The notes under the pieces are model-generated. The model was given only the letters and a program-made list of their open reading frames with translations. It was not told the origin of the DNA and searched no databases. Below are positions 1-64,000 of a stretch of DNA of 64,000 nt, piece after piece. How positions within the stretch are numbered: position 1 is the stretch's first letter; each line of letters opens with the position of its first letter. This DNA is from Rhyzopertha dominica (taxonomy: Eukaryota > Arthropoda > Insecta > Coleoptera > Bostrichidae). The position numbers were made by a program, and so were the translations under genes. The DNA is taken from the NCBI GenBank assembly GCA_025024175.1, contig QCXZ01000001.1, forward strand, positions 39,922,942-39,986,941, in the 5' to 3' direction.

Positions 1-429
1 TTATGAAATGTATTGTAATTTGTAATTAACTTAATGCCCTTGGAAATACAACATACAATAACCCTGTGGAAGCAAGCGGGATATTGGTGTTGATCAATCA
101 TCGCCATAATAACTAGTATTTACAACACAATAAAAATTAAAGAAACCGCACGCCAATTATGCATTCGTAAATGCTAGCTTGTAAATAGCAATGACATTTA
201 CTTTTTTAATAAAAATAAACGTTTGTAAGGTATAACTTCTTATTTATCCTAATCTTTGTCAACTATAATATTGTTGTATATTATATGTATACTTACTTTA
301 ACTTACCCTGATCCTGACATAAGATGGTATTACTGAAATGCATCTGTTTCAGTTCAGTATCACACAAGTTTCTTGCATCGTTTAAAACGAGCCAGTTCAT
401 TTTATCTCGATAAACTAGATCGTTCAGAA
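1..429. other. unannotated AT-rich DNA
   Basis: No open reading frame of note, no inverted repeat and no tandem repeat that I can see. It ends at the target duplication of the adjacent hAT-type MITE. Confidence 0.6.
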
Positions 430-996
430 TAAGGTGACCAACCGTCCGGTTTCATCCCGCACAGGTTTGCATTTTTGTTTATGAGTCCGTATTCAATACA
501 GCATCCGGATTTGTCCGGATTTTCAAAATCTTGTTTGGGTTTGTCCTGTTTTTTACGGTTTGGCTAAAGTATGCAAACATGTGCACATGGTATTTTACTT
601 TTTCATTATTGTCAGTGGTCTTCTCATGCAGTTAGGGGTAGCTAACTTCATAGTTTCATCTGTATCTGTGACATTAATGTTCGTAGGGCAGTGAGTCTGC
701 GTAGTAACTCGCTGGTCACACACAAGTGAATGGCGATTAGTAAGATATGCGGCAGCTCTTGTTGTTTGTTGTGACGTTGCCATATTATAATTTTTACTGC
801 GCTTGCATCTGGCCCTACCTGTCCGAGATCATTTATCACAAAATCTTATTACATTAATTAAACTTCTTTGGTGTCAGAGCGCAATTGCGTAGCCAGTATA
901 ACCTAATGCCTGGCCACTCCTCTTTATCCTATTCTATATTACAAATAGCACCATGAAGGCATCCGGATTTTCTGGTTTGGGAAGTTGGTCACCTTA
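430..996. mobile_element. hAT-type MITE (TIR TAAGGTGACCAAC, 8-bp TSD)
   Basis: The element begins TAAGGTGACCAAC and ends with the exact reverse complement GTTGGTCACCTTA, a perfect 13-bp terminal inverted repeat. It is flanked on both sides by GTTCAGAA (422-429 and 997-1004), an 8-bp direct duplication typical of hAT transposition. At 567 bp it has no transposase coding capacity, so it is non-autonomous. The two short minus-strand reading frames inside it are not credible genes. Confidence 0.85.
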
Positions 997-1004
997 GTTC
1001 AGAA

Positions 1005-2800
1005 TGATGCAACTGAATAGTACACTTTGCTATTGTTGTATATAGACCGCAGTCTATACTCTAAACTTGAGTGTGTAAAATGCTTTTTTGCCAATATGAA
1101 CCTTGTTAGTTCATTAAATATGAAGACCAAAGTCCCTTGATGACATATTTCATACATAGGGACTTGATATTTATACATATGTTGAAATAATTACTTTTCC
1201 AAATGCGCACATTTTGAGTGGCTTTTATGCCAAATGACATCTTGGTTTAATTCCTTAGATAATAAGCGCTCTTTAAACCCAAGTTGCCTGTTTCAGCGTT
1301 TTCTTTGAACTTTTGCAAATAACCGTTATTTTAAATTTTACGCGTTACTTTATCGACACTGTATAATGAGTTTTAGACAGCGTGCTGGCTGCTGCCTGCG
1401 TATTAAACCTGAAAACGCATTCTATACCACCTTATTTTCCCACACCCTTCAATTGTCGATTTGTTGTTTTTGTTTTGCAAAATGTACATCAGTACGAGAT
1501 ATAAATCCTCGCATCCGTTTTATTTAGTGCTGATTGGATTGCGTTATACCTAAATCAAGATTAACGCGTGCGGTTCGAAATATTATACCTGATTGATCTG
1601 GGGATTTGCCCGTCCAATATTTCCACGCCTCCACTGAGATTACATGAACGACAATCTTTGAACCCCTATCGTTAATTTGTTCTCTGAGGGATACGATGTG
1701 TTTCGCATATTTGTTTGTCAGCCGCCCCTCGGTCTGTTTGTTACATGCAGAGCACGGCAGACAGCAATTATTTCATCACACGTTCAGAGCTACGGACGGA
1801 TAACACAATTCGTTTTTACGCCGAACGAATCCTCCGGGATCGTAACAGTTTTTATATGATTTATACCAGCAATAATAAATCCATTTCAACGAGCTCCTTC
1901 GCCGAAGAATTTAAAAGGCGCAAAAGAAGGGAGAGCCTTAGTTTGCACAGGCGTATCGGAACCATTTAATTTCACGCTGCCGGATTTAAAAAATAACAAA
2001 TTTTACGAAACGAAAAAAGCGGTCTGCGTCAAACATAAAGAACAAAACCAAACACAATGTTTTATAGCCCACATTCCATTTCACGCACTAGTGTTGTGTG
2101 TTTTGCGGACGCTGGCCAATATTTCTGTCACCTTTTTGCTCGCTCGAGCTGTCTTTATTCATCTTTTGTACAGATTACGGTCGCACCCGGATGGATCTAT
2201 CCGGGCAATATCTGTTCCACTTCTTCATTTCGGCTCCCACCTATCTTTTATTTCCCTCTGGTAACATTTTTCATGGCCGCCGACCCTCCGCTACGCCGCG
2301 TATTAATATCGGTTTTTTGTAATTCCTTTTTGTGCGGGTATCCACTACCCTAACCCCTTAATGGATGACAAATTGCTAACATGAGTTTTGTGCACAGATT
2401 GTTCTGTTTCATTAAAATCCGCTGTACTCGTAGCAAATGCCGCCGACCTTGTAGAAGGAAACCGCCTATTTGCTTCCTTTATGCAATGAAAAAGGTTTAC
2501 TTGCGACTGATCAATAACTGTCTTTGCAACTATAAATCTTACTATTGTTAATTAGGACTACAGTAACAGTAAATCAAATATGTACCAATATTATTATCTA
2601 ATAAATAATTTCTATTGAATTTTAAGGCCACAGATCTACCTACAATCTTCTTTGTATCAAATTGCCTGATTTGAAAACAGGAGCCTTACGTTAAAATTAT
2701 ATTTTACGGCATTATAATGAACTGATTCTGTATCCAAAAAGTTAATAATATCATAAATAGATAATAAGAGTGTTTTATAATATTATATTCAAGTAAAAAA
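1005..2800. other. unannotated region, GC-richer patch at 1.56-2.34 kb
   Basis: No recognised protein or repeat. The stretch from about 1,560 to 2,340 is visibly more GC-rich than its surroundings and contains several overlapping short open frames (60-98 codons) in two frames. None has a motif I recognise, and their overlap suggests chance openness of GC-rich DNA. It could be old single-copy or host regulatory DNA. Confidence 0.4.
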
Positions 2801-3469
2801 TGTATACAGGGTGAGTCAGTTTTTTGTAGACAAACTGTAACAGAAGATAGAACATATGATTTTAAAAAGAAAAGTCGCTATAGACATATGCCGTTTGTTT
2901 CCGAAATACAGGGTGTTGAATATCTATATCTAGAGCACCTGCGGAAATGACGGTTTACTTTGGACAGTACACTCAGTGTTGCTGACAGATTTGACCATAT
3001 CTTTAAAGGTATTCTTGCACCGACGAATGTCACCTGTAGAACAGTTAACTCAGGGACAGTATCTGCAATGTATGATCTACACCTACTGTTGTGTGAAACA
3101 TACTTAAGGTCCCAATAAAAAAGCAAATAAAATTACTTCCGGCATAGATGGTTTCCCATCTTTCATTGTCATGGGACTAAATAGATGTATTAATTTGCTA
3201 ATCCGGTATAAATTATATTCAATCTTGCACACATAAGCCATACTTTGCCCAATGACTGGAAAAAAACAAGTCGCTTCGACGTTTAGAACTGGTAATAAGG
3301 AATATATAGGTACGCAATTAACGCCCAATTTCAATAATTTCTAACATTGATAAGTTGCTCAAAATGATGTTATTTAATCTCATATATCCAATGATTAGAA
3401 ATTCAATTACTAATGGTTAGTATGGATTTATAGGTAGGAGCTTTACAATCACAGACTTAACAGTTTTCG

Positions 3470-4650
3470 CACAATATGTCTGAGATTGTTGACAGTAAAT
3501 GTCAGGTAGGTGTTATGTACCTGGACTTTGCAAAGGTCATTGAAAAATACACCAACAAACTACAATATACTGTTGCAAAATGTGGCACGGTTTAGCTTTG
3601 ATAGTATAATGCATTATTACTGTTTCAGTTCAGACAGAAGACAATACAAATTTCATAGTTGTTATAGTTTAAAAGTATAAGTAATAACTTCAGGTACGTC
3701 GCAAGGCTCTAATTTGGGCCCCTTGTTGTTTATATGTTTACTAATGATCTCAGCAGCGTCTCTCAATTAACAAAATTAGTGTTCATGAACGATGTAAGTC
3801 TTGATATCTATAGTTAGTCTATCTGTTTATCATATATTACCATAGAGTGCTAATTTATGTGCAACGAATGAACTTCACCCTAATATCAGTAAGTGCAAAG
3901 TTTTCGTAAAAAACATCCTGCCCAGAAGATTTTCGTATTAGTGGTACCGATGTTATTAATACCAGCGTAATAAAGGATTCTGGAGTGATATTCATTTCAC
4001 GGTTGTATTTTCCTTAACATTTGTTATAAACATAAACACAATCCGTTAGGGCATATGGCATGTTAATAGTCTAAAGTGTTTGTAACTGTTGTGCCCTTGT
4101 AAGGCCTAAGCTTAATTATGGTTCCATATTTTGACATCCAGTTTTTAAATGCCATATTTAAATCACTGAGAGGGTCCAAAACAAATGCTTAAAGTCATTA
4201 TCCTTAACATTATCTTCTGTATCTTTATTAAAACGATTTGAAGTACGCTCTTTTACTCTGAGCGGAAAACTTGCCTCTATTACTTTCCTTTACAGACAGT
4301 TACATAATGAGGTCGATTATATAGAATTGTCGTTATTGAAAAATTTATTCGTGCATCTTACACTTTTTATTAACCATTTGGTAGAATCAACCTTTGAATT
4401 AAGTTACCGTTATATCTAATATGTATAATAAGTAATAAAATAATGTGAGTTTAGTTTTAAAAATTCTGTATACCATACTTGTGATACTCATAAGCATAAT
4501 TTCAACTAACTATAGTGGTACTGAAAAAGGGTGCAGATGGGTGATTAAGGTACTATTTAGATATTATCAAGGTTAAATGTAAATGAATTGTTCGTTTTTG
4601 TATTGAGCAATATAACCTATTATTGTAATTATTATTATTTAAATTAGTAG
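3470..4650 (+). pseudogene. decayed LINE reverse-transcriptase fragment
   Basis: Conceptual reading on the plus strand, with many frame changes, gives pieces of a non-LTR RT. There is a segment like the Y-x-D-F-x-K-A-F block near 3,510-3,540, a QGSNLGPLLF-type block at about 3,690-3,730, and a degenerate x-x-DD-like block at about 3,790. A C-terminal thumb-like segment (RVQNKCLK) lies near 4,170-4,195. The order matches the better-preserved LINE fragment at 54.8-56.0 kb. An ATT-rich stretch near 4,616-4,640 could be the 3' tail. It is clearly dead. The family is probably CR1/Jockey-like, by similarity of motifs only. Confidence 0.55.
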
Positions 4651-5195
4651 CCTTGTAAATACCGAAGTTCTAAAAGATTGCAAAGTATACTTGCAACATA
4701 TCGATCCCATATTCCTATGGTCACCTATATATAATGTTGGAATATCCGACATCTTCGGTTAGGAGCTAAAAAAATCCCAAACAAGCAATCGTCCTACGTA
4801 TTCTTTGGCACCCTAAACAGGCTTAGGACAATTTACGCCAGTCCAGTCTACGTGCGACGTGAGTGATGTTGGAAAAGTGCGGGTCACAGATTGGATTGTG
4901 GTCCGTTGCTTTGACCAACTTGTGCTTTTTCCCTCTGGGAACGTGACCGAAAGGCATAAGAAAAATTTGGAGCTTACTTAAGGGNTTCCGTTAAAGTGCG
5001 ACCTACGNCTGTGGNTAAAACGTATGATTACAGGGAATGCTATGTGAGCTTCCAAATAATTTAAAAATACTTTTGCAACACTTACTTCACACCTAATGCC
5101 TTCCTAGGTTTTAGAAACTTACTAATATAATATATAATATAATAAATAAATAATATAATAAAAATATTATAAAAATTTACAATTGGCTAAATGTT
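4651..5195. other. unannotated DNA with Ns and AT-rich run
   Basis: Contains isolated ambiguous bases near 4,985-5,030 and a TA/AATA-rich low-complexity run at about 5,120-5,170 next to the Penelope palindrome. No coding signal recognised. Confidence 0.4.
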
Positions 5196-5597
5196 ATTAA
5201 TTCTTCTAAAGAAAATAATTCTTAAAATGAACTTCCATTTTATTTTTTACAATTGTAAAGCGCTTTAGGCTTCATGTTAGCCATCGTCAGTACAAAAATT
5301 ATTTATGATAGGAAACTAACAGTTTGACAAAGTCAAGAATCAGAAACAAGCAAACTTAACTACAAACTGAAAAGCAACCCACATGCCAGTAACTCAAACG
5401 AAACATTAATTTAGATCAAACAAAGAATTTAGAATAGGACAATTGAAATTACAAAAATCATTTAGAATAGTAAAATTCTGTTCGTTAATAATTTTATAAA
5501 TCTCTAAAATTTCCAAATAATTTAATTTAGATGATTTACTACACAAATGTAATGAATTTAGATTGTCTAGCGTGGCAGTGTGTTTATTTACTAATAA

Positions 5598-5858
5598 ATG
5601 GTTGGCAATTTGAAAAGTATAAAAAATACAGATATTGTAACAACAAATTCTTCGCTAGCCAACCATTTATTAGTAAATAAACACACTGCCACGCTAGACA
5701 ATCTAAATTTATTACATTTGTGTAGTAAATCATCTAAATTAAATTATTTGGAAATTTTAGAGATTTATAAAGTTATTAACGAACAAAATTTTACTATTCT
5801 AAATGATTTTCGTAATTTCAATTGTCCTATTCTAAATTCTTTGTTTGATCTAAATTAA
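5598..5858 (+). pseudogene. C-terminal tail of Penelope-like GIY-YIG ORF
   Basis: About 80 codons, open to a TAA at 5,856-5,858. The first 15-20 codons fall in the palindrome spacer, and the rest matches the tail that follows the GIY-YIG core in Penelope-like elements: a His-containing ANHLL block, then LNYLEILEIYKVINE. The catalytic GIY-YIG motif itself is missing because of 5' truncation, so no enzyme can be made. The start used here is only where the frame opens. The opposite arm encodes the same tail on the minus strand in a more decayed form. Confidence 0.6.
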
Positions 5859-5973
5859 TGTTTCGTTTGAGTTACTGGCATGTGGGTTGCTTTTCAGTTT
5901 GTAGTCAAGTTTGCTTGTTTCTGATTTTTGACTTTGTCAAACTGTTAGTTTCCTTTCATAAGTAATTTTTGTA

Positions 5974-6000
5974 CTGACGATGGCTAACATGTAACCGAAA
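5974..6000 (+). ncRNA. hammerhead-like core in Penelope 3' UTR (right arm)
   Basis: CTGACGA, a short stem-loop, then GAAA, matching the CUGANGA...GAAA core of hammerhead ribozymes known from Penelope-like elements. One extra base separates the core from stem II, and one stem pair is mismatched here, so activity is doubtful. The mirror copy on the minus strand (5,264-5,290) has an intact 4-bp stem but TAAA in place of GAAA. Confidence 0.4.
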
Positions 6001-6068
6001 GCGCTTTACAATTGTAAAAAATAAAGTGGAAGTTCAGTTTAAGAATTATTTTCTTTAGAAGAATTAAT

Positions 6069-7375
6069 TAATAACTCCACTTAGAGCAGATGGATCAGTT
6101 TTCAATTTTTAAAATGTTATTAAATTATTTTTATTGCACAGTGCACACCCCAGATAGCCAATCGTTATCGTTTGTGTATGGTGTGTAGGTACACTATAGA
6201 TTATACAAGGCGCAAATTCGTAGATTTTTGCCGAAATTTGATTTTATAATTGAGACTATAAGTACGTGTGTTACAGTTCTTACTGGGCGAATTACTTGCA
6301 AAACTCCAGCTGGATCTTTGAAAGGTCAGGATTACGACAATGGTTCAAACATGCTAGGGAATACTTATAGGACGACGAAAATTTTAGACATGAACTTTAA
6401 AGGCAATGTGATGAAGCACCATCATGCACGAAATACTTAAATAATCTCAATAATGGCAATATGATATCTACCAATACTGTTACCAAATGCTGCTCAAAAA
6501 ATACAATAAATTTATCCACTTACTTAGTCTAACTTTTAAGAAGAATGAGCTTATTAAGAGGTTTTCAACTCATATGTTAATGTTACATAACCTATCTATA
6601 TGTGATGGTTTGCCTTAACCGTAAAACATACTGCTGTTAAACACTCAAGATATTTGTAATATTTGTTGCATCCAACGAAAGCCATTCTTGGTGCAAAATC
6701 TACAGGTAAAAATGCACTACTCTGGTTTATCAATATCCTAAAAACCATTGAATGACTAACGTTCAGGTTTACAGCAATCCCTCTTGTACTGGTTGTGTGA
6801 TTGTGATGTCCTCTTCTTCCACTCTCGAAAGTGTAGCTGAGTAAGGTCGCCAGTTGTCAGCGTATTTTTTATAACTTCCTCAATGAGCAGACATTATATG
6901 ATACAGGATGACACGATGCAGAATGGATCATGCGTATCATCGCAGCCTTCGGCAGTCTAACAAGCAGGGAACTGCATCGCATGGCGTCAAAGTAGTGGCC
7001 GATATTCTTGTATAGGAATAAATGGCAAATTGGGGCCGGTTAGAGCTACTTCTCAAAGCCCTAGGAAAACCATGACAGATATGAAAAACTTACCTAAATA
7101 AAATACGTCTTTAGTATAAGCGGAGTGAAGTATGCAATTTATCGAATTATGGAGATGTAATATAATATTTTATCCTGTTCGTTGGTATATGTAATACATA
7201 ACTGTAATACATAGGACGGGTAATAAGGAAAAATATATATTGGGACATGTAGATTATTGAAATTTACTTCTTCGGAGTTGAGAAAAGTGTGATAACAGAC
7301 TTGAATCTTGCAATAGGCCATATTCGTTATCGCTAAGTAAAAACAAAAACTCAAGGTGTTTCCATTTTCCTCGTT
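6069..7375. other. unannotated DNA
   Basis: No recognised coding sequence. Short open frames (for example 6,228-6,440) carry no motif I know. No clear terminal repeats. Confidence 0.4.
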
Positions 7376-8545
7376 ACTGGTGATAATTTTCATTCACTTT
7401 GTTGTTTGCAACACTATGCCTCAGCTAACCGAAAATCGTCGCATCGAAATTTTGATGATTGGTTATGGAGATAAAAGGCGAAGTTATTCGGAAGTAATTG
7501 CACTGTACAATGCAATTCATGAAGATCGTGAACCAATTACCAGACCAACATTTATTAAAACATTGTAACGTTCTGGCGAAACCGGAGTTATTAAAAATCG
7601 TCAAAGACCAGGACGTCCAAAGGTTGCTACCAGTGAGGAAAGTAACTTGAATGTTCTTTTAAATGTGCAAGAGAATCCCAAGTGTTACGTACAACAGCGT
7701 GCTCTCACTCACCATATTAGAAGATCTGTTCAGAAAATTTTGGAAAAAGAGTTTCGTCCATACAAAATTCACTTATTACAAGAACTGAGCAAGATGATTT
7801 CGGTCGTAGGGTAGAATTTTGCAAAACTGCTATGAACATGATAGATGAAGATAGATACATTTTAAATTGGATTATGTTTTCTGGTGAAACGACTTTTTGT
7901 CTCAATGGTAATGTGAATAGACATAATTGCAGATATTGGTCAACACAGTCCACACACAACACCCTCAGAAAGTGATGTAGTATTGTCGGTGTGCACATTA
8001 TTTTTAATTAATAATATTATTTTTCATCGACGGAAATTTGAATACGGTCAAGTATTTGCAGCTCTTGCGCGAACACATTATACCAGAACTTATTTGCCTG
8101 TTCTCTAATTGTGAAAATGCCGCGCGTCCCGCACCACACCATTTTGCAGTCAACGTTCGTGGATATTTAAATGCGACAGATGGATTGGTATGTGTGGAGC
8201 GATAGAATGCCCAGCACGTTCGGCTGATCTGACGGCGCTTCATTTTTTCCTGTGGGGGTATCTGAAAAATCGTATTTGTGCTGAACGGCCACATAATGCA
8301 CAAAATTTAAAAGGACGAATCAGGGCAGAAATTCAGAACTTATCTCCAAATGTGCTATAAAGAACATTAAAAATCTTTTACTCAAGGCTGCATTACTACC
8401 AGGGAGTAAATGGGGAACATTTTGAGCATCTTCTGTAATGTAAATCTGAAAAAATACAGCATTTTTCACGAACTCATGTTTTTTTTAGTTTTTGGGTACC
8501 CGATTCATAATAAATTTATCACACTAAACGAAAATTATCACCAGT
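7376..8545 (+). pseudogene. dead Tc1/mariner-superfamily transposase and its element
   Basis: A perfect 16-bp inverted repeat, ACTGGTGATAATTTTC at 7,376-7,391 and its complement at 8,530-8,545, bounds about 1.17 kb. The plus strand starts with an ATG at 7,416 and an N-terminal helix-turn-helix region of the type found in DUF4817-bearing mariner-like transposases (GYGDKRRSYSEV, then a GRPK-type hook near 7,600). A frame near 7,800-7,960 gives a block where the usual FSDE catalytic Asp is Gly. A later block encodes remnants of the third acidic region and a YLK-type C-terminus. Several frame breaks and a deletion around 7,960-8,040 make it non-functional. Confidence 0.7.
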
Positions 8546-8929
8546 CAAAGAAAAACGATAATACCTGGCTTTTGTGTCCATTTTAGGGATAAAGAAAATT
8601 GTTTTGATTTGTTTCCTTCTTTGTCAGGCTCAATTATTGTATTTACACTTTTCTCGACTCAGAAGCAATAAATTGTACAAGTGTGTACATTTTTGAAGTC
8701 AGGAATAATATCCTTTACAATGATGAGCATTTTGACCCCCCCCCCTTGCGCCGATATCTCGGAAAAGAGAGCTAACACGGAGTTGAAACAATTCTAGAAA
8801 ATGCATTTTAATTACGCATAGGCCCATGCACAATTTTAAAAAATTCGGTCGAAGAAAACCTGAAATATCCTGCTGGTTCCATATTTTGTGGCGACCCTGT
8901 ATATGTAGCAATGTATATTAGCAATTGCT
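8546..8929. other. unannotated, with one mariner-like terminus
   Basis: On the minus strand a sequence beginning TACAGGGTCGCCACA (near 8,885-8,900) resembles the outer end of Tc1/mariner-type elements. I cannot find a partner end. A C-homopolymer lies at 8,736-8,747. Confidence 0.35.
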
Positions 8930-9240
8930 TGGTAGAATATTTGTACAATATTTGTACGTTGGCGCAATATTAAAAATTTTAAGCCAATATTGAATTTTCT
9001 ATTTCTATACTACTACAATACTGTCCATCGATTACTACTGGATGAGCATATAGGTGCAATATTGTAAAAAGAATATTGAACAATATCATATAAANAAGAT
9101 TTAACCAATATTGAATGAATAGCGGTTATAGATATGTAACTAATAAGGAGTTTTCTATCCTACTACAATATTAGGCATCAGTTACTATTGTACTGCAATA
9201 TTTNACATNCCCTATTGATCAATATCGTTGTTAGCTCACA
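8930..9240. repeat. left AATATT-rich repeat cluster
   Basis: The heptamer CAATATT/AATATTG recurs many times within about 300 bp, interspersed with TACTACAATA-type blocks. A matching cluster lies at 12,370-12,640. The two may be subterminal repeats of one large non-autonomous element, but I cannot identify exact ends or a target duplication. Confidence 0.45.
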
Positions 9241-10484
9241 TTTAGTTATCGTTTAACGTATATAAAGTTCGTTAAAACAGCTGTGGACAAGTGTGTGGTT
9301 TTCTGCCAAAATAATGTTAGCAGTTAAGAGACGCTACGTGCACTCTCGCAGTTACTAGAAATTTTGAGTTAGTATACTCCGCGTACCACGGCTAGCCCAA
9401 GAATTCTGCAGTTTGAACAAATTTTTGCTGTTCATTTATTCTGAATTATTTGTGTAAGTATACACTATGCTATATGCGTTTACTGCATGAACCAATAGTA
9501 GATAGTAGTCACTTTCCTGAATATTGAAAATATTGAGAGTTAAAATCAGAAGTTTGTACATCAGACATTGTTTTGTGCTTAGGTACAGATTAAGTGATTA
9601 GGTATTAAATACATCATGCCCAAATTGTGTGTAAATAATAAACAAGGACTTTTAAACTCCCCCCCCCCCAGATTACTGATTTGAGCGGATGCGCATGCGA
9701 TTTCACAGAGTCGATCCTTTGTCGTCAACGTTGCCATTGGTACGATAATTACCGCACGAGTACGATATACAGTATACACCCGCTATCGTACCCTAAAAGT
9801 ACGGTAATAATTTGCGTTCCAAGGTAAGTACATACACATAATCAGCACATAACATGCACATATGTACCTACAAAAACAATATATGCTATTCTCAAAACTT
9901 AATAAATATATTCGTTCTGCTTTCATCCCTAATTTTGGCGCTATCTAATATCAAAAGATAAATATAGAAGTGGCAACGATATGGAGTAGTTTTAGTGTAA
10001 TTATGACATTTACTACGCTACATATACGTATCTGTCGCTAGTCTATGGTTAATATTAGCATTGTCTGAATATTCCGTCAACGGTATTAGTTACTCGATTG
10101 TTTAGTGGTGATAAGAAATGACCGTCGCATTATTTTATGATTTCGTTAAAAAAGCATGATGTGTTAGTAGTGACAATGAACCTTCTGTTAAAGTAGTATT
10201 GGTCATAGAAGCGGCAAAACAGTTGCCAGTCGATCGAAAGTTGGCAACGCTGTTCATCCGCTGGAAAGTAGCGGTTTGATCTTCGAGTTTCCGCAGCATT
10301 CCGCCATTACCATTTCGACCGCTTCCTCGTATGCAGTTGGTTGTTGCAAGTTGTAGTACTGTAGTGCCGGTCCTTGCTCATTTTATTCATTATTGGGTTA
10401 TTTTACATATTAAGTGCGTGTTGTTGTTGTTGTTGTTGGGCCTTATGCAGTTTCTGAAATGCGCGTATTTAACCACCAACAAGG
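9241..10484. other. unannotated DNA between repeat cluster and hAT copy
   Basis: No recognised gene. A C-homopolymer lies at 9,660-9,669 and a GTT trinucleotide run near 10,420-10,436. The block 10,200-10,345 is GC-richer than its surroundings. If the flanking clusters mark one element, this would be its interior. Confidence 0.35.
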
Positions 10485-11735
10485 CCAGGCCCAGTTTTTT
10501 TATCGATACAACAGTTATAGAAATTAATAATAAATTTAACATTTTTTCTGTAGCTATAAATTAGAAACATTTTAAAACAACAAATAAAAATCTTAACCTT
10601 ATCATAACATAAAAATATGTATTTCTGGTCCAATACAACAAAACAATAAATAAGACGTTCATTCAACACTTACTAGATAATTATATCTTTAGCATAATAG
10701 AACAAATACTTATCAGAACTTGGGAATATAAAAAAACAATAAACAAGAAATAAAATATTGTTACTATACTAGGATCACCCAACAGATGAAGTGATCACGT
10801 GTAGTCCACACATCTATCACGTGATCGGAACCCCTTTCCTTCCGAAAAGCGTAACTTGAACCGGTTAACAAATTTTAACATTTATTTTTTTGAGGCAACA
10901 TAACATCCCTTTTTCTGAACTTAGCGAACGTTCAGGTTTGGAATTTGCAACAGAAAAGTTTACTCAAAGATACCATATAGCAATATCTTACAATTAAATT
11001 GCCCAAGGACATAGTTTTGCAATTTTAGTTTAATTTCGGTCGATCGGTAAGGTTGGCTAGTGTGAAACGGGGTTGAAGCAGATTTCCCTCGGTTGCGGAG
11101 AACCAATAGGAAAGGTGCGTTTAAAAATCACGTGAAGATCACGTGTGTTTATTACTCCGTCTGTTGGGTGATCCAACTATAGTGCAAGCATATCTTTTTG
11201 CACTTCTTGCATCGAGCTCGCATTGTACTATTTTGCACCTTAATTTTGTCGAAGTAATTCTACACTGCATTATTCCTCCTACTGATCATTGTAATTGTTG
11301 AACTTTAAACATATAAGGTCAGTTCCTATTCTCTTTGTTAAAGTCGTAATTAGCTAAAATCAATCCAGTAACCAGTATGTGATTGGTTTGGATTTTAAGA
11401 ACAAAGTTGATTTTCGCTTAAAATAGAAAAGAAAAACCGGCTCATAATAACTAAAATTATAGCGTAAACGCCATATACATCGAATACAAATGACAAATGA
11501 CAACAGGCAATCGTAGTCACCTAGGGATTTTTAGACAACCGCTATGCTTTGCGTCATCTACTAGTATTTATTTCCATTAATACACATAGTACTTTGCATG
11601 AGAGTGCATGTTTAAAACGTTTTAAACATGTTTTCAACTAAGTAAGAAAAAAACATGTTTAAAACAATTTAAACATGATTAAATTTAAAAAAACTGTTTT
11701 GTTCAATTTAAAAAAAATGTTTTTTGCCAACTCTG
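10485..11735. mobile_element. hAT-type element copy, left-truncated, split by a MITE
   Basis: The sequence matches the complete element at 50,741-51,809 from the shared CCAGGCCCAG block (10,485 here, 51,004 there) to its right end TTTTTTGCCAACTCTG. The left terminus is missing. A 403-bp MITE (10,772-11,174) interrupts it, and the other copy shows the uninterrupted order. Both copies are rich in TTTAAAC/GTTTAAA motifs towards the right end and encode no transposase. Confidence 0.7.
10772..11174. mobile_element. MITE with GGATCACCCAACAGA ends
   Basis: A perfect 15-bp terminal inverted repeat, GGATCACCCAACAGA and its complement, encloses about 400 bp with repeated CACGTG/ATCACGTG motifs near both ends. 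Comparison with the copy at about 51,270-51,290, which lacks it, shows it is an insertion. ACTATA occurs on both flanks but is offset by a few bases, so the target duplication is not exact. The family is not assigned. Confidence 0.65.
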
Positions 11736-12369
11736 TCTGGAAATAAGCAAAACAAATTGTACGTACGATATTGGGCCAATATACAGTTATATAATATCCA
11801 TTTACGACTCAACACCGCTAAGATTTTTTTCTATACCAGATATTGAAGGGCATGACTTTCACCTTCTCTACAATGCACGCCTTCTATGCTGCGTTTATTA
11901 GATACTACAGTGAACTTGTCGCTCTCGTTCTAATTAACATAGATTTTTAAGTGTGTATTTAGTTCTTACGTTTCTTGATAACAGTATTTAAGGTCAAATC
12001 TTATATTTAGTGATTACTGCATTATTNCCCATGACCATAACGAGTATTGATTCATTAATTTAAAAAAATCAAAATATTTATATATGATTATTTCTTCCTT
12101 CTTCAGGCCAAGACGGACCATCACTGAACACCTGTTCGTATATTTTAAACACAAAACTGCAAACGATCAAGAAACAACAAAATTTAAGGGATTTGCACTC
12201 GGATTTGCTCTAGTCATTTTGGGGGACAGAGATGATAGCCAAAAGGAGAGATGAACTAGTGTTCCAGGACGCTGCGTTTTTTGTTTTTGTATATTAATTT
12301 TTACTTTTCATATTACTATTTTTATTAATTTAAGTAAATAAAAGTATATTTTCATTTATTTACTTTACT
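11736..12369. other. mostly unannotated; possible short exon at 12,107
   Basis: No recognised domain. The one item of note is a polypyrimidine tract with AG at 12,105-12,106, described as its own feature. A single N lies near 12,027. Confidence 0.35.
12107..12255 (+). CDS. possible 3'-terminal exon, unknown protein
   Basis: A pyrimidine-rich stretch ending TTCTTCAG is followed by an open frame of about 48 codons that stops at a TGA (12,253-12,255). The peptide is basic at first and then has a GFALGFALVILG hydrophobic segment. I do not recognise it. It may be the last exon of a transposon gene or a captured gene, or a coincidence. No upstream partner exon was found between the AATATT clusters. 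Confidence 0.2.
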
Positions 12370-12640
12370 TCCTAATATTGGATGAGCTTTAATAGACAGT
12401 ATTGCCCCAACTCAAGCAATAATACACCAACATTGACTGTGATGTTAATATACAATATCCATGGTAAATTGTACAAAAATATTAGATAAATAATGTATGC
12501 AATATTTTACCTAGATCATTTATAATATTTTGCCGATACGTAAATTTATTCACATTTCAATACTGGTCTAATATTGAAATCGAACATTTAACCACTATAT
12601 AAACTATGGATAACCAATATTGCGCTAATATTGTTTGCTG
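12370..12640. repeat. right AATATT-rich repeat cluster
   Basis: Dense AATATT/CAATAT motifs matching the cluster at 8,930-9,240, ending near GCGCTAATATTG. The left cluster contains GGCGCAATATT in the opposite sense. Consistent with paired subterminal repeats, but unproven. Confidence 0.45.
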
Positions 12641-13631
12641 AATGGGAAGGTAACACAAATCTCTTTCTTTACAATTTAGTGGTAGGATATAAAACACCAA
12701 TTATGACTTTTATTCGCGATTTAGCAAGAAATCCGATCTATATTTTATAAAGGTGATACTACTTACAAAGATTGTAACGAACATGTATGTTATGATTGTG
12801 ATAAATTTCACCCTTCTCTCAAATATTTAATGTGAAGCTCGGTACAGAGCCTCGTAAACGACGTTTCAACGAAATATCGTCTTATATAAAGTTTATTCTG
12901 AACTTTTTTCTCTAAGGTTTCAAACAAAGCCACGGAATGGATATGCACGGTAACTGGACCAACTAGCGTATCTCCGAAACCATTTATTTTAGTGCAATTT
13001 ATTATGGTAGTTTCTTGCTAAGAATCTGATGTATAGTGAATATCCCACATAAAAGGTAATGGTTACATTTAAAAAATGCAGATTTGGTCCGGAAGTCCAA
13101 AAAGTAAAAGCCTGTATAAATGCCGTACCAATTTTTTATCGAGTACTCCTTAGGTGCTATAACTTTTATTCGAAACGTTATTCTCTAAAGTTTCAAATAA
13201 AACCATTTGCATGAGCACGGTAACTGGAACAACCTGTAGGTATGTACATAAAAGTATACATATCATGATTATACAAAAAGTAACACGAATTGTGAATGAC
13301 ATGACGGATGCGTTGGCTATGTTAAGTGCGCCAAACTCAATCGCTTGTCGAGGGTAAGTTCCTAAGCAGAACTACACAAATCACTCATTCTTCATTCACG
13401 TCGATATCGAGCATTCGCATAACGTTAGTTTGAAAGTTTACCTGTAATCATGTGCAAAATAGTATGCGCTAGCACTAATACTTGGTCAATTTAAAACGAA
13501 ATACCGCTACTATATAATTTTGACAGAATTTAGCCATTCTAAACTTTTACCTACCGTGGGCTAATAATTTTATTATCGTTTGTACATAATTTATATCATA
13601 TTCTTAAAGCAAAGCGCCTGCTGCGAATGTA
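12641..13631. other. unannotated; diverged duplicate block
   Basis: Two related blocks of about 60 bp (about 12,900-12,965 and 13,175-13,235) share CTCTAA-GTTTCAAA and CACGGTAACTGGA-CAAC. This suggests remnants of a duplicated repeat. No coding potential recognised. Confidence 0.35.
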
Positions 13632-14225
13632 CAGGGTTTCTATAAATAACTCATGGATCCGAGCGCTTATGGAAATTATCGATTAAATCATTTGCCGCCT
13701 CTCAGAAAGGTAAACACAACTATTACTTTGACATATACTGTCGATTATTGAATTATTTGATATATTTTAATATGAGAAAACGCGTGGAAGTGTGTATTTT
13801 CAACATATTCTGTAGTGTTTCGTGGGATAATCAACTTTAAGGTTGCAGAAAGTTCACATTTTGGATCTGTAGGGTTACACGGTTTCGTATAAGTTTAAGG
13901 TTATGTATCGTATTTGTGAGGTTGTTGGATTGAAAGATGTTTTTAGCCAGCCACAATGGTAAAATTCACAAACTAAGTGGTAGTAACGTTAGCTGTTAGA
14001 GGTTACCAATAGTTATTGTAATTTCTTACCTTTGACAGAAACATAGAGCCGTAAATTGTTGGAAAATCTTTATAATGTCTTCAATTTCGTGACTGTAACT
14101 TGATCTGCAATCTTCACTACTATAGCCGTGCTTATTGTAGCTTGGCAACAGTTACAGAAAGGCGGCACAAATAATTCAGAAATAAACGCCGCCCGCGTTG
14201 CATGTATCATTTTATAGAAACCCTG
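13632..14225. mobile_element. Tc1/mariner-type MITE (CAGGGTTTCTATAAA)
   Basis: Begins CAGGGTTTCTATAAA and ends TTTATAGAAACCCTG, flanked by TA on both sides (13,630-13,631 and 14,226-14,227), as expected for the Tc1/mariner superfamily. 594 bp with no transposase. The inner parts of the arms also pair imperfectly (GCCGCCT near both ends). Confidence 0.75.
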
Positions 14226-14771
14226 TATGAGTATGTCTGAACTCAGAAATGGTAGTAGTCCTAAAAGACGACGACGAAATGTTAAATGCTCCACGGAAAA
14301 TTCTTAATTTTACCTTCAAATGCATACTACGCCGTAAGACTACGTGCATATCTTTTGGCTTCTAGTTTGATTTGATGTCACGCGAGTAATAGGAATACCG
14401 TTCGGTCTAGACTGTCGAAACCCCCAGTATCACGCATTTCATTGCTTGAGTAATTCATGAATTCATCAATCACTTATTTCAAGCTTTATATTGATCTTAT
14501 TTATGGTTACTATTGGCAACATCATTAGCTTTACAGTAAAATTTTAAATAATTAATTCATATCACTTTAGTTGAAAATGCCAAGAAATTAGAAAATGGTT
14601 TTTTTTTAATTTGTACACCCCGTATAACGGAAAATAGGCGTTTTCGTAAACACGTTTATAAAGATCGTTTTGGTTATTTGTATCCAAGGAATACCATCAG
14701 ATTAATCAAACATCCTGCATATTAGAAGTATAAAATGTTTTATATCCTTTAGAAATGCATTAACGGATAGT
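14226..14771. other. unannotated DNA
   Basis: No gene or repeat recognised before the Penelope palindrome. Confidence 0.4.
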
Positions 14772-14820
14772 AATCGATTAAATATTTTCTTGGGAAAACA
14801 GCAAGGGTGTTTGGGCTAAA

Positions 14821-16687
14821 TTAAGACTGCATGGTTTGTCCAATATAAACAGAGGGGCAGTCCAGACATTCAACACAATAGATCACATTCATTTTTTTAT
14901 TTTTATCAATTTTATCTTTAAGTTTTGAGAACAACCTTTTATTAGTTTTTATATAGTATTTTGCAATTTTTAAATTTGGAACTACGTTAAAAATTTTTGT
15001 AAGTTTATTTGTTAAATTTGGTATAAATGGAAGAGATGCAAATACTATATTTTGAGGATTAACTAAGTGATCTTGACTTATCTGGCCATATGTGGTGTTA
15101 TTAACAGAAGTCCTTGAATTGTTACTACCAAATAATAATTTAATAATTAAATGACGTGGGTAGCTATTATGTAAAAGTATTTTATATAATCTGTGTAAAG
15201 CTTGATGTGTAAGGGACGGATGTGTAATTTTTTCAATTCTATTTTTTAAAGCTTTAATAAGATTTAGTTTTATATGGAAATTATGTTCAGAATAGTAATT
15301 TATATATTTTCCAGATGAGGTGGGTTTTTGATACCAATCTAAAATTAAACTGTTATTTTGAGTACGAATTATTTTGGTATCAAGAAAAGGAATGGAATTA
15401 TTTTCTTCAAGTTCAATTGTGAATTCTAAGTATTGATCGAAAGAATTGAACGTTTGTAGAACAAGGTTGGTTTCTGTATATGGAATCGCTAAGATTAGGT
15501 CATCAACATATTGGTATAGTAATGGTACTTGGAATGGAAGTTTTTCTAAACAAGTGTGAAGTAAGTTTGACATTACTAATGCAGCAAGAGTTGGACTTAA
15601 TGTAGAGCCCATTGGACAACCAAGGATCTGTTGATAGAATATATTTTTAAATGAAAAATAAGTGGATTTGAAAAGAAATTTTATAATGTTTGTAAATGTT
15701 ACTAGTGGAATAGTAGTGTGATCTGCTATTCTCTTCCATTCTGACTGTATGATTTGTAAAACAAGTTCTAAAGAAATGTTAGTGAATAAACTGACAACAT
15801 CTAATGAAATAATGATGTAATTAGAAGGAAGCTGAAAATTATTAACTTTAGAAGCAAACTCAAAAGAATCCTTGATAGCAAAACAGTGGTAACTTTCAAA
15901 GGCTTTATTAAGAATATCTGCCACAAAAGTGTTAAGCGGCGAGGTAGGAGATCCAATGGTGGATACTATTGGACGTAGTGGAACATCTGGCTTATGTATT
16001 TTTGGCAAGCCGTATATAGTAGGTGATATAGCGTCCTATAGGGTAAGTTTTTTAGTCTGGATTGTATCTATATGATTACTGTTTTTAAGTTGTTTAATTA
16101 AAGCATTGTTTTCCCTAATTATTTTTGCTGTAGGGTCCCTCGCTAGAGGGGAATAAACTTGTGGATTATTAAGTAAAGTTAGCATTTTGTCTTCATACTG
16201 ATGAGAGCTTATAGCTACAGTGACATTGCCTTTATCAGCTCTGGTAATTAGTATATCTGGATTGGATTTAAGAAAGGTATGTGCTTGCTTATAGAGGATG
16301 TTTTCAGTGTTATGTGCGGAAGAATAATTTTTTGAATTTTTGTACCAAAAGTTTGTAATAGCGTTCGTAGCTAACATATTCTACATCTGCCAATAACTTT
16401 TTAATGTTGATGTCTTGATTAGTGGGATGGTAGGTAAATTTTGGTCCTAGCGATAGAATAGTTTCTATGTTTTTTGGAAAGGTGTAATTTGTAAGGTTTC
16501 GAAACCATTTCTTGGAGGTTTTAAATTTATTTAAGTGTGTTTCTACAAGTTTATCAAATTTAATTTGTACATTACTTTTGTGTTTACTGTATATTTTATT
16601 ATAATTGTGATTTTGAAAGAAAATAAAGTTGGATAATACATGGCGTGGCAAAATTGGGCTTAATTCTTCTCTAATTTGACACGCCAT
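14821..16687 (-). pseudogene. Penelope-like reverse transcriptase with start of GIY-YIG domain
   Basis: Three adjoining minus-strand frames (16,687-16,310, 16,377-16,036, 16,008-14,821) read as one Penelope-like ORF with small breaks. The N-terminal part has an LSLGPKF motif. The RT follows with a MPKIHKP block, a SLDVVSLFTNI motif, a QxLGCPMGSTLSP block and the catalytic YVDD box. After the RT thumb the frame enters the first part of a GIY-YIG nuclease (Cys pair, then VYIGQT) and stops four codons later where the C-terminal half was deleted. Penelope RTs use target-primed synthesis with this endonuclease. This copy is inactive because of frame breaks and the truncated nuclease. Confidence 0.85.
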
Positions 16688-17550
16688 GTATTATCCAACT
16701 TTATTTTCTTTCAAAATCACAATTATGATAAAATATACAGTAAACACAAAAGTAATTTACAAATTAAATTTGATAAACTTGTAGAAACACACTTAAATAA
16801 ATTTAAAACCTCCAAGAAATGGTTTCGAAACCTTACAAATTACACCTTTCCAAAAAACATAGAAACTATTCTATCGCTAGGACCAAAATTTACCTACCAT
16901 CCCACTAATCAAGACATCAACATTAAAAAGTTATTGGCAGATGTAGAATATGTTAGCTACGAACGCTATTACAAACTTTTGGTACAAAAATTCAAAAAAT
17001 TATTCTTCCGCACATAACACTGAAAACATCCTCTATAAGCAAGCACATACCTTTCTTAAATCCAATCCAGATATACTAATTACCAGAGCTGATAAAGGCA
17101 ATGTCACTGTAGCTATAAGCTCTCATCAGTATGAAGACAAAATGGAAACTTTACTTAATAATCCACAAGTTTATTCCCCTCTAGCGAGGGACCCTACAGC
17201 AAAAATAATTAGGGAAAACAATGCTTTAATTAAACAACTTAAAACAGTAATCATATAGATACAATCCAGACTAAAAAACTTACCCTATAGGACGCTATAT
17301 CACCTACTATATACGGCTTGCCAAAAATACATAAGCCAGATGTTCCACTACGTCCAATAGTATCCACCATTGGATCTCCTACCTCGCCGCTTAACACTTT
17401 TGTGGCAGATATTCTTAATAAAGCCTTTGAAAGTTACCACTGTTTTGCTATCAAGGATTCTTTTGAGTTTGCTTCTAAAGTTAATAATTTTCAGCTTCCT
17501 TCTAATTACATCATTATTTCATTAGATGTTGTCAGTTTATTCACTAACAT
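16676..17550 (+). pseudogene. Penelope-like RT, 5' part, mirror copy
   Basis: Repeats the first half of the minus-strand ORF almost exactly (16,676-17,017, 16,950-17,258 and 17,318-17,550). The frame changes fall at similar places, with a few private differences (for example Leu versus Glu in the LLNNPQVY block). Coding similarity ends after SLDVVSLFTNI at about 17,550, where a deletion joins it to the element's 3' UTR. It therefore lacks the YVDD box and the nuclease. Confidence 0.75.
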
Positions 17551-17846
17551 TGTCAGTTTTGTCAATTTCACGGTTGGACACCTTTTAATTATTTATTCAG
17601 TTTTGCCATACGGCATTCTTTAATAGTTTATTCTTTTACAAAGTTATATGTTTTCGTCGTTTTGTTTCCTTTAATATTTGGAGTTAACAGTAAGTGTTAA
17701 GAAGTTTAATTATAAAAAGTGCCTGTTATGTATTTAATTTTAGTGTCCTGACGAAGAACCGATTTTGGTTCGAAATATAGACAAAGTTAAAAAATCCATT
17801 TCTTAATTTAGCCCAAACACCCTTGCCGTTTTCCCAAGAAAATATT
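17551..17846 (+). other. Penelope 3' UTR and terminus
   Basis: Non-coding tail present only in the plus-strand copy. It holds the hammerhead-like motif at 17,748-17,775 and ends in the terminal block shared with the left copy. Confidence 0.6.
17748..17775 (+). ncRNA. hammerhead-like core in Penelope 3' UTR
   Basis: CTGACGA, one A, then a perfect 5-bp stem GAACC/GGTTC with a 6-base loop, then GAAA. This fits the hammerhead core order CUGANGA - stem II - GAAA, and hammerheads are an established feature of Penelope-like elements. The extra base before stem II departs from the textbook core, and I could not define the stem III/cleavage side with certainty. Confidence 0.45.
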
Positions 17847-19831
17847 TAATATACATCCGGCAATTATCTATCGTGTAATCGATTAATATATTTCATTTAC
17901 AGGTTACAGGTGACCGGAGCCATCTCTAATGTTAGAAACTTATGCCTTAATTAAAGCAGGTGTTATATTGCTACGTTAACTGTGTTTACGGAAACAAAGG
18001 GTTAAATGAAGATGAAACACATGCTAATAAAGTTCACGTAAGATATAATAAGATAAAGGTTCTATAAAAAGATTTAAAAAAAACTCCCTTTCCTGTCACT
18101 CTTTATATATGTCCGTAAGAGATAAAACACCATTTGTATGATAATGTAGAAAATTCAACAGTGGTCCCTTGAGAAACAATAAAAAGCAGCAGAATCCGTG
18201 CATATGTCTCGTGCCCATGCATCTATTCGAAGCTTTCGGATCTTGAAGTGTTTATATGACGTCCACGATTCTCGAAAGTGACGCTCAGCAGCGTTAAACA
18301 GAAAATATGTAGCAAAATCCAATTAGGGTGTTCGCTTGTTAACGGAAAACTGTCGACATGCTGGCATCTCACTATGAACGACGAGGAAAATAAGGATGGA
18401 TACGGCAAAGCATAAAAACCGCTATCGGGAAAGTTTCGCGTGTGAGTATGTAGCGCGAAAACAATCTGTGTGATTGATTGCTCTCCGCAACACGCATTAA
18501 TTTTAGTGAAAGAATTGCTGAAAGGTGTAAATATATTACAAGAAGATATGGGATGAACTTTTAACTAATGAATTTTGCTGACAACCTTATTACTAGTATA
18601 AAAACCCATTTCGCTAAAGTCTACGATTAGCTGTGCTACTCAGTCAAACGCGAAGTGAAAGCTGAACATTGCTATAATGATTCTCAGATATGGATTTGTT
18701 ACAGTAATGCAAATAAACTTCGCTTAAACGTATTCGGTAGTACAAACTACTGAATACCCTTTTTGCAGCGTAGTCCCAGTACCGGATTTTTGTAAATACA
18801 TCCACAACCGGCATATTATGAATCTGAAAATACAGTTACCTGTTTGAGGTTCTCTTTCGCAACTGAGCTAAATACAGTGTATGTTCACATACTAATAATA
18901 ATAATGCATTAAAACTTTTAATTCCTACTTTGGAGTCAACTAAATACAATCAATTTCTTCTCGTATATTTGCATCGCAGTTTATTGAATAGTACTAGTCC
19001 TTAACCCTATTGGGAACGCTACAAATAATAAAATTGTATTCTTTTAATTCCAAAGTAATACCGCAAAGAATGAATAAGTTCTTTTCCAAATTGTAGGTAC
19101 CTAACTACATTTTAGCAAAAAAAACATTGCATTGCAAAAACATGGTAAATCAATTAAAAACAACCACAAAACTTATTTGAATAAAGAACATATTATTTGA
19201 ACAAGCAAAATGTATATTATGATCGAATTGCGTTAGCTGCAGTGGCCGCTGGTCAGGTGAGGCAAGTGAAGCACAGCCTCAGAATAAGTCGTATGCCATA
19301 TTTCATTTTAATAAACGGATAACAAATAACCTATACTGCTATATTTACATAGCACATTCATTTAAGACCTTGAAGATACACAACAGTATATGCACCGCTA
19401 TCCAAGAAGTCGACACAAACACACTTGCACTCTGTCTGGCCACTGAAGCTCAAAAATTTTAACCTAGGTTTATCCGGCCGCTTGCAAATTGGGAGTTCGC
19501 GTTGATGCAGCGCGGACAGACCACCGAGGCTAGGATCTTCTGAACTTACAAACGATGTAAGTTATAACGACTCGAATCGGTAATTATCGGTTGCTTTCAG
19601 ATAATACGTGACCCCTGAAATGAAGAAATAACTGGAACACTGACTGGCTGCTCAGAGTGAAGCCGCAAATAGAAATGGGCTCGTAGCTGGTCAGCGAGGA
19701 GTTCTCTCTCGCACTCATTGCGGTAAACGTAATATGAGCGTATTGTTACGATATTTACACATATTATTAATTTTACTAAACGTGAATGGAATCAACCTAC
19801 CTATTTTAGATAAGGCAAAGAGGGACTTCAC
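17847..19831. other. unannotated DNA
   Basis: No convincing gene. The block from about 19,235 starts CAGTGGCCGCTGGTCAGGTG, similar in style to hAT-like termini, but I cannot find a matching end. Otherwise AT-rich with no repeats recognised. Confidence 0.35.
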
Positions 19832-20393
19832 CAGTGGCGGCTCGTCCGGGTCGGCCGGGTCGGCACTGCCGACCCAGAATTTTGAACGAAGAAATTATTT
19901 TTTTCGTATTTTTATGTATATTTTATTTTATTATGTTCAGATATCTTGAAACAGCTGGAGCGTATTTTTTTACATCACCATCAAATTAATAATTAGCCAA
20001 AATCACATTTTTACGGGTTATCCCGAAAAATTTACGCTACTCGGCAACCATGGCTGGGCCGTGTATGTGTTTGTCATCCAAGCCCGCGATCCAAGCGCTG
20101 GGTCGGCAGACCGCATCGTATAAGGAAGCAATAGCATCGTTTTCCTATGAGCTTAACAAAGACGCCACCCTGCGCGCATATTGAATCCTGTGGCGAAAAT
20201 CGAGACTCAGCAATGAACTATCTTTTTAACTTGCGGCGATGTGAAAATTTACAGAAGTAGCAAGTAATAAACAACAACAACTACGAGTATGTACATAATT
20301 ATTTACTAATTTATAAATAAATAATATTGACCAACTAGAGTGGAATAAAGTTTTTACTGCCGACCCAATAGAATTTGCCACGAGCCGCCACTG
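19832..20393. mobile_element. hAT-type MITE (CAGTGGCGGCTCGT ends)
   Basis: Starts CAGTGGCGGCTCGT and ends ACGAGCCGCCACTG, a perfect 14-bp inverted repeat. It is flanked by GACTTCAC on the left (19,824-19,831) and GACTTCAN on the right (20,394-20,401), an 8-bp hAT-type duplication with one undetermined base. The GGTCGGC block is tandemly repeated just inside the left end. 562 bp, no transposase. Confidence 0.85.
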
Positions 20394-20401
20394 GACTTCA
20401 N

Positions 20402-20819
20402 AACAAAANAATAGTGTAATTTTACATTTTTGAGATGTTGTGACGTAAAACTACTGTTACGCAATGGGACGGCAGCCAGTTATGCGCTCAAGGAGGGNTG
20501 CATGAGTTTGAAATTAATCATGGACATTAAATAAAGCGGTCGTTAGATATCTGATCAGTATACATATATCTATGTTACTTTGATAAAGCTATTTCGTTTT
20601 TTATTTATTTTATTATCACCATTAGTTTGAAGTAAATCTATCTTATAACTTGTTTTTATTGGGTTTAACGAATGTCATTAAAACAAAGAAATAAAATGAA
20701 TACACATATATAATCAGTTTCCTTTTTTACCCATTGGGTGTAAATGCAGGGCCTCTCAATGTCATTTGGTGCGCTATTATCTTCCACCTAGTCTTCTAGT
20801 TCTTCAACGCCTCGGCCAC
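20402..20819. other. unannotated DNA
   Basis: No feature recognised. Contains several ambiguous bases (20,401-20,500). Confidence 0.4.
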
Positions 20820-21720
20820 TGTCATGTTTCATTTTTTCTATGGCCTTCTCCTTCTCATCTTCTCCCACACTAGCTTTGTTGGCCTTTCCTCATTTATTCT
20901 CACCAGATGCCCGAACCAATTTAGTTTATTTTCTTCCATACTTTGTTTAATCAACTCTATTTGCAGTTCTCTGATTCTGTTGTTTCTTATTCTATCCATT
21001 CTAGTCATCCCTTTAACACGTTTTAAGTATTTCATCTCTGTCGCTTGCAGTCTACTTGTCAGTCTATCACTTAACACTAGATTTTCACTACCGTATGTTA
21101 ATACTGGTCTATATATAGGCCCCATTGCACAAAGCGTAGTTAACCGGACCCCCCCTGCTTTACGCGCAGTCAACAGGTAGTTGTCATGGAAACGTTTCTT
21201 TTTAAATGCTCTTCATTGGTGCTGCCCTTGGCAATGGCTGGTTAACCACGTTTTGTACAACTTAAGGTTAGTCTTGTATACCGTCATTTTTTTCTTTTTA
21301 TTTATTTCCCTTTTACTTGTAAACGTCCTATTTAGTAAGTGGTACACCTTAATTGCACTTGTGATCTTTTCATTTATTTCTTCATCCATTCTTTAATTGC
21401 TCTGTATTGTAATTCCTAGGTACTTAAAACTTTTAACCTGTTTTAAATGTTTTCCATTTATTGTTATGTATAACCCTTGTCCTCCTATCTATAACCATTG
21501 TTTTAGTTTTGCTCGTACCACTCTATATTTTTTGTAACTTCTCTTCGTTTTCTGCGCAGATTATCAGGTCATCTGCAAATGCGCATTCAGCCAGCTTTAC
21601 CAGTCTTAATTATCTATAACCTAATTTAACTTCGTTGACCTTAACGTGTAATTCTCACAATATTTGCTCCATAACCATGATAAACAGGGTTGGGCCCCGC
21701 CCTTTTGCCTTAATCCATCC
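20820..21720 (-). pseudogene. LINE reverse-transcriptase C-terminal fragment
   Basis: The best-preserved part is complement 20,838-21,173. It carries the C-terminal hallmark of insect endonuclease/RT LINEs: YGSE, then a basic EMKYLKRVKG segment, DRIRNNRIRE, and LNWFGHLVR. Upstream on the same strand (to about 21,720), broken frames give an AFADDLIICAEN segment, the RT active-site box with F in place of Y, and a KYLGI motif near 21,420. The 5' part including the endonuclease is absent. Multiple stops and shifts mean it is dead. The open frame on the opposite strand here is its shadow. Confidence 0.8.
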
Positions 21721-22328
21721 ATTACCTGGAAATCCTTTAATTCCCAATACAAATATCAAATTGGGTGTTAGCTTAATATTCTCATAAACTATTTAAATAA
21801 CCTGTCATTAACTTGAAAACTTGTTGTTATACCCAAAAAATGATTGACAAAAGTGTAAAAATTAAAATAATTTTGGCAGATCGCAATACACTAAATGGTA
21901 GGAGCTCATAACGTCGTTGTTTGTATCAAGCCACCCGCCCGGCATGCATAACCAAGGTTACTATAATACCCTAACCTTCATGCATAACTGGTTGATTGGT
22001 TTGTCTTGTGTTTCAGCTTGCTTGTGTTTGGCACGGGTAATTTTGTATTTTTTTTATAATTCTTATTCTCGTATGTAGTTAGTTAGAAAACCACAAAATA
22101 TCTTGTTACGAAGCAGGGTTGCCAGATTTGTATGGATGATCTTTTTAACTAAACTACTCCCAAAAATGTGGCCAACTGAGAATGTGCCATATACATAAAA
22201 ACACCTCCACTACAAAACAATACAAAGCAATGCATACATAAATAAGTATGCTATCACTGATGTTGATTGTTGTTACGTACTTATTAAGCAATGTTCATTT
22301 AAAAAATTTCCATAAGCAAGCAGTATTA
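21721..22328. other. unannotated DNA
   Basis: No recognised feature. Confidence 0.4.
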
Positions 22329-22797
22329 GGCTTTTTAGAACACGTGACTTTCGGAGCGACTGCCAGGGGGCACATGTCAAAACGATGCAGCTTCTAGCGC
22401 GCTGTCATAGAAACCCCATTGCCAGCGTCAGTCACTAGAGCTGGGACATACGATTCAATTCAAATCGTTCAATCAATCGCGTTCAAGAATCATTACTGAG
22501 AACGAGTTGCTGAGTTGTTAGTCCAGCTTGAAGACAGCTAACAGGTGCAATATGAGTCCCGTAACAGTAGCCAGCCAGTCAACCGTCAACCATGACCGAC
22601 GCACGAACGAAGGTAATTCATTAGCTGTGAGCCGAATCAAACGAATCAAGGCATGAGTCATTCAATTTGAACGACTTGGTCATGAACTACCCAACTCTAT
22701 CAGCCACGCGTCCGTTTCCAGGGTTTCGCAGGCGCGTCCCATGCGTGCGCGTTTTGCCCCCTGGACGCCATATTGGATGACGTAATCTTAAAAAGCC
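22329..22797. mobile_element. MITE with GGCTTTTTA ends, TA flanks
   Basis: GGCTTTTTA at the left and TAAAAAGCC at the right are each flanked by TA. Further in, CCAGGGGGCA recurs in inverted orientation (about 22,366 and 22,755), so the arms pair over roughly 50 bp with gaps. The core also holds a shorter inverted pair built on TTCAA-TTTGAACGA-type motifs. No coding capacity. Probably Tc1/mariner-type because of the TA flanks. Confidence 0.55.
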
Positions 22798-25125
22798 TAA
22801 TTGAAAACGGGTGTGACGCAGTAAGTCATATAACCTCTTATTTTTGACGGTTATCGAACCTCACTTTACATCTTTTTTAGCATCCGACCTGCACCTTTTG
22901 CATTTATTCTACAATGTGTTGGGTGTTTATTCCATTTTGAAACTATTAGGACTGATTAAATGTGTATTAACCCTCAAAACGTCATTGTTGCAACCGGCAA
23001 ATATGCTAAATTACGTCACACGACTGCGCAACCGCAAGATGCTGTTTTACAGCGGGAATTTTTTAGTTTTGAAAGTATTGTTAGTTTTTCATATAATAAC
23101 ATCAAATAAAATGTTCAAAATGCATGATATGCATTTAAGATCACTTGCCCTTCCACTATTTTCAGAAATTGTGAATATACCCAATTACCAAGGCGACATC
23201 GCTACCATATGCTATCTCCGTAAAAGTACTGGTATACTTTTGAAAAAATATCTCAACATTTATCATTTATTTAAAAATGTATGCAAGCGGTTTATACAGG
23301 GTGCCTCCCTTTATACACATCTCACATGGTGCGCAGAAGATTTTTTGTGAGAATCTAAGCTTTGAAATGTACTTTTGTCTCATTATGAAGAATACCCTTT
23401 AAAATTCATTTAAAATGATTCAAGATACCTTTAAAACACTATGCTTAGAAATCCGAACCTGAAACTGCAGTGAGCGACTAATATATATTTTGTTGGCTAA
23501 CAGAAAAATAAAGTCGCTCATTTCATTGTCGCGACTGCAAAAATTTTGTCACAAATAATTGTCCACGTGTATATTTTATAAGTCGCCCAGTCTGGCAGTG
23601 TAGTTCTAGCTGTTATAATGATCGAAACTTTTACGTCGAAGATCACGTGACCGAATGGATGCCGCTGCCGAGCGTTCAAATCGATCGGTATCTTCTAGTT
23701 TGGTAATTATTTATTTTTGAGATAACAGCTACAAAAAGAAAGCAAAAAAGGTTTTTTCATATTTCATTGTAACATATCAAATACACTCACCAGTTTGTGT
23801 ACAAATGTAACAAGAGATGACGCAAAAGTGCTGAGCGAAAACCACCCTGTTTGTCTCATAAAGTATATAAGTGTAAGTACCGACAACTGGTGTTACTAAC
23901 AGTAGTGCAATTTTCCACAACTCCACTCAAACTATGTTGGAAGGTCGTAAGCAAGCCGAACAGCACAATTTGTCGTTTTGTTGTTTAATGACCAAAAAGT
24001 ATTATAACTTCCGTATCAGAAGGGAGCGCCGAGTGCAGTGGACGTGACTCAAATACCCAATCAATTATCTACATTTGGGAATACTGCAATACGCGTACGG
24101 GAAATTGGATTTTCGTTCTTGGTTTCAATCTTATCAATTTAATAACTTCTCTGGCCTATTCCAGCAAAAGATTTGTTCGAATAAATTCCCGTCAATTCAT
24201 CCTGCAGGTAATGTTTCGATAAAGAAAACGAGCGACAGACAAAAGAGCGTAGATTTACCCCGGAAATTGATGCATTTGTTTCTAAAATATATGCATGTAA
24301 ACAGTGTATCTGAAAGAATACAATTTCTATATCCTGATAAAGGTTGCGTGTATACGTGTTACCAGTGTTCCTTGAATTACTTAGAAGTAAAACATTTAAA
24401 ATAACTATTCGCTGCAATCCAATAATTTCAATTTAAACAAGGCTAAAAGTTGTTAAGGTAGGTACTAAAAGGTTTACATCAACTATCGATACTTTTCACT
24501 TATTTAACTGTATTCCGAAATCCTCTATTTATTGTATTCAATAAAGTAATTAAAAAGCTTCTTCGAAGATAAAAGTAAAATGCACAAAATTTACGCTCAA
24601 TCGGTGGTTAACCAGACTCCTTGGTTAACACGCCATAAGCAAGCTGTAAAAAGAAACTTTTGTATGTTTGTTAACGTCGGGTTAACCAAGGGGTCTGATT
24701 AACTGCGCTTTATGCAACCGAGCCTTAAATTTTCCAGTATTTTACCTTTAAAGATTATTTTACATTTCTGAAGTTCACAGAAATGCGCGTTCTAGCACAT
24801 TTTACGAAACTACGATTTAGCGCAACTTGCCTATTCAGGGATATTACTTTTTGGGTTGAGCAAACTTCGCGGCATTCATTTATCAAAACTTACGAGAATA
24901 GAATTGATCACTATTGCGAATGTTCGCGAGTAGCTGTCTCAGGTAGACGAAATTCAATTAATTCATGCTATCACAAATCCGTAATTTTAAACTCCGGCCG
25001 CTGTTCGCAACATGATTGTGCTCATAAATTTTCGATATAGGTGTAATTAACAAAGGCTTATGCAAATAAGCACATTCTGTGAATACGAAAAACTACTTAC
25101 TTACGGTAGATACATTCTTTGAATT
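22798..25125. other. unannotated DNA; small inverted repeat at 24.6 kb
   Basis: The open frame at 22,844-23,350 shows no domain I recognise. Near 23,296 an ACAGGGTG-type terminus occurs without a partner. At 24,607-24,629 and 24,681-24,703 there is a near-perfect 23-bp inverted repeat (GTTAACC...GGTTAAC) around a 51-bp spacer, a possible tiny MITE. The overlapping open frames at 24.08-24.42 kb lie on opposite strands and neither is recognisable. Confidence 0.35.
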
Positions 25126-25131
25126 AGTGGA

Positions 25132-25734
25132 AGTAGTATAGATAGACCGATATTGGGACCGCCACAACCGATTCTACGCCCACCGCCACCACCACAGGTA
25201 CACCGAACCTGAGCCCACCACCATAGCTTCGTAATAAACAGGGTTCACTAACCTGATCTTGACGGTTCGTTACTGAAGCGTAAACATTTGTGACATGCAA
25301 CCTGATACCACGCCTGACCGCGTGACATTAGACGGGTAATCGTGAAACCTGTAATCCGACATCGTACGTGACTTCGTGACTTCAGGTATGAAATCGTGAA
25401 ACCTATAATTTGACATCGTGTGTGACTTCGTGACTTTAGCCTTGAAAGCATGAAACCTGTAAACTGTTAGTGCTACCTGATTGCGTGACATTTATTTAAT
25501 CCAAGCGGTATCTAGTATGCCAACTATTTGTGTTTTCAAGTTATTCCGTATTCTGGAACAAATACACTAGCATTACAATACTCGGTGGTTTTGACATACC
25601 TACAAAGTGATGTATGATTTGTAATAAGATTTTTACGCTATTTTATATTATATAGAATTTAATACTAAAGTTGTGACTTAATGGGTACAAATTTAGGTGC
25701 TGTTAACAGAATAAGACCAAGCACTACCTTTTGT
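25132..25734. repeat. Polinton terminal region with subterminal tandem repeats
   Basis: Outermost 600 bp, non-coding. It has a CCACC/CCGCCACAACC-rich stretch (25,158-25,232). Then come about three imperfect copies of a unit of about 57 bp around the words GTGACTTCGTGACTT and GAAACCTRTAA (25,310-25,490). The short open frames here are produced by this repetition and are not genes. Mirror image at 49,035-49,646. Confidence 0.7.
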
Positions 25735-26416
25735 TTAATATTTATTGCACATTTCTAGATCATACACAATTTTATTCTTATTCCATAATATCATTTCTAA
25801 CATACATATTTTCTTAGCGTTCAAAGGAGATAAATTAAGATACAACTCTATTTCTTTTTCAATTTCCTGGCTCCTTAATTTCTTTACTTTGTTTAGTACT
25901 GAAGTATAAAAACTCTGAAAATCTTGACGCATCAGATACTCTAGCTTACAATTTACAATATGTGTTATTTGAAATAAGTTTTTTGTTGTTTCATACCTCA
26001 AGAATATCTCGCTGTAAGGTCCGATTATTCTGAGCACCTTCACTTTTTTATACTCCTCTAACTGAATGTTGTAGTTATCGAACTTATACATAGTGCCAGC
26101 GGCAGTTTTGATTTTCGAAGTAGTCCATGATAGGATACCTATGCTGTATAAAATTATTCCACTCGACCAATCCAAACGCAACTGCATTGCGTGCTGATAC
26201 TATCCGAACGAATGGAAGAAGATCTACAGGTGAAATTCCCACTTCCAAAGTTTTGGTGTTGGTTCTGTTCAGCCCATAATGTGTAGATCCAACGAATGGT
26301 CCATCTTGGTTAGCACCTTCTGTTTCCATGGATCGTTGCATCATCAGCTTCTTCTATTTGTTGTATAACATAAGACTGTTAAATCCTTGAAGCGCCCATA
26401 CAACTATGTAAGCCAT
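25735..26416 (-). pseudogene. unidentified Polinton gene A (left copy)
   Basis: An ATG at 26,416 opens a frame of 20 codons (MAYIVVWALQGFNSLM...) to an in-frame TAG, and the same frame continues as 86 further codons (26,344-26,087). A frame change then leads to a 150-codon frame ending at 25,735, whose latter part is Lys/Glu/Leu-rich. Together this looks like one protein of about 220 residues broken by an amber codon and a frameshift. I do not recognise the family; a virion protein is possible given the context. The right-arm copy (48,353-49,034) has the same two lesions. Confidence 0.4.
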
Positions 26417-26894
26417 TATTCTTAAAATCTAGAATACATACCGCTAAATGATAAGAAATAATATTATGCTACTATCACTAGTTATCACGTCTCGCCACTA
26501 AAACACTGAACAGTGAACTGAAGCACAGACGACTGTTGATACTGTAACTGGCAGAACTTCATTGGCCACTTGAATATATACCACAGAAACATGTTCTAGA
26601 TAGTTCCCGTAATGCTGACAGCAGAAATATTGAACAATTATGGGTTTATATTTCGCTTACTAAGCACATATCTGTACTCTCCTTTACACATTTATAGTGG
26701 AATATGACAAGTTCTAACAAGTCGATTCCGAGAATATGTTACTCCTTTTATAAGAATTTTTGTTGTCTAGAAAATTATACCTGTTCTTACCTGCAACATA
26801 CCAGATCATTAGAAAAAGGTGTGGGGGGAGATTAACGAGGGATAGTGTTCTGTCGCCGCTGAAGTCTCCAATATTCTAACAAACGTGTAACAGA
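26417..26894. promoter_or_regulatory. divergent intergenic region between gene A and RING gene
   Basis: About 480 bp between the starts of gene A (-) and the RING gene (+), the natural place for a two-way promoter. In the direction of gene A there is a TATATATTC element near 26,570-26,580, followed about 27-60 bases later by CAGTT/TCAGTT initiator-like words. This is suggestive only. Confidence 0.3.
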
Positions 26895-27305
26895 ATGGAA
26901 CACGATATCATTTGTAGTATATGTCTAGACATATTTATATTACCAGTGGTTTAAAATGGCTCTCATGCTTTTTGCAATTACTGCGTTTGTAAATGGAGAA
27001 AAAGTTCAAATACTTGTCCATTATGTCGCCAAATTATACAGGAAATTTCACCATCCGCGTCAACGGCAGAGCAGTTTTGAAGGTAAATAGTGTAATCCTT
27101 TTAGTAATATTATTTCTAATGTTCTATTCAGTTTCTAGAATCCAAGAGTGAGTATGAACTAGAAGATAGAAGAAAACCGGAAACTGAGCGCATGGGGAGC
27201 ACGTCCAGAGGTGAAGGTGAACAATGGGCAGATATGCTTTCAGACTTCGAACTTGATGCAATTGATATTTTTATTATACATATTGTTTTAGGTACCGTAG
27301 ATTGA
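26895..27305 (+). pseudogene. RING-finger gene in Polinton (left copy)
   Basis: ATG at 26,895. The first exon (to about 27,082) encodes a C3HC4-like RING: an ICSIC pair, then SHAFCNYC, then CPLCR. RING fingers usually act as E3 ubiquitin ligases, and large DNA viruses and Polinton relatives often carry one. Two faults are visible: a TAA between the first Cys pair and the His, where a zinc-ligand Cys is also lost, and a TGA just before a likely splice donor (GGTAAATAG at 27,082). A plausible intron ends at TTCTATTCAG (27,131). A second acidic exon follows to TGA 27,303-27,305, with AATAAA right after it. Same faults in the right arm. Confidence 0.65.
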
Positions 27306-27317
27306 AATAAAAAATAT

Positions 27318-27795
27318 TTAAATTAGTACTTGTTTATTATACAAATATTTCTGCATTACATTTATAGTGGTAATTGCACAAAAGCGTGTACTTAAATCAT
27401 GGACAAAACAAGGAGGTTCTGCAATATAATGTTTGAGTGAAAATTGAACATGATTTTCTATATTATACACTTTTATCCTATCTGGTAAATATTTTTTAAG
27501 AAAATTCACTTTCAATAGTCCTTTGCAATAAATTATAGATTCTCCAAATGTAACGCGTTGGAGTATGCGGGACAGTTCCTTTAAACTTGTAAAACNAGTA
27601 TTCCAACGGATGCTATGATGAAATTTTTCCACCCAACGCACCTGTCTCTTTTCCTTTTTACCCAATTGTGTGTATGGAGGCGGAGGTCAGAAAACGTAAT
27701 GTGNCGTTGTTCTACCGTTNGTTACAGCAAGTTTTTTTTAACACAAAGCCAGGAACTGTGAATCCTTGTATGTCTACTAACAGTATCTTAAAGTT
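27318..27795 (-). pseudogene. unidentified Polinton gene B (left copy)
   Basis: The C-terminal 115 codons (27,665-27,318) are open. The N-terminal part, with a LLVDIQGF-type beginning near 27,785, is in the same region but broken by a frame change and a stop around 27,690-27,720, where Ns also occur. The stretch QVRWVEKFHHSIRWNTGF and later IIYCKG give it a distinctive look that I associate with an uncharacterised protein recurrent in insect Polintons. A nuclease fold has crossed my mind, but I cannot support a function. It overlaps the end of the capsid-like gene by a few bases, on the same strand. Confidence 0.4.
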
Positions 27796-28903
27796 TTCTG
27801 ACTTCCCCGCCTAGCGGCCTATATTCGACGACAGTATCGTGAATAATAAGAGCACACACAACGGCATCTTGGAGAAAATTGCGCATCCCCTCCATTTCAA
27901 TTTTGACATCAACTACACTTGTTTTAATAGCTTCGTTTTGTTTTGAACAGTCCAAAACAAAGAGTGGATTATTTTTAAATTCATCATAACTCACTAGTGG
28001 TTCAGAGGAACGACCTAAATAACTGTTCTGGAAATTAATGTAATTGATGTATGCAGTGTCATACTTATTTTTATCAAAATCCATATTCCATTGCTGATAT
28101 GGATACGATTCGGAATTCAGATATAACTTTATATTGGTAATACTGAGGTGGTCAAAGTTACTAGCTATTTGTAATTTATTATTTTTCCTTTTCCTCTGAA
28201 ATCCTAGTACTACATATCTAGGTTTCTGCAAGTTAGAAGAGGATCGGACTTGCCATACATCTAATTTTGTAGGTTTCAAGGCAGGTAATTCATAAATTTC
28301 CCAACGCCGAAAGGCCATTGTTATAAGAGCATCCTGATTAACTTGCTTCAACAATTCAAGCCTTATTACGTCATTTTCTGTTACGTGCGGAACCCTCCAT
28401 TCAATCCTTGAGATATCGATAGACGCTTCGGTATCTACATTAACATAGCAGTTCTCATCTCTTCCACTACGTATCAGAATTAATTCCTGTCTTACGTTCA
28501 TTAACACCTTCTTATAATCGCGAGCAAAACCAAGTAAAAATTCAAGTGGAATTAGTACACAAAAAGTACCATCATCATTAATTTCATTATATACACCAAT
28601 TCCAGACCACCCTGCCACACTGAGAGCCCTGCACTCTGCAGAATTATACAATAATAATCCCAAGATACTGGATTTTATGCCTGGTTCTTTACAAAAATCT
28701 ACGACAATACCGTTAATCTCGAACCTAATTTCTTTAAATAAGAACGCGAATGCATTGCTGGTAATATGCGCTCCTTTACTAACGTCTTCCTTTGATAGTT
28801 TACCTTCTATGTAGATATGGTTAGCGTATGTTGCCGTAATTAGATCCTGGCATTGTATAGCTATCCGTATTTCATCTGATTTGTGGTACTTGCTTGATCC
28901 TTT
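27788..28903 (-). pseudogene. Polinton major-capsid-like protein, 5'-truncated (left copy)
   Basis: An open frame of about 371 codons ending at 27,788. There is no ATG at its start: it is open back to a TAA at 28,904-28,906, which coincides with the junction to an ATPase fragment on the other strand. The N-terminal part (IYIEGKL..., then AFAFLFKEIRFEINGI and a SILGLLLYNSAE segment) resembles the start of the double-jelly-roll capsid protein of Polintons/adintoviruses, which forms the icosahedral shell. The C-terminus ends VEYRPLGGEVRKL. The length is below that of usual capsid proteins (about 500 or more residues), so both truncation and my family assignment are uncertain. Confidence 0.55.
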
Positions 28904-29180
28904 TTAAGCAGGACGATCTCAATTTGAAACATGTTTATGATGACCATGTCACAACTGACATGACATATCAGCAATTTAAAATAATGTGTAAGGAGTGTTG
29001 GAAAGACAAATGTGGCTTCTTAACAATAGACAAAGACAGTTCCGGTGTAGGCCGATACCGTAAGGGATTTGATACATTCATTCATTTATTGTATTCAGTT
29101 GGGATTATTACTTATACATTTTCGAGTCGCTCTGAACCGCTTTTCAACTGCTCTCAAACCGCTCTCGAACCGCTCTGAAT
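28894..29180 (+). pseudogene. Polinton packaging-ATPase C-terminal fragment (left copy)
   Basis: About 67 codons starting abruptly at 28,894 with no ATG: FKQDDLNLKHVYDDHV, then a DMTYQQFKIMCKECW segment, a GFLTIDKDSS segment and RYRKGFD. This matches my recollection of the C-terminal end of the FtsK/HerA-type ATPase of Polintons, which pumps DNA into capsids. All nucleotide-binding motifs are missing. Downstream the frame runs into the GAACCGCTC array. It starts head-to-head with the truncated capsid-like gene, which marks an old deletion junction. Confidence 0.55.
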
Positions 29181-29632
29181 CGCTCTTGAACTGGTGTGAA
29201 CCGCTCCCGAACCGCTGCTGAACCGCTCCGAACCGCTCTTCAACCGCTCTGAACCGCTCCCGAACCGCTTCCGAACCGCTCCCGAACCGCTTCCGAACCG
29301 CTCCCGAACCGCTCTGAACCGCTCCCGAACCGCTCTGAACCGCTCTCGAACCGCTCTGAACCGCTTCCGAACCGCTCTGAACCGCTCCTGAACCGCTCCC
29401 GAACCGCTTCCGAACCGCTCCCGAACCGCTTCCGAACCGCTCCCGAACCGCTCCCGAACCGCTCTGAACCGCTCTCGAACCGCTCTGAACCGCTTCCGAA
29501 CCGCTCTGAACCGCTCCTGAACCGCTCTGAACCACTCCCGAACCGCTCTGAACCGCTCTGAACCGCTCCCTAACCGATTTGAAACGCTTTCGTACCCTAT
29601 CGTTACTGAACCGGCCTGAAGCGCCCTGAANC
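29130..29632. repeat. GAACCGCTC tandem array (left)
   Basis: About 45-48 head-to-tail units alternating between 10-bp (GAACCGCTCT) and 11-bp (GAACCGCTCCC or GAACCGCTTCC) forms. The long open frame read on the minus strand (Ser/Gly/Arg/Phe repeats) is a by-product of the array. A shorter reverse copy lies at 34,018-34,400. It sits between the ATPase tail and the DUF8207-like gene. Confidence 0.85.
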
Positions 29633-29649
29633 GCTTCTACTTGTAGATA

Positions 29650-30652
29650 TATAAATATAATTTGTTATTGCCGGANAGTGAATCACTAAACAAAGCTCTC
29701 ATTAGAGCAACTCAGTCAGTTAGGAACAAGTACCGTGCTTTACGTAAAGATAGATACAATGAAGAAATCAAATTAGAGAAAACGTATAAGCCGATCGTAG
29801 AACCAATAAAAAAATTTGCTAATAAACTTGTTAAGACTGAACCTGTAAAAGCTGAGCACTGCGTTCCTAAAGAAGAATCCGTGGTTACACAAATATCACC
29901 GTTCAAAAAGGCACTGACTTCTACACCGAGAACTCCCGTCTTTCTTAACGTAGAGGAAATAGCCAGTGCAGAGCCCGAAAATGTTGGTAGTGTGCAAAAT
30001 GAAAGCGTAATACAGTTGAGAGAAGCTTTGGCAAATGCCCCTGAGGAAGTGGATGAGTTCTTATCACATTACGATCCGTTACCTAGAAGATATTTAGAAT
30101 TAATGATACGAGGTACACAGGATATAATTGGCACTCAGTATGGTGTTCACTATGATGTAGATACTTCTACTTGGCGAATTGGAAGCACTGAATTACAGTT
30201 GGATGGCGCAGATTTGTTATTAGGTGGGCACGAGTATAAGGGAACTCCTGGCCTTTATGAGTTAATATTTAAAAAATATCCACGTAATTACACCGATCAA
30301 GATAAACAAATGTATGGTGAAATCCTAGATTTAACAAATTAATATAGAAAGAATTCCAATCCCAAGGGTCAGATTATAGGTAACAAGGGTTATAAATATC
30401 TCAATATAATAAAACCGTTGTTATGGGAACGTACTCAGTCAAGAAAACGGATTCGTAGCGCTGGATCCAATTCTACGGGTCGTAAAGGTTATGGAATTTC
30501 TAAACAAATTACAGACAAACCCATTGAATACATTTACTGGAATACAGCTCATGCTTTATGCTTTATGCATCAAAAGTAGCTGGCAATACTGGCAATGATA
30601 ATGAAATAGTTTCCATTATAGAAGAATTCAGAGAAGAAGGTATAATTGAGTA
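29650..30652 (+). pseudogene. DUF8207-like Polinton gene (left copy)
   Basis: Open from 29,662 to a TAA at 30,340-30,342, then readable remnants continue to about 30,650. The N-terminal region is charged (Lys/Glu-rich) and Pro-containing. The C-terminal domain has STWRIGSTELQLDGADLLLG followed by YKGTPGLYELIFKKYP, which I associate with DUF8207, recurrent in insect Polinton-like elements. After the stop, a Lys/Arg-rich NPKGQIIGNKGYKYLN segment belongs to the same protein. A deletion of about 31 bp removed the initiating ATG, which survives in the right arm. Function unknown. Confidence 0.5.
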
Positions 30653-30683
30653 ACCCCCATAACTAGTTAATGTCAAATCAAAC

Positions 30684-31100
30684 ATGCCTGTCAACAAGTT
30701 CGGATGTAGTTCTCCCAATCGCAAAGTAGTGAGAGGGCCTTCAGGTGTAGGATTTTCATTAACAACTGGAGGCGACTTTGATATCGGAAATAAATGATTA
30801 TGCCATGTAGCTGATGCTATTGATGAAGATGATGTCGTCAACAAAAGATATCTCCATATATTCCAACTAAAAGTATTATCAAAGATTGTGAGAGATGTGT
30901 ACAGTGAATCCGTTTCTGATTTAAATAATCGCACAATGCAAAGCATTAAAGTTACGATAAACAACCTTCGTCAGGATATAGAAGCTAAATTGCTTATGAT
31001 GGAGAGAAAAATGGAAGACATACAAAGAAGTCCCCAGGTGCCCCTGCTACCGGAATATATGGCAACAACCTACTCTTCAACAAAAGAAATAAAAAAATAA
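30684..31100 (+). pseudogene. Polinton coiled-coil/fibre-like protein
   Basis: ATG at 30,684. One frame runs to TAA at 31,098-31,100 with a single TGA at 30,795-30,797. The start (MPVNKFG, then a GPSGVGFSLTTGGDFDI segment and later VNKRYL) resembles the small fibre- or spike-like proteins found in Polintons. The rest is a heptad-like helical stretch (about residues 80-125) rich in Leu, Ile, Met and Lys. The palindrome boundary falls within the first 14 codons, so only this copy is complete. The right arm keeps just the start (complement 32,887-32,927). Identification is tentative. Confidence 0.4.
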
Positions 31101-31144
31101 TACGAAAACGGACAATTTACTAGAGCGGAAGAAAGCAATGCGTC

Positions 31145-32008
31145 ATGATTGGAGTCAAAGAGCAAGTTGTTATTGAGCTACATAAACCAGCACGTCGCAA
31201 CTTTAAGCGGAGACATACCCTGATTAAAGGCTTTGGCGATCTTTGGCAGGCTGATTTAATGGAACTACTACCTTATGCTAAAATAAATAAAGGATATAAA
31301 TATATTTTGGTTGTTATTGACTGTTATTCAAAATTTATGTGGACTCGTCCTCTAAAATCCAAGACTGGACCAGAAACATCTAAAGCAGTTAAAGATATTT
31401 TCAAACAGGGTACCGTTCCAAAAAACTTGCAGACAGATAGAGGTAAAGAATTCTATAATGTACACTGAAGCAAAATCATGAATGCTTATAGAGTTAATCA
31501 CTACTCAACATATAGCGTAAAAAAGGCTGCAATAGCTGAACGCGTAATACGCACCCTGAAAACATCATTGTAGCGCGTATTTAGTTTGCGGGGTAAGCAT
31601 TTCTGGATGGATATTCTCGTTCTCGATGAAGTAACGAATACTTACAATAACCGCATTCGTTCCACTACTAAAAAGAAACCGTCAGATGTGAGACCTGAAA
31701 CCAACTTGGAGTGTTTTAGTCACCATAAGGTCATGGATAAGCAAAAATATAAAGAAGGAAATGTAGTCCGTATCTCTAAATATAAATCACAATTTGCTAA
31801 AGGCTATACACCTAATTGGAGTAGCGAATTGTTTAAGATTTATAAAGTGCAACTAACCAACCCAACTACTTACCTTTTAAAAGACATGATCGGACAACCA
31901 ATCCTTGGAGCAATTTACACACAAGAACTACAACATGCTAAGTATTCGGATGTCTATTTAGTGGAAAAAGTTTTGAAAAGAAACGGGCGCATTTTGTATG
32001 TGAAGTAG
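31145..32008 (+). pseudogene. Polinton integrase (retroviral-type), unique centre
   Basis: One frame from 31,145 to TAG 32,006-32,008 with two in-frame stops (TGA 31,466-31,468; TAG 31,571-31,573). The D,D,E triad is visible: Asp at 31,253 (QADLMEL), Asp at 31,436 (TDRGKEF) and Glu at 31,538 (AERVIRT), 61 and 34 codons apart, as in rve-type integrases. A C-terminal basic segment and a VLKRNGRILYVK ending like the chromodomain-proximal tail of Polinton integrases follow. The N-terminal zinc-binding part is missing: the fragment starts only 44 bp after the fibre-like gene. The enzyme would have catalysed the 6-bp staggered insertion. Confidence 0.85.
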
Positions 32009-32201
32009 TTAGGTTTCGACAATTCACACAACAGTTGGATAAACAAAAACGTTTTCAACTAGTTAGTATATATTGTAGATAAATAAATACATTATATAAT
32101 ACAATAAAATTGGTACATAACAGCTACTGTATTAACTAAAATAATATAAAAATAACTAAAAATAATAAGTAATTATTTACATTATTTACATAGGGCCATG
32201 T
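32009..32201. other. AT-rich spacer between convergent INT and PolB
   Basis: About 190 bp of A/T-rich sequence with several AATAAA words on both strands, suited to shared 3' ends of the two convergent genes. Confidence 0.4.
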
Positions 32202-32886
32202 ATCATTCCCTATTACGTTCCAAAAAATCTAATAATCGATGTAGTTCAATGTCATTTTGGATATGTAAATTTATGTCTTTATGACCTCAAGCTAAAGAGT
32301 CAATACTGCCCAGAAGTACATACCTCTTATCGTCATCTGGTGAGAGGGCCACTTTATATTTTATTACTGTGTACACATCGTGCAGGTACAATCGAAACAC
32401 ATGCATGCTTCGCAGTATTCGCGTACTATTTTCAATGCAACACTTGTAGTGCTCTGGTTGGATTTTTTCTCGTATTGCATTCTGTTTTAGTCCTTTAGCC
32501 TTTTTAGTTACGTCTTTCTCTGTTATAACACAATAGCATTTAGCTCCTGTACCGTAAAACTCATAAATTATTTGGCCCGCATACTCATGCTTCATTTTTC
32601 CAAGTACTGAAGGGGTTTTGGGAATGTTAAATTTGTTGTCTATTGCATAATTGGATGTATCAGATTTGGTAATATTATTTTTTCATGTCTTTGTAGAAGT
32701 CGTCCGTACAAAGCTCTAAAATAAACGAATCTGTGTCAGTATATAGCAATTCAACATTATCACCATACCGTTTTTTAAGGAAACCGTAGTAAAAATCGTA
32801 CATTATAGTTTTGGATATATCTAAAACACAGAAACCCACATAAATAGGTTTATCGTAAACAACTTCTGTACGATTCATTAAAACGC
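32202..32886 (-). pseudogene. Polinton DNA polymerase B, C-terminal fragment
   Basis: Minus-strand frames 32,878-32,675 and 32,595-32,287 plus a tail to about 32,202. The first carries KPIYVGFCVLDISK, a MYDFYY segment and the catalytic YTDTDSF box (32,727-32,744) of family-B polymerases. The second has KKAKGL, the thumb-entry motif. Family-B polymerases of Polintons are protein-primed. Upstream exonuclease and TPR regions are lost: the gene is cut at 32,886 exactly where the palindrome arm begins, fusing it to the first codons of the fibre-like gene. One frameshift near 32,670 and a stop at the DSLA point complete the decay. Confidence 0.85.
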
Positions 32887-33049
32887 TTGCGATTGGGAGA
32901 ACTACATCCGAACTTGTTGACAGGCATGTTTGATTTGATATTAACTAGTTTTGGGGGTTACTCAATTATACCTTCTTCTCTGAATTCTTCTATAATGGAA
33001 ACTATTTCATTATCATTGCCAGTATTGCCAGCTACTTTTGATGCATAAA

Positions 33050-33937
33050 GCATAAAGCATGAGCTGTATTCCAGTAAATGTATTCAATGGGTTTGTTTGT
33101 AATTTGTTTAGAAATTCCATAACCTTTACGACCCGTAGAATTGGATCCAGCGCTACGAATCCGTTTTCTTGACTGAGTACGTTCCCATAACAACGGTTTT
33201 ATTATATTGAGATATTTATAACCCTTGTTACCTATAATCTGACCCTTGGGATTGGAATTCTTTCTATATTAGTTTGTTAAATCTAGGATTTCACCATACA
33301 TTTGTTTATCTTGATCGGTGTAATTACGTGGATATTTTTTAAATATTAACTCATAAAGGCCAGGAGTTCCATTATACTCGTGCCCACCTAATAACAAATC
33401 TGCGCCATCCAACTGTAATTCAGTGCTTCCAATTCGCCAAGTAGAGGTATCTACATCATAGTGAACACCATACTGAGTGCCAATTATATCCTGTGTACCT
33501 CGTAATTAATTCTAAATATCTTCTAGGTAACGGATCGTAATGTGATAAGAACTCATCCACTTCCTCAGGGGCATTTGCCAAAGCTTCTCTCAACTGTATT
33601 ACGCTTTCATTTTGCACACTACCAACATTTTCGGGCTCTGCACTGGCTATTTCCTCTACGTTAAGAAAGACGGGAGTTCTCGGTGTAGAAGTCAGTGCCT
33701 TTTTCAACGGTAATATTTGTGTAACCACGGATTCTTCTTTAGGAACGCAGTGCTCAGCTTTTACAGGTTCAGTCTTAACAAGTTTATTAGCAATTTTTTT
33801 ATTGGTTCTACGATCGGCTTATACGTTTTCTCTAATTTGATTTCTTCATTGTATCTATCTTTACGTAAAGCACGGTACTTGTTCCTAACTGACTGAGTTG
33901 CTCTAATGAGAGCTTTCTTTAGTGATTCACTATCCAT
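33050..33937 (-). pseudogene. DUF8207-like Polinton gene (right copy)
   Basis: Mirror of the left copy. Here the original start survives (ATG at 33,937, beginning MDSESLKK). A 1-bp loss in a T run near 33,795 and a 2-bp loss near 33,507 break the frame. The stop after ILDLTN (33,269-33,271) is shared with the left copy. So the two copies carry one common lesion and separate private ones. Confidence 0.5.
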
Positions 33938-34017
33938 GATTGCACAAAGCAGTCTAATAATAACGGCAATAACAAATTATATTTATATCTCTACAAGTAG
34001 AAGCGTTTCAGGGCGCT

Positions 34018-34400
34018 TCAGGCCGGTTCAGTAACGATAGGGTACGAAAGCGTTTCAAATCGGTTAGGGAGCGGTTCAGAGCGGTTCAGAGCGGTTCGGG
34101 AGTGGTTCAGAGCGGTTNAGGAGCGGTTCAGAGCGGTTCGGAAGCGGTTCAGAGCGGTTCGAGAGCGGTTCAGAGCGGTTCGGGAGCGGTTCAGAGCGGT
34201 TCGGGAGCGGTTCAGAGCGGTTCGGGAGCGGTTCGGAAGCGGTTCGGGAGCGGTTCGGAAGCGGTTCGGGAGCGGTTCAGAGCGGTTGAAGAGCGGTTCG
34301 GAGCGGTTCGGGAGCGGTTCACAGCAGTTCAAGATCGGTTCAGAGCGGTTCGAGAGCGGTTTGAGAGCAGTTGAAAAGCGGTTCAGAGCGACTCGAAAAT
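34018..34400. repeat. GAACCGCTC tandem array (right, shorter)
   Basis: Reverse-complement array of the same 10/11-bp units, about 120 bp shorter than the left one, showing unit loss or gain after the arms were formed. Long open frames on both strands are artefacts of the repeat. Confidence 0.8.
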
Positions 34401-34624
34401 GTATAAGTAATAATCCCAACTGAATACAATAAATGAATGAATGTATCAAATCCCTTACGGTATCGGCCTACACCGGAACTGTCTTTGTCTATTGTTAAGA
34501 AGCCACATTTGTCTTTCCAACACTCCTTACACATTATTTTAAATTGCTGATATGTCATGTCGGTTGTGACATGGTCATCATAAACATGTTTCAAATTGAG
34601 ATCGTCCTGCTTAAAAAGGATCAA
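34340..34624 (-). pseudogene. Polinton packaging-ATPase C-terminal fragment (right copy)
   Basis: Same 67-codon fragment as at 28,894-29,180, in mirror orientation and almost identical. Its truncated beginning again abuts the beginning of the capsid-like frame (34,615-34,662, plus strand), confirming that the junction pre-dates the palindrome. Confidence 0.55.
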
Positions 34625-34662
34625 GCAAGTACCACAAATCAGATGAAATACGGATAGCTATA

Positions 34663-35499
34663 TGTAATACATGGTATTCATTGACCCGGCGGCATCCGGC
34701 CGAAATCGACTAACTAAGATGAAATGGGAGATATGCGGAATCCATAAACTTCCCGTAAAACATCTTGTCGCAGCAATCCGCCGCGACTGCACAAGGTTCG
34801 TTCACCGAACATTGCAAAATTCGCATTTTTTGCGAAAGTTTCCCGATCGCGTGAAAAATTAAAAAAGAGCAGTACCCCGGTGTCCACGGTCGAAGATACT
34901 TCGAAAACATCGATTTCGTGTCGCAGTTAACTTTCCCTTTTTTTTTGTATTGTGTATATTCTGTCTTTATTACATATTCGTCGTTTGTGTGAAGTGTGTG
35001 GGATCGCCCGACATCGAGGGACTCAAATTTGGTATCGTTACCTCAAAATTATTATTTTCATTTTTTTCTCCAATCACAACGAGAAGCTCGATTGAGATCT
35101 TAAAACTAAAACAAATTCTAAATCAGAATCTGTTGTTTAACGTAAATTCTATTTTCCTTGCGAAGTAAAGCAATACTCCCCGTCAGTAAAATTCTTGCGT
35201 AGATTTGTGAATTAGTATTATTATTATAGTATTAACATTATTGCTTGTCATTTCTTTTAATAATTTTGTTTCCCCTTCTATTTCGTTTTTATTTTAATTG
35301 TCAATATAGTGATTGTCAATTGATTAGGGGAGTTTTCTTTCAAAATTGCTTTTCAGGTTAACTAACTAAATAATAATAATAAAAATAGTGACCCGTTTCT
35401 TCGAGAAGAACCCGCATTCCGAAGAGCTCAATACAATTTTCCTCGCTAAGCGAGGTGGTGGCAGCGAAAACTTAAAACACCCCTATTAAAACTGGAACA
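34663..35499 (+). repeat. 5' LTR of gypsy element
   Basis: 837 bp, TG...CA. Differs from the 3' LTR at a few positions (for example near 35,073, 35,086 and 35,193). The short open frames here and in the 3' LTR are not genes. Contains GCGAGGTGGTGGCAGCG near the right end, similar to the sequence just outside. Confidence 0.95.
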
Positions 35500-35501
35500 T
35501 T

Positions 35502-35519
35502 TGGTGGCAGCTAAAGGGA
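35502..35519 (+). promoter_or_regulatory. primer-binding site (probable)
   Basis: TGGTGGCAGCTAAAGGGA begins two bases after the LTR end, the expected position and starting TGG for a tRNA-primed minus-strand start. I cannot name the tRNA. Confidence 0.55.
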
Positions 35520-35851
35520 TCTCGAAAACGGGAAATGTTATTAAGTTATTCTCGTAACGTGAAATTTCAATCGAAGTTCTTTATTTAATGTGCATTTTTT
35601 ATTGCAAGTTTTATGTGGTTTATGATGTATAATAGAGTTTTGCCTATACAGTACTGATTTTATTTGCGTAGTTTGGAAACACTGCATTAACAAGGTAAGT
35701 GTACATTATTTTGTTTTAATTCGTTGTCGTTTATTTCGATTATTGGAAGCATTCGGTTTTATTTAGTATAAAACAGACATAAACCTTTTAGTTGGTTGCA
35801 TTACATTAACTTGCCCGTGTTTATTTTATGTAATTATTATTAACTACAATA

Positions 35852-36949
35852 ATGTCGCAAGAAAATCTTCCTGCAGCAGTTAGAGAAAACACTGATGTCG
35901 TTTTGAATGCAAATATTCCTCAAACACTGTCTTTAGGCAAGGTTGCCAATACGGTGGAATCTTTTTCGGGACGGGAACGCGTTACGGAGTACTTTGAAAA
36001 AATTAGGTTGCGTGCTCGTTTGGACAATTGGGACGAAAAAACAACCGTAGATATAGTTAAATTTCGTTTGACCGGAGAAGCGTACAGATTTCTAAAAACT
36101 GACCCTGCATTTGAAGACCCAACACTTTCGTTTACAGACTTCGAAGATAAATTTATTAAAAGGTTTTCACCTATTAAAATACCAGGCGAAGCGCTTATGA
36201 AACTAAGTCGATGTTTTCAAAGACACGACGAATCTGTTTCCGATTATGTAGGTCGTTTAAAAATTTTAGGGGCAGAAATTTTAAGGGAGGATACGGCTAC
36301 TTCACAAGCTTTTGAAATAGCAGGTTTAAAGAAAAAATGTAATGAGCTAGTATTACACCAATTTAAGGCTGGTTTAAAAAAAGAATACATGCGTAATATT
36401 GGGACTTTATTAATGCGAACTGCTGGCTTAACTATAGATCAGGCAGAAAATTTTGCAAGGCAAGAAGAACTAAATTCTTTAATGTTAACGAACAGACAAA
36501 ATTCTGGGTCTATATTAGCCGTTAAATGCTTCAAATGCGGCAAATTTAATCACTATGCCAACGAATGTCGAAATCGGCCTCACTTTAATGGGAATTCGAA
36601 TCAGGCGAACCCAAACAATTATGGCGGTAGACAAAACTACCAATTTTCTGGAAATTTTAGACAGCCGAGGCAGCCTCATCCACATTTTAACCATCATAAC
36701 TTTGGCCGCCATTTTGATCGAAGTCAGCAACAACCAGGTCCAAGTAATAATTATGTCAACCGCAGCCGTCCAAATAATGTTAACGCTAACCAATTCGCGC
36801 GTCGCGATGATTACGCCAATCAAACTTTTAATCGTCAACCGCCCCCGAATCAAAATTTTCAAAGTAGTAGTCAAAATTCAGTTTCTAAAACGGTAGCTTC
36901 TTTAAACTGGAACAACCCTTCGATTGCTCCCCAAACCGGAGGGAATTAA
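35852..36949 (+). CDS. gag: gag polyprotein of gypsy element
   Basis: 365 codons from ATG 35,852 (context ACAATAATG) to TAA 36,947-36,949. Residues about 30-205 form a helical Gag-like capsid region (FSGRERVTEYFEKIRLRA, then a LxxKFxxRF-type stretch and a DYVGRLK segment). A CCHC zinc knuckle lies at residues 226-239 (C-x2-C-x4-H-x4-C). It is followed by an Asn/Gln/Arg/Pro-rich nucleic-acid-binding tail. Gag packages the genomic RNA. The last 20 codons overlap the pol frame, with the slippery heptamer at 36,901. Intact, unlike the 3' half of the element. Confidence 0.9.
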   Translation: MSQENLPAAVRENTDVVLNANIPQTLSLGKVANTVESFSGRERVTEYFEKIRLRARLDNWDEKTTVDIVKFRLTGEAYRFLKTDPAFEDPTLSFTDFEDKFIKRFSPIKIPGEALMKLSRCFQRHDESVSDYVGRLKILGAEILREDTATSQAFEIAGLKKKCNELVLHQFKAGLKKEYMRNIGTLLMRTAGLTIDQAENFARQEELNSLMLTNRQNSGSILAVKCFKCGKFNHYANECRNRPHFNGNSNQANPNNYGGRQNYQFSGNFRQPRQPHPHFNHHNFGRHFDRSQQQPGPSNNYVNRSRPNNVNANQFARRDDYANQTFNRQPPPNQNFQSSSQNSVSKTVASLNWNNPSIAPQTGGN

Positions 36950-39900
36950 ATACTTCTGAAAATCATCAGCGTTTTATACAACCCTTAGAAAATTTCCAAA
37001 ATTCCACTTGCAGTAAACAATTTATTGTTAGCGTCCCAAAAATTAATTATGAAAGTGTAGCTGATACTCCGAGTGTAATATATTTGCATGTAAATGGCAG
37101 AAACTGTAGTTTCTTTGTGGACAGTGGTTCTCAAGTGTCATTAATAAAAAGTAAATTTATTCAATGTAATAATCTAATACGAACCGAAGAATATCAGCTC
37201 ACTGGAATAACTGGACATAGCGTAGAAGCTTTAGGAACATCCGAAATTATTGTAGGTACAAGTGAAAAGTTAAATTGTGCTGTTTTTAAATTTATTGTTT
37301 GTGATGACAGCCTCATACAGACAGATGGAATTTTAGGAAGAGATTTTCTTAGGGCTAACGCAGCTGAAATTAATTTTAGTGAGGATAAGATTAAACTTTG
37401 GGGTAAATATTTTTGTATGTTTTTAATCAATGACGACCAGGCTTACTATAATGTGCATGTTAATGGAAAAGATATGGTGTTGGACTGTGTTTACGAGCGA
37501 TGTCACGAACGGGTAGGTGTTGATTTCAATAATGCTGTGAAGGTTATCGAAACCAAACTTCCCCAAAATAATAGCACTTTTGAGGAATTTAATGTTGTAG
37601 AAAATGTTAGTAATCCCAGGTCAATTCCAGTGACAGTCGACAATGCTGCGAAGGTTGTCGAATGTAGATATCCTGCTGAAGATATATTAGTTATTAGAGA
37701 AAATCCTAGCAGTGCTGCGAAGGCTACTAGTGATAATAATAGTAATAATAATACTAATTTTAAATGTGCAAGGAATAAATCTAATTATTCTGAAACAGGT
37801 AATAATTTGCCAGAAGTTATAAATGTTGAGGTTTTAGTTGACGAATATGGTGAAGTAAGTGATTATGATTCAGATGATGAAAACTATTATAGAAGCTTTG
37901 CACAGCGGGAAGCTGATTTAAAACAAGTAGAGTTAAATAAAGTGAATAAAATAAGTAAAGTCAGAGTAGAATATGATAGTAATAAACATGAACCCGTTAC
38001 AAATAAAATGGAATATTCTGATGTTATTTTGGAAGACGATTTAATAATGCCTCCTAGATGCGAAGTCAATTGTATGGGCGTAATTAAAAATAAATTAAAA
38101 GGTGAAAATGTTCTAATAGAGACTCAAGATATTGGTATAAATGGTGTTATTTTGGCACGTTCTTTAGCACATAATGACAGTAAATGTAATTTAAGGTTGA
38201 TAAATGTCAGAGATGAACCCATTACATTAAAAGCCAAAGCTAAAGTTGGCCTAGCCTGTACAAATGTAAAAGTACTGGAAGCCCAATGTACCAGGACTTT
38301 CAGACATGCCGATTTGAAAGATTTTCATACTGATCAAATTATAAACCAGTTAGATTTATCACACTTAAATACGGACGTAGCGTATACGGTACGAGGGTTG
38401 ATACAAAATTATTCAGACATTTTTAGTAATGAAGATGAAATTCTAACCAGCACTTCAAAAGTGAAACACCAAATTGTAACAGAGCAAGTTGCTCCTATAG
38501 CTAAACGTCAGTATCCAGTACCGTATCATCAAAAACCCATTCTACAGAAAGAAATTGCTCGACTATTAGAAAGTAATATAATTCGGGAATCTGTATCTCC
38601 ATGGTCCGCGCCCGTAGTGCTAATCACAAAGGAAACGCCTGGAGGAGAACAAAAAATTCGTATGTGTATAGACTACCGAGGTTTGAATGCTGTTACTAAG
38701 CGAGATTTTTATCCATTGCCAAATCTACAGCAATCGTTTGACTATTTTGGTAAGGCAAATTTATTTAGTACCCTCGACGTGCGATCAGCCTATCACCAAA
38801 TAGATATGGTGGAGGGCGATAAGGAAAAAACTGCTTTTAGTACTTTAGGAGAACATTGGGAGTTTAATAAGATGCCATTTGGCCTAGTTAACAGTCCTAG
38901 TACATTTCAGCGATTTATTAATGTTACTTTATCAGGTTTGACTGGACAGATTTGCCTAGCTTACTTAGATGATATTATAATTTTTAACTCTGCCGGTATA
39001 GATGATCATTTGGAGAAATTGGCACTAGTTTTTGAGAGACTCAGAGATGCAAATATCAAATTAAAGCCAGATAAATGCTTCTTACTAATGAAGCAAATAA
39101 AATATTTGGGCCACGTAATCAGTGAAGATGGCATAAGGCCAGATTCAGAAAAATTCATAGCGGTTAAGAATTTTCCATTACCAAAAAGTGTTAAAGAATT
39201 ACGCGGATTTTTAGGACTAGTAGGTTGGTATAGACGGTTCATACCAAATTTCTCGATTGTTGCTGCTCCTTTAACTAATCTCACAAAAAAGTCGACCGAC
39301 TTTAAAATTACAGCTGATGCTCTTACTGCAATCAACGAACTTAAGAATGCGATTACTTCCGAATCTGTCTTGGCTCACCCAAATTTCGACCATCCATTTA
39401 TATTAGCTACAGATGCTTGTAAGATAGGAATCGCTGGCATATTAAGCCAAGTTGTTAATGGTTACGAAAGACCTATTGCCTTCTTTAGTAAAAAGTTGAA
39501 TAAGTCGCAAAGCAATTATTCGGCAACTGAACTAGAATTGTACGCGGTAGTAGAAAGCGTCAAACATTTTCGGTGTTATTTATACGGACGAAAGTTCACA
39601 GTAATTTCTGATCATGCGCCTTTAAAATGGCTGATGACTCTAAAAGACCCTACGTCTAAATTAGCTCGGTGGAATCTCCTGTTGTCTAGTTATGATTTTG
39701 AAATTGTACATAGGCAAGGACGTAAGCATGGAAATGTAGATGCTCTAAGCAGAGCTCCAGTAGATCCACAAAATTTTGAATCATACAGTCTAAAGGATTT
39801 TTTTGAATATATTAAAGAAAACAAAATTGAGAATAACAATTTTAGAGAGGTAAAAGGAAATTTATTTACTGCTCCAGATAATTATTCTTTGGCACACTGT

Positions 39901-40551
39901 GTATCAAAAGATTTTGCCATGGAACAAGGATTAGCGCTACAATTTAGGCAATTATATGGTTCAATAAATGAACTTAAGAATCAAAACAAAACTGTAGGAG
40001 AAGTAGCTGTTTTAAATTTACCTGAACGTAATATTTATTGTTTAATTACAAAAAGTCAGTACTACAACAAACCAACGTATGATAGTCTTTGGAGTGCTCT
40101 TATTAATTTAAGGCTATCTTGTGTGCAAAATGACGACTATAATGTGGCAATTCCTAAGTTAGGATGTGGCAGAGATAAGCTTGAATGGAGTACAGTATCT
40201 AAAATGATTAAATTTATTTTTGCGAAATCTTCAATTGAAATTTTAGTCTACGAATTTGACCAGAGCCAGGTAAGTATAAATGCAATAGAGGTGAACCCTC
40301 CCTTCCTACCAGTATGGGACAGAGACATCATTTTACGAGAACAAAAGAGTGATGAGTTTTGCCGTACTATTTGTCAGAATTTAGAAGAGAATGAAGACCC
40401 TCTATCTTATTACCTCGATAACGATGGATTGTTGTTTAAAACCACAGTAGCAGAAAATTTTAACGATGTCTTAGTTATTCCAAAAACCTATATCAAAAAG
40501 GTTTTACATGACTTCCATGATTTGCCTTTCTGCCTTTCTGGGTCAAGCTAA
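36889..40551 (+). CDS. pol: pol: protease, RT, RNase H, macro domain
   Basis: Open in the -1 frame from 36,889 (usable from the slippery site) to TAA 40,549-40,551. Numbered from codon 37,084: aspartic protease DSG at 13-15; a long Asn/Asp-rich linker (about 120-440); RT from about 460 with LDVRSAYH (Asp 565) and the YLDD box (629-630); RNase H with Asp 777, Asp 843 (SDHAP) and Asp 886 (DALSR); a macro domain at about 920-1061; then the approach to integrase. The frame ends early because an 8-bp tandem duplication (TGCCTTTC twice, 40,523-40,539) shifts it just before the integrase zinc finger. Confidence 0.92.
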   Translation, partial: NGSFFKLEQPFDCSPNRRELNTSENHQRFIQPLENFQNSTCSKQFIVSVPKINYESVADTPSVIYLHVNGRNCSFFVDSGSQVSLIKSKFIQCNNLIRTEEYQLTGITGHSVEALGTSEIIVGTSEKLNCAVFKFIVCDDSLIQTDGILGRDFLRANAAEINFSEDKIKLWGKYFCMFLINDDQAYYNVHVNGKDMVLDCVYERCHERVGVDFNNAVKVIETKLPQNNSTFEEFNVVENVSNPRSIPVTVDNAAKVVECRYPAEDILVIRENPSSAAKATSDNNSNNNTNFKCARNKSNYSETGNNLPEVINVEVLVDEYGEVSDYDSDDENYYRSFAQREADLKQVELNKVNKISKVRVEYDSNKHEPVTNKMEYSDVILEDDLIMPPRCEVNCMGVIKNKLKGENVLIETQDIGINGVILARSLAHNDSKCNLRLINVRDEPITLKAKAKVGLACTNVKVLEAQCTRTFRHADLKDFHTDQIINQLDLSHLNTDVAYTVRGLIQNYSDIFSNEDEILTSTSKVKHQIVTEQVAPIAKRQYPVPYHQKPILQKEIARLLESNIIRESVSPWSAPVVLITKETPGGEQKIRMCIDYRGLNAVTKRDFYPLPNLQQSFDYFGKANLFSTLDVRSAYHQIDMVEGDKEKTAFSTLGEHWEFNKMPFGLVNSPSTFQRFINVTLSGLTGQICLAYLDDIIIFNSAGIDDHLEKLALVFERLRDANIKLKPDKCFLLMKQIKYLGHVISEDGIRPDSEKFIAVKNFPLPKSVKELRGFLGLVGWYRRFIPNFSIVAAPLTNLTKKSTDFKITADALTAINELKNAITSESVLAHPNFDHPFILATDACKIGIAGILSQVVNGYERPIAFFSKKLNKSQSNYSATELELYAVVESVKHFRCYLYGRKFTVISDHAPLKWLMTLKDPTSKLARWNLLLSSYDFEIVHRQGRKHGNVDALSRAPVDPQNFESYSLKDFFEYIKENKIENNNFREVKGNLFTAPDNYSLAHCVSKDFAMEQGLALQFRQLYGSINELKNQNKTVGEVAVLNLPERNIYCLITKSQYYNKPTYDSLWSALINLRLSCVQNDDYNVAIPKLGCGRDKLEWSTVSKMIKFIFAKSSIEILVYEFDQSQVSINAIEVNPPFLPVWDRDIILREQKSDEFCRTICQNLEENEDPLSYYLDNDGLLFKTTVAENFNDVLVIPKTYIKKVLHDFHDLPFCLSGSS
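36901..36907 (+). promoter_or_regulatory. TTTAAAC -1 ribosomal frameshift site (gag/pol)
   Basis: TTTAAAC is read T-TTA-AAC in the gag frame. Slipping back one base gives TTT-AAA-C, in frame with pol. It lies inside the only gag/pol overlap (36,889-36,949). Starting 8 bases downstream, CCCT (36,916-36,919) can pair with AGGG (36,940-36,943), with a competing CTCC/GGAG pairing, so a stimulatory stem is possible. Confidence 0.8.
39841..40266 (+). other. TARG1/OARD1-like macro domain inside pol
   Basis: About 140 residues between RNase H and integrase match the macro-domain plan of the ADP-ribosyl-glutamate hydrolase TARG1: an opening VKGNLF strand, a SLAHCVSKD-FAMEQGLA ligand loop, GEVAVL, IYCLITK, KPTYDSL, and an IPKLGCGRDKLEW second loop. 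TARG1 catalysis needs a Lys (after LIT) and an Asp (after GCG plus one residue). Both are present, Lys at 40,051-40,053 and Asp at 40,174-40,176, separated by 41 residues exactly as Lys84 and Asp125 in the human enzyme. One change is notable: MGAG in the first loop is MEQG. No stop or shift occurs within it. Likely role: removing ADP-ribose from Gag, integrase or host proteins (inferred). Confidence 0.85.
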
Positions 40552-41814
40552 AACCTTAAGTTTAATACAACAGCGTTTCTTTTGGCCCGGAATGAAGTCT
40601 GATGTAGTCAAATACTGTCAACAATGTCATTCGTGTAGCCAGTGAAAAACATCACCCCATTTTAAGAAAGTACCTTTAGAACAAATGCCTGAAGTACTGT
40701 ATCCTTTCGATAGAACTTCCATGGACATATGTGGTCCTTTTGTCACGTCTTATGCAGGAAATAAGTATCTGTTGACCTTCCAGGACCACTTTAGTAAATA
40801 TGTAGAAGCATTTCCAATCTCTGATCAGAAAGCAGACACTATAGCGCGTATTTTTGTCACGAAATTATTGCCAGACATGGAACACCAAAGCAACTGCTAA
40901 CTGATCAAGGTAGTAATTTCTTGTCAAATTTATTCAAAAATATTTGTAAATTGCTACATATTGAAAAGCTACAGACTACTCCCTATCATCCCCAATCCAA
41001 CGGTTTGATAGAGCGCAGTCATAGGGTTTTTAAGGATATTATTTCTCACTATGTTGCAAAAAGTCAGCAAGACTGGGATATCTGGATCCCCTATGTAGTA
41101 ATGGCCTATCGTTTTAATATACATAGCTCTACAGGATTTAGTCCTTATTTCTTACTACATGGTAGAGATCCGGTATTGCCATTCGACGACATTTTAAAAC
41201 CACAAGTAGTGAAGTATGATTACGATCAAAATTACGTTTCGGAATTGATGGCAAGGCTAAATTCAGTTTTCACTACGGTTCGACAAAACTTAGATAGTGC
41301 AAAAGCTCGTCAAGCTANTAACTATAACAAAAGAACAAAATCTAAATATNTNGATTTGGGACAATTGGTTTATTTGAATGACCCTACCGTACAAGTAGGC
41401 TTATCAAAAAAATTAGGCAAGCCATGGATAGGTNCATATCGGATAATTGAAGTTAAGGGCCCTGTGACTTACAAAATTAGAAAATTAAATGGCAGACAAG
41501 AGTTAGTAGTCCATTCAAATCGTTTGAAGTTGTGCCAGACTGACGAACAAAATTTTTTAGATAATAATGAAGTTATACCTGTTTATGATGGTAATACACC
41601 CCAAATTGAAAATGTTGATGATTTTGGCATAAATCCAAGGGAAGTAACTATGAATATTTTCCCAGCTCTGACCAGAGTACTTCCTGATGTACCTGAGCCA
41701 CAGTCAGATGTACAAAACGAGGAAGAATTAGGTACTGTGATACGCGATGGTAAAAAAGTATGTACGAGAATTCGAAAACCTCCTAAAAGATTCACCTTTT
41801 CTGAATACGATTAA
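40552..41814 (+). pseudogene. integrase of gypsy element (frameshifted)
   Basis: Continues pol in other frames. The HHCC-type zinc finger ends at a CxxC segment near 40,617-40,636, then TGA at 40,643-40,645 interrupts. The catalytic core has Asp in SMDICGPF (about 40,722), Asp in TDQGSNF (about 40,904) after a second frame change near 40,882, and Glu in GLIERSHR (about 41,010). The C-terminal region runs to TAA at 41,812-41,814, with four undetermined bases at 41,318-41,433. Integrases join the cDNA into target DNA. At least two frame changes and one stop make this copy inactive unless some are sequencing errors. Confidence 0.85.
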
Positions 41815-42018
41815 TCCAATTTTCTTTTTTCTTTTCTGTTTCGGTACGTACTTGTTCCTCTACAAATTTTTGACGCCGACTTGTGTTAGATTTAGACTTG
41901 TTTTAATTGTATAGCTGTTTTAATCGTGTGCTACATTTCAGATATTATAAGTTAATTTCCTCATACAGTAAAGACAGACATTCATATTGGCAGAAACGTA
42001 TATATTGACTTAGGAGAA
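41815..42018. other. pol-env spacer
   Basis: AT-rich 200 bp between the integrase stop and the env ATG. Env would normally come from a spliced mRNA, and TTTCAGATATTATAAG near 41,936 would serve as an acceptor (inference). Confidence 0.35.
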
Positions 42019-44605
42019 ATGCTCTCAACTGTGCTGTTTGTAAGTGCTTGGTGCATGCTGTGCTATGGTTTTATCGCGTATGACTGTGCGGACAATACTA
42101 TGAACATTACGGCAGTGTCATTGAACGATGTAGCACCCTGCGCCGAAGAAGGAACCGATTACACCCAGGAAACGGTCAGCNNNNNNNNNNNNNNNNNNNN
42201 NNNNNNNNNNNNNNNNNNNNNNNNNNNNNNNNNNNNNNNNNNNNNNNNNNNNNNNNNNNNNNNNNNNNNNNNNNNNNNNNATGTACAAACGAGGAAGAAT
42301 TAGGTACTGTGATACGCGATGGTAAAAAGTATGTACGAGAATTCGAAAACCTCCTAAAAGATTACCTTTTCTGAATACGATTAATCCAATTTTCTTTTTT
42401 TTTTCTGTTTCGGTACGTACTTGTTCCTCTACAAATTTTTGACGCCGACTTGTGTTAGATTTAGACTTGTTTTAATTGTATAGCTGTTTTAATCGTGTGC
42501 TACATTTCAGATATTATAAGTTAATTTCCTCATACAGTAAAGACAGACATTCATATTGGCAGAAACGTATATATTGACTTAGGAGAAATGCTCTCAACTG
42601 TGCTGTTTGTAAGTGCTTGGTGCATTGCTGTGCTATGGTTTTTATCGCGTATGACTGTGCGGACAATACTATGAACATTACGGCAGTGTCATTGAACGAT
42701 GTAGCACCCTGCGCCGAAGAAGGAACCGATTACACCCAGGAAACGTGTCAGCGTCCAGGTGGATCCAGCGCAATGAAATAAAATTGGCAGAAGGTCCAAA
42801 CTTGTTTAGTCGAAATAAGTCGTATTATTATGCATTTGTGGCATGCATAGCCATACCTCAGCAGTGGGCGGGTGGGATTTGCAGAATATATTCACCCCTT
42901 TAGGAGCAGGAATTTGTGCAGAGATCTCCACAAGCATAAAACCATCCACCTGTATCAGCAAAAATGTGGGAATATTGTCATTAATGGAACAACCACAGCA
43001 TCCTTGACCCCTAATGGGGCATTTAAAAGACGACGGTAACCTGTGAAGGAGTCAACCTACACGGAAGATGGACACAGCTGGACCCAAGTAGTAGTGATAG
43101 CTTCGATAAAAATTCACTCTCATGAGTACCTTGCACACGTGAAATTGGATAGTAACGAGATAACTGTAACCAGTGGAGTAGTTTGTCCCTATCTAAACGG
43201 CTACTGTGTAGACTCAAAGTATGGAGAAACCGTTTGGGACTATACGCCGCAAGTAAGTTGTGAAGAGGGACTTACTCTTATTTACGAAGGGAAGACCCAA
43301 CTCATTGGAACCAAAACGAACGGAAAATATATGGTAATTGAGCAGGAGGAAAAGATTTTCGCGCTGTCTTTGAAAGGGACTGCACATATTTGCAGCGGAG
43401 ACGTTTGGCAAACGGAGCACCCCAAGCTGCTGGTAATCGAAAAGGGTAAACATCACGAGTTAACACCTAAAATGGCGCTATTGGCCACCAACACCGATCT
43501 ATCCATATATATTAATAGTAAGCTCCTGTACATTGAACAATCTTATAAACGAGCCATAGATAAGTTATACGTCGATTCGATATATCGCCGGTGCAAGATT
43601 CATAGAGAAACTCTTAAAAATAGATTACTAATGGCCCCTTTAACTTCTAACGCCCTAGGTGCGTTAATAAAGAACCAATTGGGATACGTTGGACGAGTTT
43701 TGGGTGAAGTACTGTACATCGGAAAATGCATTCCCCGTCTGGCGCAAATACGAAGAACTACGGAGTGTTATAACGAACTGCCTGTTACCTCGAACAACAA
43801 AAGCTACTTTATGGCCCCCATAACCCACATTTTACAAACCCACGGTGAGCAGATAGAATGCAGCCCGCTTATGCCCCCTTTATACAAATTAGGCGACGAC
43901 TGGGTAGGATTATCGCCATACCCTGTAGTGAAGGAGGCCCCAATAGAATTACAAGTGGAGGAAGAAATCAAATTAAATTTTGGCCCAATACAACCTCTTA
44001 GTTCCGGTGGACTCTACACAAACGAGGAGATATCCAAAGTACAAAAAACCCTTATATTCGGAATAGAAAGATCAGTGGTCAATAATANAGNCACCAGAAG
44101 GATAGCCGGCTNAGAAACGAACAGCCAAGGATATTCAGCGCNTGATATATTCGATCCGCAAGAAATTAAAAGTCTAGCACGGTCGACATTACAATACGTG
44201 TGGGGCTGGTTCACCGATATAGGAATGGTAATGAGTGGAGTCATTGGTATCTATGTTGTCATTAAAGCCTTGAAGTATATCATCGAAGTAACCATAAATG
44301 GAGTAGCTATATACAATGCCCTTGGATGCGGATTAGCACTGTTTGCAAGCCTATGGAACACCCTTGCAGTATGGGTTGTGCATAGACAACACACAAAAGG
44401 GAGTACCATCAAACATGAAGACACCGCCGACGATACCCCAACAGAAGTGATCACCGAGGAACCAAAACCAGTACCTCGTGCACACAATGCACGGGTCAAA
44501 ACTTCATCTTCCGTGACCGAATCCAATATCAACCCTATTTACGGAAGTAGAATCTCCCTCTACCCTAACGTACCACACTGGAGTGAAGTTGCGAGCAACT
44601 TCTAA
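42019..44605 (+). pseudogene. env: env: chuvirus-type glycoprotein, broken
   Basis: ATG at 42,019 opens with a hydrophobic signal peptide (about 20 residues) followed by AYDCADNTMNITAVSLNDVAPC, a motif style I know from glycoproteins of Chuviridae and their captured copies in insect retroelements. After the gap the reading resumes in broken frames (42,770-43,040) and becomes open from 43,043 to TAA 44,603-44,605. There, a CYNELPV... ITHILQ segment, CSPLMPPLYKLGDDW and SSGGLYTNEE support the same family. Two hydrophobic segments at about residues 395-455 are the fusion-protein anchor region, followed by a hydrophilic tail of about 65 residues. Ns, frame breaks and the gap prevent a functional protein in this assembly. 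Confidence 0.7.
42181..42280. other. assembly gap (100 N)
   Basis: Exactly 100 Ns, a placeholder for an unknown gap. The 470 bases before it (from about 41,708) and after it (to about 42,755) are the same sequence with single-base differences in homopolymers. The gap therefore joins two overlapping contig ends. Confidence 0.95.
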
Positions 44606-45059
44606 TAACGAGAAGATCTAGGCTACGTTTAGGAGCGCTTTCTTTCAGGTTGTAAATCATTCGACAGTCATTTTCCCAGGTCTTACCAATACCTTCCTGC
44701 CGCAATGGACCCGGCTGGCAATATCCTTTTCCTATCGCATTTCCTTTGCCTATAAGTAATTCGATTCTGAATATCCACGTCAGGTAAACAAAGAATATAG
44801 GAGATGCAGATCTTGAGGAGTCCAAGGCGACGGCATCATCATCTCAACCATTCAAGTGACGAGCAGAGGACTCAGTGAGAGTAGTGGTTGTGCTGGGTGG
44901 CGCAGCGCTTTACCAGCAGTTGAGAGACATTGAAAATGACAATAGAATTATTATTTACGGATTTTTAATTTTTCTTAAAGCATTGATTTTCTTTTAGTTT
45001 GTTCTTATTTTTAATTTGGAAAAAATTGATACTTGTTTGAAGTATAACAATTTTTTTTT
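44606..45059. other. gypsy 3' untranslated region
   Basis: About 450 bp between the env stop and the polypurine tract. No coding signal. AT-rich near the end. Confidence 0.5.
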
Positions 45060-45068
45060 GAGGGGGAG
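45060..45068 (+). promoter_or_regulatory. polypurine tract
   Basis: GAGGGGGAG, three bases before the 3' LTR, the expected plus-strand primer. Confidence 0.8.
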
Positions 45069-45071
45069 TAT

Positions 45072-45908
45072 TGTAATACATGGTATTCATTGACCCGGCG
45101 GCATCCGGCCGAAATCGACTAACTAAGATGAAATGGGAGATATGCGGAATCCATAAACTTCCCGTAAAACATCTTGTCGCAGCAATCCGCCGCGACTGCA
45201 CAAGGTTCGTTCACCGAACATTGCAAAATTCGCATTTTTTGCGAAAGTTTCCCGATCGCGTGAAAAATTAAAAAAGAGCAGTACCCCGGTGTCCACGGTC
45301 GAAGATACTTCGAAAACATCGATTTCGTGTCGCAGTTAACTTTCCCTTTTTTTTTGTATTGTGTATATTCTGTCTTTATTACATATTCGTCGTTTGTGTG
45401 AAGTGTGTGGGATCGCCCGACATCGAGGGACTCAAATTTGGTATCGTTACCTCAAAATTATTATTTTCATTTTTTTCTCCATTCACAACGAGAAACTCGA
45501 TTGAGATCTTAAAACTAAAACAAATTCTAAATCAGAATCTGTTGTTTAACGTAAATTCTATTTTCCTTGCGAAGTAAAGCAATACTCCCCGTCAGTAAAA
45601 TTTTTGCGTAGATTTGTGAATTAGTATTATTATTATAGTATTAACATTATTGCTTGTCATTTCTTTTAATAATTTTGTTTCCCCTTCTATTTCGTTTTTA
45701 TTTTAATTGTCAATATAGTGATTGTCAATTGATTAGGGGAGTTTTCTTTCAAAATTGCTTTTCAGGTTAACTAACTAAATAATAATAATAAAAATAGTGA
45801 CCCGTTTCTTCGAGAAGAACCCGCATTCCGAAGAGCTCAATACAATTTTCCTCGCTAAGCGAGGTGGTGGCAGCGAAAACTTAAAACACCCCTATTAAAA
45901 CTGGAACA
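45072..45908 (+). repeat. 3' LTR of gypsy element
   Basis: 837 bp, the same length as the 5' LTR and nearly identical, followed by the TATA duplication at 45,909-45,912. Confidence 0.95.
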
Positions 45909-46980
45909 TATACAATGCCAGGATCTAATTACGGCAACATACGCTAACCATATCTACATAGAAGGTAAACTATCAAAGGAAGACGTTAGTAAAGGAGCGC
46001 ATATTACCAGCAATGCATTCGCGTTCTTATTTAAAGAAATTAGGTTCGAGATTAACGGTATTGTCGTAGATTTTTGTAAAGAACCAGGCATAAAATCCAG
46101 TATCTTGGGATTATTATTGTATAATTCTGCAGAGTGCAGGGCTCTCAGTGTGGCAGGGTGGTCTGGAATTGGTGTATATAATGAAATTAATGATGATGGT
46201 ACTTTTTGTGTACTAATTCCACTTGAATTTTTACTTGGTTTTGCTCGCGATTATAAGAAGGTGTTAATGAACGTAAGACAGGAATTAATTCTGATACGTA
46301 GTGGAAAAGATGAGAACTGCTATGTTAATGTAGATACCGAAGCGTCTATCGATATCTCAAGGATGGAATGGAGGGTTCCGCACGTAACAGAAAATGACGT
46401 AATAAGGCTTGAATTGTTGAAGCAAGTTAATCAGGATGCTCTTATAACAATGGCCTTTCGGCGTTGGGAAATTTATGAATTACCTGCCTTGAAACCTACA
46501 AAATTAGATGTATGGCAAGTCCGATCCTCTTCTAACTTGCAGAAACCTAGATATGTAGTACTAGGATTTCAGAGGAAAAGGAAAAATAATAAATTACAAA
46601 TAGCTAGTAACTTTGACCACCTCAGTATTACCAATATAAAGTTATATCTGAATTCCGAATCGTATCCATATCAGCAATGGAATATGGATTTTGATAAAAA
46701 TAAGTATGACACTGCATACATCAATTACATTAATTTCCAGAACAGTTATTTAGGTCGTTCCTCTGAACCACTAGTGAGTTATGATGAATTTAAAAATAAT
46801 CCACTCTTTGTTTTGGACTGTTCAAAACAAAACGAAGCTATTAAAACAAGTGTAGTTGATGTCAAAATTGAAATGGAGGGGATGCGCAATTTTCTCCAAG
46901 ATGCCGTTGTGTGTGCTCTTATTATTCACGATACTGTCGTCGAATATAGGCCGCTAGGCGGGGAAGTCAGAAAACTTTAA
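45909..46980 (+). pseudogene. Polinton major-capsid-like protein (right copy), split by gypsy
   Basis: Continuation of the frame that begins at about 34,615-34,662 and is cut by the gypsy insertion after a dozen or so codons. Ends at TAA 46,978-46,980. Differs from the left copy at only two residues that I notice (Arg/Lys and Ile/Met around 46,305 and 46,363). It is otherwise intact, so the gypsy insertion is its only private lesion. The family assignment carries the same uncertainty as the left copy. Confidence 0.55.
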
Positions 46981-47451
46981 GATACTGTTAGTAGACATAC
47001 AAGGATTCACAGTTCCTGGCTTTGTGTTAAAAAAAAACTTGCTGTAACAAACGGTAGAACAACGACACATTACGTTTTCTGACCTCCGCCTCCATACACA
47101 CAATTGGGTAAAAAGGAAAAGAGACAGGTGCGTTGGGTGGAAAAATTTCATCATAGCATCCGTTGGAATACTGGTTTTACAAGTTTAAAGGAACTGTCCC
47201 GCATACTCCAACGCGTTACATTTGGAGAATCTATAATTTATTGCAAAGGACTATTGAAAGTGAATTTTCTTAAAAAATATTTACCAGATAGGATAAAAGT
47301 GTATAATATAGAAAATCATGTTCAATTTTCACTCAAACATTATATTGCAGAACCTCCTTGTTTTGTCCATGATTTAAGTACACGCTTTTGTGCAATTACC
47401 ACTATAAATGTAATGCAGAAATATTTGTATAATAAACAAGTACTAATTTAA
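46975..47451 (+). pseudogene. unidentified Polinton gene B (right copy)
   Basis: Free of Ns here, so the damage is clearer. The N-terminal segment (KILLVDIQGFTVPGF, starting near 46,977) has no ATG. It runs to a stop at about 47,081-47,083 (HYVF then stop, followed by PPPPY), and the same protein continues to TAA 47,449-47,451. The missing start and the stop agree with the left copy as far as its Ns allow. It overlaps the end of the capsid-like gene. Function unknown. Confidence 0.4.
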
Positions 47452-47463
47452 ATATTTTTTATT

Positions 47464-47874
47464 TCAATCTACGGTACCTAAAACAATATGTATAATAAAA
47501 ATATCAATTGCATCAAGTTCGAAGTCTGAAAGCATATCTGCCCATTGTTCACCTTCACCTCTGGACGTGCTCCCCATGCGCTCAGTTTCCGGTTTTCTTC
47601 TATCTTCTAGTTCATACTCACTCTTGGATTCTAGAAACTGAATAGAACATTAGAAATAATATTACTAAAAGGATTACACTATTTACCTTCAAAACTGCTC
47701 TGCCGTTGACGCGGATGGTGAAATTTCCTGTATAATTTGGCGACATAATGGACAAGTATTTGAACTTTTTCTCCATTTACAAACGCAGTAATTGCAAAAA
47801 GCATGAGAGCCATTTTAAACCACTGGTAATATAAATATGTCTAGACATATACTACAAATGATATCGTGTTCCAT
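47464..47874 (-). pseudogene. RING-finger gene in Polinton (right copy)
   Basis: Mirror of the left RING gene: ATG at 47,874, C3HC4-like RING with the same missing zinc ligand and internal stop, the same stop before the splice donor, the same intron position, and a second acidic exon ending at 47,464. The converged defects suggest one decayed ancestor for both arms. Confidence 0.65.
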
Positions 47875-48352
47875 TCTGTTACACGTTTGTTAGAATATTA
47901 GAGACTTCAGCGGCGACAGAACACTATCCCTCGTTAATCTCCCCCCACACCTTTTTCTAATGATCTGGTATGTTGCAGGTAAGAACAGGTATAATTTTCT
48001 AGACAACAAAAATTCTTATAAAAGGAGTAACATATTCTCGGATTCGACTTGTTAGAACTTGTCATATTCCACTATAAATGTGTAAAGGAGAGTACAGATA
48101 TGTGCTTAGTAAGCGAAATATAATCCCATAATTGTTCAATATTTCTGCTGTCAGCATTACGGGAACTATCTAGAACATGTTTCTGTGGTATATATTCAAG
48201 TGGCCAATGAAGTTCTGCCAGTTACAGTATCAACAGTCGTCTGTGCTTCAGTTCACTGTTCAGTGTTTTAGTGGTGAGACGTGATAACTAGTGATAGTAG
48301 CATAATATTATTTCTTATCATTTAGCGGTATGTATTCTAGATTTTAAGAATA

Positions 48353-49034
48353 ATGGCTTACATAGTTGTATGGGCGCTTCAAGGATTTAACAGTCTTATG
48401 TTATACAACAAATAGAAGAAGCTGATGATGCAACGATCCATGGAAACAGAAGGTGCTAACCAAGATGGACCATTCGTTGGATCTACACATTATGGGCTGA
48501 ACAGAACCAACACCAAAACTTTGGAAGTGGGAATTTCACCTGTAGATCTTCTTCCATTCGTTCGGATAGTATCAGCACGCAATGCAGTTGCGTTTGGATT
48601 GGTCGAGTGGAATAATTTTATACAGCATAGGTATCCTATCATGGACTACTTCGAAAATCAAAACTGCCGCTGGCACTATGTATAAGTTCGATAACTACAA
48701 CATTCAGTTAGAGGAGTATAAAAAAGTGAAGGTGCTCAGAATAATCGGACCTTACAGCGAGATATTCTTGAGGTATGAAACAACAAAAAACTTATTTCAA
48801 ATAACACATATTGTAAATTGTAAGCTAGAGTATCTGATGCGTCAAGATTTTCAGAGTTTTTATACTTCAGTACTAAACAAAGTAAAGAAATTAAGGAGCC
48901 AGGAAATTGAAAAAGAAATAGAGTTGTATCTTAATTTATCTCCTTTGAACGCTAAGAAAATATGTATGTTAGAAATGATATTATGGAATAAGAATAAAAT
49001 TGTGTATGATCTAGAAATGTGCAATAAATATTAA
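48353..49034 (+). pseudogene. unidentified Polinton gene A (right copy)
   Basis: ATG 48,353, in-frame TAG 48,413-48,415, then the frame 48,425-48,685, then the overlapping frame 48,582-49,034. The positions of the amber codon and of the frame change are the same, to the base, as in the left copy. Confidence 0.4.
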
Positions 49035-49646
49035 ACAAAAAGTAGTGCTTGGTCTTATTCTGTTAACAGCACCTAAATTTGTACCCATTAAGTCACAACT
49101 TTAGTATTAAATTCTATATAATATAAAATAGCGTAAAAATCTTATTACAAATCATACATCACTTTGTAGGTATGTCAAAACCACCGAGTATTGTAATGCT
49201 AGTGTATTTGTTCCAGAATACGGAATAACTTGAAAACACAAATAGTTGGCATACTAGATACCGCTTGGATTAAATAAATGTCACGCAATCACGTAGCACT
49301 AACAGTTTACAGGTTTCATGCTTTCAAGGCTAAAGTCACGAAGTCACACACGATGTCAAATTATAGGTTTCACGATTTCATACCTGAAGTCACGAAGTCA
49401 CGTACGATGTCGGATTACAGGTTTCACGATTACCCGTCTAATGTCACGCGGTCAGGCGTGGTATCAGGTTGCATGTCACAAATGTTTACGCTTCAGTAAC
49501 GAACCGTCAAGATCAGGTTAGTGAACCCTGTTTATTAGGAAGCTATGGTGGTGGGCTCAGGTTCGGTGTACCTGTGGTGGTGGCGGTGGGCGTAGAATCG
49601 GTTGTGGCGGTTGTGGCGGTCCCAATATCGGTCTATCTATACTACT
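49035..49646. repeat. Polinton terminal region (right)
   Basis: Mirror of 25,132-25,734, with the same tandem subterminal units (49,275-49,490) and terminus CTATCTATACTACT. Confidence 0.7.
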
Positions 49647-49739
49647 AGTGGAACATGCAGATTTACTGAAGAAATTATGTAAATTGAGCTATTAGTTTTA
49701 AAGATATTATTCTAAAGTCTTCGAGTAGCATTCTGCCAT

Positions 49740-50530
49740 ACTGATGTGGAAGATAATCCAGTTACAGGGACAGGAGAAAGAAAACAAAATTGATTCTGTC
49801 GCCGGTTTCGTTCGNATATTACAGAACATCTTCAGGACATTATATAAAAAAGAGAGCAATAATTACAAAACNTAAAACTAGAAGATTACAAAATATCAAA
49901 GTTGTTGAATTTGGGGACATATCTTAAACACTCATTTTAATTTGACTAATTCGGATGATACGCTCGATGGCAAGGTGACAATTGAAAATACTAGTATGTG
50001 CGCAAGTCTACGTCCACAACATTGAAAGGTCACATACAAAACATTGTTTAGAGAATTGACAAAGTCAAGATCTAAAATATCTAAAATTGTGATTAGAACA
50101 ATTATACGATAGAACTTACCGTATTGAAATATAATTAGTGCGAAAGTTGACCAACCGAAGTTAATATTTGAAATTAGTTTAAAGGTATATAAAAGCACAC
50201 TAATGAATAATTAATTAAAATATAGATACATTAATACAAAAAAAAGGATAATGAAAGATTCGTTGAGATTTTTAATGTCTTTTTTAGTGTTACATGCGTC
50301 ATCTTTAGACCTACACATGTGCAGCATTTCAGATAATAATCTTTTCTGTGGGTTAGGTTCTCTATCTAAAATTGATGGATTATCAATAATATTTGTCATT
50401 TTTATGATTATACAGTCTGGATAACAACCGTTGTTTGGTTTGGCCAATATAAAGTTTATCACAATGTTGCCAGTTAATCTGATACACTGCATTGGATTTT
50501 TGGCAAACAGTGGTTACATCTTTTAAGTCT
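49740..50530 (-). pseudogene. third Penelope-like fragment: GIY-YIG domain and 3' UTR
   Basis: On the minus strand from about 50,510, VYQINWQHCDKLYIGQTKQRL gives the GIY-YIG nuclease core (with Trp in place of one expected Cys). A frame change follows, then the C-terminal helix region (NPSILDREPNPQKRLLSEMLHM, then TKKDIKNLNESF; 50,400-50,240). The 3' UTR runs to about 49,740 and contains a hammerhead-like motif. The RT is absent. It abuts the right end of the Polinton, about 90 bp away. Confidence 0.75.
49806..49835 (-). ncRNA. hammerhead-like core in third Penelope fragment
   Basis: CTGAAGA, one T, a 4-bp stem GTTC/GAAC with a 10-base loop (one N), then GAAA. Same architecture as at 17,748 although the sequences differ, indicating conserved structure. 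Confidence 0.4.
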
Positions 50531-50740
50531 CGTATTATAGCTTTTTAATACCTGAAACGTTGACGATTCTAAAATATTTTGTATCAACTGCAGGTGTGTT
50601 TTTTGATTCTACTGTACCTAGACTTTTTTTTAAATCAAAGGCATATATTGCCCGAATGTATTAATAATGATTATATGGGCTTAACAGGGTAAGCAGACAA
50701 AGCTGGCAATACTCTTTTAGAAACCGATTGGCCCGCTAAC

Positions 50741-51809
50741 CAGGGTTGGCATGATTAAAACAAAATGTTTCAAACAGAATGTTTTAAACTAGTTTAAAAC
50801 AACGCTTCTGTTTAAAACTTTGTTTTAAACAAATGTTTAAATCATATGTTTTAAACAGTGTTTTTTACTACTATTGTATGTGATTCATTAATTATTACTA
50901 TAGGGCTCGTTTACCCTCCACAAATAGATAAACAGGATTATTAGTAATTACATATCTACATAATGTCACCTGACATTTGCATAAAAATGAATTAAATTCA
51001 AAACCAGGCCCAGTTTTTTATCGATACAACAGTTATAGAAATTAATAATAAACTTAACATTTTTTCTGTAGCTATAAATTACGAACATTTTTAAACAACA
51101 AATACAAATCTTAACCTTATCATAACATAAAAATTTGTATTTCTGGTTCAATACAACGAAACAAATAAGACGTTCATTCAGCACTTACTAGATAATTATA
51201 TATTTAGCATAATAGAACAAGTAGTTATCAGAACTTGGGAATATGAAAAACAATAAACAAAAAGTAAAATATTTTTGCTAGTGCAAGGATATCTTTTTTG
51301 CACTTCTTGCATCGAGCTCGCATTGTACTATTTTGCACCTTAATTTTGTGGAAGTAATTCCACACTGCATTATTCCTCCTACTGGTCATTGTAATTGTTG
51401 AACTTTATACATACTAGGTCGGCTCCTATTCTCTTTGTTAAAGTTGATATTATCTAAAATCAACCCAGTGATTGGTCTGGATTTTAAGAACACAGTTGAT
51501 TTTCGCTTAAAATAGAAAAGAAAAACCGGCTCATAATAACTAAAATTGTCGCATAAACGCCGTAGACATCGAATACAAATGACAAATGACAACAGACAAT
51601 CTTAGTCACATAGGGATTTTAGACAACTGCTACGCTTTACGTCATCCACTCGTATTTATTTTCACTAATACACATAGTAATTTGCAAGAGAGTGCATGTT
51701 TAAAACAGTGTTTAATACGTTTTAAACATATTTTCAACTAAGTAAGAAAAAGCATGTTAAATTAAAAAAACTGTTTGTTTTGTTTAACTTTTGTTTTTTG
51801 CCAACCCTG
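50741..51809. mobile_element. complete hAT-type MITE (CAGGGTTGGCA ends)
   Basis: Starts CAGGGTTGGCA and ends TGCCAACCCTG, flanked by a perfect 8-bp duplication CCGCTAAC (50,733-50,740 and 51,810-51,817). 1,069 bp, no transposase. Both ends are rich in TGTTTTAAAC/GTTTAAAAC words. The shortened copy at 10,485-11,735 is its relative. Confidence 0.9.
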
Positions 51810-52004
51810 CCGCTAACCCAGTTGATGTTCGGCTGTTTATTCATTAGCACATAAGGTTCTCGAAACTTCTCTCTTAAGAAACTTTCCCATTTAAACCACC
51901 ATTCTACGACCTTAAATAAAAACTTAGCTATTGTAGACTGGCCATAAACTGCATTATAACTGTATACCGATGCGACACATGGATGCACCTTAACCGGCTA
52001 AGTA

Positions 52005-52667
52005 CAGGGTCTCCCATTTTCGTTGTAATTGTAGGGTATCTTCATAACTTTTAGTACTAGAGCGCTGCGGTTTCGACATTACTGTACTACTTTTTTGTTG
52101 TGAGTTGAGCTGTACCATCGCCTTTTATTTTAAAGCTATAGCCAACTTTTAAAAAATGCAACATTTTTTCAGTTCTCAATATCTCGATTAGCTATGTAGA
52201 TACAAATATATATATATCTCTCTTTTATAGATATTTTTATTCTAAATCCAGTGGCGTAAAAATTGAAATAACATCAGAATTAGTGAAAATGAACCTAACA
52301 TACCTAACTACATTTTCTTAATCAGAAAAATACGTCTTTTCAATCATAGGAAAACCAACTACAATTTTCATTTAAAAAATGCAAGTTTGTGTTATATTTC
52401 AAAAATCTGACCGCCTAAAGAAAATCTGAGTACGCCACTGGATGTTTTTTAAATATCTACATACCCAAGTGACATATTGAGAGCTGAAGAAGCGATTCAT
52501 TACTCAAAAGTTGGCTATAGCTTTAAAACAAAAAACGATAAAAAATAGCGATGGCACAGGTGAACTGAACAAAAAAAGTAATACCTACAGTAATGTCAAA
52601 ACTGCAACGCTCTAGCATTAATAGTTACCGAGATTCCCTACAATTACAACGAAAATGGGACACCCTG
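52005..52667. mobile_element. Tc1/mariner-type MITE with ~210-bp inverted ends
   Basis: Begins CAGGGTCTCCCATTTTCG and ends in the near complement CGAAAATGGGACACCCTG, with TA on both sides. The arms pair imperfectly over about 200 bp (52,005-52,210 with 52,450-52,667). A smaller element lies inside. Confidence 0.8.
52249..52440. mobile_element. nested small element with CAGTGGCGTA ends
   Basis: 192 bp from CAGTGGCGTA to TACGCCACTG in the loop of the mariner MITE. The ends are hAT-like (compare 19,832), but no target duplication is visible. Confidence 0.55.
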
Positions 52668-54764
52668 TACATACAGGGTGAGCAAATAAGAGAGGTGGTC
52701 TGCCATATCTCGTAAACCAGTAGCCCTAGAGCATTGAGGTAAAAAATTTCTTAATCAAAGTGACCAAGAGAAATTCCTGGAAAATATTTTCGAGTTTGTA
52801 AAGTGACGGTTGGAAGGCTCTGTGGCACATCGAAATTACAAATTAATGTGTGTCATTTTTAGCCTAATAAATGTTTGCGATATTAAACATATTAAGATTG
52901 TTTGGACTAAAATCTACCATTTTTATTTAGAACATTTTTTTGTTAAATCTCAAATAAAGTGGTGAAGGGCGGGTGAATCTTAATATAGAAAATTTTCAGC
53001 TTTGGCTTGACCGATTTCAATCAGCGAGGTGTCATTTTCAAGAGCTTATGTGCCTTTATAAAAAGCAATTTTAAGTGCCAGAACATAGTTTGTGTGTTAA
53101 CCGCAAGAGGACACTTTCTGAAATTACTACCAAAATATTGATTTTTCTTGAAATTTTTAAATGCAACGATATAAGGCTGTTTACTTCATTAAAAGAACAA
53201 TTGAATATAAACTAAAATGGTAAAAACCGCATCTTCATATGTTATTTTGATCTAAAGATATTAAAGATTGAATAGTAGAATTAGTTGAGTTTATTGTTAG
53301 CGAATGTTAGTGCAAATGGCTTTTGTCTTGGGTAACTGTTTTGATATCTTTTTATATATTTATAGCAACTCCGATGTTTTTAGTATTAGTGTAATAATAA
53401 TAATAATAATAATAAGTTAATCTGTTGCTTAAATTTATTGTTCCAAGCCAACTTTAATTTTCAAGAGTTATACTGTGTAAAATCACTAAGTTCTGCTATT
53501 CAATCTTTAATATCTTTAGATTAAAATAACATATGAAGGTACGGTTTTCACTATTTTAGTCTATGTTCAATTGTTTTTTCAATGAAGTAAACAGCTTTAT
53601 ATCGTTGCATTTAAAAGTTTCGAGAAAAATCGACATTTAGGTAACAACTTCAGAAACCGCCCTCTTGCGGTCAACACACAAACCATGTTCTGACACTTTA
53701 AATTGCTTTTTATAAAGGCACATAAGCTCTTGAAAATAACACCTCGCTGATTGAAATCGGTCAAGCCAAACCTGAAATATTAACAATTCTCTATATTAAT
53801 ATTCACCCGCCCCCACTCGTTTATTTGACATTTAATAAAAAAAAATTCTAAATAAAAGTTGTAAATTTTAGTCCAAAAAATTTTAATATAATCAACATAT
53901 TAAAATTTTTTGGACTAAAATTTACCATTTTTATTTAGAATTTTTTTTATCCGTGACATTTGTTCTAAAATATCTAGCAACGCCATCACGATGTTCTCTG
54001 GAATGAGATTATATGCGTTAGTGTTTGCAATGTTTGTTTAAATTTCACTTACCTAGAGAAAATAACCTGTTTCATATATTGTGTATCCAATAATGTTTGG
54101 TGGCCATGTGATATTTGCTACACCTGGAAGCAGTTACTAGAGTCGGTCACATTGTACCTACTGGATTTCTATAAGTTATTTCGTTTGAATAGTTTTAAGT
54201 AGTATTCAACATCACTGTATTTGACAATAATAAAGCGACAAGGAAATTCGCCATGGTTGATATATTATTGTCAATCTGTTTACTACTAAAGCAGATTAAT
54301 AGGCTAAACATGGCATAAAGGTTGTGTAATTTTTCAAAAAGGGTTTACACGGTGTTCATTTCGAAATACTTGATGCGCCACGGAAAAAAATATTTCAGGC
54401 TAGTCCGATTGCATGGTGTTAGCTGGCTAGGCACATACTGATTTACTCCGGAAATGTCAGAAATAGCCCAAGGCAATTAGGAAGTTTATACGCGTTCCGA
54501 CTTGAATAATGCTTACCCCAGATTTTATCTTGCGATTCACGTTTTACCAACGTTTGGTTAATTCCGTGTTTACCTGAAGTTTGCAGACGGAGGTGGGCCA
54601 CGGAGTGTTCTCACAAATAAACCTNCACGTAATTGCATATTATATAAGGTTAGGAAATTTTAATTTCACATCATCTNTATGAACCCANGGCCTTCATTTA
54701 TTTCAGGACTGCATAAATGGTTATGTTGAGGTTAAATTTTAATGAAATAAAATATCTTTGTTCA
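52668..54764. repeat. foldback repeat (52.91-53.87 kb) in unannotated DNA
   Basis: 52,913-53,285 and 53,497-53,870 are inverted copies (about 370 bp) around a core of about 210 bp with a (TAA)n run at 53,393-53,416. Next to it, 53,868-53,937 is a small AT-rich perfect-looking hairpin. 52,673 starts a CAGGGTGAGC mariner-like terminus without a found partner. 54,000-54,760 shows nothing I recognise. Confidence 0.6.
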
Positions 54765-56060
54765 GGCTAAATCAACCGCTACAAAACTTTATGACTTCGT
54801 TCAATATGTTTCGAATGGTCTTAATTTGAAGCGTCAAGTAGATGTTTTGTATACGTATCTTTCGAAAGCATTTGATGTTGTGAATCACAGACTACTTCTT
54901 AGTAAGTTGTCAGCTTTAGGAGTGTGTGACAGGTTGCTGCGGCTCTTCGAGTCATTGCTGTTGGGCCGAATGCAATACGTTGAATGCTTGAACGTTCGTT
55001 CATTTATCTATAACACGCCCTCAGACGTAATGCAGGGTTCCAATCTTGGCCCCGTCCTGTTTTCTATTTACTTCCGATGTTTTTGCTAAATTTAACTGTT
55101 CCGTGCACGCCTATGCGGATGATTTAAAAATTGCTGGGTATATAAGGACTGAACGAGATTGCTATATGTTGCAGAATGATCTGGAGTTGTTCAGTAATTG
55201 GTTCACCTCTAACCGTTTATAGTTCAATATTAGTAAATGCAAGCTCTTGAGGTTCTCCAGAAAGACAACTAATGTTGAATTCAGTTACAATATTAATGGT
55301 GTCCCTGTTGTTGAAGTTGATCAGGTTAATGATCTTGGGGTAATTGTAGATTCTCGTTTGTCGTTTGTGCCACATATTAATCATATATGTTCCCAAACAG
55401 CAAGGATGCTGGGATTTATTTTAAGGAACACAAGGTGTGTTCGTTCCACTGAACTGCTCAACATCCTTTATTATGCATTTGTGAGATCTAAACTAGAGTA
55501 CTGTTCGGTGGCATGGAACCCCTACTATCAGTGTCATATAAACTCATTAGATCGTATACAACGCAGATTTTGTAAATATTTGTACTTTGTCAAACATGAA
55601 CCGATAGGCAAACTCCAACAACTGAGTTTCTCACTGAATTTAGTTTAATGTCTCTACAAAAAAGGAGATTGATTGCCTCTATTATTTTTACATAAGCTAC
55701 TACATGGACAGTTTGTAAACTCTAGGTTGATAAGCCAAATTTTATTTCATGTGCCGCATTTAGGGAGTCGTTAACCACTTACTTTTCGTCTACCTACTAG
55801 TAGGACTAACGAGCAACTAAACTATATTTACTCCACATATAACTCAATAGCAGGAGAGGTTGATATATTTGATCGGAGAATATCTGCGTTTGTTAACGAA
55901 TTTGTACGCGCATTGAATTCATGAACTAGTGGACCCAATATTGTTTATTGTTTGTAATCAGTACAACTGTTGTATGTAAATTGTAATTATGTTAATATTG
56001 GGTCTAATGGTCTATTGGAGTTAAATATATTATTATTATTATTATTATTAATTTTATTAT
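54765..56060 (+). pseudogene. LINE reverse-transcriptase fragment with ATT tail
   Basis: 5'-truncated. It starts within the RT at a KSTATKLYDF segment, then LSKAFDVVNH (about 54,850), SNLGPVLFSIYF, a frame change near 55,075, the active-site box AYADDLKI (about 55,110), and a TAG near 55,218. From 55,247 it is open to 55,648 with NDLGVIVDSRLSF, LEYCSVAWNP and DRIQRRFCKYL, typical of CR1/Jockey-type RT thumbs. A 3' UTR ends in a (TTA)n microsatellite at 56,025-56,050, a usual LINE tail. Dead. Confidence 0.85.
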
Positions 56061-56500
56061 TATTATATATTATATACATCAGTTACCTATTCTTTATTTT
56101 ACTCAATAATCAGAAACCCGTTGCATGTACAATTATTTATCGTATCTAACTACGCATGTATCAACTACAACCTCGAATTATTTTCAAAGACGCTAAACTT
56201 ATTGTTGCACTGGAAATGTACTCAACTTTCATTAATAAATAATATTAAATTTAGTTGTTTGCTTATTTGACCCTTTCGCAATTGCACCGTCCAAAATTTT
56301 TGAAATTTAGAATACACGCTGGTCTGTAGAAACTTATTTCTTCGGCTACTACATTCGAAAGTACAACTTTATCCTACTCATCCAACGCGAGAAAGTGGTT
56401 CTTTACCTGCCTACTTTACCTGGCTAGTAACTAAGATAACGCTCCTAAATGTCAAACAATTTATCGTAATGCAAATGTCAAATGTTACACACAAAACCTC
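56061..56500. other. unannotated DNA
   Basis: No recognised feature between the LINE tail and the gypsy integrase remnant. Confidence 0.4.
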
Positions 56501-57194
56501 AAACGTCATTGGTCGTCATCTTTGTGTTGAGGCCAAGACTTCATTAATTCTTCATGTGGTAATGTTCTAACTGGGTCGTCGTGATGTCCAATCTTTTCTA
56601 TATCATGGGCTTTGCTTCCTTTCACCTACACTACTTTGTACGGAACAAGATACTTCATCTTCTATCTAGTTTGTCGTTGATTTCGTATTTCTGATATCGT
56701 ATCTGGTATCGTTAGATTGTAACCCTTTCTATTGTGTTGCATTGAATTTTCTTTATTTGCTTATTTGCTTCCAGCTCCAATTCTCCTCTGGAATCTTGAA
56801 ATTATTTCTTCTCCAAGTACTTCTTCAATTATAGTAGTAGGAATATCTGTGTTCTAAGCCAGTGAGGACCCACTTTTGATCCCATCTTAAAAGCATTGAA
56901 GAGCAGCGAAGCTGATCCTTACAGCGAATTCCTTATGGGTGAACTGGTTCTAGCCCGCGCGCTCCTTACGGGCAACGGACCTGCATCGCGTGCAAGTTAN
57001 CGAATAGGTTATCGCACTGGGAAAGAAATAAAACCAGAATGACTAGCTAATTAATTTTATTGGGTAACATAAGAGTTACATAAACATCAATCTATTTTAT
57101 TTCCTCCGCAATGCTAGCCCCCGTTCTAGAACAGAAAGAGATACATTGTTAATCTCGATTCACGCCCCAATCATCTGTCTCTTACCTGATGTCT

Positions 57195-57542
57195 TTATAT
57201 CTGATTCATGTAGTGCGTAAATAACGATCTTGTTAGATAAGGTACGGAGGTTATTGTGCATACGAAGAGCATTACAACAACCGCAGTCTTCGAATCAAAT
57301 TGCAACAAGACTTTAGTAAAATGAGACGATTCTGTCGACGTGTTGAGCGTGTGACTAGAATATTCGTTAGCAATAAAGGTTTCGTTTAACACCTTTCTCC
57401 ATTGGCTGTCCCCGTAACTTTTGTTGGGAAATACTAGTCTAACTTTGTATTCGACAACTTGTTTGTTAATAGCAGATACGTGGGCAGCGAACTGGCTCTT
57501 GCCGGCGCGTCGCGTACAAGCTATTGCAATAGGTTGTCGCAA
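57195..57542 (-). CDS. unidentified ORF in mini-element (left arm)
   Basis: 115 codons. Middle part KVRLVFPNKSYGDSQWRKVLNETF, then one hydrophobic segment of about 20 residues (AVVVMLFVCTITSVPYL) near the C-terminus, so possibly a small single-pass membrane protein. A CAG-GTAAGAGA splice-donor-like sequence follows the equivalent frame in the right arm. The mirror copy (58,050-58,379) is nearly the same. I do not recognise it. Confidence 0.3.
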   Translation of the reverse strand: MRQPIAIACTRRAGKSQFAAHVSAINKQVVEYKVRLVFPNKSYGDSQWRKVLNETFIANEYSSHTLNTSTESSHFTKVLLQFDSKTAVVVMLFVCTITSVPYLTRSLFTHYMNQI

Positions 57543-57585
57543 AAATTATTTTTGTGTATAAAATTACTCCAAATATAAAACACGT

Positions 57586-57948
57586 TCTTGGCGCGTGCAA
57601 AGGATTTCGAAAGAGTATCCTGCGCAAGACCAAGTTCTAAATGTGTGAACACCTTCTTGGCGCGTGCAAAGGATTTCGAAAGATTATCCTGCGCAAGACC
57701 AAGTTCTAAATGTGTGAACACGTTCTTGGCGCGTGCAAAGGATTTCGAAAGAGTATCCTGCGCAAGACCAAGTTCTTAACATGTGAACACGTTCTTGGCG
57801 CGTGCAAAGGTTTTCAAAAGAACTTGGTCTTGCACAAGATACTCTTTCGAGAACCTTTGCACGCATCCAAAACGTGTTCGCGCGTTTAGAACTTGGTCTT
57901 GCGCAGGATACTCTTTCGAAAACCTTTGCACGCGCCAATGATACGTTC
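57586..57948. repeat. ~62-bp tandem repeats in core of mini-element
   Basis: Units built on CTTGGCGCGTGCAAAGG and TATCCTGCGCAAGACC, three or more in direct order (57,586-57,800), then inverted copies (57,820-57,948). The long open frames over it, on both strands, are repeat artefacts. Confidence 0.8.
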
Positions 57949-58049
57949 GTTTGCGAGTGTTGACAACTTTATCATATTTGGAGTAATTTTATACACAAAA
58001 ATAATTTTTGCGATAACCTATTGCGATAACTTGTACGCGACGCGCCGGC

Positions 58050-58379
58050 AAGAGCCAGTTTGCTGCCCACGTATCTGCTATTAACAAACAAGTTGTCGAA
58101 TACAAAGTTAAAATAGTATTTCCCAACAAAAGTTACGGGGACAGCCAATGGAGAAAGGTGTTAAACGAAACCTTTATTGCTAACGAATATTCTAGTCATA
58201 CGCTCAACACGTCGACAGAATCGCCTCATTTCACTGAAGTCTTGTTGCAATTTGATTTGGAGACTGCGGTTGTTGTAATGCTCTTCGTATGCACAATAAT
58301 CTCCGTATTTTGTCTAATAAGATCGTTATTTACGCACTACATGAATCAGATACAAAGACATCAGGTAAGAGACGGATGA
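58050..58379 (+). CDS. unidentified ORF in mini-element (right arm)
   Basis: Mirror of 57,195-57,542. The open part includes the same NETFIANEYSSHTLNTSTES stretch and hydrophobic segment, and continues through NQIQRHQ into a donor-like GTAAGAGA. A few residue differences (for example Ser to Pro in TESPHF). Unknown function. Confidence 0.3.
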   Translation, partial: KSQFAAHVSAINKQVVEYKVKIVFPNKSYGDSQWRKVLNETFIANEYSSHTLNTSTESPHFTEVLLQFDLETAVVVMLFVCTIISVFCLIRSLFTHYMNQIQRHQVRDG

Positions 58380-59239
58380 TTGGGGCGTGAATCGAGATTA
58401 ACGATGTATCTCTTTCTGTTCTAGAACGGGGGCTAGCATTGCGGAGGAAATAAAATACATTTATGTTTATGTAACCCTTATGTTACCCAATAAAATTAAT
58501 TAGCTAGTCGTTCTGGTTTTATTTCTTTCAAAGTGCGATAAACTATTCGATAACTTGCACGCGATGCGGGTCCGTTGCCCGTAAGGAGCGCGCGGACTAG
58601 AACGAGTTCGCCCATAAGAAATTTGCCGATTTAAGATGGGATCAAAAGTGGGTCCTCACTGGCCTAGAACACAGGTATTCCTACTACTAATTATTATATC
58701 TTCAGCGTTTCTCATTTTCACACCAGTCATGAGTTGAAACAGACTAATGTTCATGGCTCTATGGTACAATGAGTTTATAAGACGATGCACCCGGTGGACG
58801 TACTTCTACCAGTTGCCTGGGTTGTCTATGGTTGGTTTCGTAAGCACGGATATAATAACTGAATTCAAACTCTCAATTCGTCCATTGGAATGGGGCAATC
58901 GTGTTGTTATTTTGATATGGTTTATTTTATTCTTTGTGAAGTAGTCTTCGAACTCTTCAGAAATAAATGATGTACCTCTGACCGATATCAAATTCTTGAG
59001 GTTTCCAAACGTCTTTCGTTGGATCTCTAGTTGGTCTATTACTTCTTTAGTAGTCGTTGATTTGGTAGGATATAGCCAAACAAATTTCGTAAAGGAACAA
59101 ATCACAGCTAGTATGTACCTGTAGTTCTTCGTTGTTGATTCTAGTGGCCCTAGATGGTCTGTTGTATGTTTGCAGTGGAATAGCTTCTTTGTTTAGTAGG
59201 TAGTTGCAAATACCTTTCTTTGTAGTGTATTTTTATTGT

Positions 59240-60400
59240 ATGAATATTTAGAACATTTGATCAATATTACTTTATGAGACAAAGAAACAGAGTGGAGTTG
59301 TCTTCTTGCTGCCGTGTTAAGCCATGGTATTGTGCCGACATCTTAACAGTGCAGTTCCAGGGTTAAGTTATTTGCAGAAATGTCTAGCAAGAAATTGTAA
59401 TTATTTTTATTTCGAAAACAAGTACCGAGACCCTGAAACTATGAAAAGTTTAGAGATATTGACATGCAACATGCGGTACTGTAGATAAGTATTTTCTCCC
59501 ATTTTACAGTTTTGCTCACCAGGTTCCTAAGTGTCTTCTAATAATTTCAGTGACTAGGGTTTTTAGTTTGTTTATAGCAAAATTAAGTTTAGTCACCGAG
59601 ACCAAACATCAATCTTAGGTTATCAGCTAACAATGGAGATCTTTTTTCTTTTGAAATTTTGGGTTAAGTGTCGGAACATAAGCGTTGAAAGCCTGTAACA
59701 ATATATTATTTAAAGTAGATACATTGTTGTTAACACCAGGAGTAACATATATTGCGTCAAGGTATTTGTTTACCACGTCGATAAGGAACATATCTAAACT
59801 AAAATTTTAAAGGAGCTGCAGCTAATAATAATTAGGAAAATTGGTTATCTGGGAAATTTTGTTCAATTCGCATGAACTCACACTATGGTCAGAAATGGCA
59901 TGATACGAAGCAACAGACACTGATTAGATAATATGTACGTCGGGAGTAATAATGTGATCAATCAGGGTTAACGCGTGTAATGACAAGCTGGTGTAGATTA
60001 AGCGAATTAACTGTCTAGATATCGCTAAACAAAGGTAGTGTTAATATCCATAAGATCAATATTTATCTCACAGACCGAGCTAAGAAAACTGTCAGCAAGA
60101 AGAACAATTTTTGAGTATATGTCTTCAAACTCTTCAAAAAACACGCTATAACTTTTTAATGAAGGACGGTAGACTTCCACTAGATAGAAGTAAAGTGTTT
60201 TAAACCTTTACTCAGTAATTTCTTGTTCTGTCGTCGAAAACGGTATATTTTTGGGTAAACTTTACCGCCATTGTTACAAACTATATATGCCATCAATGCC
60301 ATTCTTAATATCCTGAAGTTGCTTCTCACAAAAGTGGACGAAACGTTAACTATTTCTAAAACGGACACAGTCTAACCCATGGATTTGTCAGTAGAGGTGG
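59240..60400 (-). pseudogene. LINE apurinic-type endonuclease fragment
   Basis: Minus-strand readings in several frames give, in order: a NVSSTFVRSNFRILR segment (60,350-60,300), a VYRPSLKSYSVFFEEFEDIY segment (about 60,175-60,115), an SVASYHAISDHSV block (about 59,915-59,880) whose SDH is the C-terminal catalytic motif of the APE endonuclease, and a linker (TLNPKFQKKRSPLLADNLRLMF, about 59,680-59,610) leading towards an RT that is not present. The order is that of ORF2 of CR1/Jockey-type LINEs. Many stops; dead. Confidence 0.7.
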
Positions 60401-63260
60401 ATGGAGNAATGAGNGAGAGGCTACGTTGCCTACACAACATGGTCACGTGACGGGTGGCAAAAAATTAAAGTTGGGTAAAATGACTTATCTTGCTGATGCA
60501 TGTTACTGAATTTACTTAAGATTCGAATCAATGCATCAACTCCCGAAAAGTCAAATACAAATGATTCGAGCGACGTCAGAGTTACACGGTGGTCAAAATT
60601 CGACATTCTCAATTCCAACGAAGCGCGTTTTACCTTACTTCGACTTAAACGTACCATTATCAGGAAATTACGATTCTGGTTCTGTTCACGGACTGCAATC
60701 ATGCGCATCACGGCTGCGTTGCCGATACGAAAACGACCTGGATCACGTGACGGGTGGCAAAAGAGAAAACACTATTATGCGCGTAAATGAAGTTTGCGGC
60801 GAAATTTTCATATTTAATTTATAAAGTCGCCAGTTACACATATGTATTGTAGTTGCAAAATAAGCCTACCATATGTTTTCTTATGTTTCTTCTAATAGAA
60901 CAGTGAATGCGAAGGTGATTTAGAAACCTTTTAGAAGATATAGTGATTTTATAGATACTTTTTTCAGTTTCAGCTAAAATAAGTTTTCATAATCCCTTAA
61001 GTACCTAGGTACCTACTAAAACAGAACTTAATGAAAATAAGTGTTTTAGCAAACATCACAAATTAGTACATTTATGAACATAAAATTATTTTTATTCAAA
61101 TCAACACTTAACCCCACATTTAAGATTAATTGAATTACGTACAGTGCGCGCTAAAACATGCGGTTTTTCTTACATGCAGGAGTTAATTTGATGTGTATGT
61201 GAAAAACGCCCCGGATTTATGTCACATGTGGGGGAGGGGGGGGGCGAATAAGGGAACGGTCGATGTGGGTGGGTCTGATGGGGCAAAGTGTGAGTCATTT
61301 TCTTGCAAATGGAAAGAGTAATACTTCAGATTTTTTGTCAAAATTTTCAGTTTCCGTAGTTAGGAGTAAAATTTTCTCTTCGACTAGGTACGTTCTTGTA
61401 AAATGCCGGAATCGGTGGAAAACCTATTTACACCTCAAACGTCCATAGTTTTTAAGTCATACTATACCTAGTGCTAACAGAAGGGTTAAAATCTTCCAAA
61501 ACTACCTACTGATTGTTTTTGTCTTAAGTACATTTGCTCACGAAAGACTGCAAACATGCAAAATTTTTGATGAAGCTTTAAAGTGACATTTTATAGTGTT
61601 CTGGTGATATGAATGCATTATGGCTTTATCCAGCAATACCTACACTTATTTCGAGAAATGAACTGGAATATCAATAGAAGTTCTGGCATACGCTGCAAAA
61701 ACAGCGAATTTTTTATTTAAACAAAAATGTGTTGAACAAGCTGCCAAAATTAACGTAATGGCATTTTAATCCGCCGTCGGCTTCATACTTAAGCGGCCTT
61801 TGGGATACCGGGGTTAAATCAGTGATAAGCACGTAATTTGGATAATAAATAAGTGACCAAATTCTTATATTAAAAGTTAAATACCTAAAAGTTGAAGCCG
61901 TTCTCAATTCTAGACCCCTATCTGTTTTAAGCGCAGCCCTGGTGCTTTAAGGCAAGTAGGGATTGTTTAAGATGGAATCCCTTTTTCCTCTTTTACCTTC
62001 TCGTTCCATATCTTCGTAATTACTTGTAGCTACGCGTGCGCCTCATCCTGAAACCAAACAAAATAGAGGAGATATCAATTTGGTTTCGGTTTAGACAAAA
62101 TGACGAAAAATTTATCTGAAAGAAAATTACGCCGTCTCGCCGCTTCTAAATCAAGGTAGAGCGACACCGCCTTATCGTTGAACCCGCGCTCCCCAAAAAT
62201 TAATAAAATCCAAGTATTCGCAACAGTAACACTCATTGCATCTTGCATCCTACTGTCAAATTTATCTACTGATGAATTACGGGCTTAAATAATTCAGATG
62301 ACGTGAGTTGTATTCCTCGACTAACAACAAAAATTCGATTCAGTGAGTTGAATAATTACAAACGATACACCTCTACGTGATAAATCGCTGCCGGCTGTCT
62401 GTTGTAGAGGTAGGACTATACTGCTATTTCTGCATAACAGTGGCTAATTGTTACTCCTATATTTAAAACACACAGTTTTCTGACTGCTAGCGGGCTAGCA
62501 CGGCCTCGTGCTATCACCCGTTACTGTTATCGTTCATCACTTGGCACACCGCACACAAGTATTGGTATTGGCCTGCTAACAAATTAGCAACAGCATCCAT
62601 AACCATAATAGTACTTGTGCTAAACGAGAGAACAGAAGTTAGAAGCGACAGCAGGGGATACTAGCTTATAGCATAACGGCGGAATTGGATGAACTTTTAT
62701 TTGACATTTGATAGCTGGAGGCAGAAATGTAATAGCACTCAATAGAAATGGTTTTGGTTGTACCAGTGTATTGTTGTTTGACATTGGAAAAAACGGTATG
62801 GTGCTCGAATATTGGGACGATGGGCGATATCTACCAGTGATACAGTATTGCATTCGATGAATAAGTGATATTAGTAAACAACTTAATAAACTTGAACATA
62901 TAAATAAGTACTTATATTTAGTTAAATCAATTGATAATACATTTTTGTACATTTTATCACAATAAAAGGTATTCAATACCAAGACGGTGAAGTAAAAAGC
63001 TGCTATTTCAAGAATTCGTAGCTGTTCCAACTGTTACAGTTACAAAATAGCAGATTGTTATTAACAGCTCACCTCTATACTTTTGCCACCAGTCACGTGG
63101 TTTTGTGTTGGCCATGCATACGCATAGGGTCGCGTATACACACTGCTCCATCCATATAAATTTGTCAGATCGATGGTGTAACCAAAAGCATCCAAAATTT
63201 CAATGGAAAGCTAATGCATTATTATAATAACATTTAATAACATAATTTTTATTGTCATAA
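60401..63260. other. mostly unannotated; one exact 20-bp direct repeat
   Basis: TCACGTGACGGGTGGCAAAA occurs at 60,443 and again at 60,743. Between them two overlapping open frames on the plus strand are unrecognised. 61,211-61,244 is a G-rich run. The minus-strand open frame 62,620-63,030 has two hydrophobic stretches but no family I can name. No RNA genes seen. Confidence 0.35.
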
Positions 63261-63272
63261 TCTTGGTTTAAG

Positions 63273-63917
63273 GTGATAGAAAGAGCTCCGAGATGGAGTA
63301 AATCACATCAAACGGGGAACCCAACCATGTGGAAAGCAACTTTTTGCCAACTAATGATCGCCAGTTCTACATTCGTTGTAACTTGCTTCATGAGATACGC
63401 CACAAATAAGTCTAAATTAACCTGGTTTATGAACATTTTCAACGCGCTTTATACCGAATGGATTACTTTCTGCTGGTGTATATTCTACTTCAATATTGTG
63501 AAAGGAGCAAAAATGGAGTTCAAGGATCTTTACGGGGATTCTATGACAAACGATTTAGATGGAGAAACGTTAAGGAAACTGTGGTCTAGATACTTGTTGC
63601 TGCTTAGCGCTGTAAAGAAAATCAATGCAGTATTTGGTATCAACGTGCTTTTTTCTTTTTGTTACATTTACATATGGCTGATGAGCGATATTTACTCGCT
63701 TGTAAGTGAACTTCTTCGTTCTGAACCGGATAAAATGATAATGTTAACTTATGTTCTATTAATCATTCTACAAGTGTTTAAACTTTCAATTTTAGTATAC
63801 CAACCACCGAAATGCTTGGGTTATGTTCGAAAATTCAAAACTAGAATCGCATGTTACCCATCAGAGAGCAGTCATTTGGAAGAGGTGAACCAGTTTCAAT
63901 TGTTTTTCTTATCTTAA
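63273..63917 (+). CDS. gustatory-receptor-like exon (host gene, partial)
   Basis: 214 open codons with several hydrophobic helices (about residues 25-42, 46-70, 115-145, 160-178) and the spacing of an insect gustatory receptor: a helix-rich N-part, then LWSRYLLLLSAVKKINAVFG, which resembles the conserved segment before a late transmembrane helix of GRs. These act as taste channels in sensory neurons. The likely exon end is near the GAAGAG-GTGAAC at about 63,880, with the final TYhhhhhQF exon outside the window. The first exon is not found. An in-frame ATG occurs at 63,327. Could be another multi-pass protein. Confidence 0.45.
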   Translation: MIERAPRWSKSHQTGNPTMWKATFCQLMIASSTFVVTCFMRYATNKSKLTWFMNIFNALYTEWITFCWCIFYFNIVKGAKMEFKDLYGDSMTNDLDGETLRKLWSRYLLLLSAVKKINAVFGINVLFSFCYIYIWLMSDIYSLVSELLRSEPDKMIMLTYVLLIILQVFKLSILVYQPPKCLGYVRKFKTRIACYPSESSHLEEVNQFQLFFLS

Positions 63918-64000
63918 CTTACGAACGTTTACTTTTAGGTCATATACATTCGTAGCAAACTCATCAACGCTGATATTAATTTTACAGCATTTCATTTATT
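63918..64000. other. window end, unannotated
   Basis: Probably intron of the receptor-like gene. Nothing further seen. Confidence 0.3.

What the first reader, a model, noticed from the sequence alone, without database searches (positions are those of the whole stretch)
39841..40266. TARG1-like macro domain embedded in a Ty3/gypsy pol, catalytic pair intact
Between RNase H and integrase the pol frame contains a full macro domain with the SLAHC, LITK, KPTY and GCG-x-D-x-L-x-W landmarks of TARG1/OARD1. The two residues known to be essential in human TARG1 (Lys84, Asp125) are both present at the same 41-residue spacing, and the domain has no stop or shift although the neighbouring integrase does. 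Macro domains reverse ADP-ribosylation and are known counter-defence proteins in RNA viruses. I know of no standard Ty3/gypsy architecture that contains one. It suggests capture of a host hydrolase by an env-bearing retroelement, perhaps to counter PARP-based restriction or to act on its own Gag or integrase.
Basis: partly seen in the sequence, partly recalled or inferred. Interest (0 to 1): 0.95.

Follow-up and report, generated by a model that had tools for sequence, protein, structure and literature searches.

The report
TARG1-type hydrolase inside retroelement polymerase
A family of virus-like jumping genes in an animal genome, probably an arthropod's, carries a predicted enzyme for stripping ADP-ribose tags, built into its replication protein; relatives elsewhere carry the same enzyme at other places, which hints at an unknown conflict between hosts and retroelements over this chemical tag.

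Summary
Confirmed, and larger than reported. Window 39841-40266 encodes a complete TARG1-type (ALC1-like) macro domain, in frame between RNase H and integrase of a young Ty3/gypsy element (LTRs 34663-35499 and 45072-45908; TSD TATA). Human TARG1 matches at E 2e-34; the model (pLDDT 94) overlays TARG1 at 1.0 A. It is not a one-off: the same genome gives 116 macro matches; of 70 fetched, 70 have RNase H upstream and 66 integrase downstream. They sort into at least seven subfamilies in two clades, with unlike env genes where env was seen. The catalytic Lys and Asp persist in 59 of 60 full-length intact copies each. Fourteen pol-type public proteins carry the domain at three sites: before protease, between RNase H and integrase, or after integrase. 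Macro and RT trees agree on the main clades but not on branching inside them; the host's own intron-bearing TARG1 is not the closest relative. Best reading: an active ADP-ribosyl-hydrolase carried in the particle with RT and integrase. Activity and substrate are inferred. How often it was captured is open, because relatives without the domain could not be sampled. No paper found describes it; one close paper could not be read.

The parts
34659..34662 (.). left target-site duplication TATA
   Evidence: read from the sequence; the other arm of the inverted repeat (28856-28859) is the empty site by the alignments
34663..35499 (+). 5' LTR, TG...CA
   Evidence: 3 mismatches in 838 aligned columns against the 3' LTR
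35500..35520 (+). presumed primer-binding site region (TTTGGTGGCAGC...)
   Evidence: position next to LTR; no tRNA was matched
35852..36949 (+). gag ORF with zinc knuckle
   Evidence: Pfam Retrotrans_gag and zf-CCHC
36889..40551 (+). pol open frame, overlapping the end of gag in the -1 frame; ends early in the integrase zinc-binding region
37087..37371 (+). protease
   Evidence: Pfam RVP
38635..39120 (+). reverse transcriptase core
   Evidence: Pfam RVT_1
39382..39693 (+). RNase H
   Evidence: Pfam RT_RNaseH
39841..40266 (+). TARG1-type macro domain; Lys71 = codon 40051-40053, Asp112 = codon 40174-40176
40685..40900 (+). integrase core, first piece (frame broken on both sides)
   Evidence: Pfam rve, 22.2 bits, below its cut-off 32.6
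40921..41814 (+). integrase, second piece with p58 C-terminal domain
   Evidence: Pfam Integrase_p58_C
42019..42303 (+). presumed env 5' piece, running into the assembly gap
   Evidence: not scanned for domains
42181..42280 (.). run of 100 N with the same ~0.47 kb on both sides (41708-42180 and 42281-42752): assembly gap
43043..44605 (+). env main piece, chuvirus-like class fusion glycoprotein
   Evidence: Pfam Monjiviricetes_fusion, 445 bits
45060..45068 (+). presumed polypurine tract GAGGGGGAG
   Evidence: read from the sequence
45072..45908 (+). 3' LTR
45909..45912 (.). right target-site duplication TATA

Best explanation
Shown: the segment is a complete TARG1-type macro domain and a standing module of pol in several lineages of Ty3/gypsy elements, env-bearing where env was seen. 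Inferred: it is made as part of Gag-Pol (the pol frame overlaps gag in the -1 frame), so it is packaged with RT and integrase and is present where cDNA is made and prepared for integration. There it works as an ADP-ribosyl-hydrolase by the TARG1 route (Lys71 attacks the distal ribose, Asp112 resolves the intermediate) and clears ADP-ribose that host transferases put on the cDNA (ends, or thymidines in single strands) or on proteins of the replication and integration complex. This would be a retroelement counterpart of what DarG and TARG1 do for DNA. That the domain is an active hydrolase serving the element is about 0.75 likely in my view; that nucleic acid or the cDNA complex, rather than cytosolic host proteins, is the main substrate is about 0.45.
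For: Family and fold: (TARG1 first, DarG next; none of the 50 PDB matches shown is titled MacroD1, MacroD2 or a viral macrodomain). Catalytic pair: Lys and Asp in 47 of 47 aligned macro rows, among them 14 of 14 pol-type proteins (P0011, P0032 and second domains of multi-macro proteins were not in that alignment), and in 59 of 60 full-length intact genomic copies each. Fixed architecture: 70 of 70 fetched matches have RNase H upstream and 66 of 70 have integrase downstream (the 70 include the window's own copy). Selection: between subfamilies macro dN/dS 0.11-0.30 in the nine pairs where it could be computed, with dS near saturation; E against E3 gives 0.15 at unsaturated dS; within subfamilies pooled pN/pS 0.06-0.51 in the six of seven where it could be computed. 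Recurrence at three positions. P0023 has an intact N-terminal macro beside a probable decayed one without Lys and Asp at the RNase H/integrase site, as expected if activity itself is selected. [quoted passage not shown] TARG1 also acts on nucleic-acid ends and modified proteins (PMC7050489, passages).
Against: No activity, expression or particle data. Subfamily C, with long open frames (1619-1620 aa in three copies), keeps Lys and Asp but has lost His19, the KPTY motif and the GCG ligand loop, and no replacement macro was found in the flanks examined (5' sides of two copies, 3' side of one), so catalysis may not be needed there. One copy each has lost the Lys (L044) or the Asp (L021). Two single within-subfamily pairs give dN/dS 0.84 and 0.68 on few changes. 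The macro changes faster than RT and RNase H (E against F: macro 64%, RT 89% identity), which fits adaptation, exchange or weaker constraint. The host encodes its own TARG1, so an element-borne copy might seem redundant.
Confidence: 0.45

Rival explanations
1. Counter-defence in the cytoplasm, the first reader's idea: the domain removes mono-ADP-ribose that host PARPs put on host or Gag proteins, as macrodomains of RNA viruses are thought to do.
For: A TARG1-type macro with the catalytic pair is joined to a viral methyltransferase in P0030; predicted viral structures with the macro fold include Kadipiro virus VP8 (46% identity) and thrips-associated flavi-, negev- and virga-like proteins (26-35% identity). 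These RNA viruses have no DNA stage (established knowledge).
Against: In the pol-type proteins here the domain lies in one open frame with RT and/or integrase, which points to the replication complex; antiviral PARPs of the vertebrate interferon system are not expected in arthropods (recalled).
Confidence: 0.25
2. Reader, not eraser: the domain binds ADP-ribose or PAR near PARP1-marked chromatin and tethers the integrase complex there, as a chromodomain is thought to do in chromoviruses.
For: It lies next to integrase in the genomic copies and C-terminal to integrase in 6 of 14 pol-type proteins; subfamily C has an altered ligand loop.
Against: The two catalytic residues are among the few invariant columns; an N-terminal position before protease (P0007, P0012, P0013, P0023) does not suit tethering by integrase.
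Confidence: 0.15
3. Passenger: a captured host sequence carried along without function.
For: Capture of cellular sequence by retroelements is common (established knowledge); one copy each has lost Lys or Asp.
Against: Open frame and dN/dS below 1 across subfamilies that differ by about half of their macro residues; recurrence at three sites and in several RT clades.
Confidence: 0.05
4. Assembly chimera or annotation artefact.
For: The window has isolated N bases and an N gap with duplicated flanks in env.
Against: 116 matches in the genome, same order in 66 of 70 fetched, and an identical domain in a public protein set (P0005).
Confidence: 0.01

Closest known systems
TARG1 / OARD1 / C6orf130 (ALC1-like macrodomain hydrolase)
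   Same: Sequence (44% identity, E 2e-34), fold (TM 0.94, 1.0 A), catalytic Lys and Asp
   Different: Stand-alone cellular enzyme; here a domain inside retroelement pol, in one uninterrupted frame
DarG antitoxin macrodomain
   Same: Close fold (TM 0.84-0.87) and NCBIfam partial match (47 bits, far below that model's cut-off 250)
   Different: 19-25% identity; no DarT partner seen, though none was specifically sought
Fish epsilon-like endogenous retroviruses with extra macro-domain ORFs (Basta et al. 2009, known to me only through one passage of PMC4977317)
   Same: Macro domain carried by an LTR retrovirus
   Different: Described there as additional open reading frames in ray-finned fish elements; the macro class is not stated in the passage
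dUTPase of non-primate lentiviruses (between RNase H and integrase) and of betaretroviruses (before protease) (recalled, no call)
   Same: An accessory enzyme at the same two sites of pol
   Different: Unrelated enzyme; acts on nucleotide pools
Chromodomain of chromoviruses at the C-terminus of pol (PMC12440569, passage)
   Same: Extra domain added to Ty3/gypsy pol
   Different: A chromatin reader, not an enzyme of this class (recalled)
Coronavirus/togavirus MacroD-type macrodomains (PMC7050489, passages)
   Same: Viral macro domain, ADP-ribose chemistry
   Different: MacroD-type class; the passages say that ALC1-like enzymes differ most in catalytic mechanism
Anakin, an LTR element of mosquitoes (Pao group) with a chuvirus glycoprotein (PMC10084718 and PMC12440569, passages)
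   Same: Chuvirus-like env in an LTR element
   Different: Not Ty3/gypsy; the word 'macro' does not occur in either main text

Membership tests
TARG1-type (ALC1-like) macrodomain hydrolases | sequence homology over the whole domain | tested here: met
   E 2.2e-34, 135 residues without gap
TARG1-type (ALC1-like) macrodomain hydrolases | macro fold closest to TARG1 | tested here: met
   top 8 PDB fold matches are TARG1 entries, the next 4 DarG or DarTG
TARG1-type (ALC1-like) macrodomain hydrolases | catalytic Lys84 and Asp125 equivalents | tested here: met
   Lys71 and Asp112; the review passage read prints Glu125 but the PDB chain has Asp there
TARG1-type (ALC1-like) macrodomain hydrolases | ADP-ribosyl-hydrolase activity | not testable with these tools
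   needs assay
Pfam PF01661 Macro (a detection model, not a biological feature) | score above the gathering cut-off | tested here: not met
   17.9 against 22 bits for the window domain; relatives P0019, P0023, P0027 and P0029 do pass
MacroD-type viral macrodomains | closest relation to MacroD class | tested here: not met
   of 9 sequence hits 5 are TARG1 and 3 DarG or DarTG, one an unnamed bacterial protein (names); none of the 50 fold hits shown is titled MacroD1/2 or a viral macrodomain
Ty3/gypsy (Metaviridae) LTR element | PR-RT-RNase H-IN order, LTRs TG...CA, short target duplication | tested here: met
   P0005 gives the order in one frame
Errantivirus in the narrow sense | baculovirus F-like env | tested here: not met
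   the window and one copy each of A, B and C carry Monjiviricetes_fusion; one copy each of D and G carries Baculo_F
DarTG antitoxin | DarT partner gene | tested here: inconclusive
   none among the Pfam matches of the eight pieces scanned in the element, but DarT was not specifically searched for

The most novel reading that the evidence does not exclude
TARG1-type de-ADP-ribosylation is a recurrent accessory function of env-bearing Ty3/gypsy retroviruses of invertebrates, gained or moved several times, also to the sites that vertebrate retroviruses use for dUTPase (recalled), because hosts ADP-ribosylate retroelement cDNA or its integration complex: an unrecognised host defence and its antidote, the eukaryotic parallel of DarT against phage.
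Probability: 0.35. Interest if true: 0.95.

Novelty: new variant of a known kind. Interest (0 to 1): 0.83.

Why it matters
ADP-ribosylation of nucleic acids is a young field, and TARG1 is an animal eraser of thymidine adducts (PMC8501950, passages). A mobile element that keeps this enzyme inside its polyprotein suggests that ADP-ribose matters for a step of its replication. Isolated domains from several lineages, at three positions and with natural variants such as subfamily C, make that directly testable in vitro. It also gives annotators a reason to look below the Pfam threshold in gypsy pols.

Tried and rejected
Chance match or chimera: rejected. Single position: rejected. Recent capture from this host: not supported; the host gene at L085 has two exon-like blocks, is 42% identical to the window domain and is in no supported group with the elements. 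Monophyly of all retroelement macros: not rejected (p-AU 0.106). Macros of the whole RT clade II, relocated ones included, as one clade: borderline (p-AU 0.055); middle-position clade II macros as one clade: not rejected (0.502); clades I and II middle-position macros as one clade: not rejected (0.398) (all). So the number of captures stays open. That the usual RNase H/integrase linker of gypsy elements is a decayed macro: only P0023 gave support, and weak by one method (hhalign probability 26%, E 7e-4 over 59 columns; HMM 1.8e-4 in a set of ten; blastp 1e-6 to subfamily F); the linkers of P0019, P0016, P0020, P0026, P0014, P0007, P0012 and P0013 gave none. In one search the subfamily D row was cut in a wrong frame (35 stops), so that comparison says nothing for D. 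Viral contigs: the single window domain found none; an alignment found 5 loci with such a macro, not followed further; an RT alignment found nothing. Literature: no description of a macro domain in Ty3/gypsy pol in the listings (in some only 20 of 83, 3,174 and 157 papers were listed), nor in the env and errantivirus searches; Basta et al. 2009 and Chary and Hayashi 2025 are not held, so prior mention there cannot be excluded. Relatives without a macro domain could not be sampled: the whole-genome search with an RT piece did not complete.
Full report
What is there. It lies in the pol frame of an LTR element that runs from 34663 to 45908. The LTRs differ at 3 of 838 aligned columns, begin TG and end CA, and are flanked by a TATA duplication. 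The element sits in one arm of an inverted repeat; the other arm, at 28856-28859, is the empty site. Pfam finds Retrotrans_gag and zinc knuckle, retroviral protease, RVT_1, RNase H, an integrase core piece (below its cut-off) and the integrase p58 C-terminal domain in order. The pol frame opens at 36889 and overlaps gag, which ends at 36949, in the -1 frame. In this copy the pol frame closes at 40549-40551, in the zinc-binding region of integrase, and the rest of integrase is in pieces. The env piece 43043-44605 matches Pfam Monjiviricetes_fusion with 445 bits.

Is it a macro domain? Pfam Macro alone gives 17.9 bits, below its cut-off. phmmer against solved structures gives human TARG1 at 2.2e-34, then far weaker hits led by DarG macrodomains (named DarG). 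AlphaFold2 on an alignment of 18 rows gives pLDDT 93.7 and pTM 0.89. Foldseek puts TARG1 first (TM 0.94, 1.0 A, 44% identity), then DarG. Lys71 and Asp112 match TARG1 Lys84 and Asp125. Lys84 is named in passages of PMC7050489 and, as K84, of PMC8501950; the first of these prints Glu125 for the second residue, while the PDB chain has Asp there.

Is it alone? No. The window's own genome (479 Mb, unnamed) has 116 matches at E up to 0.001, some of them pieces of one broken place. I fetched 70 of these, the window's own copy (L007) among them (30 through, 20 each through); the other 46, mostly partial matches, were not fetched. In 70 of 70 an RNase H lies upstream on the same strand and in 66 of 70 an integrase downstream; the four misses are L022, L039, L056 and L061. 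In 62 of 70 the macro stretch as read has no stop; of the 60 of these that are exactly 140 residues, 59 keep the Lys and 59 the Asp (exceptions L044 and L021). By RT and macro identity I sort them into subfamilies A (the window's) to G (my labels). A, B and C share 74-76% of RT/RNase H residues but only 47-54% of macro residues. D, E, F and G form a second clade, 65-92% within and 46-52% to the first. Downstream, one copy each of A, B and C has the chuvirus-like fusion glycoprotein and one copy each of D and G a baculovirus F-like one; of the 7 downstream stretches fetched those of E and F held no open frame of 180 codons. So two lineages with different env genes share the domain at the same site.

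Beyond this genome. Searching public protein clusters with the window domain and with that of P0007 gave 27 proteins in all. Fourteen have RT and/or integrase domains. The macro lies before protease in four (P0007, P0012, P0013, P0023), between RNase H and integrase in four (P0005, P0006, P0027, P0029; P0005 is the window's own element type), and after integrase in six (P0014, P0015, P0016, P0019, P0020, P0026). P0015 is filed under a fungus, has no RT in the stretch held, and may be a contaminant. The other 13 are host, RNA-virus or unplaced proteins. In all 47 macro rows aligned the Lys and Asp are kept.

Descent. On an RT/RNase H tree of 27 macro-bearing rows, the position of the macro needs at least five changes. 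In macro trees the clade I macros with P0006 form one supported group (96/93, 99/91 and 98/96), P0016/P0020/P0026 another, P0007/P0012/P0013 another near P0014, and the middle-position clade II macros with P0027 another (94/86), a run without four long-branch rows; G and P0027 were unresolved. These groups match RT groups. Inside them the trees disagree: RT joins A with C (90/90) where the macro joins B with C (88/84 and 97/85; C is a long branch), and RT joins E with F (91-92% identity; 100/99) where the macro joins D with E and leaves F outside (94/87, 95/85 and 92/73). Exchange of the macro between subfamilies, or uneven rates, would explain that; I did not test which. P0029 goes with P0016/P0020/P0026 by RT (85/83) but not by macro; the macros of P0019 and P0023 do not join clade II although their RTs do. 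With only 140 columns, one origin for all retroelement macros cannot be rejected (p-AU 0.106), and one origin for the RT clade II macros, relocated ones included, is borderline (0.055). P0023 has an intact N-terminal macro and, between RNase H and integrase, a stretch that resembles a macro without the Lys or the Asp (strength given in Tried and rejected). That is what replacement of a dying copy would look like, in one protein. The host has its own TARG1 in two exon-like blocks (L085); it is in no supported group with the elements. No macro-less gypsy was sampled, because the RT search of the genome did not complete; the five changes therefore count positions among macro-bearing elements only.

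Selection. Between subfamilies dS is at or near saturation; where it could be computed (nine pairs) the macro gives dN/dS 0.11-0.30, and E against E3, unsaturated, gives 0.15. Single within-subfamily pairs gave 0.25 (A), 0.84 (D) and 0.68 (B) on few changes. Pooled within subfamilies pN/pS is 0.36 (A), 0.51 (B), 0.06 (C), 0.46 (D), 0.44 (E), 0.16 (F); G had no synonymous difference (used there were 16, 8, 4, 17, 7, 2 and 2 copies, the broken or oddly framed ones of each subfamily having been dropped beforehand, and one G copy with N). The macro changes faster than its neighbours: A against B 54% in macro and 77% in RNase H, E against F 64% in macro and 89% in RT. This is compatible with adaptation on the surface, with exchange or with weaker constraint; I did not test sites.

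How it probably works. The -1 overlap of pol with gag suggests that the domain is made with RT and integrase and packaged with them (inference). By sequence and fold it is of the TARG1 class. TARG1 can clear ADP-ribose from acidic residues, from nucleic-acid ends and from thymidine in DNA (passages). A place in the reverse-transcription and integration complex fits a nucleic-acid or complex-bound substrate better than a free cytosolic role, but such macro domains also occur in RNA-virus proteins, which argues for a protein or RNA target. I therefore hold the nucleic-acid or complex reading at 0.45 and the cytosolic one at 0.25. Against catalysis stands subfamily C, which lost the ligand loop but kept Lys and Asp.

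What is known. One passage mentions macro-domain ORFs in epsilon-like retroviruses of fish, after Basta et al. 2009 (PMC4977317; the original is not held). [quoted passage not shown] The word 'macro' does not occur in the main texts of PMC13172572, PMC12440569, PMC12992720 or PMC10084718 (passages seen only). Chary and Hayashi 2025, the survey most likely to have met these elements, could not be read. Within the searches named in Tried and rejected, a macro domain in Ty3/gypsy pol was not found in print. The parallel with dUTPase sites in retroviruses is recalled, not looked up.

Verdict. I file it as a new variant of a known kind (a retroelement with a captured cellular enzyme), because macro domains in retroviruses are already reported; the class, the sites, the recurrence and the abundance appear new.

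Noticed in passing
25132-30724 and 32887-34662 plus 45909-49646: Large inverted repeat (99.4% over 3738 bp) with a 291-residue ORF in each arm (27788-28663 -, 46105-46980 +); the first was scanned and is double jelly-roll-like (Pfam PF21738, 268 bits), perhaps part of a virus-like DNA element.
   Followed up: partly
15775-17551, 5196-6068, 56832-58689: Self-complementary palindromes (98.7%, 93% and 86% identity between arms); biological or assembly-made is open.
   Followed up: no
63273-63917 (+): Chemosensory receptor-like ORF (Pfam 7tm_7, 30 bits), the main hint that the host is an arthropod.
   Followed up: no
14821-16008 (-): Another reverse transcriptase ORF (Pfam RVT_1, 42 bits), type not determined.
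   Followed up: no
L036-L039 (subfamily C): Macro domain with His19, KPTY and the GCG loop lost but Lys and Asp kept, in copies of which three have long open frames.
   Followed up: partly
L054, L059-L064, L075 (subfamilies E and F): RT 89-92% identical but macro only 64%, and the macro tree joins E with D instead: possible exchange of the macro between subfamilies.
   Followed up: no
P0023 residues 881-1095: Probable decayed second macro between RNase H and integrase, beside an intact N-terminal one.
   Followed up: partly
P0016 residues 1330-1353, P0015 residues 746-769: CCCH zinc finger just after the C-terminal macro in gypsy-type proteins.
   Followed up: no
BFVD matches: Macro folds like this one in Kadipiro virus VP8 (46% identity), thrips-associated flavi-, negev- and virga-like viruses (26-35%) and an isopod iridescent virus (38%).
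   Followed up: no
P0009-P0011: Sawfly proteins with two clear and further weak TARG1-type macro domains each.
   Followed up: no
L001: A 78.8 kb viral contig encodes a TARG1-type macro at 44% identity; virus type not examined.
   Followed up: no
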